In this document: positions 1 through 63,641 of the stretch, piece by piece
Position numbering within the stretch: position 1 is the stretch's first letter
How the letters are laid out: each line of letters starts with the position of its first letter
Origin: a virus
Virus record (IMG/VR): IMGVR_UViG_3300032311_000461
Span: 1 to 63,641 of that record
DNA length: 63,641 nt
Reading direction: 5' to 3' (one strand)
The notes under the pieces: generated by a model
What the model was told of the DNA's origin: nothing
Databases searched by the model: none
Seen by the model: only the letters and a program-made list of their open reading frames with translations
Position numbers and translations under genes: made by a program

Positions 1-123
1 CCAACTGGTCGAACAGTACCCGATGAGTCCCGCACTAATCCACGCTTGCCATACCCTTGGTAGATGTAGACCTCTCCTCTGCGACCTTGGGAGAAGGCCA
101 CTGGGTGATCCCCGGTGAACTGA
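1..123. repeat. Terminal direct repeat (circle closure), left copy
   Basis: Bases 1-123 are identical to 63519-63641. An overlap of this length at both ends is what an assembler leaves when it opens a circular or circularly permuted genome. The interrupted reading frame (398 to 1, then 63518 to 60980) joins exactly in frame when one copy is removed, so the true unit is about 63,518 bp. A physical short terminal repeat inside a coding gene would be unlikely. Confidence 0.93.
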
Positions 124-398
124 CCAGCCAGCTTGGTGGTTTCAGTGCCACCGTCGAACTCTACGATGTCACCGTTTTCACTCTGACCAAGAATGATGTC
201 GGTCTTGGCGGTGCCGGTGGACAGGCCCCATAGCTCGACCATCCGCTTGCTGGTGGGAATGATTTTCTTTGAGCCGCCGCGAACGGCAATCTGGCCGGGA
301 GTGAGACAGGTGAAGTTGACCTGCTCTACTGCACCACCCGGGGGCAGGATGTACCGGGAGAAGGCAGGGGCCCACCCCTTGAACTTGTTTATCTTCAT
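1..398 (-). CDS. Tail nozzle/hub-like structural protein, N-terminal part (gene wraps round the circle)
   Basis: This is the 5' end of a 978-codon gene whose remainder is at 60980-63518. The start is ATG at 398-396, overlapping the stop of the preceding gene as ATGA (395-398). The first residues are MKINKFKGWAPAFSRYILPP, and the frame stays open through the window edge into the sequence at 63518. The whole product has the look of podoviral beta-propeller tail nozzle proteins (T7 gp12 / P22 gp10 type): a long beta-rich chain without signal peptide, encoded right after the neck-like gene. The GTG at 63619-63617 in the right copy is an internal codon, not the start. Confidence 0.85.
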   Translation of the reverse strand, partial: MKINKFKGWAPAFSRYILPPGGAVEQVNFTCLTPGQIAVRGGSKKIIPTSKRMVELWGLSTGTAKTDIILGQSENGDIVEFDGGTETTKLAGQFTGDHPVAFSQGRRGEVYIYQGYGKRGLVRDSSGTVRPV

Positions 399-1465
399 GC
401 GATGGGGTTCCCGCAACTATCGTAGACCGTATCGGAGGAGCCACCGTTGATTTCACCCGGGATGGGACAGGTGCCTTCAGCGTTTGGCCCGCCGGTTGTT
501 CCGCAGTAGGTGCCCTGATCCACACCCGGTCGGAGATACCAGAGCGCGTAGTAGCCGCCGCCACCAGCTTGGCCACCGTTGTGGTTTCTCTGACCAGAAA
601 GAACGGCAATGGCATCGCTCTCAAATGCCATCCTGAGATCACGCCCGTAGACTCCAGTCGCACCCTCGACATTTTTGCCGGTGATCCTCGCCATCCAGAC
701 CTCAGAGCCAGAGAGCAAAGCCGTGTACATCCCGGGCGATATGTCCAGATAGTCGGTGATTACGAACTTAGTCCCATCTGGATAAGCCATCTTGCCCGCC
801 GGGGAGTAGGCATACAGCTTGCCGGTGTTGGCAACCCCGTAGATCAAGCCCTCGTCGCTGTAGGCATTCATCCCGGTAAGGGATTCGGGGTGCTTTCTGG
901 GGTCAGCACTTACCCTCAACACAGACCCGATCATCAGATTGGTGAAGGTAGTGCCATTACCCATTGCCTCTTGGCCGGTCCAAGAAATCGTGCCGTTTCG
1001 GGTCTGCGGCTCCCAGCCCGTGAACCTGAGATCACGGGGGCGGCGACGGTAGGTGACCGACACGCAGCTATCAGATGCCCAGCCGTTGTAGACAATGAGG
1101 TCGAATCGGTCAGGGACCTGAGTGGAAGGGGCGACCGTCCACGCAATGCGGGCAAACCCCCGGAACTGCAAATGAACCAGCCGGTTGAACTCGGTGGGGC
1201 TCAGGTACTCAGCGATCACGCCCGTCTGTGGCAGCATGAACGAGTCCACTGAGGTCACGCCCCACGGCAGGGTATGCCGGGAGATGGTGTCCTGACCACA
1301 GATGTCGATCATCTCCTCGGCCTGATACCAACGCCAATCCCGCACAGACACAAGGTCCCTGTAGGCGGAGAACAAAGCCTGCCTGAGGACCCGGTTCTCT
1401 TGGTCTTGGGCACCGCCGCCAGTAGAGTCCATTAGGTAGCTGATTGCGTCAAAAGCTGTGTACAC
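395..1465 (-). CDS. Head-tail connector / tail-tube-A-like protein
   Basis: A 356-residue protein. The N-terminus is helical (around residues 5-50, with QALFSAYRDLVSVRDWRWY) and is followed by beta-rich sequence (LPWGVTSVDSFMLP, EYLSPTEFNRLVHL). This order matches the helical-bundle-plus-beta layout of podoviral gatekeeper/tail-tubular-A proteins. It sits directly before the nozzle-like gene (ATGA overlap) and after the fiber cluster, which fits a neck function. The assignment rests on position and general sequence character; no diagnostic motif is visible. Confidence 0.5.
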   Translation of the reverse strand: MYTAFDAISYLMDSTGGGAQDQENRVLRQALFSAYRDLVSVRDWRWYQAEEMIDICGQDTISRHTLPWGVTSVDSFMLPQTGVIAEYLSPTEFNRLVHLQFRGFARIAWTVAPSTQVPDRFDLIVYNGWASDSCVSVTYRRRPRDLRFTGWEPQTRNGTISWTGQEAMGNGTTFTNLMIGSVLRVSADPRKHPESLTGMNAYSDEGLIYGVANTGKLYAYSPAGKMAYPDGTKFVITDYLDISPGMYTALLSGSEVWMARITGKNVEGATGVYGRDLRMAFESDAIAVLSGQRNHNGGQAGGGGYYALWYLRPGVDQGTYCGTTGGPNAEGTCPIPGEINGGSSDTVYDSCGNPIA

Positions 1466-1472
1466 AAATCAC

Positions 1473-3071
1473 CTACTTGGAGTAGAGGGATACGCCCGTT
1501 GTGCTGGACATGAGGAACTGGCCGTTGCCGTAAGCCACGCTCGTCCATGTTGCAGACCTAGGCAGAGTCACCTTCGTCCAGTTGATCCCGTCCGAAGAGA
1601 TGGCTGAGACTGCGGATGGGCCACCAACGGCAACCCAAGTCCCGTTACCAAATGCGATGCCCGTCCAGTTCAAGGTGGCGGGCATTCTGATGACTGCCCA
1701 GTTCACCCCATCAGTGCTAGTGACCGCATTGGCACCATCGCACACTGCCACAAACCGGCCATTTCCATAGGCAACGTCATTCCATACGGCTGCGAATGGA
1801 AGGGTTGTGCCCACCCAGCCGCTGGAGTCTGCCGCACGAATGCACTTGTTGGTGGTGTATCGCGTGACCGTAGCTAAGGAATTCTGGTAGAAGCCAGTAC
1901 CAACAGCCACTGCCATTGTAGTGCTGCTTGCCACACCGTTGACGTAGGCCAGATCATATTGCCTGTCTGGAGTGGTAATAGAGGTCAAGCCAGAAGTTAC
2001 TCCCCTTACCCACGTTGATGCGTCTGTGGAGGTGTATGGAGTTACGTTGTAGACGATCTGAGAAGGCGAGAAACCGGCAGGGGTCACCTTGGCGAACGAG
2101 AAGAACTTGCCGTTCAGGAAGGAAACCCACTTGGTTCCCATATAAGAAACGGGCAGTGCGGTTCGGCTCGTCCAGTTGATGCCGTCTGGGCTTGTGCATG
2201 GAGTCACCCCGTCGAAACCTGACCATGTACCCTGACCAAAGGCTGGCACTGTCTCAAGGGTGTTGATGCCAGCCCATGTCAGGCCATCGACAGAAAAGCC
2301 GCCGCCAAGGCCAGCAAATTGCCCTTCGTAAAATTGGATCAGTGATGGTGTTTTGCTGAACCCATCTCGCCATGTCGAGCCCGGGATGCTGGGCAGAACG
2401 CTCAGGTCAGCCAACAGGGAGTAGGCGGGACCCAAGGTGGCAGTGCTGGCCTTGCATCTGTAGGTCTTGCCGTTGTCCGCAAGAACAGCCTTAAACTTGA
2501 GGGACTGGCCGGGGGCAACATCAGTCCAGTTCGCCCCACCGTCTGTGGTCATCTGCCACATATAGACGATAGGAGTCTCGGTTGACTGGGCATTGGCATA
2601 GAGGCTGACCTCATCACCAACGTAGACACTCTTGTCTGCCGGGGAGGACACAAAGGTCAGACTGTCAGTGCCGCCGCCGCCACTGCTTGGCAGGACTAGG
2701 TTCAGGGTCTGGGTGGGTGGTGTGCCCGTGATGGTGGCCATCGGCACCGGGCCGGAAGTCACAGACCCGATGACCAGTGAGTACAAGGGGGCCGCAGGGC
2801 CCACAGCACCAGCGGGACCAGCGGGACCAGCTTCCCCCGGGGGTCCAGCTACACCGGGCTCGGCCTGATAGGGAAGCTCCATGTAGGCCCTGATGCCGTC
2901 ACCGATCTTCCACTTGCCAGTGTCTGACTCATAGGCAGTAGCACCCGCACAGAGAACGGGGTTAGCCAGTGCCCACTCCATAGAGGTCTTGGAGGGCATA
3001 GCAAACGGAGATGGAGAGCCGCAGCCGCAGCCAGCGGGGGTGCCGGTGCAGGTGCTTGGGACAAAGCTCAT
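1473..3071 (-). CDS. Tail fiber / receptor-binding protein with collagen-like, Ig-like and DG-NW repeat regions
   Basis: 532 residues. Residues 30-70 (WALANPVLCAGATAYESD... KIGDGIRAYMELPY) match the short beta module at the N-terminus of many phage fibers and of the Mtd tropism determinant. A short collagen-like stretch follows (about 72-95), then an Ig-like region with a Cys and Trp (about 140-230). The C-terminal 300 residues repeat units of the type 'YGNGxFVAV...TSxDGxNW', which resembles bladed beta-propeller or kelch-like repeats. The start ATG at 3071 overlaps the upstream stop as ATGA. Likely role: surface recognition on the virion. Confidence 0.75.
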   Translation of the reverse strand: MSFVPSTCTGTPAGCGCGSPSPFAMPSKTSMEWALANPVLCAGATAYESDTGKWKIGDGIRAYMELPYQAEPGVAGPPGEAGPAGPAGAVGPAAPLYSLVIGSVTSGPVPMATITGTPPTQTLNLVLPSSGGGGTDSLTFVSSPADKSVYVGDEVSLYANAQSTETPIVYMWQMTTDGGANWTDVAPGQSLKFKAVLADNGKTYRCKASTATLGPAYSLLADLSVLPSIPGSTWRDGFSKTPSLIQFYEGQFAGLGGGFSVDGLTWAGINTLETVPAFGQGTWSGFDGVTPCTSPDGINWTSRTALPVSYMGTKWVSFLNGKFFSFAKVTPAGFSPSQIVYNVTPYTSTDASTWVRGVTSGLTSITTPDRQYDLAYVNGVASSTTMAVAVGTGFYQNSLATVTRYTTNKCIRAADSSGWVGTTLPFAAVWNDVAYGNGRFVAVCDGANAVTSTDGVNWAVIRMPATLNWTGIAFGNGTWVAVGGPSAVSAISSDGINWTKVTLPRSATWTSVAYGNGQFLMSSTTGVSLYSK

Positions 3072-3331
3072 TGTTGCTCCTCAGTTTTCAGTGCCGCCCG
3101 GTACGCATCACACTCGCTCTTGACCACTTGCATGGCCGCATCCTGTTCGGCAGCGATCTTTTTCTCTGCCTCAATTCTTAGCTCCATCTCTGCCAGCATG
3201 GCTTCGTGAGCCACCATGTCGATCTCGCCTAGCTCCTGAAGCTCCGCATCCTTCTTTTCGCGTTCGGCTGCGGCCATGTCGATCACGGGTTCAGTTACGG
3301 TTTCGGTCACTACTTCGTTTTCAGTGGTCAT
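3068..3331 (-). CDS. Small acidic coiled-coil protein
   Basis: 87 residues, very rich in Glu, Ala and Lys with heptad-like spacing from about residue 20 onward (AAAEREKKDAELQEL, LAEMELRIEAEKKIAAEQDA). It has no membrane segment and no signal peptide. It lies between two fiber genes and is translationally coupled to the downstream one (ATGA overlap at 3068-3071). It may be a fiber chaperone or a short structural coiled coil; the sequence does not decide. Confidence 0.65.
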   Translation of the reverse strand: MTTENEVVTETVTEPVIDMAAAEREKKDAELQELGEIDMVAHEAMLAEMELRIEAEKKIAAEQDAAMQVVKSECDAYRAALKTEEQQ

Positions 3332-3339
3332 GGTTACTC

Positions 3340-4557
3340 CTAGAAAGCAGTTAGGGCTACACGTTTCCAGCTACCACTGGCGACACAAATATAAAGGTAG
3401 TTGGCATCCCATCTCATTGTTCCAGCCACACCGGCAGCGGCAGAGTTGGCGGGAGTGAATGCAGCGTTCCCAATTACAGCGGGTGAGGGAATGCTGTTGG
3501 CCGCGAACGAATGGGCAAGTCCGGTGCTGGTGATGTTGCCAACTACTTCCACTGCCCCTCGCAGAGCAGTGTCGCCACCCACTTCAAGCTGCTTAGTCGG
3601 GACAGCAAAGTTCAGCCCAGTGCGACCCTTGAAGTAAACGTCTGCGGCTGCCTGAGACTCAATCGCATAGCTTCCAGTTGCCGCGACAAGTTCCGCACCG
3701 ATATACAAGCCGACATTGCGGGTAGCTCCACCACTGGCAAAGGCTTGCAGTCCGTAGTTGGTGTTCGCCGTTCCGGTAGCTTCCCCACGAACCCCAACAC
3801 CAACACTGCACGTTCCACTTGCAGCACCCGCAATGGCTGTGACGCTACCGCTGGTGAGGCTTGAGCCGATTGTGCTGGCAGCAAGTGCGACCGATGTTTG
3901 TCCTGTGCCGGTGCCGGTCTGGTCGATGCGGACAGCATCACCAAACTCCGTCCGCTTTATTCTCACCCCGCCCGTATCATTGACGAAGAAATTATCGGCA
4001 CCGATTGAAAGCGTTCTCCCTTTGGCAGCGGAGCAGGCGAGGGCAATGTCCGCGCCGGGCTGACCTGATGCGTAGCCGGTTGTGGTGAACGACATCACGC
4101 TCTCAAAGTACCCGTCTGCCGTTTCAGCACTTGTCGCGGTAACTTGTATCTGAGCCGTAGTCCTGTCGGCAGCACCATTGCTTGGCTTGGTCTGCCAACG
4201 CATAAACCCCAGCGAGGTGTTTACGGTGACGGCGGTTGGTGCGGCGAGAGTGCCGAGTTTTTTGCGGAAGAGTAGACCGGCGGCTCCTGCTCCTACGTTG
4301 TAAATCTCAGCAAAAGACGAGCCGCCCTCACGAACTGCGTGAAGCACTGTCGCCGGATGGATAGCCGTTGCCGGTGTCGTGAACGTCGCACCGACTTGAA
4401 TGCCCAGCGAGCCGGTCATGTTATCGCCAGCCTTCTTCACATAGCGAGCGTCAACGTCTGTGGTGCTGGTCAGTACGTTGCCATCAGCGTCCAGCTTGGT
4501 GACGTTGGTTGGGTCTTTGGATACAGCCCGCAGGGGCCAGAGAATTGTGTCGGACAT
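3340..4557 (-). CDS. Tail fiber-like protein
   Basis: 405 residues, Ala/Gly/Thr/Ser-rich and beta-prone, low in charged residues. Residues 35-55 (TDVDARYVKKAGDNMTGSL) contain the 'Y+..aGD.MtG.l' motif common in phage tail fibers and repeated in neighbours at 4567-6003 and 7209-8897. Near residue 335 it carries GNITSTGLAHSF, shared with GNITSTGTAHNF in the next fiber, so the two are paralogs over part of their length. It ends with a conserved-looking tip (MRWDANYLYICVASGSWKRV), similar to fiber ends that display a small beta domain. Confidence 0.65.
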   Translation of the reverse strand: MSDTILWPLRAVSKDPTNVTKLDADGNVLTSTTDVDARYVKKAGDNMTGSLGIQVGATFTTPATAIHPATVLHAVREGGSSFAEIYNVGAGAAGLLFRKKLGTLAAPTAVTVNTSLGFMRWQTKPSNGAADRTTAQIQVTATSAETADGYFESVMSFTTTGYASGQPGADIALACSAAKGRTLSIGADNFFVNDTGGVRIKRTEFGDAVRIDQTGTGTGQTSVALAASTIGSSLTSGSVTAIAGAASGTCSVGVGVRGEATGTANTNYGLQAFASGGATRNVGLYIGAELVAATGSYAIESQAAADVYFKGRTGLNFAVPTKQLEVGGDTALRGAVEVVGNITSTGLAHSFAANSIPSPAVIGNAAFTPANSAAAGVAGTMRWDANYLYICVASGSWKRVALTAF

Positions 4558-4566
4558 GTAACTTCC

Positions 4567-6003
4567 TTATGACGAAATCAACACCCAGTTGGTGGTGCCG
4601 GTTTTGTACAGAGTGGCTTTTGAGTATGGGCCAGCTAGGGACACCTGAGCCCCAAGACCACCGCTGGAGCCGCCCGTAATCTGTGGGTTGTAGTTAAGCG
4701 TCACGGTCGGCTCGGCCTGCACGGTCGTTGTGGACGTTACAGACAGATCAACAATCTCAAACCGTGATCCAATCGGAATGCCGCTGTCGGCTGCGGGAAG
4801 GGTGATTACAAGCGCAATGGCATCAGTGCGGACATTTGCCAGCACACAGCCTCTGTCGGGCCCAGAGAGGATTCTGCCGCTGGTCAGCGGAATGTACTTG
4901 GGGCTTCCTGTGATAAAACCCGTTACGTTCAGGTCGCCGCCAAGGCTAGAGGGAGCGGGGCCCTGCGAGTAGAAGGCATACTCGTTTGGCTTGGGTGATG
5001 TCGGGCTTGCGGCTGGGCCAGTGTTTATTGCGTAGAAAGCCGCAACTGGGTTGGAGTAGCCAGATGTACTACTGCTCCTTGTGTCCGCGGAAATAGCCCC
5101 CGTGTTGGGGCCGATGAAGTTACTTGGCAGAGTGACGGTGACCGATTCTGTGTTGGAGCTACTGGTCAGCCGAAGTACGCCGTTGACTGTACTAAGGCCG
5201 GACAGTGCCACAGCACCGACGTTGGCTGCCGTTGGGAACGGGTGCGTGTGATCGGCTCTGGCAAAAGAAGTGGAAGTCCCAACCGTGCCGGTGCTTGTGT
5301 CCGCGAGGGCAGCGGTCGTGCTGGCGGTGCCGCCCGGTGCGGTTCCAGTTAGGTCAGAGTAGTTCAGGGCAGCGTTGACAAAGTTCGTGCCATTCCACCG
5401 GAGAACCTGCCCCGCAGCCGGTGCCGTGACCGTAACGTCCGAGAGAGAGTCAGCGTTCAGGCCAGAGATTGCATTGACCAGAATGGAGTTGGGCTGGAAG
5501 TTGTGGGCGGTGCCAGTGCTTGTGATGTTGCCAGCGACCGAGATGCCCGTACCGGATATTGCGAGCGTCTGAACCGAGTTGGCAAAGAACCTGATTAGAC
5601 CGTTGCCAGTCTGACTAAATGAGGTGGCACCACCAGATGCGTAGTTCACAAAGTTAAACGAGGTGCCCGTCTGGACAAGCTGCCCTGTGTTCGTGCCAGC
5701 CGAGATGTTCAGAGTGGCATTGCCGCCGTCTGTAGACCTAAGGGTCTGTGTAGTGTTGCCTGTGCCGCCGACAACAAGCTGGGCGGCGGCTGGAGATATG
5801 ATGAGGTTGCCCGTCATCGTGTCGCCGGTCATGTTGACATAGCGAGCGTCAAGGTCAACAGACGAGACAAGGACGAGGTTGTCAGTGCCTAGCTTTGCAA
5901 GCTGGCCTGCATTGGCAGACACAGCCGATGGCCCAGCGGGGCCGGTTGGCCCTTTTAGGCTCACCCACGCCGCACCGTCATAAATTCTTACATCAGAAGG
6001 CAT
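4567..6003 (-). CDS. Tail fiber-like protein with shared anchor module
   Basis: 478 residues. It begins MPSDVRIYDGAAWVSLKGPT, nearly identical to the start of the next gene upstream, then has a very short collagen-like stretch (GPTGPAGPSA). 'VDLDARYVNMTGDTMTGNL' carries the tail-fiber G-D-T-M-T-G motif. The middle is low-complexity T/S/G/N-rich beta sequence, and the C-terminus contains PLTSGRILSGPDRG and KATLYKTGTTNWVLISS, which could be a distal beta domain. A long fiber with the shared anchor at the N-terminus is the simplest reading. Confidence 0.68.
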   Translation of the reverse strand: MPSDVRIYDGAAWVSLKGPTGPAGPSAVSANAGQLAKLGTDNLVLVSSVDLDARYVNMTGDTMTGNLIISPAAAQLVVGGTGNTTQTLRSTDGGNATLNISAGTNTGQLVQTGTSFNFVNYASGGATSFSQTGNGLIRFFANSVQTLAISGTGISVAGNITSTGTAHNFQPNSILVNAISGLNADSLSDVTVTAPAAGQVLRWNGTNFVNAALNYSDLTGTAPGGTASTTAALADTSTGTVGTSTSFARADHTHPFPTAANVGAVALSGLSTVNGVLRLTSSSNTESVTVTLPSNFIGPNTGAISADTRSSSTSGYSNPVAAFYAINTGPAASPTSPKPNEYAFYSQGPAPSSLGGDLNVTGFITGSPKYIPLTSGRILSGPDRGCVLANVRTDAIALVITLPAADSGIPIGSRFEIVDLSVTSTTTVQAEPTVTLNYNPQITGGSSGGLGAQVSLAGPYSKATLYKTGTTNWVLISS

Positions 6004-6065
6004 GGTTCGTTCCTGTGCCGTGAAGGGGAGGCCCTATTGCCATCCCCTGTTGCTATGACCAGAGA

Positions 6066-6857
6066 TCAAGGAACGAGCCAGATAGCACCTTGCAGCATTC
6101 CGGTCGGGGTGGTGACGGTGGTGTAGACCTGATAGTTGGTCCCAGCATCGCCCTTTGCACCCTGCGGGATCGTGAAGTTCAGGACGCTGTTGTTGGGCGA
6201 AGCATCAGTGTCGGTAACGGAAGCCTGTGTTCCGGCTGCCCCGGTTGTGGTTGTCCCTACCGAGACAGTGGCACTGGTGCCATTTGCTCCTGTGCTACCA
6301 GTATCGCCCTTAGGTCCCTTGATGGGTCCCACGTTTACCCACGCGGTGCCTGTCCAAGTGATGCCATCACCGTCTGCCTTCGTGCCGGTGCCTGTGTTGT
6401 TGGGAGCCGCAGTCGGAACTGGGGTGCCCAAGATGTACATATCACCCGTGGCAGGGCTTGTCGGCAGGGGAGTGGCTAGACCGGAGAGCGTTCCCTTGAT
6501 GGTTACGCCGCTACCAGCCGGTCCCTGTGGCCCAGTAACCACCTGAAAATCGAACTTGGCAGCCGAAGTGGAGCCCGAGTTCGTAATGGTAGGTGGTGTG
6601 CCGAACGGAACACTCGTAACAGTGCCCACGGTGATGGTGGCAGCCGTGCCCGCAGCACCCTGAGGAATGCCGAAGGTCAGGTTGGCAATGGCCGGATCGG
6701 GATTGCTGTCCGTAACCGTGGCCGGGGCTCCCGGGGCAAGGGTGTTCACGCCTGCAATAGTTACGGTAGCACCAGTACCTTGGGCACCAGTGTTGCCAGT
6801 AGGGCCTTTCAGGCTAACCCACGCGGCCCCGTCCCAAATTCTTACATCGGATGGCAT
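6066..6857 (-). CDS. Tail fiber-like protein with collagen-like segments
   Basis: 263 residues starting at the ATG at 6857 (MPSDVRIWDGAAWVSLKGPT). I prefer this to an in-frame TTG two codons earlier because the paralog starts at the same residue and AAAGG lies 9 bases upstream. The body alternates collagen-like G-x-y runs (KGPKGDTGSTGANG) with repeats of about 30 residues of the form 'ATVxxGxxxTxxxGxxAxVTDT..'. It shares a 'P.ATGDMYILGTP' unit with the 7209-8897 fiber (GDLYVVSTP). It ends in YQVYTTVTTPTGMLQGAIWLVP. Confidence 0.65.
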   Translation of the reverse strand: MPSDVRIWDGAAWVSLKGPTGNTGAQGTGATVTIAGVNTLAPGAPATVTDSNPDPAIANLTFGIPQGAAGTAATITVGTVTSVPFGTPPTITNSGSTSAAKFDFQVVTGPQGPAGSGVTIKGTLSGLATPLPTSPATGDMYILGTPVPTAAPNNTGTGTKADGDGITWTGTAWVNVGPIKGPKGDTGSTGANGTSATVSVGTTTTGAAGTQASVTDTDASPNNSVLNFTIPQGAKGDAGTNYQVYTTVTTPTGMLQGAIWLVP

Positions 6858-6882
6858 ATTCAATACCTTTCAGGTCGAAGTG

Positions 6883-7209
6883 TTACGAGAGATAAATTAC
6901 ATCAGGGGGCAGGTCCGGTGGTAGATAAACTATCACAGGGTCTGGTGTCGGCGGAAGTCTTTTTACTAGGACTATCTCAGGCTCTGGGGTGGGCATCTGC
7001 TCCAAGATCACGTTGCCTGCATCCCTAACACCGCTATCAATCCACTCGTCACCCTTGCGGGGGTTTGTGGGTGGTGTGGGCTGTGGGCCATAAACAGTGA
7101 TGGAGATACCGTCAGCACCGGGAGGGCCTTGTGGGCCAACACCACCGCCGCCACCCGATGAGATCGGTTGCCAGCCTGTGCCGTCGAAGTAGTAGAGGTT
7201 GTTAGCCAT
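6883..7209 (-). CDS. Short fiber-family protein (anchor module plus short tail)
   Basis: 108 residues: MANNLYYFDGTGWQPISSGG is the shared virion-anchor-like module, followed by a short collagen stretch (GPQGPPGADG), the 'P.NPRKGDEWIDSG' unit and a Pro/Val-rich end. It contains only the first modules of its larger neighbours, so it is either a truncated paralog or an adaptor. The start overlaps the stop of the gene upstream as TAATG at 7207-7211. Confidence 0.6.
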   Translation of the reverse strand: MANNLYYFDGTGWQPISSGGGGGVGPQGPPGADGISITVYGPQPTPPTNPRKGDEWIDSGVRDAGNVILEQMPTPEPEIVLVKRLPPTPDPVIVYLPPDLPPDVIYLS

Positions 7210-8897
7210 TACGCAACCTTTGCTTTGAGTTCTGCAATGTCAGCCTGTGCTTGCGTGAGTGCCGCCCGCAATGCCGTCAACTCGTCCACTAGGGTCAACT
7301 CATCAGCCACGAACTTTGGAGCGAAGTTGCCGTCAACGTAGTCCTTGCGGGTCAGGTGGCTGGCTGCCGTAGGGGCCGCAGCGGTGGACTCCACATTCGC
7401 GGAAACAGACACAACGCCAGAGACATTGGCTACGGTCGGGCCAACTGAGCCAAACCGAATGGCTGTACCAGTTGCCCTCACTTCCAGCATCACTACTGCC
7501 GCGACACTGGTAGTGGTCACAAGCAGCAAGTTGGAGTTGACATTTCTGACCGCCCAGCCACCGCTGGAGCCAAAGATGTTGTATGTGCTTGCCCAAGTCA
7601 TCGTGTTGACTGCGGTCGGGGCCACGATGGTTCCCGTCATAGTCCCGCCGGTAGTCTTCAGGAAGGCAGTGCTTCCTGAGACAGCCCCATCAACGTACTT
7701 CTTGTTGGTGAGGTCGTTATCATCGGCGGGAGTGAAGGGGGTTTGTGGGTTTGCGCCCAGAAACTGAACCTGTGCCGTGTCTGGTGCGGCTATAAAAGCC
7801 TGCTTGCCACCCGGCATATACAGCCGGTAATAGGAACCGTCGTAGTATGTATAAACGTCGGTTCCGTTGAACCCGGCGGGGCTGGCGTTTGGCGCGTACC
7901 TTAGGGGGCCGTTCATGACATCCCCTGCCTTGTTGACATAGTTGCCTGCAAGGGAAGCCGTGCAAACTCCATTGGCATCAATTGCCAAGCCATTGCCAAT
8001 CTTGATGCCACCCAGAATTGCAGCACTGGCCTTAGGCAAAATATAGTCACTACCAGCACTTGCACTGATGGTGCCGTCAGCCGTAACCGTGATTCCACTA
8101 CCGATCTTCACGCCACCAAGAACAGTGGCAGTGGCAATAGCGGTAGGGCCAGCGGGTCCGACTTCACCCTGCGGACCAGCGGGGCCAGTGACAGAATCAC
8201 CCTTGGGGCCAGCAACCCCGGGCTCGCCCTGAATGCCTTGAATGCCTTGGGGACCCGCCACGCCCTGTGGGCCTTGCACTGGGCCAGAGTCTTGCCATGC
8301 AGCCTTGGTATCATCCCAAACAAATCCCCTAGCTGGCTCGGGGGTCGAGACAACATAGAGATCGCCCTGAGTGGCAGAAGCTGGAAGGTCGCCTTGGGTA
8401 GCGACCGTGCCCATGTACTTAATGCCAAGGCCCGGTTGACCTTGAATGCCTTGAGGACCCTGAATGCCTTCTGTGCCTTGAATGCCCTGCTCGCCCTGAG
8501 GGCCAGCTTCACCAGCCACGCCGGGAACACCCTGAGGGCCAGCGGGACCAGCTACACCGGCCTCACCCTTCACGCCGGGTATCCCCTGCGGAATCTTGAA
8601 TGACAGGGATGCCTTGTTCTCGTTGCCGACATTGATCACTTCGGCTGGCAGTCCACCTTCAATCGTGATCGTTTCGGCTACTTCGATTGTGGCAGCAAGG
8701 CCCGGTTCGCCTTGAGGGCCGGGTTCACCTTCACCCGGGGAGCCGGGAGGGGCAGTGCCGTTGGGCTGAATCCACAAGTCACCGACAGCCGCCGGGTCGG
8801 TTGGCATGGTGTCAGACACAATGTGTGCGGAGTCAGAGCCGCCACCTGTGGAGATGGGCTCCCAACTTGTTCCTGACCAGTAGTACATTGCGGCCAT
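7209..8897 (-). CDS. Collagen-like tail fiber protein
   Basis: 562 residues. Order of parts: anchor module (MAAMYYWSGTSWEPISTGGG), an 'AHIVSDTM...GDLWIQP' unit, three G-x-y collagen-like tracts between about residues 50 and 240 (for example GPQGVPGVAGEAGPQG), a 'GDLYVV' unit between tracts, then beta-rich tail-fiber repeats with 'YVNKAGDVMNGPL' and 'KTTGGTMTGTI', and a C-terminal coiled coil (TALRAALTQAQADIAELKAK) that probably trimerises. Start codon overlaps the upstream stop (TAATG). This is the most complete member of the fiber family in the window. Confidence 0.78.
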   Translation of the reverse strand: MAAMYYWSGTSWEPISTGGGSDSAHIVSDTMPTDPAAVGDLWIQPNGTAPPGSPGEGEPGPQGEPGLAATIEVAETITIEGGLPAEVINVGNENKASLSFKIPQGIPGVKGEAGVAGPAGPQGVPGVAGEAGPQGEQGIQGTEGIQGPQGIQGQPGLGIKYMGTVATQGDLPASATQGDLYVVSTPEPARGFVWDDTKAAWQDSGPVQGPQGVAGPQGIQGIQGEPGVAGPKGDSVTGPAGPQGEVGPAGPTAIATATVLGGVKIGSGITVTADGTISASAGSDYILPKASAAILGGIKIGNGLAIDANGVCTASLAGNYVNKAGDVMNGPLRYAPNASPAGFNGTDVYTYYDGSYYRLYMPGGKQAFIAAPDTAQVQFLGANPQTPFTPADDNDLTNKKYVDGAVSGSTAFLKTTGGTMTGTIVAPTAVNTMTWASTYNIFGSSGGWAVRNVNSNLLLVTTTSVAAVVMLEVRATGTAIRFGSVGPTVANVSGVVSVSANVESTAAAPTAASHLTRKDYVDGNFAPKFVADELTLVDELTALRAALTQAQADIAELKAKVA

Positions 8898-9073
8898 TAC
8901 TTGTACTTCTCCTCGTCTTCTTTGAGTTGGCGAATGTGTTCGTCAAGCCATCTCTGAAGGGCACGATGCTCTGCGTCCATCCACCAGCCAATGGCTAGGC
9001 CGACTAGGTATCCAGAGATGAATAGCCCGCCAAGGATGATGGTTGTCCAGACGATGAGCGTGTTGATCTGCAT
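8897..9073 (-). CDS. Small single-span membrane protein (holin-like candidate)
   Basis: 58 residues when started at the ATG at 9073, which overlaps the upstream stop as TGATG. A longer frame to 9112 exists but lies inside the preceding gene. One membrane segment of about 25 residues (TLIVWTTIILGGLFISGYLV) is followed by an amphipathic charged tail (RWLDEHIRQLKEDEEKYK). Small one-span proteins with a charged C-terminus are common among holins and spanins, but nothing here proves such a role, and the gene is embedded among fiber genes. Confidence 0.6.
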   Translation of the reverse strand: MQINTLIVWTTIILGGLFISGYLVGLAIGWWMDAEHRALQRWLDEHIRQLKEDEEKYK

Positions 9074-10974
9074 CAGTAGGCTGCCTTCCATCGAATGCCA
9101 GAGAAGTTGCATTCGTTAGAGTTCAGGCCGGGGCTCACCCTGATGTCACGGCTGTTGTTGTAGACAGTGCAGAATCCGTAGGTGACGGCAGTGCCTTTAT
9201 TCCGAATCGCCAGCGGATACATGGCCTCAAGTTCTGCAAAGGGAAACTGAGGGGGCATTCGGAGCGGCACCCATTCGTTGATTCCAGTGGTGAATGTCAG
9301 TGTGCCCTTCAACTCAATGAACCCGCCAAGCATTCGGGCTTGAATCTGCGTTGAGGTAGTTTCCTTCGTGCCTTCCATTCGGATGATTGGTGTCCAGCCA
9401 ATGTCTGCCGGTGGCATTTTCGTGCCACCCACCAGCATCAACTTCACTTCATCCAGCACAGACTTCTTGAAAGCAGCGAGTGCTGGATCATTGATCGAAC
9501 TGGCACCAACAGGACTGATCGCCGCCAGCTTGTCATCGACTTGCTTGCGGGAGTACAGCATCAGGGCCATCTGGTTGTCGAAGTCAACCTTGCTGAAAGC
9601 CTTGTCAATCTGCATGAAGCGGTCATCAGCCTGCTTCTGGGTGTAAACGTCAGCCCGGTAAGCGAACTGGTCAATGTCCACAAGCGTCAGGAACTTGGCG
9701 TCGGCCTGAGTCTTCGTGTAGGCATCAATCGTCGGAGCGGCCTTGCTCTCAAGTGCGCCGATGCGGCTAACAAAAGGATCGAAGTCTGACCGCAGGGCCA
9801 CATAGTCGTTGACCATGCCAACTGCGAACACCAGCCGGGGGCCAAAGCCTTCTCCAGTATCGGTGTAAGTCAGAGCAACAGGGGGCAGGGCAGCGTCACC
9901 AAAGCCAACAGCTTGAGTCACAACAGTCTTGGCGAGGATAGCCTGCGTGTTGTCACTGATCTTGGCATAGGCAGTCAGGTCAACCGGGCCAACCTGAGAG
10001 ATGATTTCAGTGATCTGCTCTGGGGTAAGCTGACCGCTCACAGCACCAGCAATGGCCTCGTCTACTTCGGGCTTGGTGTAGGTGCCATCCTTCACTTCCA
10101 TGATGCTGTTCATCAGGGTGGTGCTAAGACCTGACACGGTGGTTTTGTCGGCCTTGAGTTCAAGACTCTCGCCAAGCTGGACGGCAACTTCGCGGGTCAA
10201 GCTCTCTATCCGCTGATGCTCTTGGTCGTTCTCCGAAAACGCTGTGTCCAACTCCGTCTTGGTGTAGGTCGTGGCTTTGTCAGCCTTCAGGTCGAGGGCG
10301 GCATCAACGTCAGGCTTCTGGGCCACAGTTGCAAAGCCCTGATTCAGGAGTCTGAAATACTCCCTGAACTCAGACTCCAATGTGCCGTACTGGCCTTGAA
10401 AGGCAGCAAGCTCAGACTGATCGGCCTTGCCAGCAACAACGCCATCAACCTCTTGTTTGGTGTAGTAGCCAGATAGGTCAGCCGTCACAGGGTCGCCGCC
10501 GGTCAGCGAGAATATGTCCACCTGCTGCGGATTGCCAAAAGCCTTGTCCAACTCATCGCTGGTCAGCTTGAGCCACTGGCCTTCAGCCCTCTGCATGACG
10601 ATCATGGAGGGGTTCTGGGGAGTGGGCAGGCCCGCCTCGCTCTTGACGATCTTGGCGAACGAACTCAACTGACCAGACAACACGATGGTGGTCTGGTATT
10701 CCTGCCGCGTAATGGAGACAAGGGTGCCAACATCTTTGTAGTAGTGCAGCCCGTCAGCCAGAACTGCAAACGCATCCTCTAGCCCTTTAGGTGTGTCGGC
10801 CCCAGCGTCAGGAACTGCACCGGCGTGAGCGGTAATGGCAGCTTCTGGAATGGCAGCAATGGCATCGGTGACGAACTGTTCCGTTGCCAGACCAGCCGTG
10901 TCCACAGTGCCGCCGCCCAGAGGGATGGCAACCCACTCCTGCTTGTCCTTGTCGAAGTAATTCAGGCTTGGCAT
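9073..10974 (-). CDS. Large fiber/appendage protein with coiled-coil stalk
   Basis: 633 residues. It starts MPSLNYFDKDKQEWVAIPLG, a variant of the anchor module shared by the downstream fibers. From about 170 to 520 it repeats units such as 'YTKxExDxAxxx' (YYTKQEVDGVVAGKA, TYTKTELDTAFSEN, TYTKPEVDEAIAGAV, AYTKTQADAKFLTL, VYTQKQADDRFMQ), the classic 'ytK.e.D..l' coiled-coil/fiber repeat. The last 120 residues (RMEGTKETTSTQIQARM... VPLRMPPQFPF) look like a globular tip. No collagen repeats are present, unlike its neighbours. Confidence 0.7.
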   Translation of the reverse strand: MPSLNYFDKDKQEWVAIPLGGGTVDTAGLATEQFVTDAIAAIPEAAITAHAGAVPDAGADTPKGLEDAFAVLADGLHYYKDVGTLVSITRQEYQTTIVLSGQLSSFAKIVKSEAGLPTPQNPSMIVMQRAEGQWLKLTSDELDKAFGNPQQVDIFSLTGGDPVTADLSGYYTKQEVDGVVAGKADQSELAAFQGQYGTLESEFREYFRLLNQGFATVAQKPDVDAALDLKADKATTYTKTELDTAFSENDQEHQRIESLTREVAVQLGESLELKADKTTVSGLSTTLMNSIMEVKDGTYTKPEVDEAIAGAVSGQLTPEQITEIISQVGPVDLTAYAKISDNTQAILAKTVVTQAVGFGDAALPPVALTYTDTGEGFGPRLVFAVGMVNDYVALRSDFDPFVSRIGALESKAAPTIDAYTKTQADAKFLTLVDIDQFAYRADVYTQKQADDRFMQIDKAFSKVDFDNQMALMLYSRKQVDDKLAAISPVGASSINDPALAAFKKSVLDEVKLMLVGGTKMPPADIGWTPIIRMEGTKETTSTQIQARMLGGFIELKGTLTFTTGINEWVPLRMPPQFPFAELEAMYPLAIRNKGTAVTYGFCTVYNNSRDIRVSPGLNSNECNFSGIRWKAAY

Positions 10975-10976
10975 GG

Positions 10977-11651
10977 CTATCCCTTTGGATTGATCCAGAT
11001 ACTAGAGGTGGTCGTTGGGGCTAGGTCAGACACCACGAACGGCGGCTCGACAGTGGGAGCAATGCCGCCACCAGCCGGGTTCAGCCAAAGCGTGGAGAGG
11101 TTGCCCGGTGCGGTGGTGCCAACGTGGATGTTGCCGGTGTTGGCAAGCACCCAATCTTCAGTGGCAAAGAAGTTGTCTAGGCGGGAGCCCTTGGAGTCAG
11201 ACCGCAGACTCAGCTTCACACTGCCATCTGCATCTTGGGCGATGTAGAGAGTGTTGGGGCCGTCCAAGTCGATGGCCTTGGGGGCAATGACCTTGCCTTT
11301 GATCTCAGCCAGAACGTCAATGGTCGCGGCTTGGGTGTCGGCAGTGGGGTCAATCCACAGGTCGCCAATCTCTTCCCCGGGAGGTGGCTCGACCTCGGAG
11401 ACAATGTGGGCACCGGAGTGGGAGTCGCCGCCAGACCCACTGGCTATCCAAGGAAGCTGGGACCACCTCACCCACCCGTCGCCTACCTTGAGGTTCGGGC
11501 CTTCGGTGTTGCCGATTACATACCCCATCTCACCAGAGGCAAGGATCGGGTCGTTCTTCAGCCAGTTCTCAGCAGTGTCCTGACGAAACCTGATCCGCTG
11601 GTAGCCCCTCTCATCAGAGGCACAGTTGGGATGGGTGCTGGGTGTGGACAT
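10977..11651 (-). CDS. Fiber-associated protein with Mtd-N-like module
   Basis: 224 residues. Residues 15-70 contain RIRFRQDTAENWLKNDPIL, 'GEMGYV', 'LKVGDGWVRWSQLPW', the fiber N-terminal beta module also seen in the 1473-3071 protein. 'AHIVSEVEPPPGEEIGDLWI' is a unit shared with the 7209-8897 fiber. The C-terminal half has two 'LWLNPAG'/'IWINPKG' endings. It is the first gene after the CCGGGACATAAATA motif at 11668 and so probably opens the fiber cluster. Confidence 0.6.
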   Translation of the reverse strand: MSTPSTHPNCASDERGYQRIRFRQDTAENWLKNDPILASGEMGYVIGNTEGPNLKVGDGWVRWSQLPWIASGSGGDSHSGAHIVSEVEPPPGEEIGDLWIDPTADTQAATIDVLAEIKGKVIAPKAIDLDGPNTLYIAQDADGSVKLSLRSDSKGSRLDNFFATEDWVLANTGNIHVGTTAPGNLSTLWLNPAGGGIAPTVEPPFVVSDLAPTTTSSIWINPKG

Positions 11652-11667
11652 GGGACTCTCCTGCCCT

Positions 11668-11699
11668 ATTTATGTCCCGGCCAGACAAAACTGAACCGC
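11668..11699 (-). promoter_or_regulatory. Late promoter-like repeat, copy 2 (fiber cluster)
   Basis: On the minus strand this reads AGCGGTTCAGTTT, 9 bases, then CCGGGACATAAATA. The same two-part motif recurs at 58318-58350 and 26077-26110, each time just before a start codon and at the head of a group of virion genes. Here the next ATG (11651) is 27 bases after GGGACATAA with AGGAGAG in between. It could be a late promoter; the alternative is an RNA leader element. See findings. Confidence 0.55.
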
Positions 11700-12238
11700 T
11701 ACTTGCTGCGCTTCCACGCAGGTGCGTGTTTGTCCTTGACCTGACGAACGGCTTCTTGGCGGGTCAACTTGGAGTTACTCGCCATAGCCTGCTTGGCCAG
11801 CTTGTCCACGATCTTGGGATTCAGGGCGGGCTTGACTGGCTCGACCTCATGGCCCTGCACGTTCACGATCCCGCTGACGTTGAGGTTACGGGACTTGGCT
11901 ACACGCTTAATGTCGCTTACAGAGTCCACCCAAGCCCCCGGGTCCATGTGCCCGCGTTTGTCAGCCAGCCCGCCCAAGTAATACTTGCCGTTGATGTTGA
12001 TGCCCGCCGCCTTGGCTTCCCGTGCCATCTTCTTGGCCATCCTTGCCGGGATGCCGTCCATCCAGTTGCCGTCGAGCCGCCCCTGCATGAAGGCCCGGTC
12101 GGTTCCTTGGGTGCCCGGGGGTTGCTGGAGGGCACACATCTCTGCGAACCGGGGTGACTGCCCCGCGTTGACCATGCGGATGTAATGCTCTCGGACCTCC
12201 AAGCTGGCCCGCTGAATGTCAAAGGGAAGCTCAATCAC
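11699..12238 (-). CDS. Conserved-type phage protein of unknown function
   Basis: 179 residues, basic, predicted helical and soluble: FAEMCALQQPPGTQGTDRAF, RMAKKMAREAKAAGININGK, GAWVDSVSDIKRVAKSRNL. It is placed right after the portal gene, overlapping its end by 4 bases. I cannot name a family. Position suggests a head-assembly or connector accessory protein. Confidence 0.6.
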   Translation of the reverse strand: MIELPFDIQRASLEVREHYIRMVNAGQSPRFAEMCALQQPPGTQGTDRAFMQGRLDGNWMDGIPARMAKKMAREAKAAGININGKYYLGGLADKRGHMDPGAWVDSVSDIKRVAKSRNLNVSGIVNVQGHEVEPVKPALNPKIVDKLAKQAMASNSKLTRQEAVRQVKDKHAPAWKRSK

Positions 12239-14337
12239 GGTGCCATCTCCGGGGGAATGGGCTCAGGTGGCGGCACCGATGCCTCCCCGCCACCTTCCGG
12301 GGCCGGGGAGGCGGCATCGGCTGGTCCGGCTGGTGGCTGGGGAGGCTGCGGCGGCGGCTCGGGGATCATGTAGGGCGTGTAATCAACGTCGATGGCCTCG
12401 CAGTAATCCCTCAGAAGGGCATTCATCGGCCCCGGCATCCCCTGCATCACAAGTGGCTGGAGGACCGGGCCCAGCGTCTGGAGAGCGATCTGGAGGGCTT
12501 CGATACGCCCAGCCTTGTTTGGCTTCCTCGCGCTGCCCGCCTCAATGCGGTAGTCATAGTTCATGGCAAGCTGGCCAAGGCTCACTTGCTCTTGAAGACT
12601 CTTCCAGACCGATGCACCGATGGGGCCAAGCACGGGAGCGATGTCCTGTTCTTGGAGTAACCAACGGGCTGCCAGAGCTTCACGGCGGGCCAGCATGGAC
12701 ATAGCGTCCTCAAGCACGTTCGCCATATCGTCTGGCCGCACAGAAATCTGTTCCGACTTCACCTGCGCTTCTGCGGCACTTCTATAGGAATTTCTCGTCA
12801 TACCGTAAGTGAGTTCTGTGAGTCCGACTCTTTTGTCGAACATCTCTGAAACGGCTTGGACAATCGTCCATAATTCCGGCGTGACCTGAGGAAGCTGGAG
12901 GACAGACACGATGTCATTCACCGACCGGCCAAGAGTCTCGGACAACTCAATGAGTGAGAACCCCGATTGCTCATGTCGGAGCAACTGTTCCTTGATGTCA
13001 TCCCCCGCTGCCTTGCTCACGCCCACCATTGTCTTGGACGAGATCATCACCCGGGTGGCAAGGAAAGAAAGTGCCCAGTTCAGGAACTTCAATTCCGGCA
13101 TCCCCGGTTTCATGTGGGAGATAGGCCACACTGAACCCGGCTTGCGGTGACACTGGAACGGAGTGAAAGGCCAGCCGTTGTGATCCGCGTAAAACGGGAT
13201 GGGCCAGCGAGTCCGCGTGAACAAGCTGTTGGGAAGACCTGTCTCGTCAGGCTCCTCTAGGCCAATAGCCTTGGGAACATTCAAGGGGTAATCGACACCC
13301 TCTGCCACCACCAGATAACAGTTCGGGCCCAGCCCATCGAACATCTGGGCGAACTCTTTGGGGGAACCCTTGAGATTGTGGCCGAATCCAGTCTTTGACC
13401 AGATTTTCCAGTAGACGATCAGGTCGTTCGTCTTACCGTTCTTTTTCTTCATCTTGTAGCCACGGTCTTCTTCCATAGACCGGGCCACGAAGCTCTCCAT
13501 GTGCCCCTTCAGTTCCGACCGCTCCAAGCCGTACTTCTCAGCCACCTCGGCAATCGGGTGAACACAGCGACGGGCACACCACAGGATGTCTTCCTGTTCG
13601 TCCGCGTCAGGGTCCAGAAGTAGGTTGTCCACGTTGTCGTGGAATGAACCGATGAGCCCAACCGGCGGGCCATCCTCGCCACCCATCTCAATCAGTTCGG
13701 TCCACCACACACCCATCCCCTTGAGAATGCCCTCGTCCACCACCTTGCGGGTGTGTTCCTTCAAGTTCAACTGGCCGGGGGTGTAGTTCAAGTACGCGCT
13801 GATGATTTCAGAGAACGCTTCCCGCTGCTGCTCGACCATGCCAATCTGTTGACTGGCTTGGATGTACTGCTCGACCTCCGGGGGCAGCATCGGCTGCCCG
13901 GTCATCGGGTCCATCTGCGGCGGCTGGCTCGTATCAATCCCAACAGCTTCAGGCGGGACGGGGGGGAACTTCTTTGCCGTGACCGTCCGCACCGGGTTGC
14001 GAGAATAGATGACTGAGCCGATGAGCTTCACAGCCTCGAAAGCACGGTTCACAGTCATGCGAAAGCTGGGGGGAGAAATCTTGGAGTAGGGGGCCGCACC
14101 CTCTTTCCAGAAGAAGTTCTCTCCACCATCGAAGAAATTACACGCTTCCTTGGCATCGTCCGAAAAAGCCTTCTTTGCCTTGCGGGCAAGTTCCAGCTTC
14201 TTCAGCCAGCCGGTGGAGATGCTTCTGAGGGCATCCTCCATCTGACGCTGTGGCACAACATCCGGCGGTGGGTCAGCCAGTTGGCTGGGATCACCACCGG
14301 ACATGGGAACGTCTGGGTCGATGTTAGCTTCGCTCAT
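12235..14337 (-). CDS. Portal protein
   Basis: 700 residues, within the usual size for podoviral portal proteins. Start ATG at 14337 overlaps the HNH stop as TGATG. A helical N-terminus (about 30-110) is followed by the portal core: 'FRMTVNRAFEAVKLIGSVIYSRNPVRTV' around 95-125, an acidic 'DNLLLDPDADEQED' stretch, 'WPISHMKPGMPELKFLNWALSFLATRV' and a long helical clip/crown region. The C-terminus is a Pro-rich low-complexity tail (PPPQPPQPPAGP). It lies downstream of terminase as in most tailed phages and forms the DNA entry ring. Confidence 0.82.
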   Translation of the reverse strand: MSEANIDPDVPMSGGDPSQLADPPPDVVPQRQMEDALRSISTGWLKKLELARKAKKAFSDDAKEACNFFDGGENFFWKEGAAPYSKISPPSFRMTVNRAFEAVKLIGSVIYSRNPVRTVTAKKFPPVPPEAVGIDTSQPPQMDPMTGQPMLPPEVEQYIQASQQIGMVEQQREAFSEIISAYLNYTPGQLNLKEHTRKVVDEGILKGMGVWWTELIEMGGEDGPPVGLIGSFHDNVDNLLLDPDADEQEDILWCARRCVHPIAEVAEKYGLERSELKGHMESFVARSMEEDRGYKMKKKNGKTNDLIVYWKIWSKTGFGHNLKGSPKEFAQMFDGLGPNCYLVVAEGVDYPLNVPKAIGLEEPDETGLPNSLFTRTRWPIPFYADHNGWPFTPFQCHRKPGSVWPISHMKPGMPELKFLNWALSFLATRVMISSKTMVGVSKAAGDDIKEQLLRHEQSGFSLIELSETLGRSVNDIVSVLQLPQVTPELWTIVQAVSEMFDKRVGLTELTYGMTRNSYRSAAEAQVKSEQISVRPDDMANVLEDAMSMLARREALAARWLLQEQDIAPVLGPIGASVWKSLQEQVSLGQLAMNYDYRIEAGSARKPNKAGRIEALQIALQTLGPVLQPLVMQGMPGPMNALLRDYCEAIDVDYTPYMIPEPPPQPPQPPAGPADAASPAPEGGGEASVPPPEPIPPEMAP

Positions 14338-14852
14338 CACAGGGACTCCAGTGCCTCAAACTCTTCAATGATTTGCTTGGCATTCTGGTGCGCCGCCAAG
14401 GCTTCTTTCTCTGTGCCAAACCCACCCAAGGAATGTTCCTTGCCGTGACGCTTGATTCGGGCAAAAAACCTTTCGCGGATTTTCCTTACACCGCGAGACT
14501 GCTTGTTGCGATTGTTCAGCGACCCACTGGCGGGACGAAGATTCTCCAGCCTGTTGTCGAGCCGGTTGCGGTTGATATGGTCAATCTGGCGGGGAGCCCA
14601 GCCATACTCAGCCTTCCACACCAAGCGATGGAGGTACTCCATGCGACTTCCTACCGAAGCGACTACATAGCCGTTGGTGTGGGTGCGCCACTTGAGCCCG
14701 CCAACCACTCCCTCAAAACGCTCGTCTACAAGAAACAGTGGCCTGACAACGCTTTTGCCGCGACATTCAAGGCTGCACCCAAGACAGCGGCTGTGCCCTT
14801 TTCGGCTGGTGCAACTGCCGCAATCAACGCACTTCCCGGGCTTGCGTGGCAT
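14337..14852 (-). CDS. HNH homing endonuclease with AP2-like domain
   Basis: 171 residues from ATG at 14852, two bases after the TAG of the upstream gene. N-terminal zinc-ribbon-like Cys pairs (CVDCGSC, CLGCSLEC), then the HNH core 'MEYLHRLVWKAEYG...QIDHINRNRLDNRLENLRPAS', then an AP2-type DNA-binding segment (RERFFARIKRHGKEHSLGGF, EKEALAAHQNAK). Free-standing genes of this type are mobile nucleases that copy themselves into a cut site. It sits as an insertion between virion genes and is probably not needed for the particle. Confidence 0.88.
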   Translation of the reverse strand: MPRKPGKCVDCGSCTSRKGHSRCLGCSLECRGKSVVRPLFLVDERFEGVVGGLKWRTHTNGYVVASVGSRMEYLHRLVWKAEYGWAPRQIDHINRNRLDNRLENLRPASGSLNNRNKQSRGVRKIRERFFARIKRHGKEHSLGGFGTEKEALAAHQNAKQIIEEFEALESL

Positions 14853-14854
14853 AA

Positions 14855-15187
14855 CTACCTCCCCCGGATGCAGGCATACCACATCCCGTTCGGACCTTGG
14901 GCGACACCCTGATCCATGATCTGAATTTGGCCGTAGTAACAGCACCTGCGGACGGCAGCCTCTGGGGTGGATGCCATACCTATCCCTTCCATCATTCCGC
15001 CGTTTCCGCCCAAATGGCGAAAATCCCCTGTACGAGCAAGAGCTTCCGCGACACCCTGAGCGGTGTTGGTAGCCGCCCGTGCCATGTTCTGGACCGGCTG
15101 GCCTTGCTGGTACTGGCGACGAGGCTTTGCGTGAGCTACCCCCGTCAAGATCGAACACATAGCGAAAGCCGTAAGAAGGCGACTCAT
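14855..15187 (-). CDS. Small secreted protein, function unknown
   Basis: 110 residues with a clear signal peptide (MSRLLTAFAMCSILTGVAHA, cleavage after AHA). The mature part is Gln/Gly/Ala-rich with a Cys pair (RRCCYYGQIQI) and a single Cys near the end. The start overlaps the upstream stop as ATGA (15184-15187). Exported proteins in a structural operon may act in lysis or at the cell surface; no family is recognised. Confidence 0.6.
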   Translation of the reverse strand: MSRLLTAFAMCSILTGVAHAKPRRQYQQGQPVQNMARAATNTAQGVAEALARTGDFRHLGGNGGMMEGIGMASTPEAAVRRCCYYGQIQIMDQGVAQGPNGMWYACIRGR

Positions 15188-15576
15188 TCGGCCACCTCCA
15201 CTTCCGCCACCTCTTCCTTGCGGGGGCGACCGGGGCCACGGCGAACAGGCTCGTCACTGGGGGTGCGGGCCTCTGCCATCTTGAGCTTTGTCAAGAAAGG
15301 CTTGAGTTCCTTGATGATCTCGGTGGTCGGGTGGACCGTGAAACAGCCCCACTGGAGCCAGTTACCAGCGATCTCAGACTCACGCCAGAACGGATCGTCC
15401 TTGTGGCGAACGCTCTTCTTCTCAACAAGACCGGAGTTCTCGGAGAAGATCAGGATGGAGATTGTCTCTCGCCCCTTCTGGATCATCCAGCCCAAGCTGG
15501 GAGGGGTGGAGTTCGACATGGGGTCATCGTGCCACAACACTAGGTCGCCAATCGACAGTTCCGAAATAATCTGCAT
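15184..15576 (-). CDS. Hypothetical protein with AT-hook-like tail
   Basis: 130 residues. The N-terminal 100 residues look like a small beta-rich domain (ELSIGDLVLWHDD, TISILIFSENSGLV, NWLQWGCFTVHPT). The C-terminus has RRGPGRPRKEE, an AT-hook-type DNA minor-groove motif, then an acidic end. It stands between terminase and portal genes. Function not recognised. Confidence 0.6.
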   Translation of the reverse strand: MQIISELSIGDLVLWHDDPMSNSTPPSLGWMIQKGRETISILIFSENSGLVEKKSVRHKDDPFWRESEIAGNWLQWGCFTVHPTTEIIKELKPFLTKLKMAEARTPSDEPVRRGPGRPRKEEVAEVEVAE

Positions 15577-15631
15577 GGTTTTGCCTCCACCACGGGGAAA
15601 GGTACTGGCAGTAGCGTACTGACCCCCGGAG

Positions 15632-15646
15632 GGCGGGCAATAGTTA
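15632..15646 (-). repeat. TAACTATTGCCCGCC repeat after terminase stop
   Basis: On the minus strand the stop codon of the terminase gene is the first three bases of TAACTATTGCCCGCC. The same 15-mer begins at the stop codon of the gene at 23317 and occurs on the plus strand at 26362-26376. Identical post-stop 15-mers behind unrelated proteins suggest a shared regulatory, processing or nuclease-target site. Confidence 0.6.
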
Positions 15647-17305
15647 CGCGACGTATGTCTGGGAGGTGTAACTTGAGGGGGCTAGGTACACCACGCTGGC
15701 TTCCTCGCCACGATCCCGCCGCCTCTTGGCAAGCCACGGCTCCCACCACGCAACCTCGGCCTTAACCTCTGGCTTGTGGTACTTGGGGTCTGCGGCAAAT
15801 ATGTAACGCATACAGTCCATCAAGTGAGACACAGACCGGGGGTGGGGCTTGTCGAGGACGATTGAGTGACCACCCACCACTGTGGACTGCCGCTTGTAAC
15901 GCTTGATCTCTCGGATGAAGTTGGGCATGGCCCCTTCAAGGACCCGGAGGTAAGGGGTCCCCTTCGACCGGATGTGCATGGCGTTACGGACGCTCTCAAT
16001 GCCAGCCATGATGTCATCGCTGCCGTGCATGAATGACGAGCCGGTAGCCTTCGACCGCACCCCAAGTAACTCAAGCTGTTCCGCGTACTGTTGGCCGGGG
16101 GACTTGCCGCCGCCGATGTCTGTCAGGCGGGCACCATGCGAGTCGATAATGAACGCATAGAACTGGGGCTGCCCTGCCAGCTTGGCCGCGAACTTCTCGG
16201 CAAACACCACGGCGGAACAGTTGGGGATGTAGAGTTCGTCATAGATCAGGACGAAATCCCCGGAGGGCGGGACTGCCGCGAACATCACAGCACAGATCGC
16301 ATGGCCCGGGTCAATCGCCGCATACCGGCACCAGTCTGCGGGAATCTGACCTTCCGGCAGTTCCCTGCGGGAGAAGCCGTGGATGCCCATGTTGAAATTG
16401 CCGTACATCAAAACAGAGTCGAAGGTGAACTCGCCCTCCGCTCTCATCCGCAGGACTTCCTCGCCCTGCGCGGCCCACTGCTCCACTGCCAAGGCGCGGG
16501 CCTCTTTGGAGATGTGTTCGTTGTCGAGGAACCTCAGGACGAACTTCTTGGGGTTGCTGTGCCCTTCCTCTGCCGCTTTATCCGCCCGTTCGCACAGGCC
16601 GAAGAGTGCGTCATTCTTTGAGTGCGGGGTTGCCGACCACACCAGCCTTCCCTTGTAGTCCGCAAGACGAGCCTGCAACTCAGCCAGCCAAGTGCTTTCG
16701 GATGACAAGTCCTCGTCAATCCACGCGAGATGGGCCCGGTAGCCCTGAGGAGGATCGCCCTCAGAGCTAAAGAAGTAGATTTGCCAGCCGTTGGTCAGTT
16801 CGCAGGACTGCATATATCCAGCGGACTTCAGCACCCAACTGATGTTCTTGATCATCCGGGGTGGGATCAAGGGTGGGGATGGCTTGGCCTCGGACTCCCG
16901 GGCCTTGTCCGCTACCGGGTCATACGCGCGCCACTCTTTAGTATGGGCATCCTGAATGATCTTAAATGCGCCAGCCTTGAATAAGCCGCGAACACAGACC
17001 ATCCCGATGTGCCGCCAGTCGGCCCCCACCACCACCGCCGTGCCGTTCTCTTTCGGGTACTTGCCCTCGACTGGGTGCGTCCCGGTTACAGCCCACGCAA
17101 ACTCCAGCATGGCAGCCGTAGTCTTGCCGCTCCGATTGCCGCCCAGCACGATCCGCTCGGAAGCCATGTCATCGTGGAAGGGCTTCTGATTGGCATTGGG
17201 CCGGTAGAGCCTTACAGACTCAAGCTGGCGGGATGCCAACTCCCGCTGGAGGTCGAGCATCTCCTGTCTGGAGTGCTGCGAGACATTATCAAGAGGGTTC
17301 GCCAT
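15644..17305 (-). CDS. terL: Terminase large subunit
   Basis: 553 residues from ATG at 17305, which has GGAGG 8 bases upstream. ATPase part: Walker A GGNRSGKT at residues 55-62, Walker B-like HLAWIDED at about 193-199. Nuclease part: AAIDPGHA, FIIDSHGARL and SHLMDCMRY supply the Asp residues of an RNase-H-like fold. This is the DNA-packaging motor and headful nuclease. It overlaps the end of the upstream gene by 17 bases, the usual small/large terminase arrangement. Confidence 0.93.
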   Translation of the reverse strand: MANPLDNVSQHSRQEMLDLQRELASRQLESVRLYRPNANQKPFHDDMASERIVLGGNRSGKTTAAMLEFAWAVTGTHPVEGKYPKENGTAVVVGADWRHIGMVCVRGLFKAGAFKIIQDAHTKEWRAYDPVADKARESEAKPSPPLIPPRMIKNISWVLKSAGYMQSCELTNGWQIYFFSSEGDPPQGYRAHLAWIDEDLSSESTWLAELQARLADYKGRLVWSATPHSKNDALFGLCERADKAAEEGHSNPKKFVLRFLDNEHISKEARALAVEQWAAQGEEVLRMRAEGEFTFDSVLMYGNFNMGIHGFSRRELPEGQIPADWCRYAAIDPGHAICAVMFAAVPPSGDFVLIYDELYIPNCSAVVFAEKFAAKLAGQPQFYAFIIDSHGARLTDIGGGKSPGQQYAEQLELLGVRSKATGSSFMHGSDDIMAGIESVRNAMHIRSKGTPYLRVLEGAMPNFIREIKRYKRQSTVVGGHSIVLDKPHPRSVSHLMDCMRYIFAADPKYHKPEVKAEVAWWEPWLAKRRRDRGEEASVVYLAPSSYTSQTYVA

Positions 17306-17945
17306 GCGGAACCTCCACAAGGCGGCGCATGGACATGGCCTGCTCTATTTCCACTACGGGAATCTGGTTGGCCTGAATCATCCCATCGGGGATTTCCACC
17401 TCAGTGGACTGGTTCAGGTACTCCAAATTCTTCTGGGACTCCGCAGCCAGAGCAATCTTCTGCGCCAGCCTCGCCTCTAGCTCATCGTCGGTCATCAAGC
17501 TGACTGGCTTCTGGACCGCCCCGCTATCCGCCACGTTGTTCGTGAGCCTGACCACAGTCTCCAGAATGCTGGTGCGGATACGCCCGCCGGGTGGGGCTGA
17601 GTGGTAGGTGTGCGCCAGTTCGTTAGCCAGCCCGTTGACACCACCAAAGAGCGTATAGATCGACTCCAGTAGCTCTGTGCTGTGCGGGATGTTGCTGCCA
17701 CCCTTGCGGACAAGAGGGGCCTGCATGAACGCTTCCGCTGCCCGCCGGGAGGTTGTCTCTACCTTCTGCCGGTGCTTGACCAGCTTGTAGCAGGCTTTGC
17801 AGATCGGCTGGAGGGTGTGCTGGGTTCCGGGGACCAAGGGCCACCGCCGCCGGTCGAGCGGCTTGACCAGACCACACGCCTCGCAGGCACGGCTACTATC
17901 CAGAGGACCGTCCGGGGCAACGTCTGGGATGTCGATCTCTTCCAT
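17289..17945 (-). CDS. Putative terminase small subunit with zinc ribbon
   Basis: 218 residues. The N-terminus has CEACG (about 20-24) and CKACYK (about 50-55), a zinc-binding Cys-x2-Cys pair. A helical middle (about 95-150) is followed by 'LMTDDELEARLAQKIALAAESQ'. It lies immediately upstream of terL with overlap, the typical small-subunit position, and a DNA-binding zinc ribbon fits pac-site recognition. No sequence signature proves it. Confidence 0.55.
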   Translation of the reverse strand: MEEIDIPDVAPDGPLDSSRACEACGLVKPLDRRRWPLVPGTQHTLQPICKACYKLVKHRQKVETTSRRAAEAFMQAPLVRKGGSNIPHSTELLESIYTLFGGVNGLANELAHTYHSAPPGGRIRTSILETVVRLTNNVADSGAVQKPVSLMTDDELEARLAQKIALAAESQKNLEYLNQSTEVEIPDGMIQANQIPVVEIEQAMSMRRLVEVPHGEPS

Positions 17946-17948
17946 GCT

Positions 17949-18164
17949 TCACCGATCAAGCTGGAGGTTAGACACGCTGGGGTCAGGTCGAACGCCAGAA
18001 GCCATCTTCTGCATCTTCACCAGAGGGCTTTCTTCCTCAGGTGGCTGGCCATCTTGTCGGGCCATCAGGTCGCCAACGCTCTGACCAGTCAGGAAGTTCC
18101 CAAGTCCAGCTACCGCATCAGAGGGCAGCCGGGAGTCGAGGAGCTTGCGGATCATGTCGCTCAT
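17949..18164 (-). CDS. Small hypothetical protein
   Basis: 71 residues, soluble, no clear domain. The first 30 residues are probably helical (MIRKLLDSRLPSDAVAGLGN), the rest is acidic and Pro-rich. Its stop is 4 bases before the small-terminase start, so it belongs to the packaging operon. Confidence 0.55.
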   Translation of the reverse strand: MSDMIRKLLDSRLPSDAVAGLGNFLTGQSVGDLMARQDGQPPEEESPLVKMQKMASGVRPDPSVSNLQLDR

Positions 18165-18182
18165 GGGGCCTCCTTGCGTAAA

Positions 18183-18219
18183 GCCCGGGGGGAGCGTCGT
18201 GACTCACTCGCCCCCGGGC
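18183..18219 (-). terminator. Weak intrinsic-terminator-like hairpin
   Basis: A 9-bp perfect stem (GCCCGGGGG with CCCCCGGGC) with a 19-base loop, followed on the minus strand by TTT. It lies in the gap between the lipoprotein-like gene and the 17949-18164 gene. The U-tract is short, so it may only slow transcription or protect RNA ends. Confidence 0.4.
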
Positions 18220-18240
18220 CCCACACAACACACACTCAGA

Positions 18241-18663
18241 TCAGTTACCGAAGAAAGCCTTCGCGGTGGCACCTTCCGCAGCCGCAGCACCGGCAGCTTC
18301 CTGCGCCTTAGCAGCGGCCTTGGCAGCCTTGCGACCAGCCGAAGCCTCTTCCCGCATGGCCTTGCTGACCTTGTGGGCATTCTTGCGGGCACCACGGCGG
18401 CTCATCGGGGCCTTGTCAGACGGGGAGCCTTCGCCCACCGACACTTCTTCGGTCACGGTCACATCACCGGCACCATCGACCTCGACAGTTTCCTTGACCT
18501 TGACACCGGGGGTCACGGTCACATCCTGCTCGACTTCGACAGCCACCGGGGCAGCGACGGTCTTCTTGGTCTTCTTGCCGTGGCAGTCCGTACCGGCGTT
18601 GACAACACCGGAGGTAAGACAGCCAAGGAGGAAGGCAAGGGTGAACACAACAAACTTATTCAT
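18241..18663 (-). CDS. Secreted or lipoprotein-like protein with Ala/Lys-rich tail
   Basis: 140 residues from ATG at 18663. The N-terminus is a signal peptide (MNKFVVFTLAFLLGCLTSG) with either a lipobox-like LLGC at Cys15 or a signal peptidase I site after VNA. The mature part is Val/Thr/Glu-rich repeats (VTVTPGVKVKETVEVDGAG), then an Arg/Lys/Ala-rich helix (SRRGARKNAHKVSKAMREE). It is next to a CAP-domain gene and a metallopeptidase gene. An envelope or lysis role is plausible but unproven. Confidence 0.55.
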   Translation of the reverse strand: MNKFVVFTLAFLLGCLTSGVVNAGTDCHGKKTKKTVAAPVAVEVEQDVTVTPGVKVKETVEVDGAGDVTVTEEVSVGEGSPSDKAPMSRRGARKNAHKVSKAMREEASAGRKAAKAAAKAQEAAGAAAAEGATAKAFFGN

Positions 18664-18692
18664 GGGAGCAATTCCTAGGGGGGAGGGGGGCA

Positions 18693-19145
18693 CTAACGGA
18701 AGACTTGGGTGTAAGACGCGCCGACTTGACCAACACCAATCGTAGTATAGCGGCTACTTAGTATGTTTCTGCGGTGACCGGGGGAGTGCATCCAAGCTCT
18801 TACTGTTGCCTCTGGGCTAGAGTAACCCTTTGCGACATTCTCTCCATAGGGGCCTTTGCTGTGGTGCATCCTGCCTGCGTTCATTACTGCCGACCAGTTA
18901 CGAGCGAACCTCATCATCTCTGGTACGGGTTTCAACGAGGCAAGACCGTGTTTGTTTCTCTCTATGTTGGTGAGCCGGATTACTTCCATCTCGCACTGAT
19001 TACCGATTGGCGGCGGCTTCTTGACTACCTTCTTGGGAGGCGGGCAAGCTACGGGCTCTGGGATCAGTAGGGGAACAACTTGGTTGAGACATAGCAACGC
19101 AAAGGCTGCCATAGCCAATCCGAATGCCGCTCTCAGCGGAGTCAT
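18693..19145 (-). CDS. CAP/SCP-like extracellular domain protein
   Basis: 150 residues. A hydrophobic signal-anchor (about 5-30) is followed by a Pro/Lys linker and a CAP (SCP/PR1) domain: 'LTNIERNKHGLASL', 'FARNWSAVMNAGRMHHSKGPYGENVA', 'RAWMHSPGHRRNIL', 'YTTIGVG'. The paired His residues and Glu in HHSKGPYGEN and HSPGHR are the family's conserved cavity residues. CAP proteins are unusual in phages; an envelope-facing or lysis role fits the neighbours. The start overlaps the upstream stop as ATGA. Confidence 0.8.
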   Translation of the reverse strand: MTPLRAAFGLAMAAFALLCLNQVVPLLIPEPVACPPPKKVVKKPPPIGNQCEMEVIRLTNIERNKHGLASLKPVPEMMRFARNWSAVMNAGRMHHSKGPYGENVAKGYSSPEATVRAWMHSPGHRRNILSSRYTTIGVGQVGASYTQVFR

Positions 19146-19438
19146 TTTGGATTACTTTCGAGCTTGAACTTCTCCAGCTTCTCTGGCGGCTTGGCATCGT
19201 AGATCACCGCATACACAAGGTCCCGGGTTACACTCGCCGCAACCTCACACCCCTGCCGCTCCAAGCTGTTCTTGAGTTCCAGTAGTTGAATGACCGTTCC
19301 GATCTCACGGGACTGTTCGCGGTTTCTCCTCCACAGGAGAGAGGACAGCCACAAGCTGATTGTCTTGGTTACAAACGGGCTCGTCAGAAGCAATACGCCA
19401 ACGATCAAGATCAGGTTCTGTGGTGTGGCCCAGTCCAT
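19142..19438 (-). CDS. Membrane protein with cytoplasmic helix (holin-like candidate)
   Basis: 98 residues. One or two closely spaced hydrophobic segments lie at about 8-38 (NLILIVGVLLLTSPFVTKTI, LWLSSLL), followed by charged helix (WRRNREQSREIGTVIQLLEL). It is placed between the HEMNH metallopeptidase gene and the CAP gene. A small membrane protein next to exported enzymes fits a holin, but no family signature is seen. Confidence 0.6.
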   Translation of the reverse strand: MDWATPQNLILIVGVLLLTSPFVTKTISLWLSSLLWRRNREQSREIGTVIQLLELKNSLERQGCEVAASVTRDLVYAVIYDAKPPEKLEKFKLESNPK

Positions 19439-19439
19439 C

Positions 19440-20225
19440 TTATTCCTTTGTTAGGGAGGCGAATCTGTCGGACTGCCAGTCGATGAAGTTGGAGAGGTGC
19501 TGGAGGTCGAGGTAGTCTGGGTCACGCTTCTTGACCACTGCCAACATCGTCCGGCAGTACCTCTCCATCTCTCTGGCAAAATCCTCTGTCTCGCTACGTT
19601 TCTCCCATCCAAGTTGGCGGCGGGCAATAGTTCCGGTGATGTAGGCATTCCACTCGTCCAGCAAATAGATCGGACTCTTGTTCCAGTCCTTCCGTTGCTC
19701 GACCATGTAGAGCTTGTAGATCGCCCCCCGCTGGTTCTTGGGGACCGTGTTGGCCACCTGTTCAATGGTGATCTCTGGGTGTCTGAGGACGATTCCCTTG
19801 CCGTTCCCTACATAAATGCCGTGTTTGACCGTGCTGGCGTGAAGCCGGTTGGACACCCCGTGGTTCATCTCATGCGCCCAAGTCACCAGATCACCGGGCT
19901 CTGTGGGGTCAGCCCAGTAGTGAGGGTTCTCAAGGCGGCAGTAGAGGTCAGTAAGAACGTCGCACTTCTGCGGTGTTGGCTTCCTGAGGGGCGGGCAGAT
20001 TCCAGTGACAAAGGGAAGGTCCGGCTTGACCAGCACCGACACAGTTTTGGGTTTGGGCGGGGGTGGGTCAGGAAGCCGGACTTGAGTTGGTTCTGTTCTT
20101 AGCTGGTAGGGCTGAAAAGATTTCGGCTGGCGGGGAGCTTTGGGCTCATCCCGCCAGCCGAAGATCGCAAGCACTAGGCCAACCAGAATGGCAATCCGCC
20201 CAGCGGTGATTGCTAGGGATTCCAT
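19440..20225 (-). CDS. Putative membrane-anchored zinc metallopeptidase (HEMNH)
   Basis: 261 residues. A signal-anchor at about 4-24 (ITAGRIAILVGLVLAIFGW), a Pro-rich linker to about 80, then a domain with the zinc motif H118-E-M-N-H122 (TWAHEMNHGVSNRL) and a second Glu candidate at E191 (LLDEWNAYITG). This layout is that of gluzincin-type peptidases. Substrate unknown; with the flanking CAP and membrane proteins it may help degrade or remodel the host envelope at lysis. Confidence 0.65.
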   Translation of the reverse strand: MESLAITAGRIAILVGLVLAIFGWRDEPKAPRQPKSFQPYQLRTEPTQVRLPDPPPPKPKTVSVLVKPDLPFVTGICPPLRKPTPQKCDVLTDLYCRLENPHYWADPTEPGDLVTWAHEMNHGVSNRLHASTVKHGIYVGNGKGIVLRHPEITIEQVANTVPKNQRGAIYKLYMVEQRKDWNKSPIYLLDEWNAYITGTIARRQLGWEKRSETEDFAREMERYCRTMLAVVKKRDPDYLDLQHLSNFIDWQSDRFASLTKE

Positions 20226-20236
20226 TCTTGGGTTGG

Positions 20237-21010
20237 TCAGACGGTGGGCTCAGGCGTGACAGCCGGATCGACAACCGGAGCGGGTTCCACCACCGGAGCA
20301 ACTTCCGGGGCGACAACCGGCTCGACCACCGGCTCCGGTGCAGCGACCGGGGCAGCATCGACCGATGGGGCCGGGGCAACCTCGACCACGGGCTCAACCG
20401 CCGTGGAAGGAGCCGCAACCGGATCAACGGCAGCGTCTTCAGTCGCAGGAGCTTCCTCGTCGGCACCCTTCGTCACCGGCACCACCGAACTACCAGCTTG
20501 CACGTTGACGAGCGTCCGAACCTTGCCCTTGGCCGCAGCCGAGATCGCAACGCCAATCGAAGTGCCAGCCGCACCAACCGCCGCAGTACCACCGGCACCG
20601 ACACCCACCAGCGCACCGGGGGCAAAGGTAGCCGAGGTCATGATGGCAGTCGGGCCAGCGGTCACCAGCCAGAAGACATCGCCAACGGCAACACCAGCGG
20701 GCGGGAGGTACTCGTCAACCACACCCATCGGAGCGTCGGCCACCGCAGCCGCAGTGCCGTCCACCTCTTCAAGAATGGCACTCTTCTTGAACTTGGCGAC
20801 CTGTCCCGCGAGAAGGGGGCCAGTCGAGGTGTTGCGAACCGCGATGCAGGTCACAAGCCGGTTGCTAAGGAACGAACCGGCATTGCTCGTCCGGGGGTCG
20901 GTGTCGGTGAACACCTTGGACGATCCAACGACGGCACCACCCTGAGTCGGGTCGGTAACACCGAGAGTCTGACCCCGGCCAAACCAAGGATCGGCACTGA
21001 TGATGGACAT
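20237..21010 (-). CDS. Head decoration/stabilisation-like protein with Pro/Val repeat tail
   Basis: 257 residues. Residues 1-180 are small, Ala/Gly/Val-rich and beta-prone (GPLLAGQVAKFKKSAIL, PMGVVDEYLPPAGVAVGDVFWL), as in capsid decoration proteins (head protein D / HK97-neighbour type). The C-terminal 75 residues are low-complexity (VEPVVEVAPAP, EPVVEPVVAPEVAPVVEP), probably extended on the particle surface. It directly follows the capsid gene. Confidence 0.65.
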   Translation of the reverse strand: MSIISADPWFGRGQTLGVTDPTQGGAVVGSSKVFTDTDPRTSNAGSFLSNRLVTCIAVRNTSTGPLLAGQVAKFKKSAILEEVDGTAAAVADAPMGVVDEYLPPAGVAVGDVFWLVTAGPTAIMTSATFAPGALVGVGAGGTAAVGAAGTSIGVAISAAAKGKVRTLVNVQAGSSVVPVTKGADEEAPATEDAAVDPVAAPSTAVEPVVEVAPAPSVDAAPVAAPEPVVEPVVAPEVAPVVEPAPVVDPAVTPEPTV

Positions 21011-21040
21011 GAAGTTCTACTTTCAGGTGAGGGGTTGGGA

Positions 21041-22174
21041 TCAGGCAATCGCTTGCAGCTTAAAGAAATTACGCGGACTTTTCAGCTTGATGTTCCCGAG
21101 GACACTCACGACGTACCTGTACGCCTGTGTATCTTCGTTATAGAACGGTCCCTCGCTTGTGAGGAGGTTCCCTTCCATGCAGTACAGTTCCATGTTGGCG
21201 ATTGACAATCCGTAGCCGCAGCCTGCCGGAACGGCATACTCGGTCGTGATGTCACAGCCATCCTGCATGAAGGAGTCATTAAATCCGTACTGCTTCAAGC
21301 CGGTGTTACTGGAGATGAGAGCCCGCTCCTTGCTGTCCAACTTGTTCATGTAGTTGATGTACAGCTTCCGGTCGAGGACAACCATGTCGATCTGGCTCTC
21401 CTTAGTATCATTGCGTTTTGCCTGTTGGATGCCCTCGCGCACAGCCTGAACGCACTGGTCATCCCAAGTGAAAGAGTCGCCACCCGTGGCGTTCTTGCCC
21501 TTGAAGTAACGGCTGGTGTAGTTGACCACGATTGGCGACCAGTGGTCATACTCTGGATCGGCCACACCGTTGGGCCAGCTACCCTCAAGCTGCGAGCCAG
21601 CCACGGCACCAAGGCCAGTGCTGAGTCCAGCGTAGTTGTCGGCGGGCCAGCCAAACGGATCGTCTGGGTTGGCAGTCCGCTTGCTACCATCGGTGATGTT
21701 GACCGTACCGTCGATGGCGAATACGGATTCCAGCCCATGAAATCGCAATTCATTGCCGGACTTATTACCGTCGATGTAGATTTCCTTCGACAGGTGCTGG
21801 CTCATCGACTCCTCAAGCCGCGTGGCCATGCCACCAGCGACGTTGATAAGTGCAGCCTGACCGCGATTCTCAAGCATTTCACGCTTGTAAATCGAATCCG
21901 TGACCTGATACCCACGGTACGGGAGGGTCGCGGTCGAGAAGAGATTCTGACGGGCAAAGACTCGGGGAGTCTCACCGTTGTTACCAGACACCGGCTGGTT
22001 CCGCATACGGACCTGCCAGTTGAGATTGAGGCCAGCACTGTTCATCACCACATTGCCGGAACCTTCCAGCATGGCGAAAACTTTGAAGCGACGGAACGTG
22101 GTCTGCTCAGTCTCCCGCAAATAGTTCTGGATCGTAGTCTGAATAACGCGGGCCCAGTCAGTGCTATTAGCCAT
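21041..22174 (-). CDS. Major capsid protein
   Basis: 377 residues. Features expected of an HK97-fold capsid protein: a helical N-arm (about 1-30), a beta-rich E-loop region (NWQVRMRNQPVSGNNGETPR), a spine helix (about 125-150, MATRLEESMSQHLSKEIY) and P/A-domain sequence (VDMVVLDRKLYINYMNKLDSKE, YRYVVSVLGNIKLKSPRNFF). It follows the scaffold gene by 14 bases, and the decoration-like gene comes next. Confidence 0.85.
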   Translation of the reverse strand: MANSTDWARVIQTTIQNYLRETEQTTFRRFKVFAMLEGSGNVVMNSAGLNLNWQVRMRNQPVSGNNGETPRVFARQNLFSTATLPYRGYQVTDSIYKREMLENRGQAALINVAGGMATRLEESMSQHLSKEIYIDGNKSGNELRFHGLESVFAIDGTVNITDGSKRTANPDDPFGWPADNYAGLSTGLGAVAGSQLEGSWPNGVADPEYDHWSPIVVNYTSRYFKGKNATGGDSFTWDDQCVQAVREGIQQAKRNDTKESQIDMVVLDRKLYINYMNKLDSKERALISSNTGLKQYGFNDSFMQDGCDITTEYAVPAGCGYGLSIANMELYCMEGNLLTSEGPFYNEDTQAYRYVVSVLGNIKLKSPRNFFKLQAIA

Positions 22175-22188
22175 TTGGCTCTCCTAGG

Positions 22189-23253
22189 TCAGATGTAACC
22201 GGCGGCATTAAGGTTTTCCGCCAACATTTGCTCAAAAGTAAGTTTCTGCTTCGGCTGTCGAGGATCGTTGTTGGCGGCACCGGCTGACCGACTTGGATTT
22301 CGGCTGGCTTCCCGGCGTAAGTAACTCATGTTCTGCTGGGCAAGGTCTTGGGGTGCTGGTGCTTGGGCCACTGGGGCTTGCTGCACTGGCGGTGCCGCCT
22401 GAGGTGGCTGGGGCTGATACTGCGGTTGAGGAGGAGCGGCTTCCTGAGCGTACCGTTGCCGGAACAACTCAAGCTCGACCTTCTCGACCGCGTAATCAGC
22501 CCGGGGCTTACCGGGCGGAATACCTTTTGACATTGCTTCGTCAACATACTTATGGAGTAGCAAGCCCGCTGGTGAAACGCTACCTGTGTTCTGGTCGAAC
22601 AACCAGTCAGCGTTTTCCTTCTCAAAGTTGGTTACAAAGCTCTCCCGATCACGGGACTCAAGCTGTTGCTGAACGATCTCTTGTGCCTGTTTTTGAGCCA
22701 ATTCCGCAACCATCGGACCAAGGGCATCCTCCGGGTTACTCAGGAACTTCTGGGCAAAGTCGGCCCGGTAGTTCTGCCACTCGGAAAGTGCCAGCTTCGC
22801 GTCATACGGAGCGTCCGGGTGGATTACATCCCGGCCATTCTCGTCCTTGGTCAGGTAACGCTTGTAGGAATCCTTCAGTTCTGGAGGGTTCCACCACTTC
22901 TTGGCCTGAGGGGCAGCTTGCTGGGGAGCCTGTTGCTGGGGCTGTTGAGCTTGCTGCTGCTGAGAAGCCATCCACTTCTCAAACTCAGGCCGCTTGGAGA
23001 TGTACTCCTGAGCAATCGGCATGATCGAAACATATTGCTGCAACTGCCGGGAAGCAGCTTGTTCACGCTGCATCGACTGATACAGACTTGCCGCTATCGC
23101 CCGATCATCCTGCCCCTGAAACTGGGGCAGTTGCTTGAAACCGTCCCACGGCGAGTACGCGACTTCAGCCTGTGGGGACTGTTCCGGCTGCGAATCCGCA
23201 ACAGGAGCATCATTCTCAACTGGAATGGAATCTTGCTCAATGTCTTCTGACAT
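22189..23253 (-). CDS. Scaffolding protein
   Basis: 354 residues from ATG at 23253. An in-frame ATG four codons earlier overlaps the GGAGG that serves as the ribosome site, so the later start is preferred. The protein is acidic at the N-terminus (MSEDIEQDSIPVEND), then very Gln-rich and helical (QQQQAQQPQQQAPQQA), then helical with a Pro/Gln-rich segment near 290-320. Such composition directly before the capsid gene is typical of podoviral scaffolds. A TTGACA at about 23292-23297 may be a promoter -35, but no good -10 is seen. Confidence 0.75.
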   Translation of the reverse strand: MSEDIEQDSIPVENDAPVADSQPEQSPQAEVAYSPWDGFKQLPQFQGQDDRAIAASLYQSMQREQAASRQLQQYVSIMPIAQEYISKRPEFEKWMASQQQQAQQPQQQAPQQAAPQAKKWWNPPELKDSYKRYLTKDENGRDVIHPDAPYDAKLALSEWQNYRADFAQKFLSNPEDALGPMVAELAQKQAQEIVQQQLESRDRESFVTNFEKENADWLFDQNTGSVSPAGLLLHKYVDEAMSKGIPPGKPRADYAVEKVELELFRQRYAQEAAPPQPQYQPQPPQAAPPVQQAPVAQAPAPQDLAQQNMSYLRREASRNPSRSAGAANNDPRQPKQKLTFEQMLAENLNAAGYI

Positions 23254-23304
23254 GGTGGCCTCCATTTAAGAAGTAAGACCACCGAATTGTGTCAAGGGTC
23301 TGGC

Positions 23305-23319
23305 GGCGGGCAATAGTTA
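23305..23319 (-). repeat. TAACTATTGCCCGCC repeat after stop of 23317 gene
   Basis: Second minus-strand copy of the post-stop 15-mer also found at 15632-15646, again starting at the stop codon (TAA at 23317-23319). Confidence 0.6.
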
Positions 23320-24678
23320 CTTGGAGATTAATCCGCGTAACCAACTGCCAGCACCATAAGCAGCATTGCCAGCCGGTGCGATTGCGTTACCTATTTTGGT
23401 TACAGTTGTCTGTGGGCGAACGATCTGGCTGTTGAGGTTTTCCAGCACCTTGAACGATTGGTCGCGGGTTTTATCCTTCTGTTGCTGTGCAACTTCCCAC
23501 TCGCTGTTGCTGCGGGTGTCGCCACCAAGTAACTCCGCACCTAGCTCAACAGCGTTGGTTACATCCGCCGCCTCGTCCTTGATGTGGTGGGCAATTCTGC
23601 CGCCCGCAGTGGGATTGGCGACAAGGTTTTTGGCGATGTCATCGGCTGTACTCTGGGCAAATTTCGCCACACCGGGGACCCCGGTCCTTGCAGCCGCACC
23701 AGCCACACCCCGAACTGCATTGGGAATGGCCTTGTGGGAACCAACGAAACCAGTGCCGTCAAGCATTCCGTTGCCGAAACTGAGGCCAGCATTGATCACG
23801 GGCTGGATGTATGGGACCTGCCCATTCATTCGCTCTGGGAGAAATCGGTTTCCGACTGCACCCCGGAACGTATCCCCGGCACTCATCCCCTCGGAGCCGT
23901 ACCAAGCGTTCTGGCCTTGCTGGATCAGACCGTCGTTGCCCCTCCAGCCATTGTCATTTGCCAACACGGGATTGGTGCGGAAGAAGTCAGACCCCTGTGA
24001 GCGAACTGCCGCATTGCCCATAGCCGCAGTTGGGTCTGTAGTTCTGAGGATCGCCGTCCCAAGTTGGCTCATGCCGTCCGAAACCGCTCCACCCATCTTG
24101 GTCGTGAAGCTGCCAACGAAGTTCTCGGGGTTCCATAGCTCCTGAACACCACCCTCTGGGATGCCCGGGAACATGGTGCCGGGGCCTGAGCCCGGGATGT
24201 AGGCGTGAGTCCGGCCTACCTGTTGTGCGTAATTCTTGGCGTGACCCTCATTCAGCTTGTTGGGAGAGCCGCCAGCCCATGCCGCCGCGCTTGGGAACCA
24301 ACTGTTGTCGGCTTGCTGCGGGGCAATGGAGTCATAGAGCCGGTTTCGGTTCTCAAGCTGGTCGAGGTACTGACCACCCGGCGAGAACTCATAGGACTCC
24401 GGGGCCCTGCCAAGAGCTTTCGATTGCTCGGGAGTCCAGCCCTTCCCCGAATACCCACTGAGCATCTGATCCTGAAGGGCCCGCTCATCGTCATCTTGCG
24501 GCTGGTAGCTGGGGTGACCCACCTGCCGGTAATACTTGAAGTCATCAAGCTGCGGGTGCTGCTTGCCAGCCGCGTGGGCAGCCGCCATAGCTTTCGCATT
24601 GAAACGAAGCTGTTGCTCCGGGGGCAACCGGGCAATGTCACGGGAGTAGGCGTGATAGAGTGCTTCTTCAGGTGTCAT
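23317..24678 (-). CDS. Internal virion/structural protein, unknown
   Basis: 453 residues, soluble, Gly/Ala/Asn-rich without membrane segment. Residues 1-110 are charged and helical (MTPEEALYHAYSRDIARLPP). The middle contains 'QQVGRTHAYIPGSGPGTMFP' and 'NPENFVGSFTTKMGGAVSDG'. The C-terminal part is helical (GAAARTGVPGVAKFAQ). It is coupled to the upstream HEAIH protein gene by an ATGA overlap and precedes scaffold. Position suggests a minor head or ejected protein. Confidence 0.6.
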   Translation of the reverse strand: MTPEEALYHAYSRDIARLPPEQQLRFNAKAMAAAHAAGKQHPQLDDFKYYRQVGHPSYQPQDDDERALQDQMLSGYSGKGWTPEQSKALGRAPESYEFSPGGQYLDQLENRNRLYDSIAPQQADNSWFPSAAAWAGGSPNKLNEGHAKNYAQQVGRTHAYIPGSGPGTMFPGIPEGGVQELWNPENFVGSFTTKMGGAVSDGMSQLGTAILRTTDPTAAMGNAAVRSQGSDFFRTNPVLANDNGWRGNDGLIQQGQNAWYGSEGMSAGDTFRGAVGNRFLPERMNGQVPYIQPVINAGLSFGNGMLDGTGFVGSHKAIPNAVRGVAGAAARTGVPGVAKFAQSTADDIAKNLVANPTAGGRIAHHIKDEAADVTNAVELGAELLGGDTRSNSEWEVAQQQKDKTRDQSFKVLENLNSQIVRPQTTVTKIGNAIAPAGNAAYGAGSWLRGLISK

Positions 24679-25910
24679 GCGAGTAGGGCAGTCCGTAGGC
24701 TGGGATTGGTGGCACCCGTCTTGAAGTTCATGTCCTTGATGTCCCGCAAGCCATCTTTCCCGGCGGCATCAATGATCTCCTGCATCTTCTGCATCCCGCT
24801 CTCGTAGCCGTGGGCAGGCTGGTCGAACTGCCGGTGTCCGGGGAGGTTGATCATGGGATCAGCACCCGTGGCATCGTAATGCCGAACGTAATCAATGAAG
24901 TTGTCCGCTGTGTTCTTGTTGAGCCCGATGTCACGCATCTTCGGGTTGACCGTTTCGGTCTGCCGCTTCAGGTGAAACAGGAGATTGCTCATCTCTGTCC
25001 CGTTGCTGCCCAGATAGTACGAACCGGGGCCAAGCTCCCACTGCCTGTCGGTTACGGCAGGTCGCATTCGCTGCTCATTTATGAACGCTTGCGAAGGATT
25101 GACACCATCAAGGATCGAATGGATTGCTTCATGCTGGCCCACATTGAAGCCGTTTAGTCCGGGGGTGCCGCGACCATTGACGTAGGGGTCACCGAAAGCG
25201 TTGTGGTAAATCTGCTTGTGGAGGGCAGATGCAAACCCCTGCTTGCCGTCCACGTTGGCAAAGCTGTTAGGGCTAAGACCCCGGAACATGAGCCACTTCC
25301 GCTTCCACTCGTCCTCAAGGTTTCCTAGGTGGTAAACGGAAGAGTTGTCTCCCATGCCGTCCGAACCGTCCGGGTGGTTCCTGTCCCTGATTCTGGTGAG
25401 TACCCGGTCGCTCTGGGCCCGGTCACCAGTGATGCCGTCGAGCAACCTCCACGGGGAGGTGCGGGTCACTGCCGTATCAAAGCTGTGGCCCATCATGTCC
25501 GGGGCTCGACTGTCCACCGCCACCTCGGTGCCAAGCAACCCCCTTTTCCTTACGGTGGGGGCATTTCCGGTGAGGGTGTTGCGAAGTTTGTTCGTGTAGT
25601 TGCCGTTCTGGGCAAGGTCAGCCCACATGATGTCATTGGCTACCCGGGCGGATCGGCCAGTCCCGGTACTCTCAATCGCATCAGAGGCAATTCCCATCGG
25701 CATGAGCGGCCAAAGCGGAGAGTCCTTGCTGTCCTGAATGTGTTCTTCAGTCATCTTGATTGCGGTCTGGTCTGCCGAATCAATGTTAGTGGGGTGCGGC
25801 TTGATGCCCCGGTAGGCATCCTCCAGATTGGTTCGCCGGATAGCGCGGGCAGCATCATCGGGAATGAAATACGGAGCCGCCCCAACCAGCTTCCTGATCA
25901 TCTCTGCCAT
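24675..25910 (-). CDS. Virion-associated protein with metallopeptidase motif (HEAIH)
   Basis: 411 residues. Around residues 255-310 it has 'NVGQHEAIHSILDG' (H260-E-A-I-H264) and then 'YLGSNGTEMSNLLFHLKR' (candidate third ligand E306), the arrangement of gluzincin-like zinc peptidases that occur as domains in large phage polyvalent proteins. The rest is hydrophilic with no other motif seen. It is near the start of the capsid cluster, so it could act in prohead maturation or be ejected into the host. Cleavage activity is inferred only. Confidence 0.6.
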   Translation of the reverse strand: MAEMIRKLVGAAPYFIPDDAARAIRRTNLEDAYRGIKPHPTNIDSADQTAIKMTEEHIQDSKDSPLWPLMPMGIASDAIESTGTGRSARVANDIMWADLAQNGNYTNKLRNTLTGNAPTVRKRGLLGTEVAVDSRAPDMMGHSFDTAVTRTSPWRLLDGITGDRAQSDRVLTRIRDRNHPDGSDGMGDNSSVYHLGNLEDEWKRKWLMFRGLSPNSFANVDGKQGFASALHKQIYHNAFGDPYVNGRGTPGLNGFNVGQHEAIHSILDGVNPSQAFINEQRMRPAVTDRQWELGPGSYYLGSNGTEMSNLLFHLKRQTETVNPKMRDIGLNKNTADNFIDYVRHYDATGADPMINLPGHRQFDQPAHGYESGMQKMQEIIDAAGKDGLRDIKDMNFKTGATNPSLRTALLA

Positions 25911-25928
25911 CAGACTCGCCCTCCGAAA

Positions 25929-26072
25929 CTACTTGTGGTGTCGCTCACGCCACTCTTTCCACCGGAACGCAAGCTCGGCAATCCCGCCTACGAGCGCAAC
26001 GCCACCAACGACAAAAGCGAGGTAGCACACCATCGCGTAAGTCAGGTCAACAACGAAGCGGGCGGGTTCCAT
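25929..26072 (-). CDS. Small one-span membrane protein
   Basis: 47 residues: MEPARFVVDLTYAMVCYLAF, a long hydrophobic segment (about 8-35) and a basic end (RWKEWRERHHK). The ATG (26072) lies 16 bases after the start of GGGACATAAGTA, so the gene would have a very short leader if that motif marks the transcript start. It opens the capsid cluster. Short one-span proteins with a basic tail are compatible with a holin or pinholin. Confidence 0.55.
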   Translation of the reverse strand: MEPARFVVDLTYAMVCYLAFVVGGVALVGGIAELAFRWKEWRERHHK

Positions 26073-26076
26073 GCAC

Positions 26077-26110
26077 TACTTATGTCCCGGCTGGCGGATT
26101 TTGCTCCGCT
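26077..26110 (-). promoter_or_regulatory. Late promoter-like repeat, copy 1 (capsid cluster)
   Basis: The minus strand reads AGCGGAGCAAAAT, 7 bases, then CCAGCCGGGACATAAGTA and, four bases on, ATG. CCGGGACATAARTA is shared with copies at 11668 and 58318; the upstream half is the most diverged of the three because it is coding sequence here (the end of the 26080-26286 gene). Confidence 0.5.
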
Positions 26111-26286
26111 GCCCGCTTCTTGGCCCGGTACTGCTTCATGTAAGCCGCCTTCTTGTCCTTGAAAGCCTTGTAGGCAACCGGGTCCTGCTTCAGCACCCGG
26201 CGACGTTCGTGATAGCCACGGCGACCAGTCTCTCGGTCAGCGTCAGCGTTGATAGCGAGGTAGGCAGCGGACTTGTGCAGCGGCAT
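26080..26286 (-). CDS. Small basic hypothetical protein
   Basis: 68 residues, strongly basic and helical (DRETGRRGYHERRRVLKQD, FKDKKAAYMKQYRAKKRAAE). It might bind nucleic acid. It is the first gene of the leftward block, and its last codons contain the CCGGGACATAAGTA motif. Confidence 0.55.
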   Translation of the reverse strand: MPLHKSAAYLAINADADRETGRRGYHERRRVLKQDPVAYKAFKDKKAAYMKQYRAKKRAAEQNPPAGT

Positions 26287-26339
26287 GGGGAATCTCCCGG
26301 GGGTAATCGAACTGCATTGATTACAAGCACCCTCAGGGA

Positions 26340-26376
26340 GGCGGGCAATCCTTTGATCGCGTAACTATTGCCCGCC
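26340..26376. repeat. Inverted repeat with third TAACTATTGCCCGCC copy
   Basis: GGCGGGCAAT (26340-26349) and ATTGCCCGCC (26367-26376) form a 10-bp perfect inverted repeat around a 17-base loop. The right arm belongs to TAACTATTGCCCGCC (26362-26376), the 15-mer that follows two stop codons in the late block. It lies between the divergent leftward block and the HNH gene, so it could be a terminator, operator or nuclease target. Confidence 0.55.
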
Positions 26377-26385
26377 GCGTAACTC

Positions 26386-27129
26386 ATGCAGATAATGCGG
26401 TTTCAGGCTGAGTTAGTAGACATTGCCACACGGGGGACACAACCAATGAGGCTGCACGAAATCGGCGCGATATATGACCCGAAACATGAGGAAGCTCTGG
26501 CCAAGCTGAACTGGAACATCCGCAGTGGATATGCCGGGGCAAGCAAGCCCAACCCCGAAACCGGAAAAACGATGTATGCAGGAGCCATGCACCGCATCGT
26601 CTGGGAGCTTGAGTACGGCAGCCCAGCCCCAAAGCTGATCGACCACATAAACCGCAATCGGCTAGACAACCGGGTGTGCAACCTGCGGGCCGGAACACCA
26701 ATCCTGAACGCAGCCAACAACAGCGGGCAGCCAAGCCAACGGAAGTACGGGAACCCGCAGGGCTGTTACTTCGACAAGCGGTCGAGAACATTCAATGCCG
26801 CCATCACGCACAACGGCAAGGCAATCCCTCTCGGCTCCTTTGATACGCCAGAGGAAGCTCACGCCGCATACCTCAAGGCACAAGAATCGGTTCTGAAGCA
26901 CCTGACCACAGGGGAGCCGCTGGCCATCAGGGACACGACAGCAAGGCGGCAAGAAGTGCTGGCGTTACTGCAAGAGCTTGCCGCCAACAGGGCGACCCGA
27001 TCTGAGATTTGCAGAAAGGCTGACATCTCCCGGGTAACGCTTCGCAAGTACGAGAGGCTTCTGGGGCTGGAAATCACGCAGGCAAAGCGTGGAAGACCGT
27101 CAAAACGTGAAAGAAAACTGTCAGCGTAA
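26386..27129 (+). CDS. HNH homing endonuclease with AP2-like and HTH regions
   Basis: 247 residues. HNH core 'AMHRIVWELEYGSPAPKLID' then 'HINRNRLDNRVCNLRAGTPI', an AP2-type segment (GCYFDKRSRTFNAAITHNG, DTPEEAHAAYLKAQE) and a C-terminal helix-turn-helix (ATRSEICRKADISRVTLRKY) with a basic RGRPSKRERK end. No good ribosome site precedes the first ATG, and the ATG at 26395 is also possible. A mobile intergenic nuclease, similar in core to the one at 14337-14852. Confidence 0.86.
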   Translation: MQIMRFQAELVDIATRGTQPMRLHEIGAIYDPKHEEALAKLNWNIRSGYAGASKPNPETGKTMYAGAMHRIVWELEYGSPAPKLIDHINRNRLDNRVCNLRAGTPILNAANNSGQPSQRKYGNPQGCYFDKRSRTFNAAITHNGKAIPLGSFDTPEEAHAAYLKAQESVLKHLTTGEPLAIRDTTARRQEVLALLQELAANRATRSEICRKADISRVTLRKYERLLGLEITQAKRGRPSKRERKLSA

Positions 27130-27581
27130 CCCCGTTTGTGTTTTTCGATTTACTCCAGCACCAGAACTAACAGATATACGCCCACACGCGGGGGGGCCCG
27201 GGAGCCCGCCTGCAAGCCCGCACAGGCCCGCGATTCTTCGCCCGCCCGCCCCTAGCCGCGACCGCCCGCCGCCCCGCAGAACCGCAGCCACGCGGCCACA
27301 CGGGCACTCCCGGGCATGGGCATGGCGTGGAAGCCCCGGTTGGCCCTTGGTTCCAAGGGGCAACCTCCCCACTTTTTGGGGGTTTTTCGGCTGACCAGCG
27401 GTGATTTTTTCACCACCCGGTGAACTTTTCCTCACCACCAAGGGGGGGTTTGTTGTCACCTTCGGTGGTCAGGCTGGCAGCTTTCCGCCACGGGCTGCGC
27501 GTTTGCGGTCATGGGCCCGCGCTGTCTTCCCCGGGTGTGTGCGTCCCCTCGCGTGCGCTGTCTTCGTGTGTGTGCGCCCGG
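27130..27581 (+). promoter_or_regulatory. Non-coding control region before the early genes
   Basis: No convincing gene. It holds a very C-rich stretch (27190-27300), a hairpin GCCCTTGG/CCAAGGGC (about 27342-27361), an intrinsic-terminator-like hairpin at 27366-27387, and a run of GGTGA/TCACC half-sites in both orientations (27400-27470), including GGTGA-T5-TCACC at 27400-27414. Closely spaced inverted pentamers next to an AT-rich stretch could be an operator array or replication origin. I see no good TTGACA/TATAAT promoter. Confidence 0.4.
27366..27387 (+). terminator. Intrinsic terminator-like hairpin
   Basis: TCCCC (27366-27370), loop ACTTTTT, GGGGG (27378-27382), then TTTTT. The stem is short (5 bp with one G-T pair) but is followed by a clean T-run. 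It would end transcripts from the HNH gene before the early block. Confidence 0.5.
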
Positions 27582-27608
27582 AATCCCCGGAGGGGATTTT
27601 GGCCCTCT
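27582..27608 (+). promoter_or_regulatory. GGA-hairpin / CCCTCTGG module A
   Basis: Stem AATCCCC/GGGGATT with triloop GGA (27582-27598), then TTGG and CCCTCTGG from 27603. First of eight copies with the same layout but different, compensating stem sequences. Downstream (27613-27657) a possible three-way fold closed by GTTGT/ACAAC exists, but it lacks the tRNA T-loop seen after modules B-E. Confidence 0.7.
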
Positions 27609-27670
27609 GGTTGTTGTCGGCAACGGCCAGTGTGGTCGCTGCGGCACAGCACACAACGGGAGGCACGGTC

Positions 27671-27874
27671 ATGCACACAGTCGAGCAGTACGTCAACGGG
27701 GAGTTCGTGGTGGCGGCACGGTTCACCGACATTCAGGACGCATACGAGTTCGCCAACGACATCGACGGGCTCGTCATCCCTGAAGGGATGACCGACGAGG
27801 GGGCGATTGCCAACCGGCGGCTGGATTTCATGGAGGCCGCTTGCGGGTGGTTCTGTGCGGCTGACGAGCGGTGA
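27671..27874 (+). CDS. Small acidic protein, early gene 1
   Basis: 67 residues, acidic (TDIQDAYEFANDIDGLVIPE). Preceded by CGGGAGG (about 10 bases before the ATG at 27671) and by module A. The upstream open frame to 27401 is non-coding in character. No family recognised. Confidence 0.6.
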   Translation: MHTVEQYVNGEFVVAARFTDIQDAYEFANDIDGLVIPEGMTDEGAIANRRLDFMEAACGWFCAADER

Positions 27875-27892
27875 GCCCTCGCACACACGCGG

Positions 27893-27921
27893 AGTCAGGG
27901 GACCTGACTGTGGCCCTCTGG
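27893..27921 (+). promoter_or_regulatory. GGA-hairpin / CCCTCTGG module B
   Basis: Stem AGTCAGG/CCTGACT, triloop GGA (27893-27909), then GTGG and CCCTCTGG at 27914-27921, leading into tRNA-like element B. Confidence 0.75.
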
Positions 27922-27927
27922 TTGGTG

Positions 27928-27973
27928 GCGGTGGCTGATCGGCAGCCTGACGGGTTCGATGCCCGTTCACCGC
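27928..27973 (+). ncRNA. tRNA-like element B (no anticodon arm)
   Basis: Outer stem GCGGTG (27928-27933) with CACCGC (27968-27973). Inside are a hairpin GCTG-ATCGG-CAGC (27934-27946) and a T-arm ACGGG-TTCGATG-CCCGT (27950-27966) with the standard 5-bp stem and 7-base TTCGANN loop. The first hairpin's loop contains GG, as D-loops do. There is no anticodon arm and no encoded CCA. The same architecture with different base pairs recurs at 28461, 29261 and 30130. Confidence 0.75.
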
Positions 27974-28009
27974 ACTGGGTTCGGTTGTCCATTCACGGGA
28001 GGAACGATC

Positions 28010-28414
28010 ATGCAAGGGGTCATGCGGCAGGCAGTGACGGGGCGGAAGATTGAGCAGCGCATGGAGCGGGCCATGCGATGGGGCTTTGAAGACTGGCGGC
28101 AGACGAACACTGCGGTCACTTCGTTCTACGAAGGGCCCCTGTGGGTGCAGGAAATTCGCCTGCACGGCAACCTGATTGCCCGGGTCGAAAGGGGCTGCAT
28201 CGGGACCCGAAAGTTCGGCCACCGTCAAGTGAAACTTGACCACTGCGGCTGGAAGACGGCGACCACGAAAAGCCGCATGAACGCAGTGCTGAAAGCACTC
28301 GACCTGCCCATCAGCGTGTACCAGAGCAAGGGCGAGTGGTTCCTCTGGAACCAGACGGCGACCGTTCCGGCTGGTCGCTTTGACGATTTCAACGTGATCA
28401 CGCTCAACCCGTAA
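28010..28414 (+). CDS. Hypothetical protein, early gene 2
   Basis: 134 residues from ATG at 28010 (GGGAGG 9 bases upstream). Basic at the start (TGRKIEQRMERAMRWGFEDW), mixed alpha/beta later (YEGPLWVQEIRLHGNLIARV). No membrane segment or known motif. Lies between tRNA-like element B and module C. Confidence 0.65.
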   Translation: MQGVMRQAVTGRKIEQRMERAMRWGFEDWRQTNTAVTSFYEGPLWVQEIRLHGNLIARVERGCIGTRKFGHRQVKLDHCGWKTATTKSRMNAVLKALDLPISVYQSKGEWFLWNQTATVPAGRFDDFNVITLNP

Positions 28415-28426
28415 TCACACACGCCT

Positions 28427-28455
28427 ACTCAACGGAGTTGAGTGTGGCCCTCTGG
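28427..28455 (+). promoter_or_regulatory. GGA-hairpin / CCCTCTGG module C
   Basis: Stem ACTCAAC/GTTGAGT, triloop GGA (28427-28443), then GTGG and CCCTCTGG (28448-28455). Confidence 0.78.
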
Positions 28456-28460
28456 TTGGC

Positions 28461-28506
28461 AGCGACGGTGATCGGCACCGTCCGGGGTTCGACTCCCCGG
28501 GTCGCT
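28461..28506 (+). ncRNA. tRNA-like element C (no anticodon arm)
   Basis: Outer stem AGCGAC (28461-28466) with GTCGCT (28501-28506); hairpin GGTG-ATCGG-CACC (28467-28479); T-arm CGGGG-TTCGACT-CCCCG (28483-28499) extended by one C-G pair. Pairing is complete in all three stems, with sequences different from the other copies. After the outer stem comes CTGTTTCG, also found after element D. Confidence 0.8.
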
Positions 28507-28547
28507 CTGTTTCGTGTTCGGTTGTCTCACACACAAGGGGTTTTCAC

Positions 28548-28808
28548 ATGACGGCTACGCAAATTCGGGCGGCACTTCAGGCGGAACGCGACGAGCTTTG
28601 CACCACCTTTGGCTTCGCCAACCGATGGACGGCGATGATTTTCCAGTGGTGCCGCGATGCGGGGTTTGGGGATGACGGCAGTGACCGGGAACTGGGCGAC
28701 ATTGCCTATGACCTGCGGGCCTTCGTGGAGGGGGCGAAAAACGTGCCCGCCTACCGGCTCGACAACGTGGACTTCGTGCAGATCGCACTCTGCTTGCAGA
28801 TCGACTAA
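28548..28808 (+). CDS. Small hypothetical protein, early gene 3
   Basis: 86 residues, helical and acidic (AALQAERDELCTTFGFANRW, GDIAYDLRAFVEGAKNVPAY). Ribosome site AAGGGG before the ATG, as in many genes of this block (ACACAAGGGG). The stop codon directly abuts hammerhead ribozyme 1. Confidence 0.65.
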   Translation: MTATQIRAALQAERDELCTTFGFANRWTAMIFQWCRDAGFGDDGSDRELGDIAYDLRAFVEGAKNVPAYRLDNVDFVQIALCLQID

Positions 28809-28860
28809 GGCCGAAACCGGGGAAACCCGGTCGCACCGTAACGCGGTGCCTGACGAGGCC
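28809..28860 (+). ncRNA. Type II hammerhead ribozyme 1
   Basis: All invariant parts are present in the right order: stem II 3' strand GGCC, GAAA (28813-28816), stem III CCGGG/CCCGG with GAAA tetraloop (28817-28830), TC before the cut (28831-28832), stem I GCACCG/CGGTGC with loop TAACG (28833-28849), CTGACGA (28850-28856), stem II 5' strand GGCC (28857-28860). Predicted cleavage is between 28832 and 28833. It starts right after the stop codon of the preceding gene. Confidence 0.9.
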
Positions 28861-28897
28861 ATTCGTCCCCCTGATTGGTCGATGGGGTCACTCGACT

Positions 28898-28938
28898 GCC
28901 TCCCGGTGGACGTTCCATCGGGGGGCTTTTCTTTTCTT
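28898..28938 (+). terminator. Intrinsic terminator
   Basis: A 13-bp stem (28898-28910 with 28914-28926, G-C rich with two G-T pairs) closing loop CGT, then TTTTCTTTTCTT. It follows hammerhead 1 and lies 20 bases before the next gene, so readthrough or a separate promoter is needed for expression of early gene 4. Confidence 0.75.
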
Positions 28939-28957
28939 CACGCGAAGGATCACACCC

Positions 28958-29227
28958 ATGTTGGTGCCTGACTATGACCGGATGATCGACGTTTTCCCGG
29001 GCGAAACCTATGAGGTTCTCATGCCCTATTCCGAAGTGTGTATGCACATGGGAATCGCGGGGACCGTTCGACGGATTCTGGTCCGCGAAGCGGGGCAGGG
29101 CGTTTACCTGCTGAACGATGACCTGACAACGGGCCCGCACATGACGAGCGGCGAGGCCGGGATTCTGGGTTGCTCACACAGCCATCCCTACACCTACGGG
29201 TTCAAGTACGAGCCCTCCCGTGCGTAA
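28958..29227 (+). CDS. Small hypothetical protein, early gene 4
   Basis: 89 residues, beta-prone (ETYEVLMPYSEVCMHMGIAG, RRILVREAGQGVYLLNDDL), with a His-rich segment CSHSHPYTYG. The ribosome site is CGAAGGA. The stop codon overlaps the first base of module D's hairpin. Confidence 0.65.
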   Translation: MLVPDYDRMIDVFPGETYEVLMPYSEVCMHMGIAGTVRRILVREAGQGVYLLNDDLTTGPHMTSGEAGILGCSHSHPYTYGFKYEPSRA

Positions 29228-29255
29228 TTCCCCGGAGGGGAATGTGACCCTCTGG
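29227..29255 (+). promoter_or_regulatory. GGA-hairpin / CCCTCTGG module D
   Basis: Stem ATTCCCC/GGGGAAT, triloop GGA (29227-29243), then GTGA and CCCTCTGG (29248-29255). Confidence 0.78.
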
Positions 29256-29260
29256 TTGGC

Positions 29261-29310
29261 AGCGGTTGGCTGACGGAAGCCTCTCCCCGGTTCGACTCCG
29301 GGGAACCGCT
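29261..29310 (+). ncRNA. tRNA-like element D (no anticodon arm)
   Basis: Seven-bp outer stem AGCGGTT (29261-29267) with AACCGCT (29304-29310), the length of a tRNA acceptor stem. Hairpin GGCT-GACGGA-AGCC (29268-29281), loop with GG. T-arm CCCGG-TTCGACT-CCGGG (29286-29302) plus one extra C-G pair. It is followed by CTGTTTCGGGTTCG. All stems differ in sequence from copies B, C and E while pairing is kept. Confidence 0.82.
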
Positions 29311-29346
29311 CTGTTTCGGGTTCGATCACACACAAGGGGCACCATC

Positions 29347-29676
29347 ATGGCATGGTCGATTTCGATTACAGCCGAAGGCTGGGCTGACATCCGCAAGGAA
29401 CTGGAAACGTGGGACCGGCAGCGGATTATCGACGCACTGGCTGACGATGCGTTTGAAGCTGCGGAGCAGGCCAACGGCGACGATGGCAAGGGCTACGAGG
29501 AAACCGTGTCGCCCGACGATGCGGCGGATGCCTGCCGTGCCAGTCTGGAATCGGCGGCGGATGACACGCTGGTTGACGCTGCGATGGACTGCATTGAGCG
29601 CAACAACACTTGCGACAACGGCGGCTTCCGGTACTGGATCGACCGGGAGGGGTATCACGGGGTAACGCTCGACTGA
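29347..29676 (+). CDS. Acidic hypothetical protein, early gene 5
   Basis: 109 residues from ATG at 29347 (ACAAGGGG upstream). Strongly acidic and helical (RKELETWDRQRIIDALADDA, AADDTLVDAAMDCIERNN). Acidic small phage proteins of this kind are sometimes DNA mimics or inhibitors, but nothing specific supports that here. Its stop is followed at once by hammerhead 2. Confidence 0.65.
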   Translation: MAWSISITAEGWADIRKELETWDRQRIIDALADDAFEAAEQANGDDGKGYEETVSPDDAADACRASLESAADDTLVDAAMDCIERNNTCDNGGFRYWIDREGYHGVTLD

Positions 29677-29678
29677 CA

Positions 29679-29730
29679 AGCCGAAACCGGGGCAACCCGG
29701 TCTGCCAGTAACGCTGGCACTGACGAGGCT
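29679..29730 (+). ncRNA. Type II hammerhead ribozyme 2
   Basis: Stem II AGCC (29679-29682) with GGCT (29727-29730); GAAA 29683-29686; stem III CCGGG/CCCGG with GCAA tetraloop (29687-29700); TC 29701-29702; stem I TGCCAG/CTGGCA with loop TAACG (29703-29719); CTGACGA 29720-29726. Cleavage is predicted between 29702 and 29703. Compared with ribozyme 1, stem I and stem II change sequence but keep pairing. Confidence 0.92.
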
Positions 29731-29755
29731 ACACACTCACAACGGGAGCCATTCA

Positions 29756-30097
29756 ATGGCCGAAAAACTGACGATTGGTGGCGTGGAAATCACGGTGGTG
29801 GCAGGCGACTGCGACCGGGAAGGCCGGACGGTTTTCACCTACACCCTGAAGGGTGCCGGGATCGACCACGAAGCCAGCGACCTGAAATCCGGCTGCGGTA
29901 GCAGGGGCCGGAAGGACCGTGACGGGATGGAATCCCTCCTGTCCTTCCTTGGTGCGGCGGCGGAAGCCTACGGATACCACCTTCGGATGGGCGGCGGGAG
30001 TGACAACGGCGACCTTTTCCCCCCGGAGGTCATGGAATGGGCCTATCAACACGACAACGAAATCAGCATGGCTGCCGACGAGTACGCATATGCGTAA
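29756..30097 (+). CDS. Hypothetical protein, early gene 6
   Basis: 113 residues, acidic alpha/beta (EITVVAGDCDREGRTVFTYT, FPPEVMEWAYQHDNEISMAA). The ribosome site is ACGGGAG. It is the first gene on the 3' product of hammerhead 2. No motif recognised. Confidence 0.65.
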   Translation: MAEKLTIGGVEITVVAGDCDREGRTVFTYTLKGAGIDHEASDLKSGCGSRGRKDRDGMESLLSFLGAAAEAYGYHLRMGGGSDNGDLFPPEVMEWAYQHDNEISMAADEYAYA

Positions 30098-30124
30098 CCA
30101 ACGGAGTTGGTTCTGGCCCTCTGG
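30096..30124 (+). promoter_or_regulatory. GGA-hairpin / CCCTCTGG module E
   Basis: Stem AACCAAC/GTTGGTT, triloop GGA (30096-30112), then CTGG and CCCTCTGG (30117-30124). It begins inside the stop codon of the preceding gene. Confidence 0.78.
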
Positions 30125-30129
30125 TATTC

Positions 30130-30178
30130 GACGGTTGTGGTTCGGCCACCGTCCGGGGTTCGATGCCCCGGAACCGTC
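30130..30178 (+). ncRNA. tRNA-like element E (no anticodon arm)
   Basis: Seven-bp outer stem GACGGTT (30130-30136) with AACCGTC (30172-30178). Hairpin GTGG-TTCGG-CCAC (30137-30149). T-arm CGGGG-TTCGATG-CCCCG (30154-30170) plus one extra pair. Followed by CTGTGTTCGATTG, similar to the sequence after the other copies. Confidence 0.82.
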
Positions 30179-30211
30179 CTGTGTTCGATTGCCCACACTT
30201 GGAGAGCGACC

Positions 30212-30526
30212 ATGACGAAACAGGAAGAGATTGACCTTCTCAAGACCTTTGTGGGCAACCTGCCCGAAGGGTATCTCAAGGATGCACTGGCACCGTTTGT
30301 GCCTGACTTTGAGTGTGGCATTCGTAGCGACATCGTGCCCTCAGTGTGGGATTCCTACCACGCTCGGGTCAAAGCTGACGAAGACCGGGATCGGTCAGAG
30401 CGGCTGGCCCGGATTGCAAAGTCTCAGGCCGACAAGGAAGAGCAACGTCTGCTTGCCGCACAGCGGGCGGTGGACGGCTATGCGGCTTCAATCAAGCAAA
30501 CGCTGCGGAGCTTGACCGGGAACTGA
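30212..30526 (+). CDS. Hypothetical helical protein, early gene 7
   Basis: 104 residues from ATG at 30212 (TTGGAGAG upstream). Helical and charged: MTKQEEIDLLKTFVGNLPEG, then 'YHARVKADEDRDRSERLARI' and 'DKEEQRLLAAQRAVDGYA'. A coiled coil in the C-terminal half is likely. Function unknown. Confidence 0.65.
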   Translation: MTKQEEIDLLKTFVGNLPEGYLKDALAPFVPDFECGIRSDIVPSVWDSYHARVKADEDRDRSERLARIAKSQADKEEQRLLAAQRAVDGYAASIKQTLRSLTGN

Positions 30527-30532
30527 CGGTAT

Positions 30533-30578
30533 CCAACCACCCTCTCCCTTCGGGGAGGGGGAAATTGGGGATCGTTGG
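30533..30578 (+). ncRNA. Structured intergenic hairpin with TTCG tetraloop
   Basis: Inner 9-bp stem CCCTCTCCC/GGGAGGGGG (30540-30548 with 30553-30561; one T-G pair) closing a TTCG tetraloop, with an outer CCAAC/GTTGG pair (30533-30537 with 30574-30578). No T-run follows, so it is not a classic terminator. It occupies the gap where other genes of the block have tRNA-like or hammerhead elements. Confidence 0.6.
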
Positions 30579-30602
30579 TTACACACACAAGAGGGTTCGA
30601 CC

Positions 30603-30995
30603 ATGAAATTCGACCGGAAATTCGACAAGTTTGTCGGCGTTGGGGACACGATCAAGGCAGACATCACCGACAAGATGCAACTCGTTGCCACTCTCGTCTA
30701 TGACGATCAGTGCCAGCCCACAGACTTCGACTGCTACGAGGAAGCCGACATTGAGCGGTGGAAGAATGACGAGTGGATTTTCGTGGGGATCGTGTTGTCC
30801 ATTCAATCGCACGACGGCACGATCCACACACGCCTTGATTCCCTTTGGGGAAACGAGGCCAACCTCGGTGACAACAACGATCACCTGACCGACGTTGCCA
30901 ACGAGTTGATTGACGAGCGGGACATCGTTGACGCACTGCGGAAGATTTACGAACCCGTAACCCGGGCGATTGAGACTCTCACACGCACAGCCTAA
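30603..30995 (+). CDS. Hypothetical protein, early gene 8
   Basis: 130 residues, acidic, alpha/beta (KFVGVGDTIKADITDKMQLV, WKNDEWIFVGIVLSIQSHDG). The ribosome site AAGAGGG is complementary to the CCCTCT of the preceding hairpin, so the site might be masked in some folds. The stop codon lies inside module G's hairpin. Confidence 0.65.
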   Translation: MKFDRKFDKFVGVGDTIKADITDKMQLVATLVYDDQCQPTDFDCYEEADIERWKNDEWIFVGIVLSIQSHDGTIHTRLDSLWGNEANLGDNNDHLTDVANELIDERDIVDALRKIYEPVTRAIETLTRTA

Positions 30996-31018
30996 CAGAG
31001 TTAGGCATGACCCTCTGG
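30990..31018 (+). promoter_or_regulatory. AGA-hairpin / CCCTCTGG module G
   Basis: Stem GCCTAAC/GTTAGGC, triloop AGA (30990-31006), then ATGA and CCCTCTGG (31011-31018). Instead of a tRNA-like element, an intrinsic terminator follows 20 bases later. Confidence 0.75.
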
Positions 31019-31038
31019 TTGGTATCGGTTGGATGACG

Positions 31039-31070
31039 GCCCCGGCAATTTCGCCGGGGCTTTTCTTTTT
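31039..31070 (+). terminator. Intrinsic terminator after module G
   Basis: Perfect 8-bp stem GCCCCGGC/GCCGGGGC (31039-31046 with 31053-31060), loop AATTTC, then TTTTCTTTTT. It ends 22 bases before the next ATG, so it lies in the leader of early gene 9 if transcription starts upstream. Confidence 0.85.
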
Positions 31071-31092
31071 CACACACAAGGGGACCGCAACG

Positions 31093-31467
31093 ATGGCAAA
31101 CGACAACTACACCGAGAACATGGCCGACATTTTCCAGTGCCCCCGGGAAAGGCGGATGGTGCTGGAAATCCTGAAGGCATGGGAGTCCGGCGGGCTGCCG
31201 AAGGACTTCGATGACAGGGGCGTGAAGCTGGCGTTCAACCGCAGTAGCGGCAACGTCTTCCTCGTCAACGAGGAATATCAGGTGGCAATGGTGGAGGGGC
31301 TCTGTCTGGAGTCCTTCTACTCCAGCCCATACGAGGGCAAGGAGGGGTTCTTCACCGACCTCCTGAGCGAGTACCCGTCGATGCACCGCGAGGATCAGGA
31401 GTGGTTCCGCGACATCGCAGAGGCGACCGGCAAGCAGGACTTGCTGCCCGCCTTGGACGACGAGTGA
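31093..31467 (+). CDS. Hypothetical acidic protein, early gene 9
   Basis: 124 residues from ATG at 31093 (ACACAAGGGG upstream). Acidic with aromatic patches (MADIFQCPRERRMVLEILKA, EGKEGFFTDLLSEYPSMHRE). No known motif. Its stop is followed by hammerhead 3. Confidence 0.65.
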   Translation: MANDNYTENMADIFQCPRERRMVLEILKAWESGGLPKDFDDRGVKLAFNRSSGNVFLVNEEYQVAMVEGLCLESFYSSPYEGKEGFFTDLLSEYPSMHREDQEWFRDIAEATGKQDLLPALDDE

Positions 31468-31469
31468 CA

Positions 31470-31566
31470 GGGCGAAACCGGGGCGGGCTGGGTAGGGGCA
31501 TTGCGTCCCCACTAAATCCGGCAAGCCTGCCCCGGTCTGTGGGTACTTTCCCACACTGACGAGCCC
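31470..31566 (+). ncRNA. Type II hammerhead ribozyme 3 (long stem III)
   Basis: Stem II GGGC (31470-31473) with GCCC (31563-31566); GAAA 31474-31477; stem III extended to 11 bp (31478-31488 with 31525-31535) and enclosing an extra hairpin (GGGG/CCCC, about 31495-31510); TC 31536-31537; stem I TGTGGG/CCCACA with loop TACTTT (31538-31555); CTGACGA 31556-31562. Predicted cleavage is between 31537 and 31538. The core is identical to ribozymes 1 and 2 but all helices differ. Confidence 0.9.
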
Positions 31567-31581
31567 ATTACGAGGTGCAGC

Positions 31582-32043
31582 ATGAAGCGGTATCAGGTGC
31601 GGTTCCACCTTGCCAAAGGTGAAAACCACGGGAAGTGGCAGGTCAAGAGCATGGCCGGGGTGCGGTACTACGATCCCGCTGCCGTGAGCCTGACCCTGTT
31701 GGATTGCCAACTGCGGAACCAACCCGCGACGGCAAAGAAGGTCTATGACGGTGCGAACAAGTCGGTGTGTGCGTGGATCGACTGCAACGAGGTGCTGACG
31801 GCAGCACCGCACACCCCGGCGGGACTGCCGGTGTCCTACGATCCCCGGGTTGCACCGCATTGGCGGAACCTGACGGGCGGGAACATCGACGGCATGAGCC
31901 TGTCTGTCCTGCGGACGGTGAGCAAGAGCGTGTTCTTTACGGGAGAGCGGACGATCACAGTCGGCGGTCTGGTGCAGCTTGCACCACCGGCTGATGAGCG
32001 GGAGGAAGAACTGCGGATGACCCGCATGAGGAGGGAGCGATGA
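31582..32043 (+). CDS. Hypothetical protein, early gene 10
   Basis: 153 residues, basic at both ends (MKRYQVRFHLAKGENHGKWQ; EEELRMTRMRRER), beta-rich in between. It begins with 'RYQVRFHLAKG' and has 'RYYDPAAVSLTLLDCQLRN'. ACGAGGTG precedes the ATG. The end overlaps the next start as ATGA. Confidence 0.65.
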   Translation: MKRYQVRFHLAKGENHGKWQVKSMAGVRYYDPAAVSLTLLDCQLRNQPATAKKVYDGANKSVCAWIDCNEVLTAAPHTPAGLPVSYDPRVAPHWRNLTGGNIDGMSLSVLRTVSKSVFFTGERTITVGGLVQLAPPADEREEELRMTRMRRER

Positions 32044-32261
32044 GCCACACAACGACGATGATGGACCTGACCCGGGGTGAGCTTTCCATCCTTGCTACCG
32101 CTCTTGAGAGAGAGTGGCAGCGGACTGGCAAGCTGTGGACCGATGGTAACCGGGACGGTTGGTATGACGAGAAGGCGAAGGAGCGGGTGGCCGTCCACCT
32201 GCATGAGACTGAGCGGCTTTTCAACAAGGTAAACACACGCATCAAGGAGCTTGACGCATGA
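32040..32261 (+). CDS. Small helical protein, early gene 11
   Basis: 73 residues, helical (MMDLTRGELSILATALEREW, KAKERVAVHLHETERLFNKV). Translationally coupled to the preceding gene by ATGA. Function unknown. Confidence 0.62.
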   Translation: MSHTTTMMDLTRGELSILATALEREWQRTGKLWTDGNRDGWYDEKAKERVAVHLHETERLFNKVNTRIKELDA

Positions 32262-32279
32262 ACTGGTAACGCACACACG

Positions 32280-32308
32280 GCTCAACAGAGTTGAGCATGA
32301 CCCTCTGG
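32280..32308 (+). promoter_or_regulatory. AGA-hairpin / CCCTCTGG module I
   Basis: Stem GCTCAAC/GTTGAGC, triloop AGA (32280-32296), then ATGA and CCCTCTGG (32301-32308), followed by a terminator. Confidence 0.75.
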
Positions 32309-32319
32309 TTGGTATCTGA

Positions 32320-32351
32320 CCCCCGGCAATTTCGCTGGGGGTTTTTCTTTT
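32320..32351 (+). terminator. Intrinsic terminator after module I
   Basis: Stem CCCCCGGC/GCTGGGGG (32320-32327 with 32334-32341, one G-T pair), loop AATTTC identical to that of the module G terminator, then TTTTTCTTTT. It lies 16 bases before the next ATG. Confidence 0.82.
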
Positions 32352-32367
32352 AACAAGGGGATGAGCG

Positions 32368-32781
32368 ATGGCAACGTCAGACATTATTGCGGCAATGGCA
32401 GCGGGCACCACGGCGACGGCAACCAAGCGGGTTGGACGGGGCAAGGCGGCGGTGGAGGTGACCATCACCCGGACTGCCCCGGAGGTGGTGGTGGTGGACG
32501 AGACAGTGAAGGAGGAGCCGGTCAGCTACAGCAACAAGCTGCCGGTGGACGAGGGCAAGCGGGCGGTGGATGTGCTGCCGGGGCTGCGACTGTGGGCCTA
32601 CTCCCGGGGCTATCGAGTCTTGGAGCAGACCGGAAAGACCTACACCGGCAGCAAGGCAAAGCTGCGGCGGGTTCTGTACCGGGATGACCTGATCCACCTC
32701 GCCAACATCCTGTTGGAAGAAGCGGAGAACACGCTGACCTATGACGAGGCTCACGGCAATGCGGATGCCGTGCCCTTCTAG
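32368..32781 (+). CDS. Hypothetical protein, early gene 12
   Basis: 137 residues. The first 60 are Ala/Thr/Val-rich and low complexity (AAMAAGTTATATKRVGRGKA), the rest a compact alpha/beta region (LRLWAYSRGYRVLEQTGKTY, RRVLYRDDLIHLANILLEEA). ACAAGGGG precedes the ATG. Unknown function. Confidence 0.62.
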   Translation: MATSDIIAAMAAGTTATATKRVGRGKAAVEVTITRTAPEVVVVDETVKEEPVSYSNKLPVDEGKRAVDVLPGLRLWAYSRGYRVLEQTGKTYTGSKAKLRRVLYRDDLIHLANILLEEAENTLTYDEAHGNADAVPF

Positions 32782-32797
32782 TCCTGCGGCCCACTGC

Positions 32798-32834
32798 CAA
32801 CTCCCGTGACTGAGACACGGGAGCCAGTTGTGGA
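32798..32834 (+). ncRNA. Intergenic hairpin, possible degenerate RNA element
   Basis: Eight-bp stem CTCCCGTG/CACGGGAG around loop ACTGAGA (about 32802-32824), flanked by AACT/AGTT, then GGGGTTCGATGAC, which looks like half of a T-arm without its 3' strand. It may be a decayed relative of the tRNA-like elements. Confidence 0.4.
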
Positions 32835-32863
32835 TCGGGGTTCGATGACACAGGAGACACACG

Positions 32864-33466
32864 ATGACACAGGCAACGAGCATTCTGGGCGACACGATCA
32901 TGGCACAGGCGAAGGCTTTCAAGGAGGCCCGGTCGCAGTTCGATGAGCAGTTCATGGACTGGTCCCGGGGCATCCCGCCTCTGGCACCGGAACACTTCTG
33001 GCCGATGGTCGATGAGTTCCGCGAGGTGCTGATCTACACCATGCAGCACAGGAAGGAAGGCTATGTGGAGGCAGCGGCAGACGAGTTCATGCGGCGGACT
33101 GTGGTAAACAGCGGCGACCTTGCTGCGGCTGTTCACTTCGCCCTGTCGTGGACCCACTACAAGGGCAAGGCGTATGCGGCTGGCGACAAGATGGGATTCT
33201 CGTTCGACCGGGGTGATGACAGCTACGGTGACTTGATGGATGCCGTGCCGCTGCTGGGCCAGAGCTTCAACGAAAGGATGGAGCTTGGCAAGTTCGACAC
33301 GCTGCGTGAGTTCAACGAGCAGGTCGATGCCACCTGCAATGTGGCAGGCCGGTGCCTGAGGAATGAGGTGCTGTTCGGGGAGAACTACTTCTCCATGTGC
33401 CTGCAAGATGCGGCACAGAAGTGGTTGGTGATTGAGTCTCGCAACTACGGAAAGGGAGGTGAGTGA
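32864..33466 (+). CDS. Hypothetical protein, early gene 13
   Basis: 200 residues, mixed and mostly helical (MAQAKAFKEARSQFDEQFMD, HFWPMVDEFREVLIYTMQHR, NEVLFGENYFSMCLQDAAQK). It begins a run of seven tightly coupled genes (TGATG, GTGA or short overlaps) up to 34908. No family recognised. Confidence 0.66.
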   Translation: MTQATSILGDTIMAQAKAFKEARSQFDEQFMDWSRGIPPLAPEHFWPMVDEFREVLIYTMQHRKEGYVEAAADEFMRRTVVNSGDLAAAVHFALSWTHYKGKAYAAGDKMGFSFDRGDDSYGDLMDAVPLLGQSFNERMELGKFDTLREFNEQVDATCNVAGRCLRNEVLFGENYFSMCLQDAAQKWLVIESRNYGKGGE

Positions 33467-33789
33467 TGAACCGGCAAGAGATGTTGCGAAAGCAGGGAAC
33501 GACGCGGCTGTGGCGGGAGCGGGTTCCCTTTATGAAAGAGGAGCGTTGCTCCAAGGTCCGGGTGCTGGGCATCGCACCCTTCACCATCGACAGGGTGGAA
33601 GGGACTTACCTTGTGGAGTTCAACGCTCACACGGGGAAGTCGCTGACCTACGGTGAGATGTACCGGGTGCCGGTGGTTGCGTTCGACCTGCGTTACCCGG
33701 ATGGCAAGGTGGTGCGTTACCAATCCCTGCGGCAAGCACGGGCGGCGGCTGCCCTGATGGCAGCGGAACGAAGAAAGGTGGTGAAGTGA
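33466..33789 (+). CDS. Hypothetical basic protein, early gene 14
   Basis: 107 residues from ATG at 33466, which shares its A with the upstream TGA. Basic, beta-rich (PFTIDRVEGTYLVEFNAHTG, RVPVVAFDLRYPDGKVVRYQ) with a helical end (LRQARAAAALMAAERRKVV). Unknown. Confidence 0.62.
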   Translation: MNRQEMLRKQGTTRLWRERVPFMKEERCSKVRVLGIAPFTIDRVEGTYLVEFNAHTGKSLTYGEMYRVPVVAFDLRYPDGKVVRYQSLRQARAAAALMAAERRKVVK

Positions 33790-33974
33790 TGAAGCGGACG
33801 CTTGAGTTGGCGCAGGTCGGGGCACTGAATGGTGTCGGTGTCGGATACCGGGTGGTCAAGCTGACCAATACGGTGGAGCCCTGCATCGGGGAGTATCTCA
33901 GCACCAGTGAGGTGAAGGATTTCATTCGCCGTCCGGGTTGGACGGTGGTCATCAAGAAAGGGAACGGTGAGTGA
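33789..33974 (+). CDS. Small hypothetical protein, early gene 15
   Basis: 61 residues (MKRTLELAQVGALNGVGVGY ...). Beta-rich, with a short 'SEVKDFIRRPGWTVVIKKG' end. Start shares its A with the upstream stop (TGATG). Confidence 0.6.
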   Translation: MKRTLELAQVGALNGVGVGYRVVKLTNTVEPCIGEYLSTSEVKDFIRRPGWTVVIKKGNGE

Positions 33975-34252
33975 TGGCAACGATTCGACTGCAATCCCTG
34001 AAGGGGGAGAAGCGAGAAGGGTTCACGCCGATGGGTGTTCACACCCCCGGCCTGATCGGCTGGGCAGTAGCTGGGTTCACGGGCAATGGGAATGATCCCA
34101 TTGTGCGGATCATCGCGGAGTCCTTCAGCCTCAAGCGGGAGGTGGCACTGGCCATCCTGACCGGCGAGGTGGACTACCGGGTGGACGGGGACGATGTGGT
34201 GTTCGACTGGCCGGGGGATGACCCCATTGTCAAGGAGGTGAGCGGTGGATGA
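33974..34252 (+). CDS. Small hypothetical protein, early gene 16
   Basis: 92 residues. 'HTPGLIGWAVAGFTGNGNDP' followed by a helix-rich part with 'AESFSLKREVALAILTGEVD', which has the spacing of a helix-turn-helix but is not convincing. Coupled to both neighbours. Confidence 0.6.
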   Translation: MATIRLQSLKGEKREGFTPMGVHTPGLIGWAVAGFTGNGNDPIVRIIAESFSLKREVALAILTGEVDYRVDGDDVVFDWPGDDPIVKEVSGG

Positions 34253-34427
34253 GGACATCAAGGTGAATCTGGAGGGGCTAAAGTTCATGGCCCGTCTGGT
34301 GGATGCGGTGGTGCAACTGAGGCAGTACATCCACACCCATACCCCGGGAGGATGGGAAGGGTATGACTATGCCGATAAGGTCGATCAACTTTTAAGCGAA
34401 GCAGATGCCTTCGGGGAGGACGAGTGA
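34245..34427 (+). CDS. Small helical protein, early gene 17
   Basis: 60 residues with a GTG start at 34245, preceded by AAGGAGGTGAG. Helical and acidic (DEDIKVNLEGLKFMARLVDA, DKVDQLLSEADAFGEDE). Confidence 0.6.
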   Translation: MDEDIKVNLEGLKFMARLVDAVVQLRQYIHTHTPGGWEGYDYADKVDQLLSEADAFGEDE

Positions 34428-34597
34428 TGGACTGTTCGATTTGTGGGAAGCCGATCCCCGCTGTTGGGGACTGGACTGAGGGTAACAGTGCGGAGCCCGT
34501 GAATGACGGGCGGTGCTGCGACCAATGCGACATGGCTGTGGTGATCCCGGCCCGCATTCAAGAGATGAAGCAACGCAGAAAGGTAGGTGGCAAGTGA
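34427..34597 (+). CDS. Small zinc-ribbon protein
   Basis: 56 residues from an ATG sharing its A with the upstream stop. It has Cys pairs CSIC (residues 3-6) and CCDQC (about 34-38), typical of a small treble-clef/zinc ribbon, and a basic C-terminus (QEMKQRRKVGGK). It could bind nucleic acid or a partner protein. Confidence 0.65.
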   Translation: MDCSICGKPIPAVGDWTEGNSAEPVNDGRCCDQCDMAVVIPARIQEMKQRRKVGGK

Positions 34598-34908
34598 GGA
34601 CAACGATGACTCTGGTGCTGGCCCTTGTGGCTGGCGTGGCACAAGCACAGTACCCCTACGTCCAGCCGGGATGGGGGTACTGGAACAAGGCGGAAGCCAT
34701 GCGACAGCAAGCGTGGCAGAACCAACAGTGGCAGCGGGATCAGTGGCAGCGTGAGCGTGACTACCTTTGGGGCGGCGACTCCATTGACTACGGGCAGCGG
34801 GCAGCCAACCTTCGCAAGACAAAGGAGGAAGCGAGGGGCCTGCGATTGCAGAACGACAGGATGGAAAGCCAAGGCAACCCATACCTGAACAATCCGTTTG
34901 AACGATAG
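34594..34908 (+). CDS. Small secreted protein with Gln/Trp/Arg repeats
   Basis: 104 residues from GTG at 34594 (GTGA overlap with the upstream stop). Signal peptide MRTTMTLVLALVAGVAQA with cleavage after AQA. The mature part is rich in Gln, Trp and Arg (QQAWQNQQWQRDQWQRERDY). An exported early protein could act at the cell surface, for example against superinfection; this is speculation. Confidence 0.62.
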   Translation: MRTTMTLVLALVAGVAQAQYPYVQPGWGYWNKAEAMRQQAWQNQQWQRDQWQRERDYLWGGDSIDYGQRAANLRKTKEEARGLRLQNDRMESQGNPYLNNPFER

Positions 34909-34909
34909 C

Positions 34910-34939
34910 TTGACAGTATACGCATGTATACTTTAGGAT
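34910..34939 (+). promoter_or_regulatory. Sigma-70-type promoter with palindromic operator
   Basis: TTGACA (34910-34915) and TAGGAT (34934-34939) are separated by 18 bases. The spacer holds the perfect palindrome AGTATAC-GCAT-GTATACT (34915-34932). A repressor bound there would block the promoter; the lone LexA-type DNA-binding protein at 36948-37184 is an obvious candidate, though the half-sites are not classic LexA boxes. The transcript would begin about where module J starts. Confidence 0.6.
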
Positions 34940-34949
34940 AGCGGGCACA

Positions 34950-34978
34950 AGGTAACGGAGTTACCTCTGGCCCTCTGG
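34950..34978 (+). promoter_or_regulatory. GGA-hairpin / CCCTCTGG module J
   Basis: Stem AGGTAAC/GTTACCT, triloop GGA (34950-34966), then CTGG and CCCTCTGG (34971-34978). It lies just downstream of a promoter and just upstream of a terminator, so it would be the 5' end of the leader RNA. Confidence 0.78.
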
Positions 34979-35002
34979 TTAGTAGCAGCAACAACGGACT
35001 TG

Positions 35003-35036
35003 ACCCGGCAGCCACTTTGGCTGACCGGGTTTTCTT
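35003..35036 (+). terminator. Intrinsic terminator in the leader of the DUF932-like gene
   Basis: Stem ACCCGG/CCGGGT plus CAGCC/GGCTG with one bulge (35003-35030), then TTTCTTTTT (one further T from the stem). It sits between the promoter at 34910 and the gene at 35058, which is the layout of a transcription attenuator. Confidence 0.82.
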
Positions 35037-35057
35037 TTTCCCATAAGGAGATTCGCA

Positions 35058-35939
35058 ATGAACGTCCAGACTTCCGGTATCGCTGATCGTATGCGGGCCA
35101 CCTTCCCCACCGTCATCAAGGCTCCCTTGCATGGGCCGGATGGGCTGACAACCGACTGGCATGGGCTGTGGCGGATGGACAACCACCAAGCGGTGGGCCC
35201 CGGCTCAGTCAGTGCAAGGTATGCACCTCACACCAGCGAGGACGTAATCGCTCTGGTCGAGGCGGCGGAACACACCTTCGGTGAGGTGGGGGACGTTGAG
35301 ATGGGCTTCAACCACGGGCACTTCATCAGCGTGGCACCCAAGCTGTCGAAGGAGAAGCGGCTGGAACTGTACGAGAACGACATCGTATTCCCCCGGCTGA
35401 TGATCAATGCCCCCTATGGGTCCAGCTTTCGGGCCAACGTGGGCCTGTTCCGTATCGTGTGCAGCAATTTGTACACGATGCGGGAAGTGTCGGGGATCAG
35501 CGTCACCTTCCGCCATACCCACAGCCTGCGGTCGAAGATGGACGAACTCATCTCCGACTTCCGGTTGCTGGAGCATGGGTGGGACCGGCTGTCGGAGCGG
35601 GTGACCGCGATGACGCAGGCCAAGACTCAGGTGGCCGACTTCCTCGACTCCATATACGGGGTGCCAGCGGACGAGGCCAGTGAGCGGAGCGTGACCATGC
35701 ACAAGAACCGCACCCGGGCAATCATCACCCGGATGGCACAGGAACGCATCCGGGTTCACGGCAATGCCGGTGACCTGATGCAGGCCACCCACTGGGAAAT
35801 GTTCAACGCCATTCAAGGCTTTGTCCAGCACGACAAGTCCCGCAAGGGGAACGTGTCGGCGGTGGATCGCATCATCCTTGCCAACGAGGACGAGACTGTG
35901 CGGCGGGCTGAGAAGTTGCTGTTGGAGTTGGCGGTCTGA
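35058..35939 (+). CDS. DUF932-family protein
   Basis: 293 residues. The family pattern is visible: 'SARYAPHTSEDVIALVEAAE', a central 'FRANVGLFRIVCSNLYTMRE' with the typical V-C-S-N, followed by 'ISVTFRHTHS' and a helical C-terminal half (RLSERVTAMTQAKTQVADFL). DUF932 proteins are frequent in phages and plasmids; their function is not settled. It has its own promoter and leader. The ribosome site is TAAGGAG. Confidence 0.72.
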   Translation: MNVQTSGIADRMRATFPTVIKAPLHGPDGLTTDWHGLWRMDNHQAVGPGSVSARYAPHTSEDVIALVEAAEHTFGEVGDVEMGFNHGHFISVAPKLSKEKRLELYENDIVFPRLMINAPYGSSFRANVGLFRIVCSNLYTMREVSGISVTFRHTHSLRSKMDELISDFRLLEHGWDRLSERVTAMTQAKTQVADFLDSIYGVPADEASERSVTMHKNRTRAIITRMAQERIRVHGNAGDLMQATHWEMFNAIQGFVQHDKSRKGNVSAVDRIILANEDETVRRAEKLLLELAV

Positions 35940-35950
35940 CCACAAGGCAG

Positions 35951-35985
35951 AGCGGGGCGGGGAGTGCGTTGCTCCTCGCCCCGCT
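35951..35985 (+). ncRNA. Strong intergenic hairpin
   Basis: A 14-bp stem (35951-35964 with 35972-35985, one G-T pair) with a 7-base loop, extremely G-C rich, no T-run after it. It lies between two genes and could protect the 3' end of the DUF932 message or be a processing site. Confidence 0.6.
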
Positions 35986-36005
35986 GGCCACAAGGGGAAC
36001 TAACC

Positions 36006-36314
36006 ATGAACAGGCTGTCCGAATACCGAATGAGTGAACGACGGCTACTGAAACCGGGCACACGATTCACCGCGAAGGGCGGGCCGGTCTACCAGCTATC
36101 TGATGGGACCGCCGTGCCACTGGCATCGCGGGGCCCCTTTGAGTTCATCGCTTACTGCCAAGCGGATGGATATGACTTCATCCAAGCACGGGATAGGGAC
36201 GGGTGTAGTGCAGTGCTGCACCTAACAGGGGAGAGAAAAACAGCCAGCCCTGAGATTATCGGCAGGCCATACACGTTGGGGAAAGTGTTCCGCAAGAAAC
36301 AACCAAGGAGGTGA
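36006..36314 (+). CDS. Hypothetical protein, early
   Basis: 102 residues from ATG at 36006 (ACAAGGGGAAC upstream). Basic N- and C-termini, beta-rich middle (FTAKGGPVYQLSDGTAVPLA, FEFIAYCQADGYDFIQARDR). Unknown function. Confidence 0.62.
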   Translation: MNRLSEYRMSERRLLKPGTRFTAKGGPVYQLSDGTAVPLASRGPFEFIAYCQADGYDFIQARDRDGCSAVLHLTGERKTASPEIIGRPYTLGKVFRKKQPRR

Positions 36315-36317
36315 GCG

Positions 36318-36479
36318 ATGTTCAAGTACCGTTACAAGGATGGACTAGCCCAGTCGGAGAGCGAGATGATTCGTGCCCTGCGATTGCGAGGCTATGCGGT
36401 AGTTGTGGTGAAGGCAGGAGCCATGCAGCGGGGGCTGGTCGAAGACGCTATGAAGAAAGCAGCAAAGGTGAAAGCATGA
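36318..36479 (+). CDS. Very small basic protein
   Basis: 53 residues: MFKYRYKDGLAQSESEMIRA, LRLRGYAVVVVKAG, EDAMKKAAKVKA. AAGGAGGTG lies 6-10 bases before the ATG, and the stop overlaps the next ATG as ATGA, so translation is well supported despite the size. Unknown function. Confidence 0.6.
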   Translation: MFKYRYKDGLAQSESEMIRALRLRGYAVVVVKAGAMQRGLVEDAMKKAAKVKA

Positions 36480-36736
36480 TCGCTATAGTCGAGTTGGGTT
36501 ACGTCATCTACTGGCTGAAAACCTTTTACCCCAGCCTAGAGAACGCGGAGGTGTACAAGCAGCGGCTGTGGGTTACAGCCGGGATGCTTGCGGTCCTGTC
36601 GGTGGCTGGCCACCTATCCTCAAAAGAATTGGGGGCGGTGGTTTCGGGCTGGGCGATTGCCATTGAACTGGCGAGTGTGGTTCTCAACGTGATGAACCTT
36701 GACGATAGACTCTTTCCCCGGAAGGAAACCTACTGA
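36476..36736 (+). CDS. Small membrane protein
   Basis: 86 residues from ATG at 36476. Two hydrophobic segments are likely (LWVTAGMLAVLSVAGHL, AVVSGWAIAIELASVVLNVM) after an amphipathic start. A longer upstream frame would overlap the preceding real gene and is rejected. Unknown function; early membrane proteins may act in exclusion. Confidence 0.6.
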   Translation: MIAIVELGYVIYWLKTFYPSLENAEVYKQRLWVTAGMLAVLSVAGHLSSKELGAVVSGWAIAIELASVVLNVMNLDDRLFPRKETY

Positions 36737-36942
36737 TGGAACATGACCCCTACGAAGAGAATCGCAGCCTGCCCAAGGTGGATTACGCCAGCCTTGAGTA
36801 CCGGCTGTACCGGCTGGCATCAGCCTGTTACGCCTACCTTGACGAGAACGATCCCAAGCAGGCGCGGCTCAAACAACTGTGTAACGATCTGCCTCAGGAG
36901 TACGAAGAACGATCCATGCGGCAACACAAGGAAAGGAACTGA
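36736..36942 (+). CDS. Small hypothetical protein
   Basis: 68 residues, rich in Tyr, Leu and charged residues (VDYASLEYRLYRLASACYAY). Start shares its A with the upstream stop (TGATG). Confidence 0.6.
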   Translation: MEHDPYEENRSLPKVDYASLEYRLYRLASACYAYLDENDPKQARLKQLCNDLPQEYEERSMRQHKERN

Positions 36943-36947
36943 CCACC

Positions 36948-37184
36948 ATGACCAGCACCACGGTAGCCTTGACTGAGCGGCAGGAGGAAATCCTGCGGTT
37001 CATTGCCATGCACATCGACATCAATGGGTTCCAGCCCAGCTTCAGAGAGATGATGGATCGGTTCAAGATCAGGAGCCCCAACGGAATCACTGCCCACCTC
37101 AGGGCACTGGAGAAGAAGGGGGTCATCGCGTCCAACTACCAAACCTCACGGGCAATCAGCTTTGCATGGAAGGAGTGGCTTTGA
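36948..37184 (+). CDS. Stand-alone LexA-type winged-helix DNA-binding protein
   Basis: 78 residues covering just the LexA N-terminal domain: 'LTERQEEILRFIAMHIDING' and 'QPSFREMMDRFKIRSPNGIT', then 'AHLRALEKKGVIASNYQTSR'. There is no autoprotease domain, so it would not be cleaved by RecA. It may be a phage repressor, possibly for the palindrome at 34915-34932. AAAGGAAC precedes it and its stop overlaps the recombinase start. Confidence 0.82.
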   Translation: MTSTTVALTERQEEILRFIAMHIDINGFQPSFREMMDRFKIRSPNGITAHLRALEKKGVIASNYQTSRAISFAWKEWL

Positions 37185-38020
37185 TGAAGGCATACATCTA
37201 CACCCGTGTCTCAACCACGGATCAGAACCTGAGCCCAGAGTGGCAAGGCAACGTGTGCAAGAGCTACTACGAGGCCAGCCTGAAACACAGGGGCTACGAG
37301 TTTGGTGGTATGCTCCACGATCACGGTGAGTCGGCATACAAGATCGACTGGCGTGACCGCACTGCGGGCCGGGAGTTGTTCAACGCTGCCAAGCCCGGTG
37401 ACATCATCATCGTGGCGAAGATGTGCCGTGCCTTCCGGTCTACCCGGGACAGGGAAAACTGCCTCCATTTCCTAGGGCAGGTGGGCATCGACATTGCCAT
37501 CCTCGACTGTGCGATGGACACCACCACGGCAGCCGGGAAGTTCGCGGCTGGGATCATTGCGCTTCAGGTTCAGTGGGAGTCAGACGTTAAGAGTGAGCGG
37601 GCACGGGCTGCCCACTCTGTGCGTAAGGCCCGCCATAACCCAATGAAGAAACGCCCACCGGCTGGGTGGAAGTGGGACCGGGCGATTGATGAACTGGTCC
37701 CAGACTGGGACGAGCGGCGATTGCTGGCCATGATCTATGACCTGAGGGATCGCGGCATCCAGCACATAGCTGGCTCTGCCCGCACCCTCAAGGACAACGG
37801 GGTCAAGCGTGACTGCGGCTACGGCTACAACAAGGCGTGGCTGTGCCGTGCATACGGAGCCTTCCTGAGGAACTTCCCCCGGGAAGGGTTCGTCAAGTCA
37901 CGCGGCAACACCAAGGTGGCAGTCAAGGCTGGGCGTATCAAGGCATCCCTGCCCCGGGCTGAACGCGAAAGGATACTGCGGTCTTCCGAAGTCTCTCCAG
38001 CTTTGCGGCCATCAACTTAG
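37184..38020 (+). CDS. Serine recombinase (resolvase/invertase family)
   Basis: 278 residues from ATG at 37184 (TGATG overlap, AAGGAG upstream). The catalytic N-terminal domain has 'IYTRVSTTDQ' with nucleophile Ser10, 'GDIIIVAKMCRAFRSTRDR' and 'QVQWESDVKSERARAAHSVR'. The C-terminal part (HIAGSARTLKDNGVKRDCGY) is likely DNA-binding. The phage also has a tyrosine integrase, so this enzyme may do another job such as inversion or resolution. Its last 83 bases overlap the sigma-like gene on the other strand. Confidence 0.85.
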   Translation: MKAYIYTRVSTTDQNLSPEWQGNVCKSYYEASLKHRGYEFGGMLHDHGESAYKIDWRDRTAGRELFNAAKPGDIIIVAKMCRAFRSTRDRENCLHFLGQVGIDIAILDCAMDTTTAAGKFAAGIIALQVQWESDVKSERARAAHSVRKARHNPMKKRPPAGWKWDRAIDELVPDWDERRLLAMIYDLRDRGIQHIAGSARTLKDNGVKRDCGYGYNKAWLCRAYGAFLRNFPREGFVKSRGNTKVAVKAGRIKASLPRAERERILRSSEVSPALRPST

Positions 38021-38495
38021 CCACCTGCCGGGTGCTGATCCCTCTGTCCCGTGCCATCTGCCGGATGCTGGTGCCTTCTATGACATGATCCGTGATCCAC
38101 TGCCGGTCCTCGGGAGGCATGGCATGGAGGGCAACCAGCATCTCGGCAGTGTGGCCGTCATCACTCTCTAGGTCCCGGGCTGGAATCTTTCTCTCTATGA
38201 CTTCCAGCGTTACCCGGTAGGCGACCATCCCTCCCAGCCCGCCATTGGATCGCAACTCTGTCCTGCAACTCTTGAGCAACTCATGCAGGATCGCCCGGGA
38301 GAAGTACCCCCTCAACTCCCGGGACGGGTCATACGTCCTCGCCGCCAACACACAGGCGAAGCGGGCGGCACTCTCTAGCTCTTCCCTGTCCACCACTTCT
38401 CTCAGGCATGGATAGGACCCAAGGAAATAATGCAGGCACGGAGTGATTAACTCCAGAGCCTGCTCTGCGTAACCCTGCTGGTCTTGTGTGAGCAT
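37938..38495 (-). CDS. Sigma-70-like RNA polymerase sigma factor
   Basis: 185 residues. Residues 38-80 (ELESAARFACVLAARTYDPS, GYFSRAILHELLKSCR) correspond to region 2, and 125-170 (LHAMPPEDRQWITDHVIEGT, IRQMARDRGISTRQVAKLMA) to region 4 with its helix-turn-helix. There is no region 1 and no recognisable phage RNA polymerase, so it probably redirects host polymerase, for example to the three CCGGGACATAARTA sites before late clusters. It is the last gene of the leftward middle operon. Confidence 0.78.
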   Translation of the reverse strand: MLTQDQQGYAEQALELITPCLHYFLGSYPCLREVVDREELESAARFACVLAARTYDPSRELRGYFSRAILHELLKSCRTELRSNGGLGGMVAYRVTLEVIERKIPARDLESDDGHTAEMLVALHAMPPEDRQWITDHVIEGTSIRQMARDRGISTRQVAKLMAAKLERLRKTAVSFRVQPGAGMP

Positions 38496-38498
38496 GAT

Positions 38499-38681
38499 CT
38501 ACATACGCGCATGGGCTGCCTCCCGATACACGCGGCTGCAATGTAATTCATAGCAGTCCCGACACCGGCAATCTTCCGTTGTCATCCCATACGGGTCAAC
38601 AGTAACGGTGGCCTTGGCACCGCAATCAACGCACTCACCACGGGCAGGGGCTGGGCCTGTCTCTTCGACGGGCATGGGCAT
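38499..38681 (-). CDS. Small zinc-ribbon protein
   Basis: 60 residues with CVDCGAK and CRCRDCYELHC, a zinc-binding Cys-x2-Cys pair. It overlaps the upstream gene by 47 bases. Likely nucleic-acid or protein binding; function unknown. Confidence 0.6.
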   Translation of the reverse strand: MPMPVEETGPAPARGECVDCGAKATVTVDPYGMTTEDCRCRDCYELHCSRVYREAAHARM

Positions 38682-38979
38682 ACTCCTCTATCTTCTTACG
38701 GGCTACCTCAGGGGCCACCTCCAGCACAGCACAGCAATCCTCAAAGGTTACGGTGCCCACCCCACCCTGCATCCAACGCTCGGCAGCTTCCCATGAGTCA
38801 CGCTGCCTCATCCCAAAGCTGCGACAGGCGTAATGATCGGGGCCCCGGGCCTGCCGGTAGAGGTTACGGGCCTCCTTGATCCGCGTGGTTGCGTCAGCCA
38901 TGAGCCCCACGCACAGCATCCGCCAGCCACCCCGGATGGTCAGGTCATCCATGCTCTTTGTCTCAAGATCGGCTTCCAT
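38635..38979 (-). CDS. Hypothetical protein
   Basis: 114 residues, mostly helical (RGGWRMLCVGLMADATTRIK, FEDCCAVLEVAPEVARKKIE) with a basic end. The start overlaps the upstream gene by 17 bases. No family recognised. Confidence 0.6.
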   Translation of the reverse strand: MEADLETKSMDDLTIRGGWRMLCVGLMADATTRIKEARNLYRQARGPDHYACRSFGMRQRDSWEAAERWMQGGVGTVTFEDCCAVLEVAPEVARKKIEEYAHARRRDRPSPCPW

Positions 38980-39268
38980 TCTTTGCCTCCGTATCTATTG
39001 CCATCAGCAAGTTCGCTGCGGCGTGACCTAGGTGATCCTCTGACCTGTCGCCAGCCAGATGGTTAAAGATGTGAGCCAACGCATGGTTCAGGATGTCGTT
39101 GACCGGGAACCCCTTCTCCCAGTTATTGAGCCCGTACTTCTCGGCACCCTCTGCCATCGTCAAGGCGACTCGCTTGAGCCCGATGAGGGGGACGAGATCG
39201 TACCGCTCGGTGAGGTGGGATCGCCGCGCCCCGGTGTCATAGAGCTTGAAAGCATCGACACCAGCCAA
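38963..39268 (-). CDS. DUF5664 (dATP/dGTP diphosphohydrolase-like) protein
   Basis: 101 residues from a proposed TTG at 39268. The family core is complete: 'RYDLVPLIGLKRVALTMAEG', 'EKYGLNNWEKGFP', 'LNHALAHIFNHLAGDRSEDH', 'LGHAAANLLMAID', with the metal-binding His/Glu/Asp set. No ATG exists in frame; the open frame upstream to 39505 is the shadow of the overlapping nuclease gene. The region 39160-39268 is therefore read in two frames. It probably hydrolyses or sanitises nucleotides. Confidence 0.78.
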   Translation of the reverse strand: MAGVDAFKLYDTGARRSHLTERYDLVPLIGLKRVALTMAEGAEKYGLNNWEKGFPVNDILNHALAHIFNHLAGDRSEDHLGHAAANLLMAIDTEAKNGSRS

Positions 39269-39585
39269 GGCAGGTCGGTCAGCCTCAGGGTGATCAGCCA
39301 GTCTGTCCTCTTCTTTTTGTGGCAGACCACGGCTAACTTGCTGGTGCCAGCTTCCTGCACTGCCCGCTCCATCGTTGGATGGATCGAAAGGGCCTCGACC
39401 ATCTTGCTCTCCACATGGAGAAGCGGAACCTCCGCTATCACTAGGTCCGCTGCCCCACCCTCCACACAACCGTTGAACTGCTGTGACCGACGCGCCGATT
39501 CCCATCCCATCACCTCCCTTAGTGTTTGTGCTAGTAACCTTTCCGCCCGTGCCCCCTTGGCCCTGCTATTCAGAGGCATGGTCAT
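39160..39585 (-). CDS. PD-(D/E)xK-type nuclease-like protein (Hjc/VRR-like)
   Basis: 141 residues. 'NSRAKGARAERLLAQTLREV' is the N-terminal Glu-bearing helix of archaeal Holliday-resolvase-like nucleases, 'GGAADLVIAEVPLLHVESKM' supplies the D and E-x-K, then 'AVQEAGTSKLAVVCHKKKRT'. The last 30 residues (SSSMTPGRGDPTSPSG) are the out-of-frame reading of the DUF5664 gene. This is either a true overlap or a +/-1 frameshift. Likely role: recombination or replication DNA processing. Confidence 0.7.
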   Translation of the reverse strand: MTMPLNSRAKGARAERLLAQTLREVMGWESARRSQQFNGCVEGGAADLVIAEVPLLHVESKMVEALSIHPTMERAVQEAGTSKLAVVCHKKKRTDWLITLRLTDLPWLVSMLSSSMTPGRGDPTSPSGTISSPSSGSSESP

Positions 39586-39826
39586 CCTCCTTCTCCCGCT
39601 TCGCCATTGCCCGCTTCAACCAAGCTGGCAGCTTCGGCTTGTAACCCATGAACAAGTATCTGTGCTGCACCCTCAGGGTCCCGTTGGTGACCGGCCTGAG
39701 AACGTGCTGGTAGGTGAACCTCTTGCCCGCACAGTCGTAGGTCAGGTACTCCACGATGTCATCGTCATGCAGCTTCTCTGCCCTTCCGCACAGCGGGCCA
39801 CCCACATAGACAACCCTTCTCTTCAT
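39566..39826 (-). CDS. Small hypothetical protein
   Basis: 86 residues, basic, beta-rich start (MKRRVVYVGGPLCGRAEKLH) and 'YLFMGYKPKLPAWLKRAM'. The ATG overlaps the MazG stop as ATGA. Unknown function. Confidence 0.62.
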   Translation of the reverse strand: MKRRVVYVGGPLCGRAEKLHDDDIVEYLTYDCAGKRFTYQHVLRPVTNGTLRVQHRYLFMGYKPKLPAWLKRAMAKREKEDDHASE

Positions 39827-40206
39827 GCGTCACCTTCTTTCTTGAATGCCCCGCCCGGTGTCATGTGCCCCTTCCGATCCTTGATCTCCTCATAGGCCGC
39901 AGCCAGACACACCGGCAGCGTCAGCCCCGACAGCTTGGCGAGGATCACCAGCACCACGGTGCAATCCCCAATGCCGTCGATCACCCCAGCCTCATCGTTC
40001 TTGATGATGGCATCTGCCAACTCCCCAACTTCCGACACCAACTTGAGGGCCTGAGCCTTGGCATCGGAGTGGGTGAGTATCTGCCGGTCGGCAGCCCACC
40101 TCTCAGTCAGTTCGATCAGGTAGTCCGTACTCTTCACGGCATCTCTCCTTGGGGTTAGGGCACTGGCCACGATCTGTTGCGCCACTGTCATGCAGCGTTG
40201 AAGCAT
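39823..40206 (-). CDS. MazG-like nucleotide pyrophosphohydrolase
   Basis: 127 residues from ATG at 40206 (GAAGGGGGAG upstream, TGATG coupling). The core pattern is 'QALKLVSEVGELADAIIKND' (E-x-x-E) and 'VIDGIGDCTVVLVILAKLSG' (D-x-x-x-D-like), then 'AAAYEEIKDRKGHMTPGGAF', as in phage MazG proteins. It hydrolyses NTPs or alarmones, probably keeping host metabolism active during infection. Confidence 0.85.
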   Translation of the reverse strand: MLQRCMTVAQQIVASALTPRRDAVKSTDYLIELTERWAADRQILTHSDAKAQALKLVSEVGELADAIIKNDEAGVIDGIGDCTVVLVILAKLSGLTLPVCLAAAYEEIKDRKGHMTPGGAFKKEGDA

Positions 40207-40640
40207 CACTCCCCCTTCTCTATGTAAGGTGCTCGGGATGTCAGGAGTCGAGCATTCTTCACCCGCTCCTCCGTCACCCACGCTGGCAATGGCTTGGGGT
40301 CTTCCTTGAGTCCTGCCCTCCGTAGCAGCTTGGCCAGAAACTCAAGGTCAAACATCTCTTCCCCGTCCTCCTCCAGCTTGGCCTGCAACATATGCCCAAG
40401 AGTGAGCGGCCTCTGGCTGTGCCCTTGGTGGTAGTCCTCATGGCAGCGGGCACAGACACAAATCAGATTCCGGTGATCGTGAGCGTCGAGCCCGCCGCGC
40501 CGCCCAACGAGGTGGTGAAGCTGGGCCTCCCTGCGATAAGCCTTCAGATGACGAGGGAAGTAGCACACGGCACACCTCTCAGACATGAAGGCATAGGCTT
40601 CAAGCTGGCGGCGGATGCGTTCCGATTTCTTTGAAGGCAT
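40206..40640 (-). CDS. HNH endonuclease
   Basis: 144 residues. 'CAVCYFP' and 'CVCARCHEDYH' flank the HNH core 'QLHHLVGRRGGLDAHDHRNL'. The Cys pairs bind structural zinc. A long charged C-terminus follows. Unlike the AP2-containing homing nucleases this one has the form of general phage HNH proteins. ATG at 40640. Confidence 0.85.
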   Translation of the reverse strand: MPSKKSERIRRQLEAYAFMSERCAVCYFPRHLKAYRREAQLHHLVGRRGGLDAHDHRNLICVCARCHEDYHQGHSQRPLTLGHMLQAKLEEDGEEMFDLEFLAKLLRRAGLKEDPKPLPAWVTEERVKNARLLTSRAPYIEKGE

Positions 40641-40702
40641 GATGATTCCTTGTGTATTGAAAGCCGGTTTTGATGGCCCGGGTCCGGCAACCGGGATGCA
40701 AA

Positions 40703-41059
40703 CTAGAAAGCGTCATCGAAGGCGGCGGCGGCGGATGGTGCTGCATCGCGGGGCTGCCACTTCACCCAGCCATTGCCACTGAGGAAGGAACCATCCTTGC
40801 CCTTACGTCTGGGGTAGAGCTTGTTGCCCACTCTGGTCTGACCAAACGAGAGGGTTGCGTTGCAGGAGTTGCAGCGCATTTCGTGATAGGAATTTCCATC
40901 ACGCTCTCTCACGGTGGGCATGGTGTCTGGGCTTTGGCAGGCACCGCACACAGTCTGGGAAAACACTTCGATGGACTGTGCCAACTCCACGAAACATTCC
41001 TTGACATCACTGCCCTCGACTTCAATCTCCATACGATCCGTTTTGTGCTTCACTCGCAT
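40703..41059 (-). CDS. Zinc-ribbon protein, possible ssDNA-binding accessory
   Basis: 118 residues. The N-terminus is beta-rich (VKHKTDRMEIEVEGSDVKEC). Cys pairs CGACQSPD and CNSCNATL form a zinc ribbon at about 38-72, followed by 'GNGWVKWQP'. It ends in an acidic-aromatic tail AFDDAF, reminiscent of the protein-docking tips of ssDNA-binding proteins. It is in the recombination gene block. Function inferred from context only. Confidence 0.6.
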   Translation of the reverse strand: MRVKHKTDRMEIEVEGSDVKECFVELAQSIEVFSQTVCGACQSPDTMPTVRERDGNSYHEMRCNSCNATLSFGQTRVGNKLYPRRKGKDGSFLSGNGWVKWQPRDAAPSAAAAFDDAF

Positions 41060-41562
41060 TGACCTGCCTCCTTAGGAAACTCACTGGGTACAATGACAGG
41101 CTGCCCACCACCCCAGTAAATGGATGGACCTGTGTAAGTATAACTATTGGTATCAAACGGGCACTCGTCCGCATCACCATCAGCACGATCAAACTCAAGC
41201 CGCAGTCTCTGGTACTCGCAGCCCTCTTTGTAATCACCTGAATGATTGCGAGTCTGTGTTTCTTTCTTTGGTTTCGGTGGGGGAGAAGACTTCTTTGGGG
41301 AAGGCAGGGTGGCGTATCTTCTGGCCATCTCTGCCTTCGCCCATCCCCAGTTCATCTTTTCCACAGCCCACTCTAGGTAATCCAATGGCAGGTCTTTGAT
41401 GGCCCTGCCTGCCCACTTACCATTTCTCATCACATAATCAGGGTCGCCAAACCGCACCGGCTGGGCACCAACAACTGGCGCGACCACTGCCGACCGCTCA
41501 CTATCACTGGCGTGGCTAGACTGCCATCCCCGCCATCGTGTACTAACCCTGTGCTTGCTCAT
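41050..41562 (-). CDS. DUF3820-like protein
   Basis: 170 residues from ATG at 41562 (GAAAGGAAG upstream). 'VMRNGKWAGRAIKDLPLDYL' followed by EWAVEKMNW resembles DUF3820, a short module often linked to phage exonucleases. The centre is Pro/Lys-rich (PSPKKSSPPPKPKKET), and the C-terminus acidic and Tyr-rich (DTNSYTYTGPSIYWGGGQ). Upstream frame to 41670 is not needed. Confidence 0.6.
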   Translation of the reverse strand: MSKHRVSTRWRGWQSSHASDSERSAVVAPVVGAQPVRFGDPDYVMRNGKWAGRAIKDLPLDYLEWAVEKMNWGWAKAEMARRYATLPSPKKSSPPPKPKKETQTRNHSGDYKEGCEYQRLRLEFDRADGDADECPFDTNSYTYTGPSIYWGGGQPVIVPSEFPKEAGQCE

Positions 41563-42254
41563 CGAACTTCCTTTCTCAATGGTGTTCTTCCGAATCACAC
41601 ACCGCATCGTCGCATCTAACCCGCCTACACCGGGGGCAATGGCACCTAAAAAATAGGACCTAAAGCCCATTGCAAAACGACCTCATTGCCCCTGTGCAAG
41701 CGAGACTAAGCTGCCTGCATTTCCTTACTGCGACCTCAGTCCTCCCGTAGACGAGAGAGTTGGGTGTCACCTTTACGCGAACTGCATGGTGGAAGCAGCG
41801 GTTCAGCTACCACCTCGGGCACCTTTCGGCTGTTGCCTACTCCCGGCCCTTCGTCTGTCGCCTTGTGAACATCGTCACGCCCGTCTGTCTTACCTCTGGG
41901 TTAGACCCTGTGGAGGATAGGCCCCTACATCGAACGGTTCAGGGCTTTAATCGTCCCTCATAGTCTGACAGCCACTCTCGGCTGACAGCTTGTTGCTTCT
42001 GTCTCAGGTGCCCGGCCTCTCCCTTTTCGTTAGGAGTTGCGGTAGGTGCGACCCGGGAAAGCTAGAGCCGAAGGTAACACTGAAGTTACTTCCTCAGATT
42101 GCAGTCGCTGCCGGTCGGCCTTGCCTTACTCCATCCGTTACCACGGCTGCCCAACTCCACGGCGGGTGATCGGGTCAGTGCGAGAGGACGGGCACCCAAG
42201 ACAAAAGCGTTTGTGTTCTCCTTGCTATTGCTGATTGTGTCGTTGTGACCAGCG
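41563..42254. ncRNA. Gene-free 690-bp stretch, possible large structured RNA
   Basis: No frame here looks like a protein on either strand. The sequence is dense in short inverted repeats on the plus-strand reading (CAGCC/GGCTG at 41969-41984, GTAAC/GTTAC at 42074-42088, CCGT/ACGG at 42136-42147). AGACTA at 41704 pairs with TAGTCT at 41961. A 13-mer AGTGCGAGAGGAC (42177-42189), flanked by GGGT/ACCC, resembles the 23S sarcin-ricin loop. Phages can carry ornate non-coding RNAs of this size (GOLLD, ROOL). Strand and boundaries are not resolved. Confidence 0.4.
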
Positions 42255-42782
42255 TTACCCTGCCCGTGATTTTTGGTCAAGGGTTAGGTCAACAGATTTC
42301 TCGTACCGTTTTGTTTTTGTTCCGGTCATGTCGATGTATGCGTTGCAGCGGTTGGCCACACCACCGTTGATGGTTGCTTGGGTGTTGGTGTTGGCGATTC
42401 GCATGGGCACAACAAACTCCCCATCTTCCGCCAGCTTGCGAACGAGTAGCACCTGCGAAGGGACCAGATAGAGGAAGCCAACCAGAGGGATGCACAAGCC
42501 GTGGGCCAACTGCTTGGCTTTCTCCAGCTTGGAGAACGTCACCAGCCACTCACCCGCGAAGTCCTCAAAGAACACGCTCTCCTCAACGATGCGGCACTTG
42601 GTTTCAACCAGAGCCGCTATGCCATTGCCGTTGATCAGGATGCCGTCTACGGGGCAGGGGGAGTCCTTGTCGGTGGGAGCGTATGCCCACCCCGGATTGA
42701 ACCCCTGCCACAGCGCAACGGCATCATGCTCTTGGCGAAGGGACTCCTGACCACGGGGAGTGTTGATGTCGAGGCTCACCAT
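42255..42782 (-). CDS. PD-(D/E)xK nuclease-like protein
   Basis: 175 residues. 'CPVDGILINGNGIAALVETK' followed by CR shows the D...E-x-K catalytic pattern, and 'EHDAVALWQG' may supply the first acidic helix. The C-terminus (NTNTQATINGGVANRCNAYI) is unusual but may be part of the fold. Overlaps the helicase stop. It could be a resolvase or nuclease partner of the helicase. Confidence 0.66.
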   Translation of the reverse strand: MVSLDINTPRGQESLRQEHDAVALWQGFNPGWAYAPTDKDSPCPVDGILINGNGIAALVETKCRIVEESVFFEDFAGEWLVTFSKLEKAKQLAHGLCIPLVGFLYLVPSQVLLVRKLAEDGEFVVPMRIANTNTQATINGGVANRCNAYIDMTGTKTKRYEKSVDLTLDQKSRAG

Positions 42783-44353
42783 TGGCCCACCCCCCGCTCT
42801 TCAAGGGCCTTCATCCGCCGGTCCACTTCCTGCTTGAAGGCGACCGTCCACATGGCGTTCAACTTGGCATCCCTGAGGGCCCACTGGAGCCACGACAATG
42901 GGATGGCAGGGTCCCGTAGGGGGCGACGTTTCCACTTGCCAAAGGGAACGTAGTAGCCCTTGATCTTGGGGGTCTTAACGTCCGGCCTGTCGAACAGGTC
43001 CCGGGACCGGGAGTCGAACGTGACCCCGACCACACAGGACTTCCTCCGCTCCCGCTCGGCCTCCCGCTCCAGCCGCTCCATCTCCTTGAGGGCATCAAGC
43101 TCGGCCTGAAGGGCAGCGTCGAGTTCATCCAGCGTGACTTCCTCGTCAGCGTTGTCCTGCTTGATTTTGTCGATGATTTCCTTGGGGCCAGCCAGCAACA
43201 TATCTATGGCAGTGACCGGGGAGTGGAACCGGCTGGTGTTCGTGATGTCATGGAAATCCCATGTGGGCTTGGCACTGGCAGCGATGGCAGCGATCCTCTC
43301 CTCTGCCGTGTTCAGCCCATCCAGAGTCCCGGTCAGTGCCCGTGTGCCCCGGCCCAGTCCTTGGAGGAACGTGCCCTTATGCTTGGTGGGGGCCGCATTA
43401 AAAATCTCGTTGACCATTGGGCAATCCCAACCCCTCCCCAAGACACGGCAGTTGGTGATGAGCGTGTTCTCCCCGCTCTCAAACTTCTTGATCTCAAGGT
43501 CCCGCTCCTCCGGTGGTTGCTCACCCCACACGCACGACACCTTCAATCCATAGCGGTCGGTCAGCATCTCCCTGATGGCCTTGGCTTGGGGCACAGACCG
43601 GCAGCGGATCACCCCGTGGGACTTCTTGTGGTGCTGCACAACAAGCTGGCAGATGTCATTCCTGACTGCCTCGGACATGAGGATGCCGTCGATCTCATGG
43701 GGCAGGAAGTCAACCTTGGTCTTGGACAGTTCATCGAAGTTGATGGACCGCACCGTGTGGACAGTCACCCTTGGCTTGACCAGCCAGCCCTGTGAGAAAG
43801 CCTCGCTCAACTCCATGCTGTAGGGGCATGAGGTATAGAAGCCGAACAGCGGGCTCCGCTTGTCGGCGCGTTGGGGAGTCGCGGTTACTCCCAGCACCCG
43901 TGCCCCGGCAGCAATGAACTCCTGCATCATCTCCCTGAATTTCACAGAGAAATGGATGTCAGCCTCGTCAATGATGATCAGGTCAACGTGCCCCACGAAA
44001 CGCTTGTAGCGACCGTCACTCTTGAGGGTCTGGTGGGTGGCGACGATCCACTCATCACCCGGGTCAGCCTTGAGCATGGCCTGCTCGACACTGGCAACCC
44101 GGCCCCGGAGCCTGCGGATGGTGGCCACGGTCTGCTTATTCACATTGTCTTGACCCGACACCACCATCACCCGTGCCCCTTCGCGGGGCAGGGCGACGAA
44201 CGTGGTGGTTTTGCCGACACCCGTAGGCAGGACGAGAAGGACCGCTTGGTTCCCCTCCCGAAATGCCTGCCGGATGGCGACGATGGCTTCCTTCTGGTAG
44301 GGGCGAAGAACTTCAGTGTCGAACAGGGGCAGGAAGACTTGTCCTTTCCTCAT
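42776..44353 (-). CDS. SF2 DEAD/DEAH-type helicase
   Basis: 525 residues from ATG at 44353 (ATGA overlap with the HNH stop). Motif I LPTGVGKTTT at about 42-51, motif II IIIDEADIH at about 130, motif III VTATPQR, motif VI QGLGRGTRA at about 330. The order matches RecG/ResIII-like ATPases. A charged coiled stretch (LDALKEMERLEREAERERRK) follows the helicase domain. It is the only recognised replication-type motor in the genome; with ERF and RecE-like proteins it may serve recombination-dependent replication. Confidence 0.9.
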   Translation of the reverse strand: MRKGQVFLPLFDTEVLRPYQKEAIVAIRQAFREGNQAVLLVLPTGVGKTTTFVALPREGARVMVVSGQDNVNKQTVATIRRLRGRVASVEQAMLKADPGDEWIVATHQTLKSDGRYKRFVGHVDLIIIDEADIHFSVKFREMMQEFIAAGARVLGVTATPQRADKRSPLFGFYTSCPYSMELSEAFSQGWLVKPRVTVHTVRSINFDELSKTKVDFLPHEIDGILMSEAVRNDICQLVVQHHKKSHGVIRCRSVPQAKAIREMLTDRYGLKVSCVWGEQPPEERDLEIKKFESGENTLITNCRVLGRGWDCPMVNEIFNAAPTKHKGTFLQGLGRGTRALTGTLDGLNTAEERIAAIAASAKPTWDFHDITNTSRFHSPVTAIDMLLAGPKEIIDKIKQDNADEEVTLDELDAALQAELDALKEMERLEREAERERRKSCVVGVTFDSRSRDLFDRPDVKTPKIKGYYVPFGKWKRRPLRDPAIPLSWLQWALRDAKLNAMWTVAFKQEVDRRMKALEERGVGQW

Positions 44354-44841
44354 GCTATGTGCCTCCAGCATTTCCCAGTTGCAATGCGGCTGATGGCTGA
44401 CTGACGAACTCCGTACACTTTGGCAATCGAAAGCTGTGGAAAACCAAGTTCGATAGCCCTGCGAATACAGCGAACGTCTTCAGCACTCAGCTTGCAGACC
44501 CCATCACGCCCCTTGTTGTGCATATCCTTTACGTTGTCCTTCGCCGTGCCAGCAAAAAGGTGCAGGTGGTTGCAGCAAACCGGGTTGTCACAGTGGTGGC
44601 AGACGTAAAGCCCATCTGGAACTGTGCCGTAGTGATGCTCGTAGGCAACCCTGTGGGTGCTGTACAGCTTCGCGTTGCCTTCGTATCGGCTCCCAACGCG
44701 AATGTTGCCGTACCCGTCCCCGCTGCAACCACCTGTCCACTCAAGGCACGGTGATCCATCCCATGCGTTGATGATGCTGGTCACGCACTTCCGCATGACT
44801 CGCTCGTAAGCTGGGATTGGAGTTGGCCCCTTCTTCCTCAT
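44350..44841 (-). CDS. HNH homing endonuclease
   Basis: 163 residues. The core is 'SPCLEWTGGCSGDGYGNIRV', 'STHRVAYEHHYGTVPDGLYV', 'CHHCDNPVCCNHLHLFAGTA' (HNH with zinc Cys), then 'KDNVKDMHNKGR', and a C-terminal helix-turn-helix (LSIAKVYGVRQSAISRIATG). It is inserted between csrA and the helicase with ATGA overlaps on both sides, so it integrates without breaking the operon. Confidence 0.88.
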   Translation of the reverse strand: MRKKGPTPIPAYERVMRKCVTSIINAWDGSPCLEWTGGCSGDGYGNIRVGSRYEGNAKLYSTHRVAYEHHYGTVPDGLYVCHHCDNPVCCNHLHLFAGTAKDNVKDMHNKGRDGVCKLSAEDVRCIRRAIELGFPQLSIAKVYGVRQSAISRIATGKCWRHIA

Positions 44842-45056
44842 GCGTCACCTCCTTGCCGATCTCGCTCCTCACGTTCTGCCTGCGCTTGAAGGGCCCCATA
44901 TTTTTTCACAAGCTCTTCACGCAGAATTACATACTCGGGCGGCGCGTCGATGCCGATGCGGACAGCACCACCGCTCGACACGTTGGTCACCGTGATCCTG
45001 ATGCCGCCCGGTTCGATCACGATGGTCTGATTCACTCGTCTGCCTAGCACCAACAT
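44838..45056 (-). CDS. csrA: CsrA translational regulator
   Basis: 72 residues from ATG at 45056. The family sequence is clear: MLVLGRRVNQTIVIEPGGIR, then 'ITVTNVSSGGAVRIGIDAPP' and 'EYVILREEL', including the conserved N-terminal L-R-x-x-x-Q/E-I strand and the A-P-x-x-x-V-x-R-x-E-L (here APPEYVILREEL) RNA-binding end. CsrA dimers bind GGA in RNA hairpin loops or at ribosome sites. Eight hairpin modules of the early block carry GGA (six) or AGA (two) as triloops. GGAGG precedes the start. Confidence 0.95.
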   Translation of the reverse strand: MLVLGRRVNQTIVIEPGGIRITVTNVSSGGAVRIGIDAPPEYVILREELVKKYGALQAQAEREERDRQGGDA

Positions 45057-45610
45057 CACTCACCTCCGTGTTTGATTGGCTCAATCCCAAGCACCGCATC
45101 CAACACAGCCGACTTCTTCGATGGGCGACCGCGCCTCTTCTTCACTGCAACATCAGGCTGGCTGCCTGTTGCAGGTCTGTGTCCCTCTTCTGTGCGAACC
45201 TCCCCACCCACCGCTGGCCCCACTCCCGCTCCGACCATTGGGACTGCACGAACTTGATCCTCTCCGTTAGGTCCGGCGGGACCGGACGCATCTTTCCGCT
45301 GCGGGCTGACCGGGTGTACTGCGTGTACTGACTCCGCAGTTCGTGCTGCCTGAGGTGCGGCAGCCGCTTCTTGACTTCCAGAAAAGACAGCCCCTCCGAC
45401 ACCAGTTCCGCCAACAGCAACTCGTCCTCGTCCGTCATGTCCCGGTATCCCACGAAAGAAGTCCTCCGCTTGGTTGTCGAGTGCCCGCTGCATAGTCCTG
45501 AGTTCCGCAAACAGGAGCGGCAGCACCTTCATCAGCACGTTGGGCAAGTCATTGAGGCTGGCCTTGCAGAGGTAACCCTCAAGCTGGTCGATGTCGCTCT
45601 GACTAAGCAC
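45056..45610 (-). CDS. Hypothetical protein (overlapping frames)
   Basis: 184 residues with a GTG start at 45610. The first 60 residues look like a real helical protein (DQLEGYLCKASLNDLPNVLM, FAELRTMQRALDNQAEDFFR) and the last 30 are basic with an AT-hook-like KKRRGRPSKK. The middle, about residues 65-155, is Gly/Ala/Val-rich and looks like an out-of-frame reading of the ORF at 45142-45438. A frameshift, or two to three overlapping genes, is likely. Confidence 0.5.
   Translation of the reverse strand: MLSQSDIDQLEGYLCKASLNDLPNVLMKVLPLLFAELRTMQRALDNQAEDFFRGIPGHDGRGRVAVGGTGVGGAVFSGSQEAAAAPQAARTAESVHAVHPVSPQRKDASGPAGPNGEDQVRAVPMVGAGVGPAVGGEVRTEEGHRPATGSQPDVAVKKRRGRPSKKSAVLDAVLGIEPIKHGGE
45142..45438 (-). 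CDS. Overlapping small protein, possible HTH
   Basis: 98 residues from ATG at 45438: MTDEDELLLAELVSEGLSFL, then 'EVKKRLPHLRQHELRSQYTQ', 'DLTERIKFVQSQWSEREWGQ'. The composition and the helix-turn-helix-like spacing make it more protein-like than the overlapping part of 45056-45610. It is read in another frame of the same strand. Either an independent gene or the true continuation of the upstream N-terminus. Confidence 0.5.
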   Translation of the reverse strand: MTDEDELLLAELVSEGLSFLEVKKRLPHLRQHELRSQYTQYTRSARSGKMRPVPPDLTERIKFVQSQWSEREWGQRWVGRFAQKRDTDLQQAASLMLQ

Positions 45611-46298
45611 TGGCCACCTCCTCCTCCTTGGGAAGCAGTTGCCCGAACTGGCGGCGCAGCTTGGTGATCTCGTCAGCCGTCAGGTCGCCGCTCTCGGCAA
45701 GGCTCTCGGCCTGAGCGAAGACCTTTGCAAGCTCGGCGGGCAGCTTGACCAGCGTCTTGCACTTGGCTTCCACCCTCTTGAACAGGTCGTTCTTGGGTGC
45801 AGGGGCAGGGGCAGGGTCCTTCTCCTTGGCCACCTCGGCGTTGACCTGAGAGTGAGCCTCTTCGGCTTGCTCCAAGTCTTCGGCACCAACGCTCCAGCCA
45901 CCGGCAAGCTGGAGGAACAACTGCTTCTTCGTGTAGGTGGACGCAGCCTCAAGGGACTGGTTGTCCTCACGCCTGTTACCATTTTTGTCGATCATGTCCC
46001 GCATCGGGAGAAGGCAGGACACCCACTCGCCCGTGTTGTGAACAAGCCTGCCGACCATGACCAACTCGGAGCCCATGTACCCAGTCTGGAACAGCGGCAT
46101 GGGGAAGCCATGCTTGTTCAAGGCAGGGAGCAAGGCCACGCAGATGTCGCCCAGAGTTGAATAGTCAAACTTGCCGTACTCGTTGCGGCCCGTCTTCCTG
46201 ATCGGCTTGTACTCCATCTGTGCCTTTGCCAACGCAGTTACTAACTGCTTGGTTTCCGGGGAAGAAGTTACGCCGCGAATGTAGTTGTCGATCTCCAT
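45603..46298 (-). CDS. ERF-family single-strand annealing recombinase
   Basis: 231 residues. ERF core: 'ALAKAQMEYKPIRKTGRNEY', 'GKFDYSTLGDICVALLPALN', 'KHGFPMPLFQTGY', 'QSLEAASTYTKKQLFLQLAG' (the S-x-x-T-Y-x-x-R/K-Y/F motif). The C-terminal 80 residues are charged and helical. It anneals homologous single strands. The RecE-like exonuclease gene directly upstream makes a classic two-component recombination system. Confidence 0.86.
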   Translation of the reverse strand: MEIDNYIRGVTSSPETKQLVTALAKAQMEYKPIRKTGRNEYGKFDYSTLGDICVALLPALNKHGFPMPLFQTGYMGSELVMVGRLVHNTGEWVSCLLPMRDMIDKNGNRREDNQSLEAASTYTKKQLFLQLAGGWSVGAEDLEQAEEAHSQVNAEVAKEKDPAPAPAPKNDLFKRVEAKCKTLVKLPAELAKVFAQAESLAESGDLTADEITKLRRQFGQLLPKEEEVASA

Positions 46299-46315
46299 GT
46301 GTTACTCCTTTGTTA

Positions 46316-47188
46316 CTATTCGACTGTGAAGAAAGACCGATCCCCAAACCCGGGCATAGTCAATTCGTTGACTTTGCCGTAACCGTCCTCAAGCCAATCA
46401 CCCGTCGCACGGCGACGGGCAATGTCGGTGAGCAGTTCGTCAAGCCGCCGCCTCGCCCAGTCCATGTAGACCGGGGGCAACGTGACCACCTGCGTGAGAT
46501 AGGGATGCACCGTCTGAGTGACGATGAAGTGCATGGGTGGCTCGGCCAACCCGCTGACCACTGCCCCCTGTTCGTAGAGGGCGGCACTGATTCCGTACCC
46601 GTAAGCCCTTACGGATCGGGACCAGTCCTTGAGAATGTTCTTCTCGCTGGTGGTCTTGTAGTCGCCTAACTGTCCGTTGTTGCCAACGAAGTCAGGGCGG
46701 CAGCGGACCATCACCCCAGCCGTGGACTCCCAGCGGATGCTGGCTTCCCGATGGAGGATGTCCTCTTCAAGCTCGACTGCCTTGGGGTTCAGGCCAAAGC
46801 GGTCCTGCATCTTCCCAAGAATTTCCCCCATCTCGGGGGACAGGATGATGGCATCCGGGGACAGGGTGGCCAGCCAGTCCTTGGTTGCCTTTTTTGTTGA
46901 CAACCCCCTAGATGCGGTACAATGTTCTTCAGGGGCAGTGACCGCCCGCTCCGAGAACTGGTCGTAACCAATCTCTCGGAGTGTATGCCAAACTCTTCCT
47001 AGCTGGAGGGCTGCCGACTTGGAGTCGGACATCCACCCCATCTCCACCGCGTCATGGAAGACGGTGGCTGACTCTGCCAGTCTGATCTGGGTAGAGCCGA
47101 CATGAGCCAGATCACTGTGATAGGTAGTGATCGGCTCGTCGTAGAGAACTGAAAAGCGGGCGACACCATGGACAGAGGGCTCGGTCAT
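46316..47188 (-). CDS. RecE/exonuclease VIII-like PD-(D/E)xK nuclease
   Basis: 290 residues. 'AALQLGRVWHTL' (exo VIII-like G-x-x-x-H near residue 68), 'RCRPDFVGNNGQLGDYKTTS' with D166, D176 and K178, then 'YGYGISAALYEQG' with the Q/Y motif region. This arrangement is that of RecE-C/DUF3799 nucleases. It would resect double-strand ends for the ERF protein encoded next. ATGA overlap with the upstream gene. Confidence 0.84.
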   Translation of the reverse strand: MTEPSVHGVARFSVLYDEPITTYHSDLAHVGSTQIRLAESATVFHDAVEMGWMSDSKSAALQLGRVWHTLREIGYDQFSERAVTAPEEHCTASRGLSTKKATKDWLATLSPDAIILSPEMGEILGKMQDRFGLNPKAVELEEDILHREASIRWESTAGVMVRCRPDFVGNNGQLGDYKTTSEKNILKDWSRSVRAYGYGISAALYEQGAVVSGLAEPPMHFIVTQTVHPYLTQVVTLPPVYMDWARRRLDELLTDIARRRATGDWLEDGYGKVNELTMPGFGDRSFFTVE

Positions 47189-47937
47189 GCCGCCACCCCC
47201 TTCCCCATTTCTTGGGTCAGGGCAGTGAACAGAACCAAGGCTTCCGGCTGGATGGTGTCGCCCTTGGTGGCGTTCTCCTCAAACCACAGGGGTTGCAGGT
47301 TTCTGAAGTTATTGGCTGCGAGGAACTGGGTGCGGTCTGTCAGGTCTGCCGCAGCCAGCGGGTACAGGTGGTCTATGCACCACTTCCCCGGGCCGTTTCC
47401 CCAGTTCCCCCATGTCATCCCGGGCTTGAACTGGGACTCCAGCCAGCCCTTCAGGAACTCGCCAGTGCATCCAAGGTCGCGGACGGCAGAGCCAGCCTTC
47501 AGCCCAAGGGTTACTGCATCGCTGACGCGGCTGCGAAGGTACTTCCTGAGCCTGTACTGGATGTCTGCATCACGACGCTCACGCTCACGGCAAGCGCGCT
47601 TGACCTTGGACTCTGGCTTGGCCTTGTACCGGCGGTCAGCCTCTCGCCTCTTCTGTCGGCTGGCTGGAGCGGATGACCACTTGGCGTCCCGCTCTCGACT
47701 CTTGGCCCTCTGGTCAGGCCGCGACGAGAGCCGCCGCATGTATAGGAGATATGCCGCCCACTCTTCGGGGGTGGCCTCTGACTTCTTCTTGTTGCATTTC
47801 CGGGGGGCTACCCCCTGTGCAATGAAGAACTTGACCGATTCGTCAAAAGCGGGCGAGGGGAATCGAACCCCTGCCACTAGCTTGGGAAGCTCCGGGCCGT
47901 CATGACCGGCAGCGTCCGCAGAACTGGAGTAATCCAT
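47185..47937 (-). CDS. HNH-like endonuclease; start uncertain
   Basis: The C-terminal 100 residues have 'FKPGMTWGNWGNGPGKWCID', HLYPL, 'NNFRNLQPLWFEEN' and KGD, the pattern of phage endonucleases (DH-PL ... NLQPLW..EN..KGD). The middle is extremely basic (ASRQKRREADRRYKAKPESK). With ATG at 47937 the frame reads through the tRNA-Gly fragment (GVRFPSPA is its translation). ATG at 47739 gives a 184-residue protein without it. A start between the two is not available as ATG. Confidence 0.7.
   Translation of the reverse strand: MDYSSSADAAGHDGPELPKLVAGVRFPSPAFDESVKFFIAQGVAPRKCNKKKSEATPEEWAAYLLYMRRLSSRPDQRAKSRERDAKWSSAPASRQKRREADRRYKAKPESKVKRACRERERRDADIQYRLRKYLRSRVSDAVTLGLKAGSAVRDLGCTGEFLKGWLESQFKPGMTWGNWGNGPGKWCIDHLYPLAAADLTDRTQFLAANNFRNLQPLWFEENATKGDTIQPEALVLFTALTQEMGKGVAA
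47848..47891 (-). other. Candidate attP core: 3' half of tRNA-Gly(CCC)
   Basis: On the minus strand: AGCTTCCCAAGCT (anticodon stem-loop with TTCCCAA loop, 47879-47891), then a T-arm AGGGG-TTCGATT-CCCCT (47856-47872), acceptor strand CGCCCGC (47849-47855) and discriminator T. The matching 5' half is degenerate: GCGGACG pairs 6 of 7, the D-arm lacks GG and the anticodon stem has 3 bp. A 3' tRNA half next to a tyrosine integrase is the usual form of an attP site. Confidence 0.75.
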
Positions 47938-48088
47938 GAGGGTCAACAATCCTTTGTTTTCTGCGGGAAAAGCGAGGGGCAACGCACCCCCCCAAAATGC
48001 GTCCTTAACTAGAGGGGGCGGTGGCAAACCCCCCACTGCGTGGCACGGTTGGCCAAGCAACTTGAATGACACTCAACTGAGGGGAGCC

Positions 48089-48910
48089 ATGCCTCTGACT
48101 GCTGTTGTGGATGAGTACGTTGATAGCCGTGACCTGTGTCACAATTATCGACGGCACCTAATGCGAACCGCTGAGATGCTTGAAGCATCGGGCATAACCT
48201 CCGTGGCCGACTTGACTCCTCAACGGGTCACCCGTTGGCTCGACTCTCTTGCGGTCAGTAAGACCACGAAGTCGAACTACCGTCGCCAAGCCCTCACGAT
48301 TATTCGTGCTGCGCTCGGTCCCCGTTGTGCAGATTTTATCGAAGGAGTCAGGCGTGTCAAGCACTCGGTTCCGCCGCCGGTTGCGTGGACGAGAGAAGAG
48401 TTGTCGAGGTTGCTGCACGTTGCCCGCCACCTCCCCGGCAAGCTGCAATGCGGATGCCCGGTCCACGTTTTCTTCACAGCTTGGGTGCTTGCAGGGTACT
48501 CCTGTGGGCTGCGGTTCAGTGACCTGTTGAACCTGAGGTGCAGTCAGATCAGGGATGGGCGGCTCTATACGATCCAGCACAAGACGGGGGACTCCTTGGT
48601 TCAGGTGCTGCCCCACGAATGCGTGGATGCCCTCAACGAACTGATGGAGCTATCCCCGGACGGCAGGGTCTTCCGCTGGGCCCTGTCGGAGAAGTGGCTG
48701 CGGATCAGGTGGGACCGCATGGTGGCGGCAGCGAAGCTCACAGGCACCTGCAAGTGGATGCGGCGCACGGGGGCCACTTGGGTTGAGGCTACCCAGCCCG
48801 GGAGTTCCAGCCGATTCCTTGGGCATCGGAGCCCTGAACTGGCCATGAAGCATTATGTGGACCGGACGCTCCTGCCCAACTCCTGCCCCATGCCCCCGCC
48901 CATCCGTTAA
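48089..48910 (+). CDS. int: Tyrosine recombinase (integrase)
   Basis: 273 residues from ATG at 48089 (GAGGGGAG upstream). An N-terminal SAM-like core-binding domain (about 1-85) is followed by the catalytic domain with R142 (CGLRFSDLL), K165 (IQHKTGDS), R225/R226 (WMRRTGATW, where the usual His of H-x-x-R is replaced), H246 (FLGHRSPE) and the nucleophile Y256 (AMKHYVDR). The stop codon overlaps that of the convergent gene. The tRNA-Gly fragment 200 bp upstream is the likely attachment site. Confidence 0.9.
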   Translation: MPLTAVVDEYVDSRDLCHNYRRHLMRTAEMLEASGITSVADLTPQRVTRWLDSLAVSKTTKSNYRRQALTIIRAALGPRCADFIEGVRRVKHSVPPPVAWTREELSRLLHVARHLPGKLQCGCPVHVFFTAWVLAGYSCGLRFSDLLNLRCSQIRDGRLYTIQHKTGDSLVQVLPHECVDALNELMELSPDGRVFRWALSEKWLRIRWDRMVAAAKLTGTCKWMRRTGATWVEATQPGSSSRFLGHRSPELAMKHYVDRTLLPNSCPMPPPIR

Positions 48911-51900
48911 AGGAGGAAGGGGTTGCCCAGATCGCCAACTGACTGGGCTTGGGCTTTCTTGGCCTTCCTCGCCTCTTGCCGCATCTGCCGGTCGAGCCGG
49001 TAGAGAAGGACATCCTCGGGGTTGGCGTATGGCAACAACTCCTCGGGAATGTACTTGGACTCAAATTTCTTGATTGCTGGTGAGTCGGAGAGCATATCCC
49101 CCAGTTCCCGGCTGGCATCCATCCTCGCCGCATCCTCGGAGATGTTGGTCACCTTCATCCCGGTGAGGGTATTGAAGGCATTCTGGCCCAGCCGCGCCGA
49201 CAAGTCCGGCACCCGCTCATCGTCCATCAATCGGTTGAGCAACTGGAGGGCCCGGGGTGCGTGGGGCACGAAGTCGAACAGCATATTGCTGCCTTTGAGC
49301 AAGCTGTCGGTGGTGGTGTAGGGGTCCACTCCAAGCTCTCGCCCAATCTTTTGTATGGTCGGCTCAAATTCCGCCATGCTCTTGCCGGTGTGCAGGTTCC
49401 GGCCTGACAGTAGCTCCACCCCGTCCCTGATGATGGGGTGCATGAGTTGGCTGGTGGTGTCGAGGAACGTGTTGTATGCGGAGTCCCCGTATTTGACGCT
49501 CCCATCCAAGCCCTGCTTGACGTTGATCATGTTGATCAGCGAGGAACCCGGCACATCGAAGGAGTTGATGAAGCTGTTGACCCCTTCGGTCTTGGGTGCC
49601 AGCGCGTCGATGGCACTGCCCAGCCCGGGAACATCTCTCAGCCCCTCAAGCGAGAAGCCGATGCTCTCTTTGATTTGCTTGGGGATGTAGCTGTCATCAG
49701 GGTTGTCGAGGCTGGTGCCCTTGGTCAGAGCATCCGGCCCTCTCAGAGCAACCTGTGTGTAGGGACCGCCGGGACGCTCAAACATCTTGGCAGCCACCCA
49801 CGCACCAGTCCTACTGGAGTAACTCCAGAAGGGTATGAAGCTCTTCACGAACCGTTGCTCAAACCTTGTTAGTGAACCGAAGTCCACCTGACTCGCCGCA
49901 GTTCTACGCGCCGCCTCTTGCGGACTCACCCCCTGAAGAAGGAGGGCTGCGTAACCGCCAAGTCGATTGATGCTGTCGGTAGCGTCACCTTGCTTGGCAC
50001 CCCACCGCAGGATCGGGTCAGTCAGTTGACGATCACCGATGTATTCGCTGAAGGACTCTCCGACTGGGATGCCCATGCCCCGCTTGGTGGCAGCCACACC
50101 CGGGATGTCATTGGCAAAGTTGGTGGTGGCACCAACGAATCTCCTGAGCGGAGCCATGACCTGTGCAGTGAGTGGATTGAGTTCGGAGTAGGGAGCGTAT
50201 CGCGGGCTGAGAGGCATCCTGCCCCGCAGTGCATCACCCAACTGATAGCCCACGGTGGTGACAGGTCGTGCCCCGGGAAGAGCGGAGTCGAGGATGGTTT
50301 CGCCAGTCTGGCTTCCAGTCCACCGGGCACCAACGTCTTCGATGCGGCGACCGCTCAACACACCAGATGCACCAAGCTCGTCCCTGAATGCAGCTACGGC
50401 AGCGTCTACTCCTTGGCTTTGAGCTACAGCCCTATACCTCGGCATCTTGACAACCATTGCCTCAAGCCGCTGGAACTGACCCTGCATCAAATACTTTGCA
50501 GTGGAGTAGCCATTGATCAGGTCTACCGGATTGCCCACCTCAATGAAGTTGCTGATCGCTCCTGAATAGCGGTCCCTCACAAATCGACTTGGAAAACTGA
50601 GGACCGATGACTTCCAAAGGTTGGTGAGATCGTCCATAAATTTGCCCATCACACCCTGCACCTCGGGCTGGGCGTAATAGTCAGCGATGCGGTTGAATCT
50701 CTGCACCAACCGCTGGTCAATCGACACGTTGGCGAGGTCATCCATTTCGATAGGTGGCTGACCAGCCGCCGCCAGTCGAGCATTGATCCGCTCTAGCACC
50801 TGATGCTTGGCACCGATAGCGTTGGCAACAGGGGGCAGGCCGGATGCAAGCTGGGGGGTAGCTGGAGCCGGTCCAGTTGGCACACCCTGACTGTTACGGG
50901 GCAGGTTCTGGGGGCCATAAGGAACCCCCGGAACTGGGCCTTGTTGCGGAAGGGATGGGGTCCGCAGGTCAAGCTGTTGGAGCGTCCGGTTCATGGAGTC
51001 ATGGCGACCACCCGGCACGTTCAGGTAGTTGTCATGGACTGCGGATGCACCCAGTGCGTCATACATGACACGGGCACGTTCAATCGCACGTTCCCGGCCA
51101 CGCACATAGCGGGCGGCATCCTCAGTGAAGTGCTGATCGAACAGCCCCCGCCCAGAATCCCGGGCTTGCTGGGTCATGGAGCGGATGTCGCGGGCCAGCT
51201 TGACGGCATGGGCCCGGGAGTAGGTGGGCTGCCCCGGCTGCACCATCCCGTTGATCGTGTTGTAGATGTGATCCGCAGCCAGCCCGTCATTGGCGGCATT
51301 GAGAACACGGGCATCCCGGGACAGGTCATTGATCGTCTGAGTGCCACCGGGAACGGAATAGGCGGCATCGCGGGCGATCTGATCACCCGTCATCACGCTC
51401 CAGTCTTTCCCCTTGCCGCCCATCTGGGGCAGGCCAGTGCGGTCGAACACTCCCTTGTCCACGCCACGGGGGAAATACTCTGTGCCGTATGTGTCCCGTA
51501 GCTCACCGTCACCCAGACCCGCACGGCGGCTGCGGTCGAGGTACTCATTGGCAGTCTGCTTCCACTGAGTGACGAAGCTGTCGAGGTTGTTGCTGGTGAC
51601 GAGTGCTTGGTCGGCAGCACTGGCAGTGCCCTCGACTACATTCCGCACCGCATTGGAGATGGCAGGGTTGCCAAAGACTGCGGGGGATCGCTCCTGCAAC
51701 TCCCGCAGCATCTGGGTGTTTCGCAGGCCAGCCCGCACATCGGCAGCCCTCTCTCCACGCCGCATACTCTTGGCGAAAATCTGGTCACCCTCGTCCACCG
51801 CACCAACCACCTCGTCACCAAACATGGTGGACATGGAGACAAGGTGGCGACCGGGGCCGGACCAACGAACGGCTTGACCAGTTCTGTCAAGGAGGGCGGC

Positions 51901-52710
51901 AGACCGGGCACCACCCAACGCATCGGGAATCTGCCCCGCTATGGACCCACCCAGAAACTTGGGAAGAGCAATGCCAACATCGTTGTAGAGCCTGTCTCCA
52001 GCTACCTCATCGAAGCTCGTCTTGTAGTTCTTCTGGAGCCATTGCTCGACCCCTTCCCGTGCGGCAGTGGGATCAGCCTGAGCATCCACCAATTCCCTGA
52101 GGGTGGTGTTCCTGCCAGCCGTTCTCTTCCCAATGATCGGGCGGGAGAGAAGGTCATCGTCTGTGAGCCGGTCGAGCCCGTGATTGAAGTTCTCTTGGAG
52201 GGAGCGGGTGGCATTCCTCGCGTAACCAAAGTCACCAAGCTCATCGATGTTGCGGACACCACCGGCAAGGTCATCCGCCAGCCGCCGCCCAGCCACACGG
52301 GTAACGTCATCCGCCAGCCCCGCAGCCTTGGCCGCAAGGGATGCCTTGCTGGCAGCACCACCGCCAAACGTCACAAGGTTGAGGGGATCGGTGCCGATGC
52401 CCAGACCAAGCTCTGCCAGCGGTCGGCCCCACCCACCAAGAGCATCCTCGCTGGGACGCATCCCAAAGTCTTCAAGCGTGTCGCCCGGGGAGGAGAACGT
52501 CCCGATGGGCTGCCCTCTGGCAATGTCCAGAATGGTGGCACCGGGGATGTTGATGAGGTCTAGCAGCTTGCTGACCGTAGGGCGGGTGCCACGGGTCAGC
52601 TTCTCCAGAGCCTCGTCCCTCTGCCAAGCTGGGAGTGCAGACGTAGCGGGCTTGTCATCCGGCAAAAACGGATTGCTGCCCGCATCCATGAATGGATCAC
52701 GCCAAGGCAT
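48907..52710 (-). CDS. Large internal virion/ejection protein
   Basis: 1267 residues, the longest gene. Mostly helical with amphipathic segments. 'NLWKSSVLSFPSRFVRDRYS' (about 690) and 'FEQRFVKSFIPFWSYSSRTG' (about 945) match a C-terminal region found in large podoviral internal proteins (polyvalent-protein-associated domain type). No lysozyme, protease or RNA polymerase motif is seen. It probably sits in the head core and enters the cell with the DNA. It ends the late block, back to back with int. Confidence 0.7.
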   Translation of the reverse strand: MPWRDPFMDAGSNPFLPDDKPATSALPAWQRDEALEKLTRGTRPTVSKLLDLINIPGATILDIARGQPIGTFSSPGDTLEDFGMRPSEDALGGWGRPLAELGLGIGTDPLNLVTFGGGAASKASLAAKAAGLADDVTRVAGRRLADDLAGGVRNIDELGDFGYARNATRSLQENFNHGLDRLTDDDLLSRPIIGKRTAGRNTTLRELVDAQADPTAAREGVEQWLQKNYKTSFDEVAGDRLYNDVGIALPKFLGGSIAGQIPDALGGARSAALLDRTGQAVRWSGPGRHLVSMSTMFGDEVVGAVDEGDQIFAKSMRRGERAADVRAGLRNTQMLRELQERSPAVFGNPAISNAVRNVVEGTASAADQALVTSNNLDSFVTQWKQTANEYLDRSRRAGLGDGELRDTYGTEYFPRGVDKGVFDRTGLPQMGGKGKDWSVMTGDQIARDAAYSVPGGTQTINDLSRDARVLNAANDGLAADHIYNTINGMVQPGQPTYSRAHAVKLARDIRSMTQQARDSGRGLFDQHFTEDAARYVRGRERAIERARVMYDALGASAVHDNYLNVPGGRHDSMNRTLQQLDLRTPSLPQQGPVPGVPYGPQNLPRNSQGVPTGPAPATPQLASGLPPVANAIGAKHQVLERINARLAAAGQPPIEMDDLANVSIDQRLVQRFNRIADYYAQPEVQGVMGKFMDDLTNLWKSSVLSFPSRFVRDRYSGAISNFIEVGNPVDLINGYSTAKYLMQGQFQRLEAMVVKMPRYRAVAQSQGVDAAVAAFRDELGASGVLSGRRIEDVGARWTGSQTGETILDSALPGARPVTTVGYQLGDALRGRMPLSPRYAPYSELNPLTAQVMAPLRRFVGATTNFANDIPGVAATKRGMGIPVGESFSEYIGDRQLTDPILRWGAKQGDATDSINRLGGYAALLLQGVSPQEAARRTAASQVDFGSLTRFEQRFVKSFIPFWSYSSRTGAWVAAKMFERPGGPYTQVALRGPDALTKGTSLDNPDDSYIPKQIKESIGFSLEGLRDVPGLGSAIDALAPKTEGVNSFINSFDVPGSSLINMINVKQGLDGSVKYGDSAYNTFLDTTSQLMHPIIRDGVELLSGRNLHTGKSMAEFEPTIQKIGRELGVDPYTTTDSLLKGSNMLFDFVPHAPRALQLLNRLMDDERVPDLSARLGQNAFNTLTGMKVTNISEDAARMDASRELGDMLSDSPAIKKFESKYIPEELLPYANPEDVLLYRLDRQMRQEARKAKKAQAQSVGDLGNPFLL

Positions 52711-52713
52711 TGA

Positions 52714-53997
52714 TTACTTCCAGCCGGGGAAGAGGAAGTCAGGGACCGCCCAGTCGCGGAGAGTGCCCAGCGGTCCAAGCTGCTCGTTCGACTGCGCCCA
52801 CGTTGCGTTCTTATTGAAGATTCGCTGGTAGTTCTTCTGGTTCTCGGGGGTGTCAGCCGCCCCCGAATACTTCAGGAATTGCTGGTAGTTCATGTGACCA
52901 GCAACTTGCTGAAGCTCACTCGTTTCCTCAGGGGATAGCTGGCCCAGCCGACTGCCCATGTCCTTGACGATGGTCTGGTAGTGGTTCTCCACGCTGGCCT
53001 TTGCCGCCTTGGGATCACCGTTGGCACCGGCGTTGTAGAACGCTTCAATCGCAGCCTTGCGGGCAGGACCCGGAGGCATGGCCTGAATCTTTGCCATGTT
53101 CTCCTGAACGGAATCAGCGATTGCCTTGGGAGGCGGCTTCTGTCCGGCGATCTCAGCTTTGGCCCTCTCGCTGGCAGAGTGCTGGTCAGTCATGTTCTTG
53201 GCGGCATAGAGGAAGCCCGGTCCATACCGCTGCGAATACATGGCCGCAGCCGCGCTGGCAGAGGCAACGTCACCACGGGCAGCGTGACGCTGGACATCCT
53301 CCATAGCCATCACATACCCACGGTCCACACCCATCTGGTTGGCCACGTTCTGTTGCTTGGCCCGGTTGTCGATGTTTGTCCAAATCTGCGCTTCTTTCTG
53401 TGCATCCAAGTGCGCAGTCAACGCGCGGGTGGCAACAGCCCTAGCTGAGTGGGCAGAGCCGGGGACGTTGGTGGTGTTTGCTTGGTCGTATGAAGCAACT
53501 ATGTCTCCATAAATCTTAGGGTTGTCTGCAATCTGTGTGCGGTATCGACGCGCCTGATCCTTGAGGAACCGCTCACGCTGACCACGGGTGGCTGGTGTTC
53601 CCGGGGCGACAAACCCATTACCGTAATCCCGGTATCCAGCCGCAACCATCTCATCAATCGTTGCCGTCTTCGGATCGAACGGGGGCTGGGCTGGTGGAGC
53701 CGGGGGCTGCGGAGGAGGAGCCTGATTGCCACCGTTGTTCATGGCATTGATAACGTAACCAAGAACACCACCACCTGCGGCAAGGGCAGCACCAGCACCA
53801 AGTGCAGCACCCCACCCATTCCCTCTAGCCGGAACGTCAGGCGGCGGAAGGTTCCTGCCAGAAGGGGGCGGCGGAACATCCGGCGGCGGTGGCGAGAGAT
53901 TGCGACCGGGCGGAATGGAAGGCGGGCCACTACCACCCGGAGTCATAGACGAGGGGCCGGTCAGCCATTTGAGTGCATTGCGGATTTGCTGACTCAT
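52714..53997 (-). CDS. Internal virion protein, Pro-rich N-terminus
   Basis: 427 residues. Residues 15-65 are Pro/Gly-rich (GPPSIPPGRNLSPPPPDVPP), residues 70-90 hydrophobic Ala/Gly-rich (GAALGAGAALAAGGGVLGYV) and possibly membrane-interacting, then a second Pro stretch and a long helical region. The PPxGRNLxPP repeat occurs twice. Position after the 53994 gene (ATGA) and composition suggest an ejected channel component. Confidence 0.6.
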   Translation of the reverse strand: MSQQIRNALKWLTGPSSMTPGGSGPPSIPPGRNLSPPPPDVPPPPSGRNLPPPDVPARGNGWGAALGAGAALAAGGGVLGYVINAMNNGGNQAPPPQPPAPPAQPPFDPKTATIDEMVAAGYRDYGNGFVAPGTPATRGQRERFLKDQARRYRTQIADNPKIYGDIVASYDQANTTNVPGSAHSARAVATRALTAHLDAQKEAQIWTNIDNRAKQQNVANQMGVDRGYVMAMEDVQRHAARGDVASASAAAAMYSQRYGPGFLYAAKNMTDQHSASERAKAEIAGQKPPPKAIADSVQENMAKIQAMPPGPARKAAIEAFYNAGANGDPKAAKASVENHYQTIVKDMGSRLGQLSPEETSELQQVAGHMNYQQFLKYSGAADTPENQKNYQRIFNKNATWAQSNEQLGPLGTLRDWAVPDFLFPGWK

Positions 53998-56504
53998 CGG
54001 TTGTAGCTCTGAAGGATTTGGGTGTGGGGATTGACACGCATCTCAAAATTCTGGAGTGCCCTGATTCGATCCTCAGGCTTGGCACCAAGGTCTTGCCCCA
54101 TCGGGCCACCGGGAGGTCCGTAGGGGACGTAACCACCGGGTCCACCCGGCGGGTCCATAGGCCCACCGCCACCACCGCCACCACCACCCGGCGGCGGTCC
54201 ACCGTTGATCGGCGGCTGGCCACCCTGCCTCAGGAGTTCGTAGCCCAAGATGCCGCCGCCAACCACGCCAGCCCGCTTGGCCCACTTCTTCCAAGCTGGC
54301 TCTGGTGTCGGGGCGGGCTTCTTCACCTCAAACTCAACGTCGATGGGCTCGTTGTTGAGGTCGAGGTCCCTTTGCCGGGGAGGCAGAATCTCGTCAGCAT
54401 CAATGGGTGTGGAGGATGCAGCCAAATTGTTGGCGTGTAGGTCGGCCACCTCGGTCGGCTGCCGGGTCGGGATCATTGCCCCAGCGTTTGGATTTAAAGT
54501 TCCGGTGTCAGGGTCGCGTGGCCCCCGCATGGAGTTGATGCCAGACATTCTGTCCAGCCGCTCGGACAGTCTCAGCCGTTGCTGGAGGTCTGCAATCTGG
54601 GTGGCCTTCGCCGCCGCAGCACGGGTGCCCGGTGCCTCGGGCTCGTTGGATTCCATGAGGGCCCGCAACTGTCTGCGAAGGGTAGAGGAACGCTCAGTCT
54701 CGCCGCCCTCCGTCTGGAACATCCGCCTCTGCTCTAGGTCGTGATCGCTGACGATCCGGTTCTCGCGGTTGTAGGCAGCAAAGGGCTGTTGGTCCTGATA
54801 CTCACCCGGCTTGTTGCCCGGGAGTTCCTTGGTCTTAGTCCGGCCCATGCCAGTGCGGTCACCCAAGTCTCGACCACGGGCGAAGCTGGGCTCCACCTCT
54901 TCGGTCGAGATGGGTTCGCCGTCGCCACCCACTCGCTGTTGGTGAAGGTCGGCAAGGTCATCGGCATCAACGTCCTCGCCAATCTCCATCCCGGGCTTGC
55001 CGGGGCGGGCGACTGCCTTGAGTGGAGGAGCCTCGCCACGCACGTTCGGAGTGCCAAGGTTGGGGACGTTGGCAGGGTCCTGACTGGTGGCAACACCTTC
55101 ACCAACGCCACCAGCCGGGGCCGCAGGCTCACTCGTACCCGGGCGAGTGCTGGGCTTGTAGTTTTCGCCCCACCCCTCATGCCCGAAAATGTCCTGAAAC
55201 TTGCGGGCAAGGGAGGCAACAGCTTGCTCCTGCATGAGTGCCCGCTCGGCAGTCTTGGTGGAACGAACCGTGTCGCTCATGTTCTGCCGCATCATGCGAC
55301 CGGCGGCAGCTTCAGTCATCTCGCCGGGGGGCGGCATATACATCCCCTGATTGCCAAGCCCCGGACTGGTGCGTTCCGTTATGAAATCGTCATCGTAGTT
55401 GTAGCTCTGCAACATCTCTGTCGCATCCGCCCGCTCACGGGCAGTGACCGGCGTGACGTTCAGACCTTCCTGATCCACGCTCTCAACGAACGCACGGGCG
55501 AAGTCTTCAGCGGAGTTGAATTGCTGGTTTGGGTGGGTGAACTCACCCTTCTTCACAAAGCTAAACGCCCGCAAGGCATCGCTGTGGTCGGCAGGCCGGA
55601 CACTCGTAACGTGCCGCTTCATCTTGCTGCCGGTGTTGCCGGGAGCAAAGACGCTGGGGTTGTCTTGCTGGACATCCGCCGTGTCGTACATCAGCGGATC
55701 GTCTGCCCGCTTGCTGTCGATTACACCGTGAGCATTGCTGGTTTCTGCCAGCCTGTGCATGAGCTTGGTGGCTTCTTGCTGCGGAGTCTGAGTGCCAGCG
55801 GACAGGGCTCGACCGGGCTTGCGATTGCCGGGGGTGTTGGCGGCATCGTCATAGATAGGGCCAACAGGCAGACCTTCCTTGGCGCGTTCGATGGAACGCT
55901 TGGTCTGACCGTCGAGGTGCTGGTCGGTGTGCTTGATTCGGAAGCTGCCGTCCTTGTTCTCCGCGATCTCCTCGTTGCTGCGGAAGGATGCAGTGTCCTT
56001 GAGTTTCCGGCTTTGCTCTGACTGCTTGTCAGGCCGGAACGTCTTTGGCTCAAGGTCGGCCTCGGCACTAACGAGGTCGAGCCGCTGCCCACCGCCCGGG
56101 GTGGCTGGCTTGCTGGTAATCCATGACGGGTCCGGGTCCTTCTTGTTGAACACCGCATCAACGAGCATCTGCCCCTCGGGGGTCAGGCTGATTGCCTTGG
56201 CCGGGGACTGCGGGTCGCGTGTCTCTCTGGCAATGGATGCCATGAGGTTGGCCTTGGCCCGGGGCGACAAGCCGTCCACGATCTGCCGCAACTGGGCAAG
56301 GTCTTGCGGGGCACCGCTGTAGATCAGGTTGCGAACCACGCTGATCGGCAGGCCATCGTCTGCATTGTTCAGGGTGGTGTTTGGGCTCTGGGCGAGGGGC
56401 TTGCGCAGAGCGGTATCGCCCGTCTTTAAAGACGGGGCATCAGGAGCGGCTGGAGCGTTCGCCCCGCTGAGTGCCTTGAGTGATTTGCGGATTGTCTCGC
56501 TCAT
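53994..56504 (-). CDS. Large structural/ejection protein, mostly disordered
   Basis: 836 residues, hydrophilic, rich in Asp/Glu/Lys/Arg/Pro/Gly. A short hydrophobic stretch (AWKKWAKRAGVVGGGILGYE, about 740-760) resembles the GG-hydrophobic stretch of the neighbour at 52714. It is followed by a Gly/Pro-rich run (PPGGG..., PYGPPGGPMG). No enzymatic motif. Likely an internal head protein. Confidence 0.6.
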   Translation of the reverse strand: MSETIRKSLKALSGANAPAAPDAPSLKTGDTALRKPLAQSPNTTLNNADDGLPISVVRNLIYSGAPQDLAQLRQIVDGLSPRAKANLMASIARETRDPQSPAKAISLTPEGQMLVDAVFNKKDPDPSWITSKPATPGGGQRLDLVSAEADLEPKTFRPDKQSEQSRKLKDTASFRSNEEIAENKDGSFRIKHTDQHLDGQTKRSIERAKEGLPVGPIYDDAANTPGNRKPGRALSAGTQTPQQEATKLMHRLAETSNAHGVIDSKRADDPLMYDTADVQQDNPSVFAPGNTGSKMKRHVTSVRPADHSDALRAFSFVKKGEFTHPNQQFNSAEDFARAFVESVDQEGLNVTPVTARERADATEMLQSYNYDDDFITERTSPGLGNQGMYMPPPGEMTEAAAGRMMRQNMSDTVRSTKTAERALMQEQAVASLARKFQDIFGHEGWGENYKPSTRPGTSEPAAPAGGVGEGVATSQDPANVPNLGTPNVRGEAPPLKAVARPGKPGMEIGEDVDADDLADLHQQRVGGDGEPISTEEVEPSFARGRDLGDRTGMGRTKTKELPGNKPGEYQDQQPFAAYNRENRIVSDHDLEQRRMFQTEGGETERSSTLRRQLRALMESNEPEAPGTRAAAAKATQIADLQQRLRLSERLDRMSGINSMRGPRDPDTGTLNPNAGAMIPTRQPTEVADLHANNLAASSTPIDADEILPPRQRDLDLNNEPIDVEFEVKKPAPTPEPAWKKWAKRAGVVGGGILGYELLRQGGQPPINGGPPPGGGGGGGGGPMDPPGGPGGYVPYGPPGGPMGQDLGAKPEDRIRALQNFEMRVNPHTQILQSYNR

Positions 56505-56779
56505 GCGTCTTCTTTCTTCTTGCGGCGGAATGGCAGATCGTTGTCGCCAAGATCGTCCTTCGTGACTTTCGGAGTCTTGGGCTTGCCGTTCTTGGCTTCC
56601 TTCAGATCAGCGAGGGACTTGGATTTCGCCTCATCCTTGTCCGCGTGTTCTTCCTTCTCTTCGTCGGTCTTCTTGCCGTAGGGAAGCTGGTTGCGCACGA
56701 TCCCGTTCAGCACCTTGCGGAGTTGCTTGGGGGTGAGGTCATCCAGATCAAGGCCCGAAATCGCTTGGTGGCTCATCAC
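56501..56779 (-). CDS. Small charged protein
   Basis: 92 residues, Lys/Glu/Asp-rich (DLDDLTPKQLRKVLNGIVRN, KTDEEKEEHADKDEAKSKSL). Probably helical or disordered. ATGA overlap with the next gene. Unknown function. Confidence 0.6.
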   Translation of the reverse strand: MMSHQAISGLDLDDLTPKQLRKVLNGIVRNQLPYGKKTDEEKEEHADKDEAKSKSLADLKEAKNGKPKTPKVTKDDLGDNDLPFRRKKKEDA

Positions 56780-56784
56780 TTCTC

Positions 56785-57246
56785 CTATGCAAGACCCTTG
56801 CCCAACATGGCAAGACGCAGACGTTGCTGTGCCTGTTGACGAGCGAATTGAATAGACGCTCGGTTACTTTGTTGATTGAACTTGTTGGCGAATCCCGCTT
56901 CGTTTGCTTCAGTCATCTGTCCGTAGTCGAAAGCCATAGCCCCTTGGCGAAGCATCTCGTTGTCGAATCTCGCCTGAGAGTTAAAGCCTTGGTCTTCCGC
57001 ACGAATGGCGGCAGCACCCTTGGCTCCCTCTGCGGCACCGGCTGCCTCGGCCTGAGCGGCATACATCTGTTGGTTGGCACCAACGGAAAAGCCCTTGCCA
57101 GCGTTGGCCTGCAACGCATCCCTGCCTGCGGTCTGCCCCTTCTGTAGACCACTGGCATAGACGTTGTTCGCCATGTCCTCGGTAGCTGAGTCGGCAATCA
57201 GCCGGGGCGGCTTGATGCGGAACGATGTGTTGCTTGCGCCTAGCAT
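56785..57246 (-). CDS. Ala/Gln-rich helical virion-type protein
   Basis: 153 residues from ATG at 57246, 2 bases after the upstream stop. Helical and Ala/Gln/Asn-rich ('YASGLQKGQTAGRDALQANA', 'GANQQMYAAQAEAAGAAEGA', 'RASIQFARQQAQQRLRLAML'). It resembles its neighbour at 57249-57668 in composition. Probably a minor internal protein. Confidence 0.6.
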   Translation of the reverse strand: MLGASNTSFRIKPPRLIADSATEDMANNVYASGLQKGQTAGRDALQANAGKGFSVGANQQMYAAQAEAAGAAEGAKGAAAIRAEDQGFNSQARFDNEMLRQGAMAFDYGQMTEANEAGFANKFNQQSNRASIQFARQQAQQRLRLAMLGKGLA

Positions 57247-57248
57247 GG

Positions 57249-57668
57249 TTACCCAATCATTCCGATGAGGCTGGTCTGCCACTCAGAGTTCAGGCCGATC
57301 TGTTGCTCAAGCAGCTTGGCGGCGAGAGAGGACTGTTGGTTGCGCTGCCCCATCAGTTGCTTGTAGCGGCCCATCTGAGCCTGCCGCCATTGCTGGCCCA
57401 TCTGTTCGCCTTGCTTCGCCTGAGTGTTGCCCATCTCGGCATTGGCCTTCATCGTGTCACGGTTCACTTGGGCGGCATTTGAGAACGCCATCCCCTTGGC
57501 ATAATCGCTGGCAGCCCGGTCCCCGGTGGCCGTCCCGGTGTGCGGCGTGAAGGCAGAAGACTCTTTGAGAAGCCCCTGACGCAGGGACCCAGCGTTGAAC
57601 CCCTGCCCGTTGGTGGGCATCTTGGGGGCGGAATTGACGGTCGGTGCTTGTGGTAGTGGAGACTTCAT
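57249..57668 (-). CDS. Gln/Ala-rich helical virion-type protein
   Basis: 139 residues. 'DYAKGMAFSNAAQVNRDTMK', 'EQMGQQWRQAQMGRYKQLMG', 'QQSSLAAKLLEQQIGLNSEW'. Amphipathic helices, no Cys. Four bases separate it from the next gene upstream. Likely one of a group of small ejection proteins. Confidence 0.6.
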   Translation of the reverse strand: MKSPLPQAPTVNSAPKMPTNGQGFNAGSLRQGLLKESSAFTPHTGTATGDRAASDYAKGMAFSNAAQVNRDTMKANAEMGNTQAKQGEQMGQQWRQAQMGRYKQLMGQRNQQSSLAAKLLEQQIGLNSEWQTSLIGMIG

Positions 57669-57671
57669 GGA

Positions 57672-58313
57672 TTACCCCAACAGTGAGCGGGCAAGTGGGC
57701 TTTGAGCATAGGCGTGGGGAGTGAACGTCCGGTTCCCCTGCCCGTCATAGCGGAGCGTGTGCCCGCCCAATCCTGCCATCCCCAAGAGCAAACGGTTACG
57801 GGCCTGACGGGCGGCATCACTTCTCTGAAACCCGCCGCCAAATCCACCCTGAGGTTCAGCTTGTGCCCGCTGGTTGGCACCCTGTTGCCGCAGTGACTCC
57901 ATCTCGTATTCGTGCTGGCGTTCCCGCTCATGCTCTGCCAGCTTCCTGCGGGACTCCATCTCATGGCCGATGGCTGCGTTGGTGGCAGCGAACATATCCT
58001 GTTGGGCACCGAAGTGCTGGGCAGCCATCGGGTGCTGCCACTGCGGGAGAGGAGCGTCACCCATAGCGTTGGCGTGGGCTACCGCATGGCCTGCTGCGGC
58101 ACGGGGGCGGGCCTGACCGTGGCCTTGGTTACGCTCCTTGGCAGCTTGCTGAACCATTCCCTGCCGGAAGGACTGCCCCTTGTCGGGGGTCCAACGCGCG
58201 TGCATATCCTCATTCATCATCTTCTGGGCTTCTTCAGGGTCATCCGAATACATATCCGGGGTTACGCCCTGAGAGCGATAGGCCAAGCCGTAGTTGAAGT
58301 TGTTGAATGCCAT
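57672..58313 (-). CDS. Helical structural-type protein
   Basis: 213 residues; helical with His/Gln/Arg-rich middle (QAAKERNQGHGQARPRAAAG, EMESRRKLAEHERERQHEYE) and Gly-rich region (GGFGGGFQRSDAA). The ATG at 58313 comes 16 bases after the start of GGGACATAAGTA, so it opens the ejection-protein cluster. Confidence 0.6.
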   Translation of the reverse strand: MAFNNFNYGLAYRSQGVTPDMYSDDPEEAQKMMNEDMHARWTPDKGQSFRQGMVQQAAKERNQGHGQARPRAAAGHAVAHANAMGDAPLPQWQHPMAAQHFGAQQDMFAATNAAIGHEMESRRKLAEHERERQHEYEMESLRQQGANQRAQAEPQGGFGGGFQRSDAARQARNRLLLGMAGLGGHTLRYDGQGNRTFTPHAYAQSPLARSLLG

Positions 58314-58317
58314 GCCT

Positions 58318-58350
58318 TACTTATGTCCCGGTCGGCTCAAACTGAAACGC
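58318..58350 (-). promoter_or_regulatory. Late promoter-like repeat, copy 3 (ejection-protein cluster)
   Basis: Minus strand: TAGCGTTTCAGTTT, then GAGCCGACCGGGACATAAGTA, and ATG four bases later. It matches the copy at 11668 (AGCGGTTCAGTTT ... CCGGGACATAAATA) in both halves with the same spacing. Confidence 0.55.
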
Positions 58351-58762
58351 TACCTTCGGCTTTTCGCTCTGCCAGCGTAACCGCAGCCATAACCAAGGCC
58401 CTCCCGGCCATGCGGACAAACGGCAGGCCCCGCTTCTTGGACTCTTCCCCTAGCCAATCAACCACTGTCTCAATGTTATCCTTAACCCACTGGCATCCCA
58501 TCTTGTCCATGTAAGCAGCCCTTGAGTTACAGCTACAAGTCGGGGAAGCCGTAATGCCAATCCGTTTCAACAGGCCCTTGAGTTGGACCCCGGCCAGACA
58601 CTTCGGCTGCTCAGGGCCACGGGCGTGGGGGTAGCTTTCGTGAGTCTCGTCTATGACCCACAGGTCCCCCTTCTGCTTGACTACACATGGCATGACCTCT
58701 TCAAGGGTGTAGCCCCGCTCTTGGCATCTGGCTATCAGGTTGTCTTTGTGGCAGGCGATCAT
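58337..58762 (-). CDS. Small Cys-containing protein of a family common in (planctomycete?) phages
   Basis: 141 residues from ATG at 58762 (ATGA overlap; AAAGGAGA upstream). Pattern: 'VQLKGLLKRIGITASPTCSC', 'NSRAAYMDKMGCQWVKDNIE', 'TVVDWLGEESKKRGLPFVRM'. The 'G-I-T...C-x-C..R...M-D..G......N...I..W-L..E...R' signature recalls a family of unknown function that I associate with planctomycetes and related phages. The His/Cys residues (ACHKDNL, PCVVK) near the start may bind metal. Confidence 0.6.
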   Translation of the reverse strand: MIACHKDNLIARCQERGYTLEEVMPCVVKQKGDLWVIDETHESYPHARGPEQPKCLAGVQLKGLLKRIGITASPTCSCNSRAAYMDKMGCQWVKDNIETVVDWLGEESKKRGLPFVRMAGRALVMAAVTLAERKAEGSVSV

Positions 58763-60327
58763 GGGAGGGGGTTCTCCTTTACCGCAGGACAAAGCGACTG
58801 ATCCGGCGAGAACTCTGGCTGTGCGCTGCCATCAATACAGCCACAGTCCGCGTTGTATTCGCAGCACACGCGGACACAGGTGACAAAATTACCGTCTGCG
58901 TCGTAATCAGCCTGCCACTCGTCACATACCTTTTGGCCTTCGCACGTTGGCGGCGGCGGCTCTCGGCAAGGGGCTTGAGTTGCCATAGGGGCACCACCCA
59001 TTTGCTCGCAATCTTTGATCGCGTCGAGTGTGTCCTGTAGATAGTCTCCGTTCTCCTCAAATCCGCAAGCAACCGGCGTGGATTTGATGCAAAAAATCGC
59101 CCCACCTGCCTCTATGCAGTCATACCCATCTGGGCACCCGTCGCACGTTTCCGGGTAAGCTCCAGAATCACACTCGACACAGCACTCCTTGTCCGGTGGT
59201 GGCGGCGGATTGCAGGCAGCTTCGCATTCCTTGCTGGTGTCGTAGGGTCCAGACACTATTTCCCAGATGTCTGGATTAAAGTCTGTTTCCCTCATGCAGA
59301 ACTTGCTTTGACCAACGCAGTCGGTAAGGGTTGCCTGCGGCCCGTCTATCGTCGCTGGGATTGATGGGTATTGGCAGCCTAAGCCCGGCGGGCACCCCAC
59401 GTTTCGGCAGTCTTGGAAACCGCCCTCCCAGCTAGGAACACCTCCATTTATAACAACTCGCCAGTTGCAGTAGTTCTTGCCCGCATCGCAATACGGCTGC
59501 ACACAGATATACCTAATAGGGGGCGGGCACAATCCGTCGTAGTCATCAGAGCCAGCGTCCAGCCCCTTTTCTTCCCATTTGCTTGGCGGGCAGTTGTTGC
59601 TGCTGTCTAGGATTCTGGCCCTCGCACTGCTGACTTGCCTGTCTTTGTTGGCTAGGTCGCAGGCCACTGACAACGGGCCACATAGCTCAAACAACTGCGG
59701 CCCTAGGTCTGCTGCCCCACCTGCGCCTTTGACTACAGCACCATCTTTGTTCAGGAACTCAATCTCCAAACTAGCCTTAGATCGACTGTCTGCGGAGTCA
59801 TCAAAGCAACCGTCTGGCGGGGACCAATCTGTCTCGATGATCACGCAGAGCAACTGACCGCCGCCATTTGGGTCATCCCGCTTCTCTAGTCTTAGGCTCG
59901 TTATGGAGGGAGGCGGGAAGCACTTGCACTCCTCCAAGCAATCCGCCTCGACATCTTCTTTGTTCGGATTGCCCCCTCTTCCAATGCAATCGTTGGTATA
60001 TGCGGGCCTGTTGACTAGCTCACCGCTTTCGCAGAACCAGCAATCACACGGGGGATTGGGGTTTTTTTCGTACCACTGATTGCAGGCATCCTCGCTGCGG
60101 CAGTCGTAGGGAGCATCACCGCACTGGCTTTCAAGGAATGGGTTGTCATCTATCCGGTCTGGCCTGCACTTGCCGGTAGAGCATGGATCAGGGGGAATCC
60201 ATGTGCAGTATTTGCCGGGAGGGCAGGGGCCGTCGCCACAGCATGAGCATTCCGCAATGTTGTCAGTCTTGACAAACTTGCCGTTCTTCTTCAGGAACTT
60301 GCCGTCCTTTTTGACCAACTTGCCCAT
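58759..60327 (-). CDS. Very Cys-rich virion-associated protein
   Basis: 522 residues from ATG at 60327 (TGATG coupling). It begins with KKDGKFLKKNGKFVK repeats, then several dozen Cys distributed along the chain in short motifs such as CSCCGDGPCPPGKYC, CDCWFCESGE, CEQMGG, CVRVCCEYNADCGC. Spacing resembles extracellular disulfide-rich or EGF-like domains more than zinc ribbons. It is encoded between a collagen-like gene and the ejection cluster. A disulfide-stabilised fiber or spike is plausible. Confidence 0.6.
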   Translation of the reverse strand: MGKLVKKDGKFLKKNGKFVKTDNIAECSCCGDGPCPPGKYCTWIPPDPCSTGKCRPDRIDDNPFLESQCGDAPYDCRSEDACNQWYEKNPNPPCDCWFCESGELVNRPAYTNDCIGRGGNPNKEDVEADCLEECKCFPPPSITSLRLEKRDDPNGGGQLLCVIIETDWSPPDGCFDDSADSRSKASLEIEFLNKDGAVVKGAGGAADLGPQLFELCGPLSVACDLANKDRQVSSARARILDSSNNCPPSKWEEKGLDAGSDDYDGLCPPPIRYICVQPYCDAGKNYCNWRVVINGGVPSWEGGFQDCRNVGCPPGLGCQYPSIPATIDGPQATLTDCVGQSKFCMRETDFNPDIWEIVSGPYDTSKECEAACNPPPPPDKECCVECDSGAYPETCDGCPDGYDCIEAGGAIFCIKSTPVACGFEENGDYLQDTLDAIKDCEQMGGAPMATQAPCREPPPPTCEGQKVCDEWQADYDADGNFVTCVRVCCEYNADCGCIDGSAQPEFSPDQSLCPAVKENPLP

Positions 60328-60980
60328 CAGCAATTCACCGTGTCTTTGAGTTGCTTCTCAATAGACTTAACCTTATCGTCTAGCTTTTCGAGTCGGTCGC
60401 AAATGCTGGCACGGTCAGTTCCGCAGTCTCCAAATCTGTTGGCTTGCTGTTCAAGGATTGAGCATGGGTCCTGACCCTTGAACTTCCCCTTACAGCACTT
60501 GAGGCAGTTAGTCGGCTTTTCGTCTTCTTCCTCAAGTGCTTTGATTCTTTTGGCAAGGTCTTTTAGCTGCTTGTACAGGTCGCTCAGGTCTACCCCGCCG
60601 CCACGGGTAATGATGGTGGTGATGCCGTCCTGACCGGCCTGACCCTGCATACCGTCTTGGCCGTCTTGCCCAGTGGCCCCGGTAGCACCCCTCGCCCATG
60701 CCCAGAGCCCGTCCTTGCCAGCCCTACCGGCAAGCCCGGGTTGTCGATCCTCTTCAGGGGCACTGAAGCGATTCCTGAAGGCAGCACCATCGCTGTTGGC
60801 CCGGGAGATGTTTTCGAGGTTGGCAGAAGAGTTATCACCACTGCCACCGTTTGCACGGTAGTCGTAGTACATTGCTATTGCTGAAGACAGTCGGGCGGCT
60901 ATGTCCTGTGACTGGCCGGGCGGGATGCCAGTCTGAGTAAGCAGGCTTTGGATTTCGTTGATTGCTTTTTCGTAGGACAT
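60327..60980 (-). CDS. Collagen-like / coiled-coil virion protein
   Basis: 217 residues. Helical start (MSYEKAINEIQSLLTQTGIP), a collagen-like tract at about 80-125 (GATGATGQDGQDGMQGQAG), a coiled coil (DLSDLYKQLKDLAKRIKALE), then Cys (NCLKCCKG, CSILE, CGTD) and a second coiled coil (RLEKLDDKVKSIEKQLKD). Probably trimeric, and may bind the Cys-rich protein encoded next. The start overlaps the nozzle-gene stop as TAATG. Confidence 0.68.
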   Translation of the reverse strand: MSYEKAINEIQSLLTQTGIPPGQSQDIAARLSSAIAMYYDYRANGGSGDNSSANLENISRANSDGAAFRNRFSAPEEDRQPGLAGRAGKDGLWAWARGATGATGQDGQDGMQGQAGQDGITTIITRGGGVDLSDLYKQLKDLAKRIKALEEEDEKPTNCLKCCKGKFKGQDPCSILEQQANRFGDCGTDRASICDRLEKLDDKVKSIEKQLKDTVNC

Positions 60981-63641
60981 TACTCGCTCCCGGCGGCTGC
61001 AACTCCATCTAAATCTACAGAGTGGATTACAACGGGGCCAGAGTTACTTTGCTGCCCATGTAGGCGAACAGATACATGGGAGTCATTGCCATAGAAAGCC
61101 TCTATGGTCTTGCCCGCAAACAGGGCTCTGGCAATGCCGTGCGACTCGGCCTCTTGGTGGGGCAGCTTGACCATGTTGACAAAGGCTTCCGGTGCCTCCA
61201 TGTCATGGATGAACCCCACCCCGCGATCCCTCATGGCTACGTTGCCTCGGGGGGTGTTGCTGCCGTTGTAAAAGTTGGACAGTTTCAGCAAGGAATCGGA
61301 GTCAGTTGGCCGATAGACCACGGCGACATTGCGGGAGTTTTGCTGACCACCGTTCTTGGCAGTGGAATCGGTGATGAACTCCATGTTCCCGGTGCGGAAT
61401 GCGTAGTCCACAGGTGTGCCATCGTCCGTAAGACCATCGGCAAACAGGTGGAGGTTCGACTCACTGGCAGTGATGGCTTGGATAGAGCCATCTTCCATCC
61501 GCGCCTCGGTGGCGGCACTGAAAACGTAGGGGTATTTCTCCTGCCAGTAGGTCTTGGAGTCGGGGTCATAGACAATCTGGCGGGATGGGTAGATGCCCTC
61601 GTCCCCGTTGAATGAAACGTGGATGCGGATGACCCCCAAGTTCTTGTCTGCCCTCACGAAGAACCATTCCCGCTTGCTGAAATCAATGGTGTCCACGGTC
61701 GGATCGGGACTGGTTCGGAACAAGCTGGCGATGTTGTCCGATATGTCCTCGACCTGACCCTGAGGATCAAGCGTGTAGAAGCCGTTGTCATCCAAGAGGT
61801 AGCCAGTGCCCATCCAGATGTCCCAGCACCTCTGATTCAGGCAGCCTCGGTAGGCAACCAAGGAGGTGGTGGCATCCATCTCGGGCCGGGAGACAAAGTT
61901 CAGACGGTTTATGTGCCTCGACTGGCAGACCATCAAGGCTCCTGCGTAGGGGATCAGTGCCGTGACGTAGTCCGTATCGCGGACGTTGGACTGTAGAGGT
62001 AGCTCATTGGTTTCGGGAACAGCCTCGGGCTTGTCGGCCTCGGAGAACAGCAAGGTGTTGGGGCGTTTCCCTGTGGTGTCCACCCCCAGAAAAGTGCGGT
62101 CCTGAAACACCACACCCACCGCGAAATCAGAACTGGCTATACCGTACTTGTTCAGATTCAGGCTGCCGTCTGAGTAGAGAATAGGCTGGGTTTCGTAGCC
62201 TTCTCTCTTGGTGTCCTGAACTAAGTCGGCATCTGACAGAAGGTCTTCGTAGGTGATGATTCCCGGCGACAGCCTGCCATTGTCGGCAGTTGTTCCTATG
62301 GGAAGTTTTGCCACTCGGAATAGCTGGGTGGCCTGATTGCTACTGGACCGCCAAAGCTCTACATGAGTGGCAGTTGCTGGAGGGGTGCCCGGGAGCGTCC
62401 ATGTGAGCTTCTTTGCCACATCCCCGCAGTCCACCTCATTGACGGGACTGAGGTTTGAGTAGATCGGGCCACCGCTTTCCTTGCTCACGTTCTCGTTGGA
62501 GTATCTGTAGTAACACTGATATTTGCCCCGGAAGTGGGCCCTGACGATAGCCAGTCCCTTAGCACCACCAACGTCCCCGGCAGTGTTCACAATCTTGGGT
62601 GGGAAGAGATATAGCTTGTTGGGCTCATCAAGGATCAGCTTGGTGACCTTGCCGTCACAATCAACCTCGGTGTTGATGATGTCGCCATCTTCAGTCGTGA
62701 ATGTCGGGGGAGTGAGGTATCCCGAACCACCATTGGTCACGGTGGTTTTAATCTTCCTCTGCTTGTACGGGTTTGCGTCGATGATCGAAATAAGATCGGG
62801 TGCGCTAGGTCCGTACCGGGTGACACCTTCCGCTTTCAGTTGGCATTGCTGGTATGTTCTGCAATCTGGGCCGACACCACCCCAGCCTGACGAGAATGCG
62901 TTGGCTACATGAACCTGTGCAGTGACAACATCCCCGGGTTGGTAGCCAGAGCCAAAGTCATACACCTGAACGCGAACACCAAAGTCGCTCAGTTCAGTGC
63001 CGTCTGAGTTCTGGTCGAGGCAGTTGCCGTTGTATGGGCCACCGTCAAGCCAGAAGATAGCCTTGGCACCACTGCCAGAGCCGCCAGTTGCATTGACGAT
63101 GATGCCCTGCCCTTCGCGGGCGTAGCTAGACAAGCAGAACCAGAACCAAGTGGGAAGCTCGGAGATCTCCCAGTACACGATCCCAGTGTCAGGGTCACCC
63201 TTGGCGTGACCATCCTCTAGCTCAAGAACTGCCGTTGCTCCAGTTCCAGTTGCCGGGCCGTTGGGTGTGTCGGTGAATGTGACGCAGGGAACTGTTGTGT
63301 AGCCGGCACCGTTGCTGACCATCTCAGTCTCTGACACCCGTGCGTCAGCGATGCGGGAGAGTGCCGTGGCTTGCTTGCCACCTGCGGGAGGAGCAGCAAT
63401 GCTGACAGCAGGGGGAAGGTTGTAGCCGTTGCCTGCGTCGATGATGTCTACACGGGCAACATAGTAGCTGGCAGCGGTGTCGATGGTGATCTCGGGCTTA
63501 TCCGCTGGGGCATCTAAGCCAACTGGTCGAACAGTACCCGATGAGTCCCGCACTAATCCACGCTTGCCATACCCTTGGTAGATGTAGACCTCTCCTCTGC
63601 GACCTTGGGAGAAGGCCACTGGGTGATCCCCGGTGAACTGA
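60980..63641 (-). CDS. Tail nozzle/hub-like structural protein, C-terminal part (gene wraps round the circle)
   Basis: The 3' part of the 978-residue gene that begins at 398. Repeated beta motifs run through the chain ('NAGNGYNLPPAVSIAAPP'-type, 'VVTNGGSGYLTPPTF', 'YDFGSGYQPGDVV'), then 'LLFSEADKPEAVPETNELPL', 'TALIPYAGALMVCQSRHINR' and 'LDDNGFYTLDPQGQVEDISD', the pattern of beta-propeller tail nozzle proteins. The 5' end lies beyond the window edge (398 to 1). The sequence 63519-63641 is the assembly overlap. Confidence 0.78.
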   Translation of the reverse strand, partial: QFTGDHPVAFSQGRRGEVYIYQGYGKRGLVRDSSGTVRPVGLDAPADKPEITIDTAASYYVARVDIIDAGNGYNLPPAVSIAAPPAGGKQATALSRIADARVSETEMVSNGAGYTTVPCVTFTDTPNGPATGTGATAVLELEDGHAKGDPDTGIVYWEISELPTWFWFCLSSYAREGQGIIVNATGGSGSGAKAIFWLDGGPYNGNCLDQNSDGTELSDFGVRVQVYDFGSGYQPGDVVTAQVHVANAFSSGWGGVGPDCRTYQQCQLKAEGVTRYGPSAPDLISIIDANPYKQRKIKTTVTNGGSGYLTPPTFTTEDGDIINTEVDCDGKVTKLILDEPNKLYLFPPKIVNTAGDVGGAKGLAIVRAHFRGKYQCYYRYSNENVSKESGGPIYSNLSPVNEVDCGDVAKKLTWTLPGTPPATATHVELWRSSSNQATQLFRVAKLPIGTTADNGRLSPGIITYEDLLSDADLVQDTKREGYETQPILYSDGSLNLNKYGIASSDFAVGVVFQDRTFLGVDTTGKRPNTLLFSEADKPEAVPETNELPLQSNVRDTDYVTALIPYAGALMVCQSRHINRLNFVSRPEMDATTSLVAYRGCLNQRCWDIWMGTGYLLDDNGFYTLDPQGQVEDISDNIASLFRTSPDPTVDTIDFSKREWFFVRADKNLGVIRIHVSFNGDEGIYPSRQIVYDPDSKTYWQEKYPYVFSAATEARMEDGSIQAITASESNLHLFADGLTDDGTPVDYAFRTGNMEFITDSTAKNGGQQNSRNVAVVYRPTDSDSLLKLSNFYNGSNTPRGNVAMRDRGVGFIHDMEAPEAFVNMVKLPHQEAESHGIARALFAGKTIEAFYGNDSHVSVRLHGQQSNSGPVVIHSVDLDGVAAAGSE
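63519..63641. repeat. Terminal direct repeat (circle closure), right copy
   Basis: Second copy of bases 1-123. It lies inside the tail-nozzle-like gene, which continues in the left copy up to the ATG at 398. Confidence 0.93.

Follow-up and report, generated by a model that had tools for sequence, protein, structure and literature searches.

In an uncultured tailed phage, small RNA cassettes separate the single genes of an early plus-strand operon, and we consider it likely that its transcript is cut between genes and that the cassettes double as seams at which genes are exchanged. Comparison with related phages gives the strongest new point: the RNA elements are fixed, and the genes between them are replaced. 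The elements are supported as real RNA structures, and cutting probably turns the long message into single-gene ones. The phage is IMG/VR record IMGVR_UViG_3300032311_000461, whose entire 63,641 nt constitute the window; the focus was on positions 27582-32351. Its nearest phage terminases are about 27% identical, and a host search by terminase and capsid across 84,980 genomes gave no match.

Ten of the 11 intergene gaps in 27582-32351 carry a structured element right after the stop codon, and the eleventh is the overlap of genes 9 and 10. With the conserved hairpin called element F counted, all gaps between separate genes are occupied. Every element starts at most 18 nt past a stop codon or overlaps it, and the elements, all in sense orientation, sit between single genes and abut their stop codons. 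The inventory comprises three hammerheads, four tRNA-like elements, seven of eight hairpin modules, three terminators, element F and a pseudoknot. A preliminary description had proposed that nearly every gap between the small plus-strand genes is structured and that the elements alternate with single genes, and both proposals hold. Its element list was right for hammerheads, tRNA-like elements, modules and terminators, and missed element F and the H-type pseudoknot.

The genes, all on the plus strand, begin with gene A (27671..27874, 67 aa) and gene 1 (28010..28414, 134 aa), which matches PF23790 Kyanoviridae Gp96 with an E value of 5.5e-17. These are followed by gene 2 (28548..28808, 86 aa), gene 3 (28958..29227, 89 aa), gene 4 (29347..29676, 109 aa), gene 5 (29756..30097, 113 aa; phrog_21648), gene 6 (30212..30526, 104 aa) and gene 7 (30603..30995, 130 aa; phrog_5644), the functions of both phrogs being unassigned in that resource. 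Gene 8 (31093..31467) encodes 124 aa, gene 9 (31582..32043) 153 aa, gene 10 (32040..32261) 73 aa and gene 11 (32368..32781) 137 aa.

Hammerhead ribozymes and tRNA-like elements

The three hammerheads are of type II and on the plus strand: HHR1 (28809..28860, predicted cut 28832/28833), HHR2 (29679..29730, predicted cut 29702/29703) and HHR3 (31470..31566, with a long stem III and a predicted cut at 31537/31538). All match, in full and with perfect cores, a strict descriptor (core CUGANGA and GAAA, cleavage triplet NUH, and three stems of which only stem II is open) that has exactly three matches in the window and none in 20 shuffled windows. The preliminary description had named three type II hammerheads with RNA ends at 28833, 29703 and 31538, and these are indeed the first bases after C17 in HHR1, HHR2 and HHR3. 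The Rfam search that it proposed reported no hammerhead in the window at gathering thresholds and found HHR2 alone below them (RF02276, 31.1 bits against a cut-off of 37 bits), with HHR1 and HHR3 undetected even there. Rfam's own hammerhead model does pass in unrelated phage arrays. Model R2, built only from the hammerheads of 30 unrelated phages, gives 69.7 bits for HHR1 (E 4e-22), 69.5 bits for HHR2 (E 5e-22) and 50.3 bits for HHR3 (E 6e-15). Stems I and II covary within the phage group, where stem III is nearly invariant, and all three stems covary across unrelated phages. Given the intact cores and the covariation, the hammerheads would cut themselves between genes, and the predicted splitting of the transcript into single-gene messages at these sites is well supported.

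Single-gene punctuation by hammerheads is general in phages. In 103 contigs there are 208 distinct type II hammerheads. A stop codon on the same strand is no more than 30 nt away from 183 of them, and 140 are followed inside 40 nt by a ribosome-binding site with a start codon; in the antisense control, the corresponding figures were 46/223 and 4/223. One unrelated phage, IMGVR_UViG_3300033551_000003, carries 31 hammerheads, all on one strand.

The tRNA-like elements B (27928..27973), C (28461..28506), D (29261..29310) and E (30130..30178), also on the plus strand, lack a D-arm and an anticodon arm and have one short middle arm only. The acceptor/T stack is about 12 bp (6-7 plus 6 pairs), and the T-loop UUCGANN is invariant in the 8 distinct sequences, partly paralogues, on which the structure is based. 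Aligned with relatives, the elements have both-side changes in 9 of 13 pairs and 96% of cells paired; the covariation score was reached by none of 500 shuffles, and slid controls were at most 55% paired. The four elements named in the preliminary description are confirmed, and their stems covary in related phages. Its suggested model search gave nothing further afield: a scan with model R1 of about 1 Mb, mostly from unrelated hammerhead phages, found none outside the group. ARAGORN called no tRNA in the window, and matches to the mascRNA-menRNA family (RF01684; 32.8 bits, E 0.00098, for element C, and 22.7 bits) fall below the gathering cut-off of 42.5.

We suspect that the tRNA-like elements could be cut by host RNase P, and possibly RNase Z, and the production of single-gene messages at these sites is plausible as a model. 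All copies have N-CUG after the acceptor stem, the 3' RCCA is absent, and one acceptor pair is broken in L171a. Cutting by RNase P is uncertain because of the missing RCCA and this broken pair.

Hairpin modules, terminators and possible antitermination

The GGA/AGA hairpin modules, all on the plus strand, have a fixed geometry of a hairpin and then a box. GGA module 1 (27582..27614; stem AATCCCC/GGGGATT, GGA triloop, motif GGCCCTCTGGTTG) is in the leader before the first gene, and GGA modules 2 (27893..27925; stem AGTCAGG/CCTGACT) and 3 (28427..28459) follow in the operon. GGA modules 4 (29227..29259) and 5 (30096..30128) overlap the stop codons of genes 3 and 5, and the stop codon of gene 7 lies within a hairpin arm of AGA module 6 (30990..31022). 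AGA module 7 is at 32280..32312. GGA module 8 (34950..34982), beyond the focus range, precedes a terminator-like hairpin at about 34990; the preliminary description had likewise placed seven of the eight in the range. With relatives included, all 161 cells of the 7-bp stem are paired, and 58 of them are double-change cells. The loop is constant, and the motif after the hairpin is phage-specific. No module-like array occurs in 1.85 Mb of other phage DNA, and a motif scan of viral contigs gave mostly single chance matches, with the hairpin only in contigs L018 and L060. A DNA-level hairpin was considered for the module on the grounds that G-U pairs occur in 1/161 in the stems; this proved non-discriminating, as the stems of the tRNA-like elements are also nearly free of G-U pairs.

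Intrinsic terminators on the plus strand at 28898..28936, 31038..31069 and 32318..32351 are the best three of 19 matches to a GC-rich hairpin plus T run (6.3 expected), and the preliminary description had correctly placed terminators in the gaps. It overlooked that several apparent terminators stand inside the operon, as it did the retention of elements while genes are swapped. The next gene begins within about 25-30 nt of every terminator; therefore transcription must read through. Just before terminator 1 is a plus-strand H-type pseudoknot (about 28868..28897; CCCC..GTCGA..GGGG..TCGAC), whose stem is GCCGA/TCGGC in relative G003. Element F (30524..30582, plus strand) is a conserved long hairpin, TGACGGYAYCC..CCACC, then a variable hairpin, then TTGGGGATCGTTG; a second, weaker F-like hairpin follows gene 11 at about 32785-32845. 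A gapped-pattern scan found the F structure, among the matches listed, in none outside the phage group. Beyond this group, the searches thus gave no tRNA-like, module or F element, for F among the matches listed.

In the scenario that we favour, one long transcript would start upstream of module 1 and read through the internal terminators. After cutting, a hairpin or tRNA-like fold would sit beside the stop codon or at the new 5' end of each product, where it should slow exonucleases. Module and F hairpins probably serve as additional signals for 3' ends or processing, given that F shares a junction with a hammerhead of relatives and that a module adjoins the same pseudoknot-terminator block that is abutted by HHR1 in the window. 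Since the module motif differs between phages, a phage-specific factor probably reads it.

Transcription control could instead come first, with the modules acting as nut- or put-like sites that load an antitermination complex to pass the terminators. This would be compatible with hammerhead cleavage, with the modules rather than the cuts as the main function. Module 1 is in the leader ahead of the first gene, modules immediately precede terminators 2 and 3 as well as the hairpin at about 34990, and the next gene's ribosome-binding site comes after each terminator with no space for a promoter. A phage-specific motif beside a constant loop is also what recognition by a phage factor would lead one to expect. 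Lambda nut and HK022 put likewise pair a hairpin with a single-stranded motif and lie close to the beginning of an early operon that contains internal terminators. However, lambda nut has boxA and then boxB, and put RNAs have two hairpins; the modules have the reversed order, are present in multiple copies and correspond to no known factor. The lambda-type set of boxA, boxB with a purine-rich loop and N-like protein does not describe them, as their hairpin precedes the box. Four module copies precede tRNA-like elements, not terminators, and no antiterminator gene was identified in a less than detailed search for N-like proteins. We regard this explanation as possible but rather doubtful.

Alternatively, the tRNA-like, module and F folds may be exonuclease barriers or stabilisers of 3' ends left by hammerhead cuts, termination or random endonuclease cuts, and not be processed themselves. 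All are compact, GC-rich and directly behind stop codons, and the RCCA end for RNase P is absent, as this would predict. Preservation of the 12-bp acceptor/T stack and UUCGANN loop through double changes is a better fit to tRNA-processing enzymes, and we consider protection without processing unlikely.

Conserved elements between exchanged genes

Related phages keep the RNA elements in the same places and order and differ in the intervening genes, with replacements whose limits coincide almost exactly with start and stop codons. Intergenic blocks are 95-100% identical between phages with unrelated flanking genes. For instance, HHR2 is identical in G002, where neither flanking gene (4, 5) has a match and where, as in G003, an unrelated gene stands in for gene 4. 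Module 5 with element E is 95.6% identical where genes 5 and 6 are absent. Gene 1, missing from G001 and G002, is part of an indel that also comprises module 3 and element C and has similar blocks on its two sides. One kind of element also takes the place of another: G001 and G003 have a hammerhead at the junction held here by element F (after gene 6), and the hammerhead that follows gene 11 in G001 and G002 corresponds to the F-like hairpin here. Of 35 homology breakpoints, taken from alignment ends in four genomes only, 20 are no more than 15 nt from a gene end, against 4.8 expected. Gene conservation varies between junctions, which counts against our favoured scenario; gene A has 95.6% nucleotide identity in G001 and G002.

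As the elements remain conserved and in order, and genes turn over in almost exact start-to-stop units, the elements would also act as seams for exchanging genes, probably by homologous recombination. A broader proposal, which we put forward tentatively as a serious possibility, is that hammerheads, D-armless tRNA-like elements, GGA modules, F hairpins and the pseudoknot-terminator form a fixed series of interchangeable sockets that cut or finish the message of each gene separately and let accessory genes be exchanged precisely from start to stop; in that case the tRNA-like, module and F elements are new RNA families, with at least one new processing signal among them.

If the blocks were recombination seams only, kept as homology arms for accessory genes, their folds would be relics or neutral. 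The coincidence of breakpoints with gene ends, the near-identical blocks beside unrelated genes, the indel around gene 1 and an Erf-like annealing protein encoded by the phage would all agree with this. However, the stems of hammerheads, tRNA-like elements and modules show compensatory changes on both sides, which require selection on the fold, and strict sense orientation and intact ribozyme cores are unnecessary for homology, which makes this account improbable. We find it very improbable that the tRNA-like elements serve to engage a host tRNA enzyme, or a defence nuclease that cuts tRNAs, as decoys or mimics: several copies do preserve the T-arm and acceptor stem, but there is no anticodon arm or CCA, and the fixed intergenic placement and association with modules fit punctuation better. 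That a phage RNA polymerase uses the modules as N4-type hairpin promoters is scarcely credible: the module geometry is fixed, and N4 virion RNA polymerase promoters also have a C(GGA)G triloop, but their purine-loop hairpin is on the template strand and the GGA loop here is on the coding strand of all plus-strand genes, an orientation that mostly excludes this reading; a polymerase motif set found nothing in twelve large proteins scanned, nor did Pfam polymerase searches in ten.

Relation to known systems

Structured RNAs between genes give rise to single-gene mRNAs in mitochondrial tRNA punctuation and in the RNase III punctuation of T7 early mRNA. The cutters proposed here differ, being self-cleaving ribozymes and mini tRNA-like folds, and the elements are kept while genes are exchanged. 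In prophages, several hammerheads, of which many are type II, lie on either side of a gene or a short block of genes, and it was proposed that they divide phage transcripts into mRNAs of one gene each (Perreault et al. 2011, PMC3088659); cleavage was shown in vitro and, for a triple array from A. tumefaciens, also in E. coli. Our phage resembles those prophages in having several type II hammerheads beside single genes. However, no other kind of element is described from them, whereas here tRNA-like elements, GGA modules, F hairpins and terminators come in alternation with the hammerheads, and loop I is a short UNANG-type pentaloop. The preliminary description had regarded an operon with both kinds of punctuation as new; hammerhead punctuation had already been proposed (PMC3088659), and no paper among those searched combined it with tRNA-like elements.

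The mascRNA is excised by RNase P and RNase Z (PMC4919922). Like mascRNA and menRNA, the present elements are tRNA-like, with T-arm and acceptor, and lie within a longer transcript, but they score below the family cut-off, are D-armless, belong to a bacterial virus and occur in four copies per operon. Self-cleaving ribozymes close to tRNA-type RNAs are also known in phages from HDV-like theta ribozymes, proposed to process real suppressor tRNAs beside which they lie (PMC10879173); that system has neither hammerheads nor tRNA-like elements between protein genes.

The role of phage hammerheads, a question since 2011, becomes testable with this locus and its relatives, which provide a natural operon with several kinds of punctuation, one kind replacing another at the same junction, and conserved blocks with swapped neighbours. 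The phage with 31 hammerheads shows the same strategy across a whole gene block and is a ready target for RNA-end mapping. The small cassettes could serve as parts for multi-gene constructs with independent messages. For the phages themselves, the arrangement suggests that accessory genes are insulated post-transcriptionally, in that a gene dropped between two RNA blocks would obtain its own message.

Arrangement of the RNA elements in the early operon

The IMG/VR virus record (63,641 bases, 58.7% GC) includes genes for terminase, portal, capsid, tail fibre, helicase, an Erf-like protein, exonuclease, integrase and resolvase. Most late genes lie on the minus strand, and a block of small plus-strand genes, from about 27.6 kb, holds the RNA elements. 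No isolated relative is known, and searches of 84,980 genomes with the terminase and capsid found no host genome. Gene 1 (28010-28414) resembles Kyanoviridae Gp96 (PF23790, E 5.5e-17), a family of proteins otherwise belonging to cyanophages. Three larger related genomes were compared: G001 (IMGVR_UViG_3300042348_000272), G002 (3300042866_000779) and G003 (3300042466_000580).

The RNA elements of this block exist, fold under selection and sit between genes. Each element overlaps the stop codon of the gene before it or begins no more than 18 nt downstream of that codon; for gene 7 this codon is part of the arm of module 6, a GGA/AGA hairpin module. From the end of an element it is 15-41 nt to the next start codon, or 97 nt where a pseudoknot and terminator intervene. 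Genes 9 and 10, which overlap, are the sole neighbouring pair in 27582-32351 without an element between them.

Hammerheads in the window and in other phages

The three type II hammerheads of the preliminary description, HHR1 (28809-28860), HHR2 (29679-29730) and HHR3 (31470-31566), all plus strand, were borne out: searching with a descriptor that demands the complete type II core plus all three stems returns these three and no others in the window, and none in 20 shuffled windows. In the Rfam search proposed in that description, no hammerhead of the window reaches the gathering threshold; below it, HHR2 matches RF02276 at 31.1 bits (E 0.0026 across all families, or 5.6e-6 when only this model is counted), and HHR1 and HHR3 go unreported. 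Because of this, we built a model on 30 hammerheads taken from unrelated phage contigs, leaving out the window's own phage group. It scores HHR1 at 69.7 bits (E 4e-22), HHR2 at 69.5 (5e-22) and HHR3 at 50.3 (6e-15), with E-values that are rough owing to a short calibration. The model's own stems are backed by 119 double-change cells, in members picked by a descriptor that itself requires pairing; within the window's phage group, 8 of 16 pairs in stems I and II covary. Loop I reads G-UNANG-C in both HHR1 and HHR2, as in 56 of 79 compact type II hammerheads of unrelated phages with a 17-nt stem I, a feature that played no part in their selection. Many such compact hammerheads may fall below the Rfam cut-off.

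A pattern scan of viral contigs matched at least 119 stretches; among the matches listed, 103 unrelated contigs contain 208 distinct type II hammerheads. Of these 208, 183 begin at most 30 nt from a stop codon on the same strand, and in 140 a ribosome-binding site and a start codon lie no further than 40 nt downstream; the corresponding opposite-strand control counts were 46 and 4 of 223. Arrays in unrelated phages repeatedly exceed Rfam's own cut-off with Rfam's own model. The extreme case, IMGVR_UViG_3300033551_000003 (loci L358, L359 and L215), carries 31 type II hammerheads, all on the same strand, in a stretch of 18.6 kb (42610-61243), about one per gene. Most lie directly 3' of a stop codon, with the next start 20-26 nt further on, and 7 of the 31 pass the cut-off. 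Several have the stop codon of the preceding gene within loop III, an arrangement that could couple cleavage to translation. Separately, a long intergenic stretch of a distant relative (L197, 13096-13322), near a gene pair separated by a hammerhead, has strong long-range pairing of CCGAATAGC with CTATTCGG and no Rfam match.

Modules, tRNA-like elements and terminators

The GGA/AGA modules, eight in the window with further copies in relatives, all combine a 7-bp stem unconstrained in sequence, a GGA triloop (AGA twice) and a motif at fixed distance. The motif is phage-specific: TGRCCCTCTGGTTGG in the window, mostly TGAGCCTCTGGTTGG in G001 and G002, and mostly CRCCCTGTTGGWTGG in G003. All 161 stem cells are paired, 58 of them with double changes. 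An examination of 1.85 Mb of other phage DNA showed no comparable arrays. HNH endonuclease genes are inserted along with a GGA module in G001 (34042-34782) and in another viral contig (L018, about 500-1360, minus strand), there in the late operon after terminase; the modules may travel with homing-type genes.

Each of modules 2 to 5 is followed directly by one of four tRNA-like elements. Aligned with relatives, these share a 7-bp acceptor stem, a 6-bp T stem and an invariant loop UUCGANN, with 96% of cells paired and double changes in 9 of 13 pairs; none of 500 shuffles reached the covariation score, and when the structure is slid, pairing does not exceed 55%. The covariation anticipated for these stems is present. 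The middle is a single short arm, with neither anticodon nor D arm; N-CUG, rather than RCCA, comes after the acceptor stem; ARAGORN does not call the elements as tRNA, and element C scores 32.8 bits against the mascRNA model. The proposed covariance-model search detected the element in each of the four larger genomes that belong to the phage group; the unrelated hammerhead phages gave no hits.

Element F, a conserved long hairpin absent from Rfam (window 30524-30582; G001 33963-34029; G002 38165-38232; G003 33603-33676), is flanked by TGACGG and TTGGGGATCGTT and occurs once in each relative, perhaps twice in the window. An H-type pseudoknot (28868-28900; CCCC..GTCGA..GGGG..TCGAC), with a compensatory change in G003 (GCCGA/TCGGC), lies directly 5' of terminator 1 and may serve in regulation or as a 3'-end structure. 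The three best terminators of the scan (28898, 31038 and 32318) each have a start codon close behind and no promoter space between, and transcription must therefore read through them, fully or in part. The leader (27540-27590) carries GUGUGUGUGCGC, which possibly pairs with ACACACGC or CACACAAGGGG, found in the gaps 5' of ribosome-binding sites.

Proposed processing and gene exchange

Hammerhead punctuation into single-gene mRNAs is known in kind, since prophages have multiple hammerheads flanking single genes, for which single-gene mRNAs were proposed, with cleavage in vitro and, for one array, also in E. coli (Perreault et al., PMC3088659). Known RNase P targets include tRNA-like folds of mRNAs, phage RNAs and MALAT1 (PMC4919922). 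The open-access literature, incompletely covered, yielded no account of hammerheads and tRNA-like elements in one operon. Here the hammerheads very probably self-cleave, and the tRNA-like elements have about an even chance of being cut by RNase P or RNase Z. Polymerase would, with high confidence given the missing promoter space, read through the terminators. More likely than not, a phage-specific factor reads the modules, perhaps for antitermination.

Element order in G001-G003 is largely that of the window, and the intervening genes are often unrelated. G002 has an identical HHR2 but nothing that matches genes 4 and 5, and its stretch of module 5 plus element E is 95.6% identical although genes 5 and 6 are without a match there; the pseudoknot and terminator 1 are 76% identical in G003, between different genes. 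Before gene 7, the place of F in the window is taken by a hammerhead in G001 and G003, and homology restarts where the element ends. Next to the pseudoknot, G003 has a module in the position of the window's HHR1. Homology breakpoints fall within 15 nt of a gene end in 20 of 35 cases against 4.8 expected, a count that is descriptive only because each breakpoint is where a BLAST alignment stops and the breakpoints are not mutually independent. The RNA blocks probably serve as seams for gene exchange.
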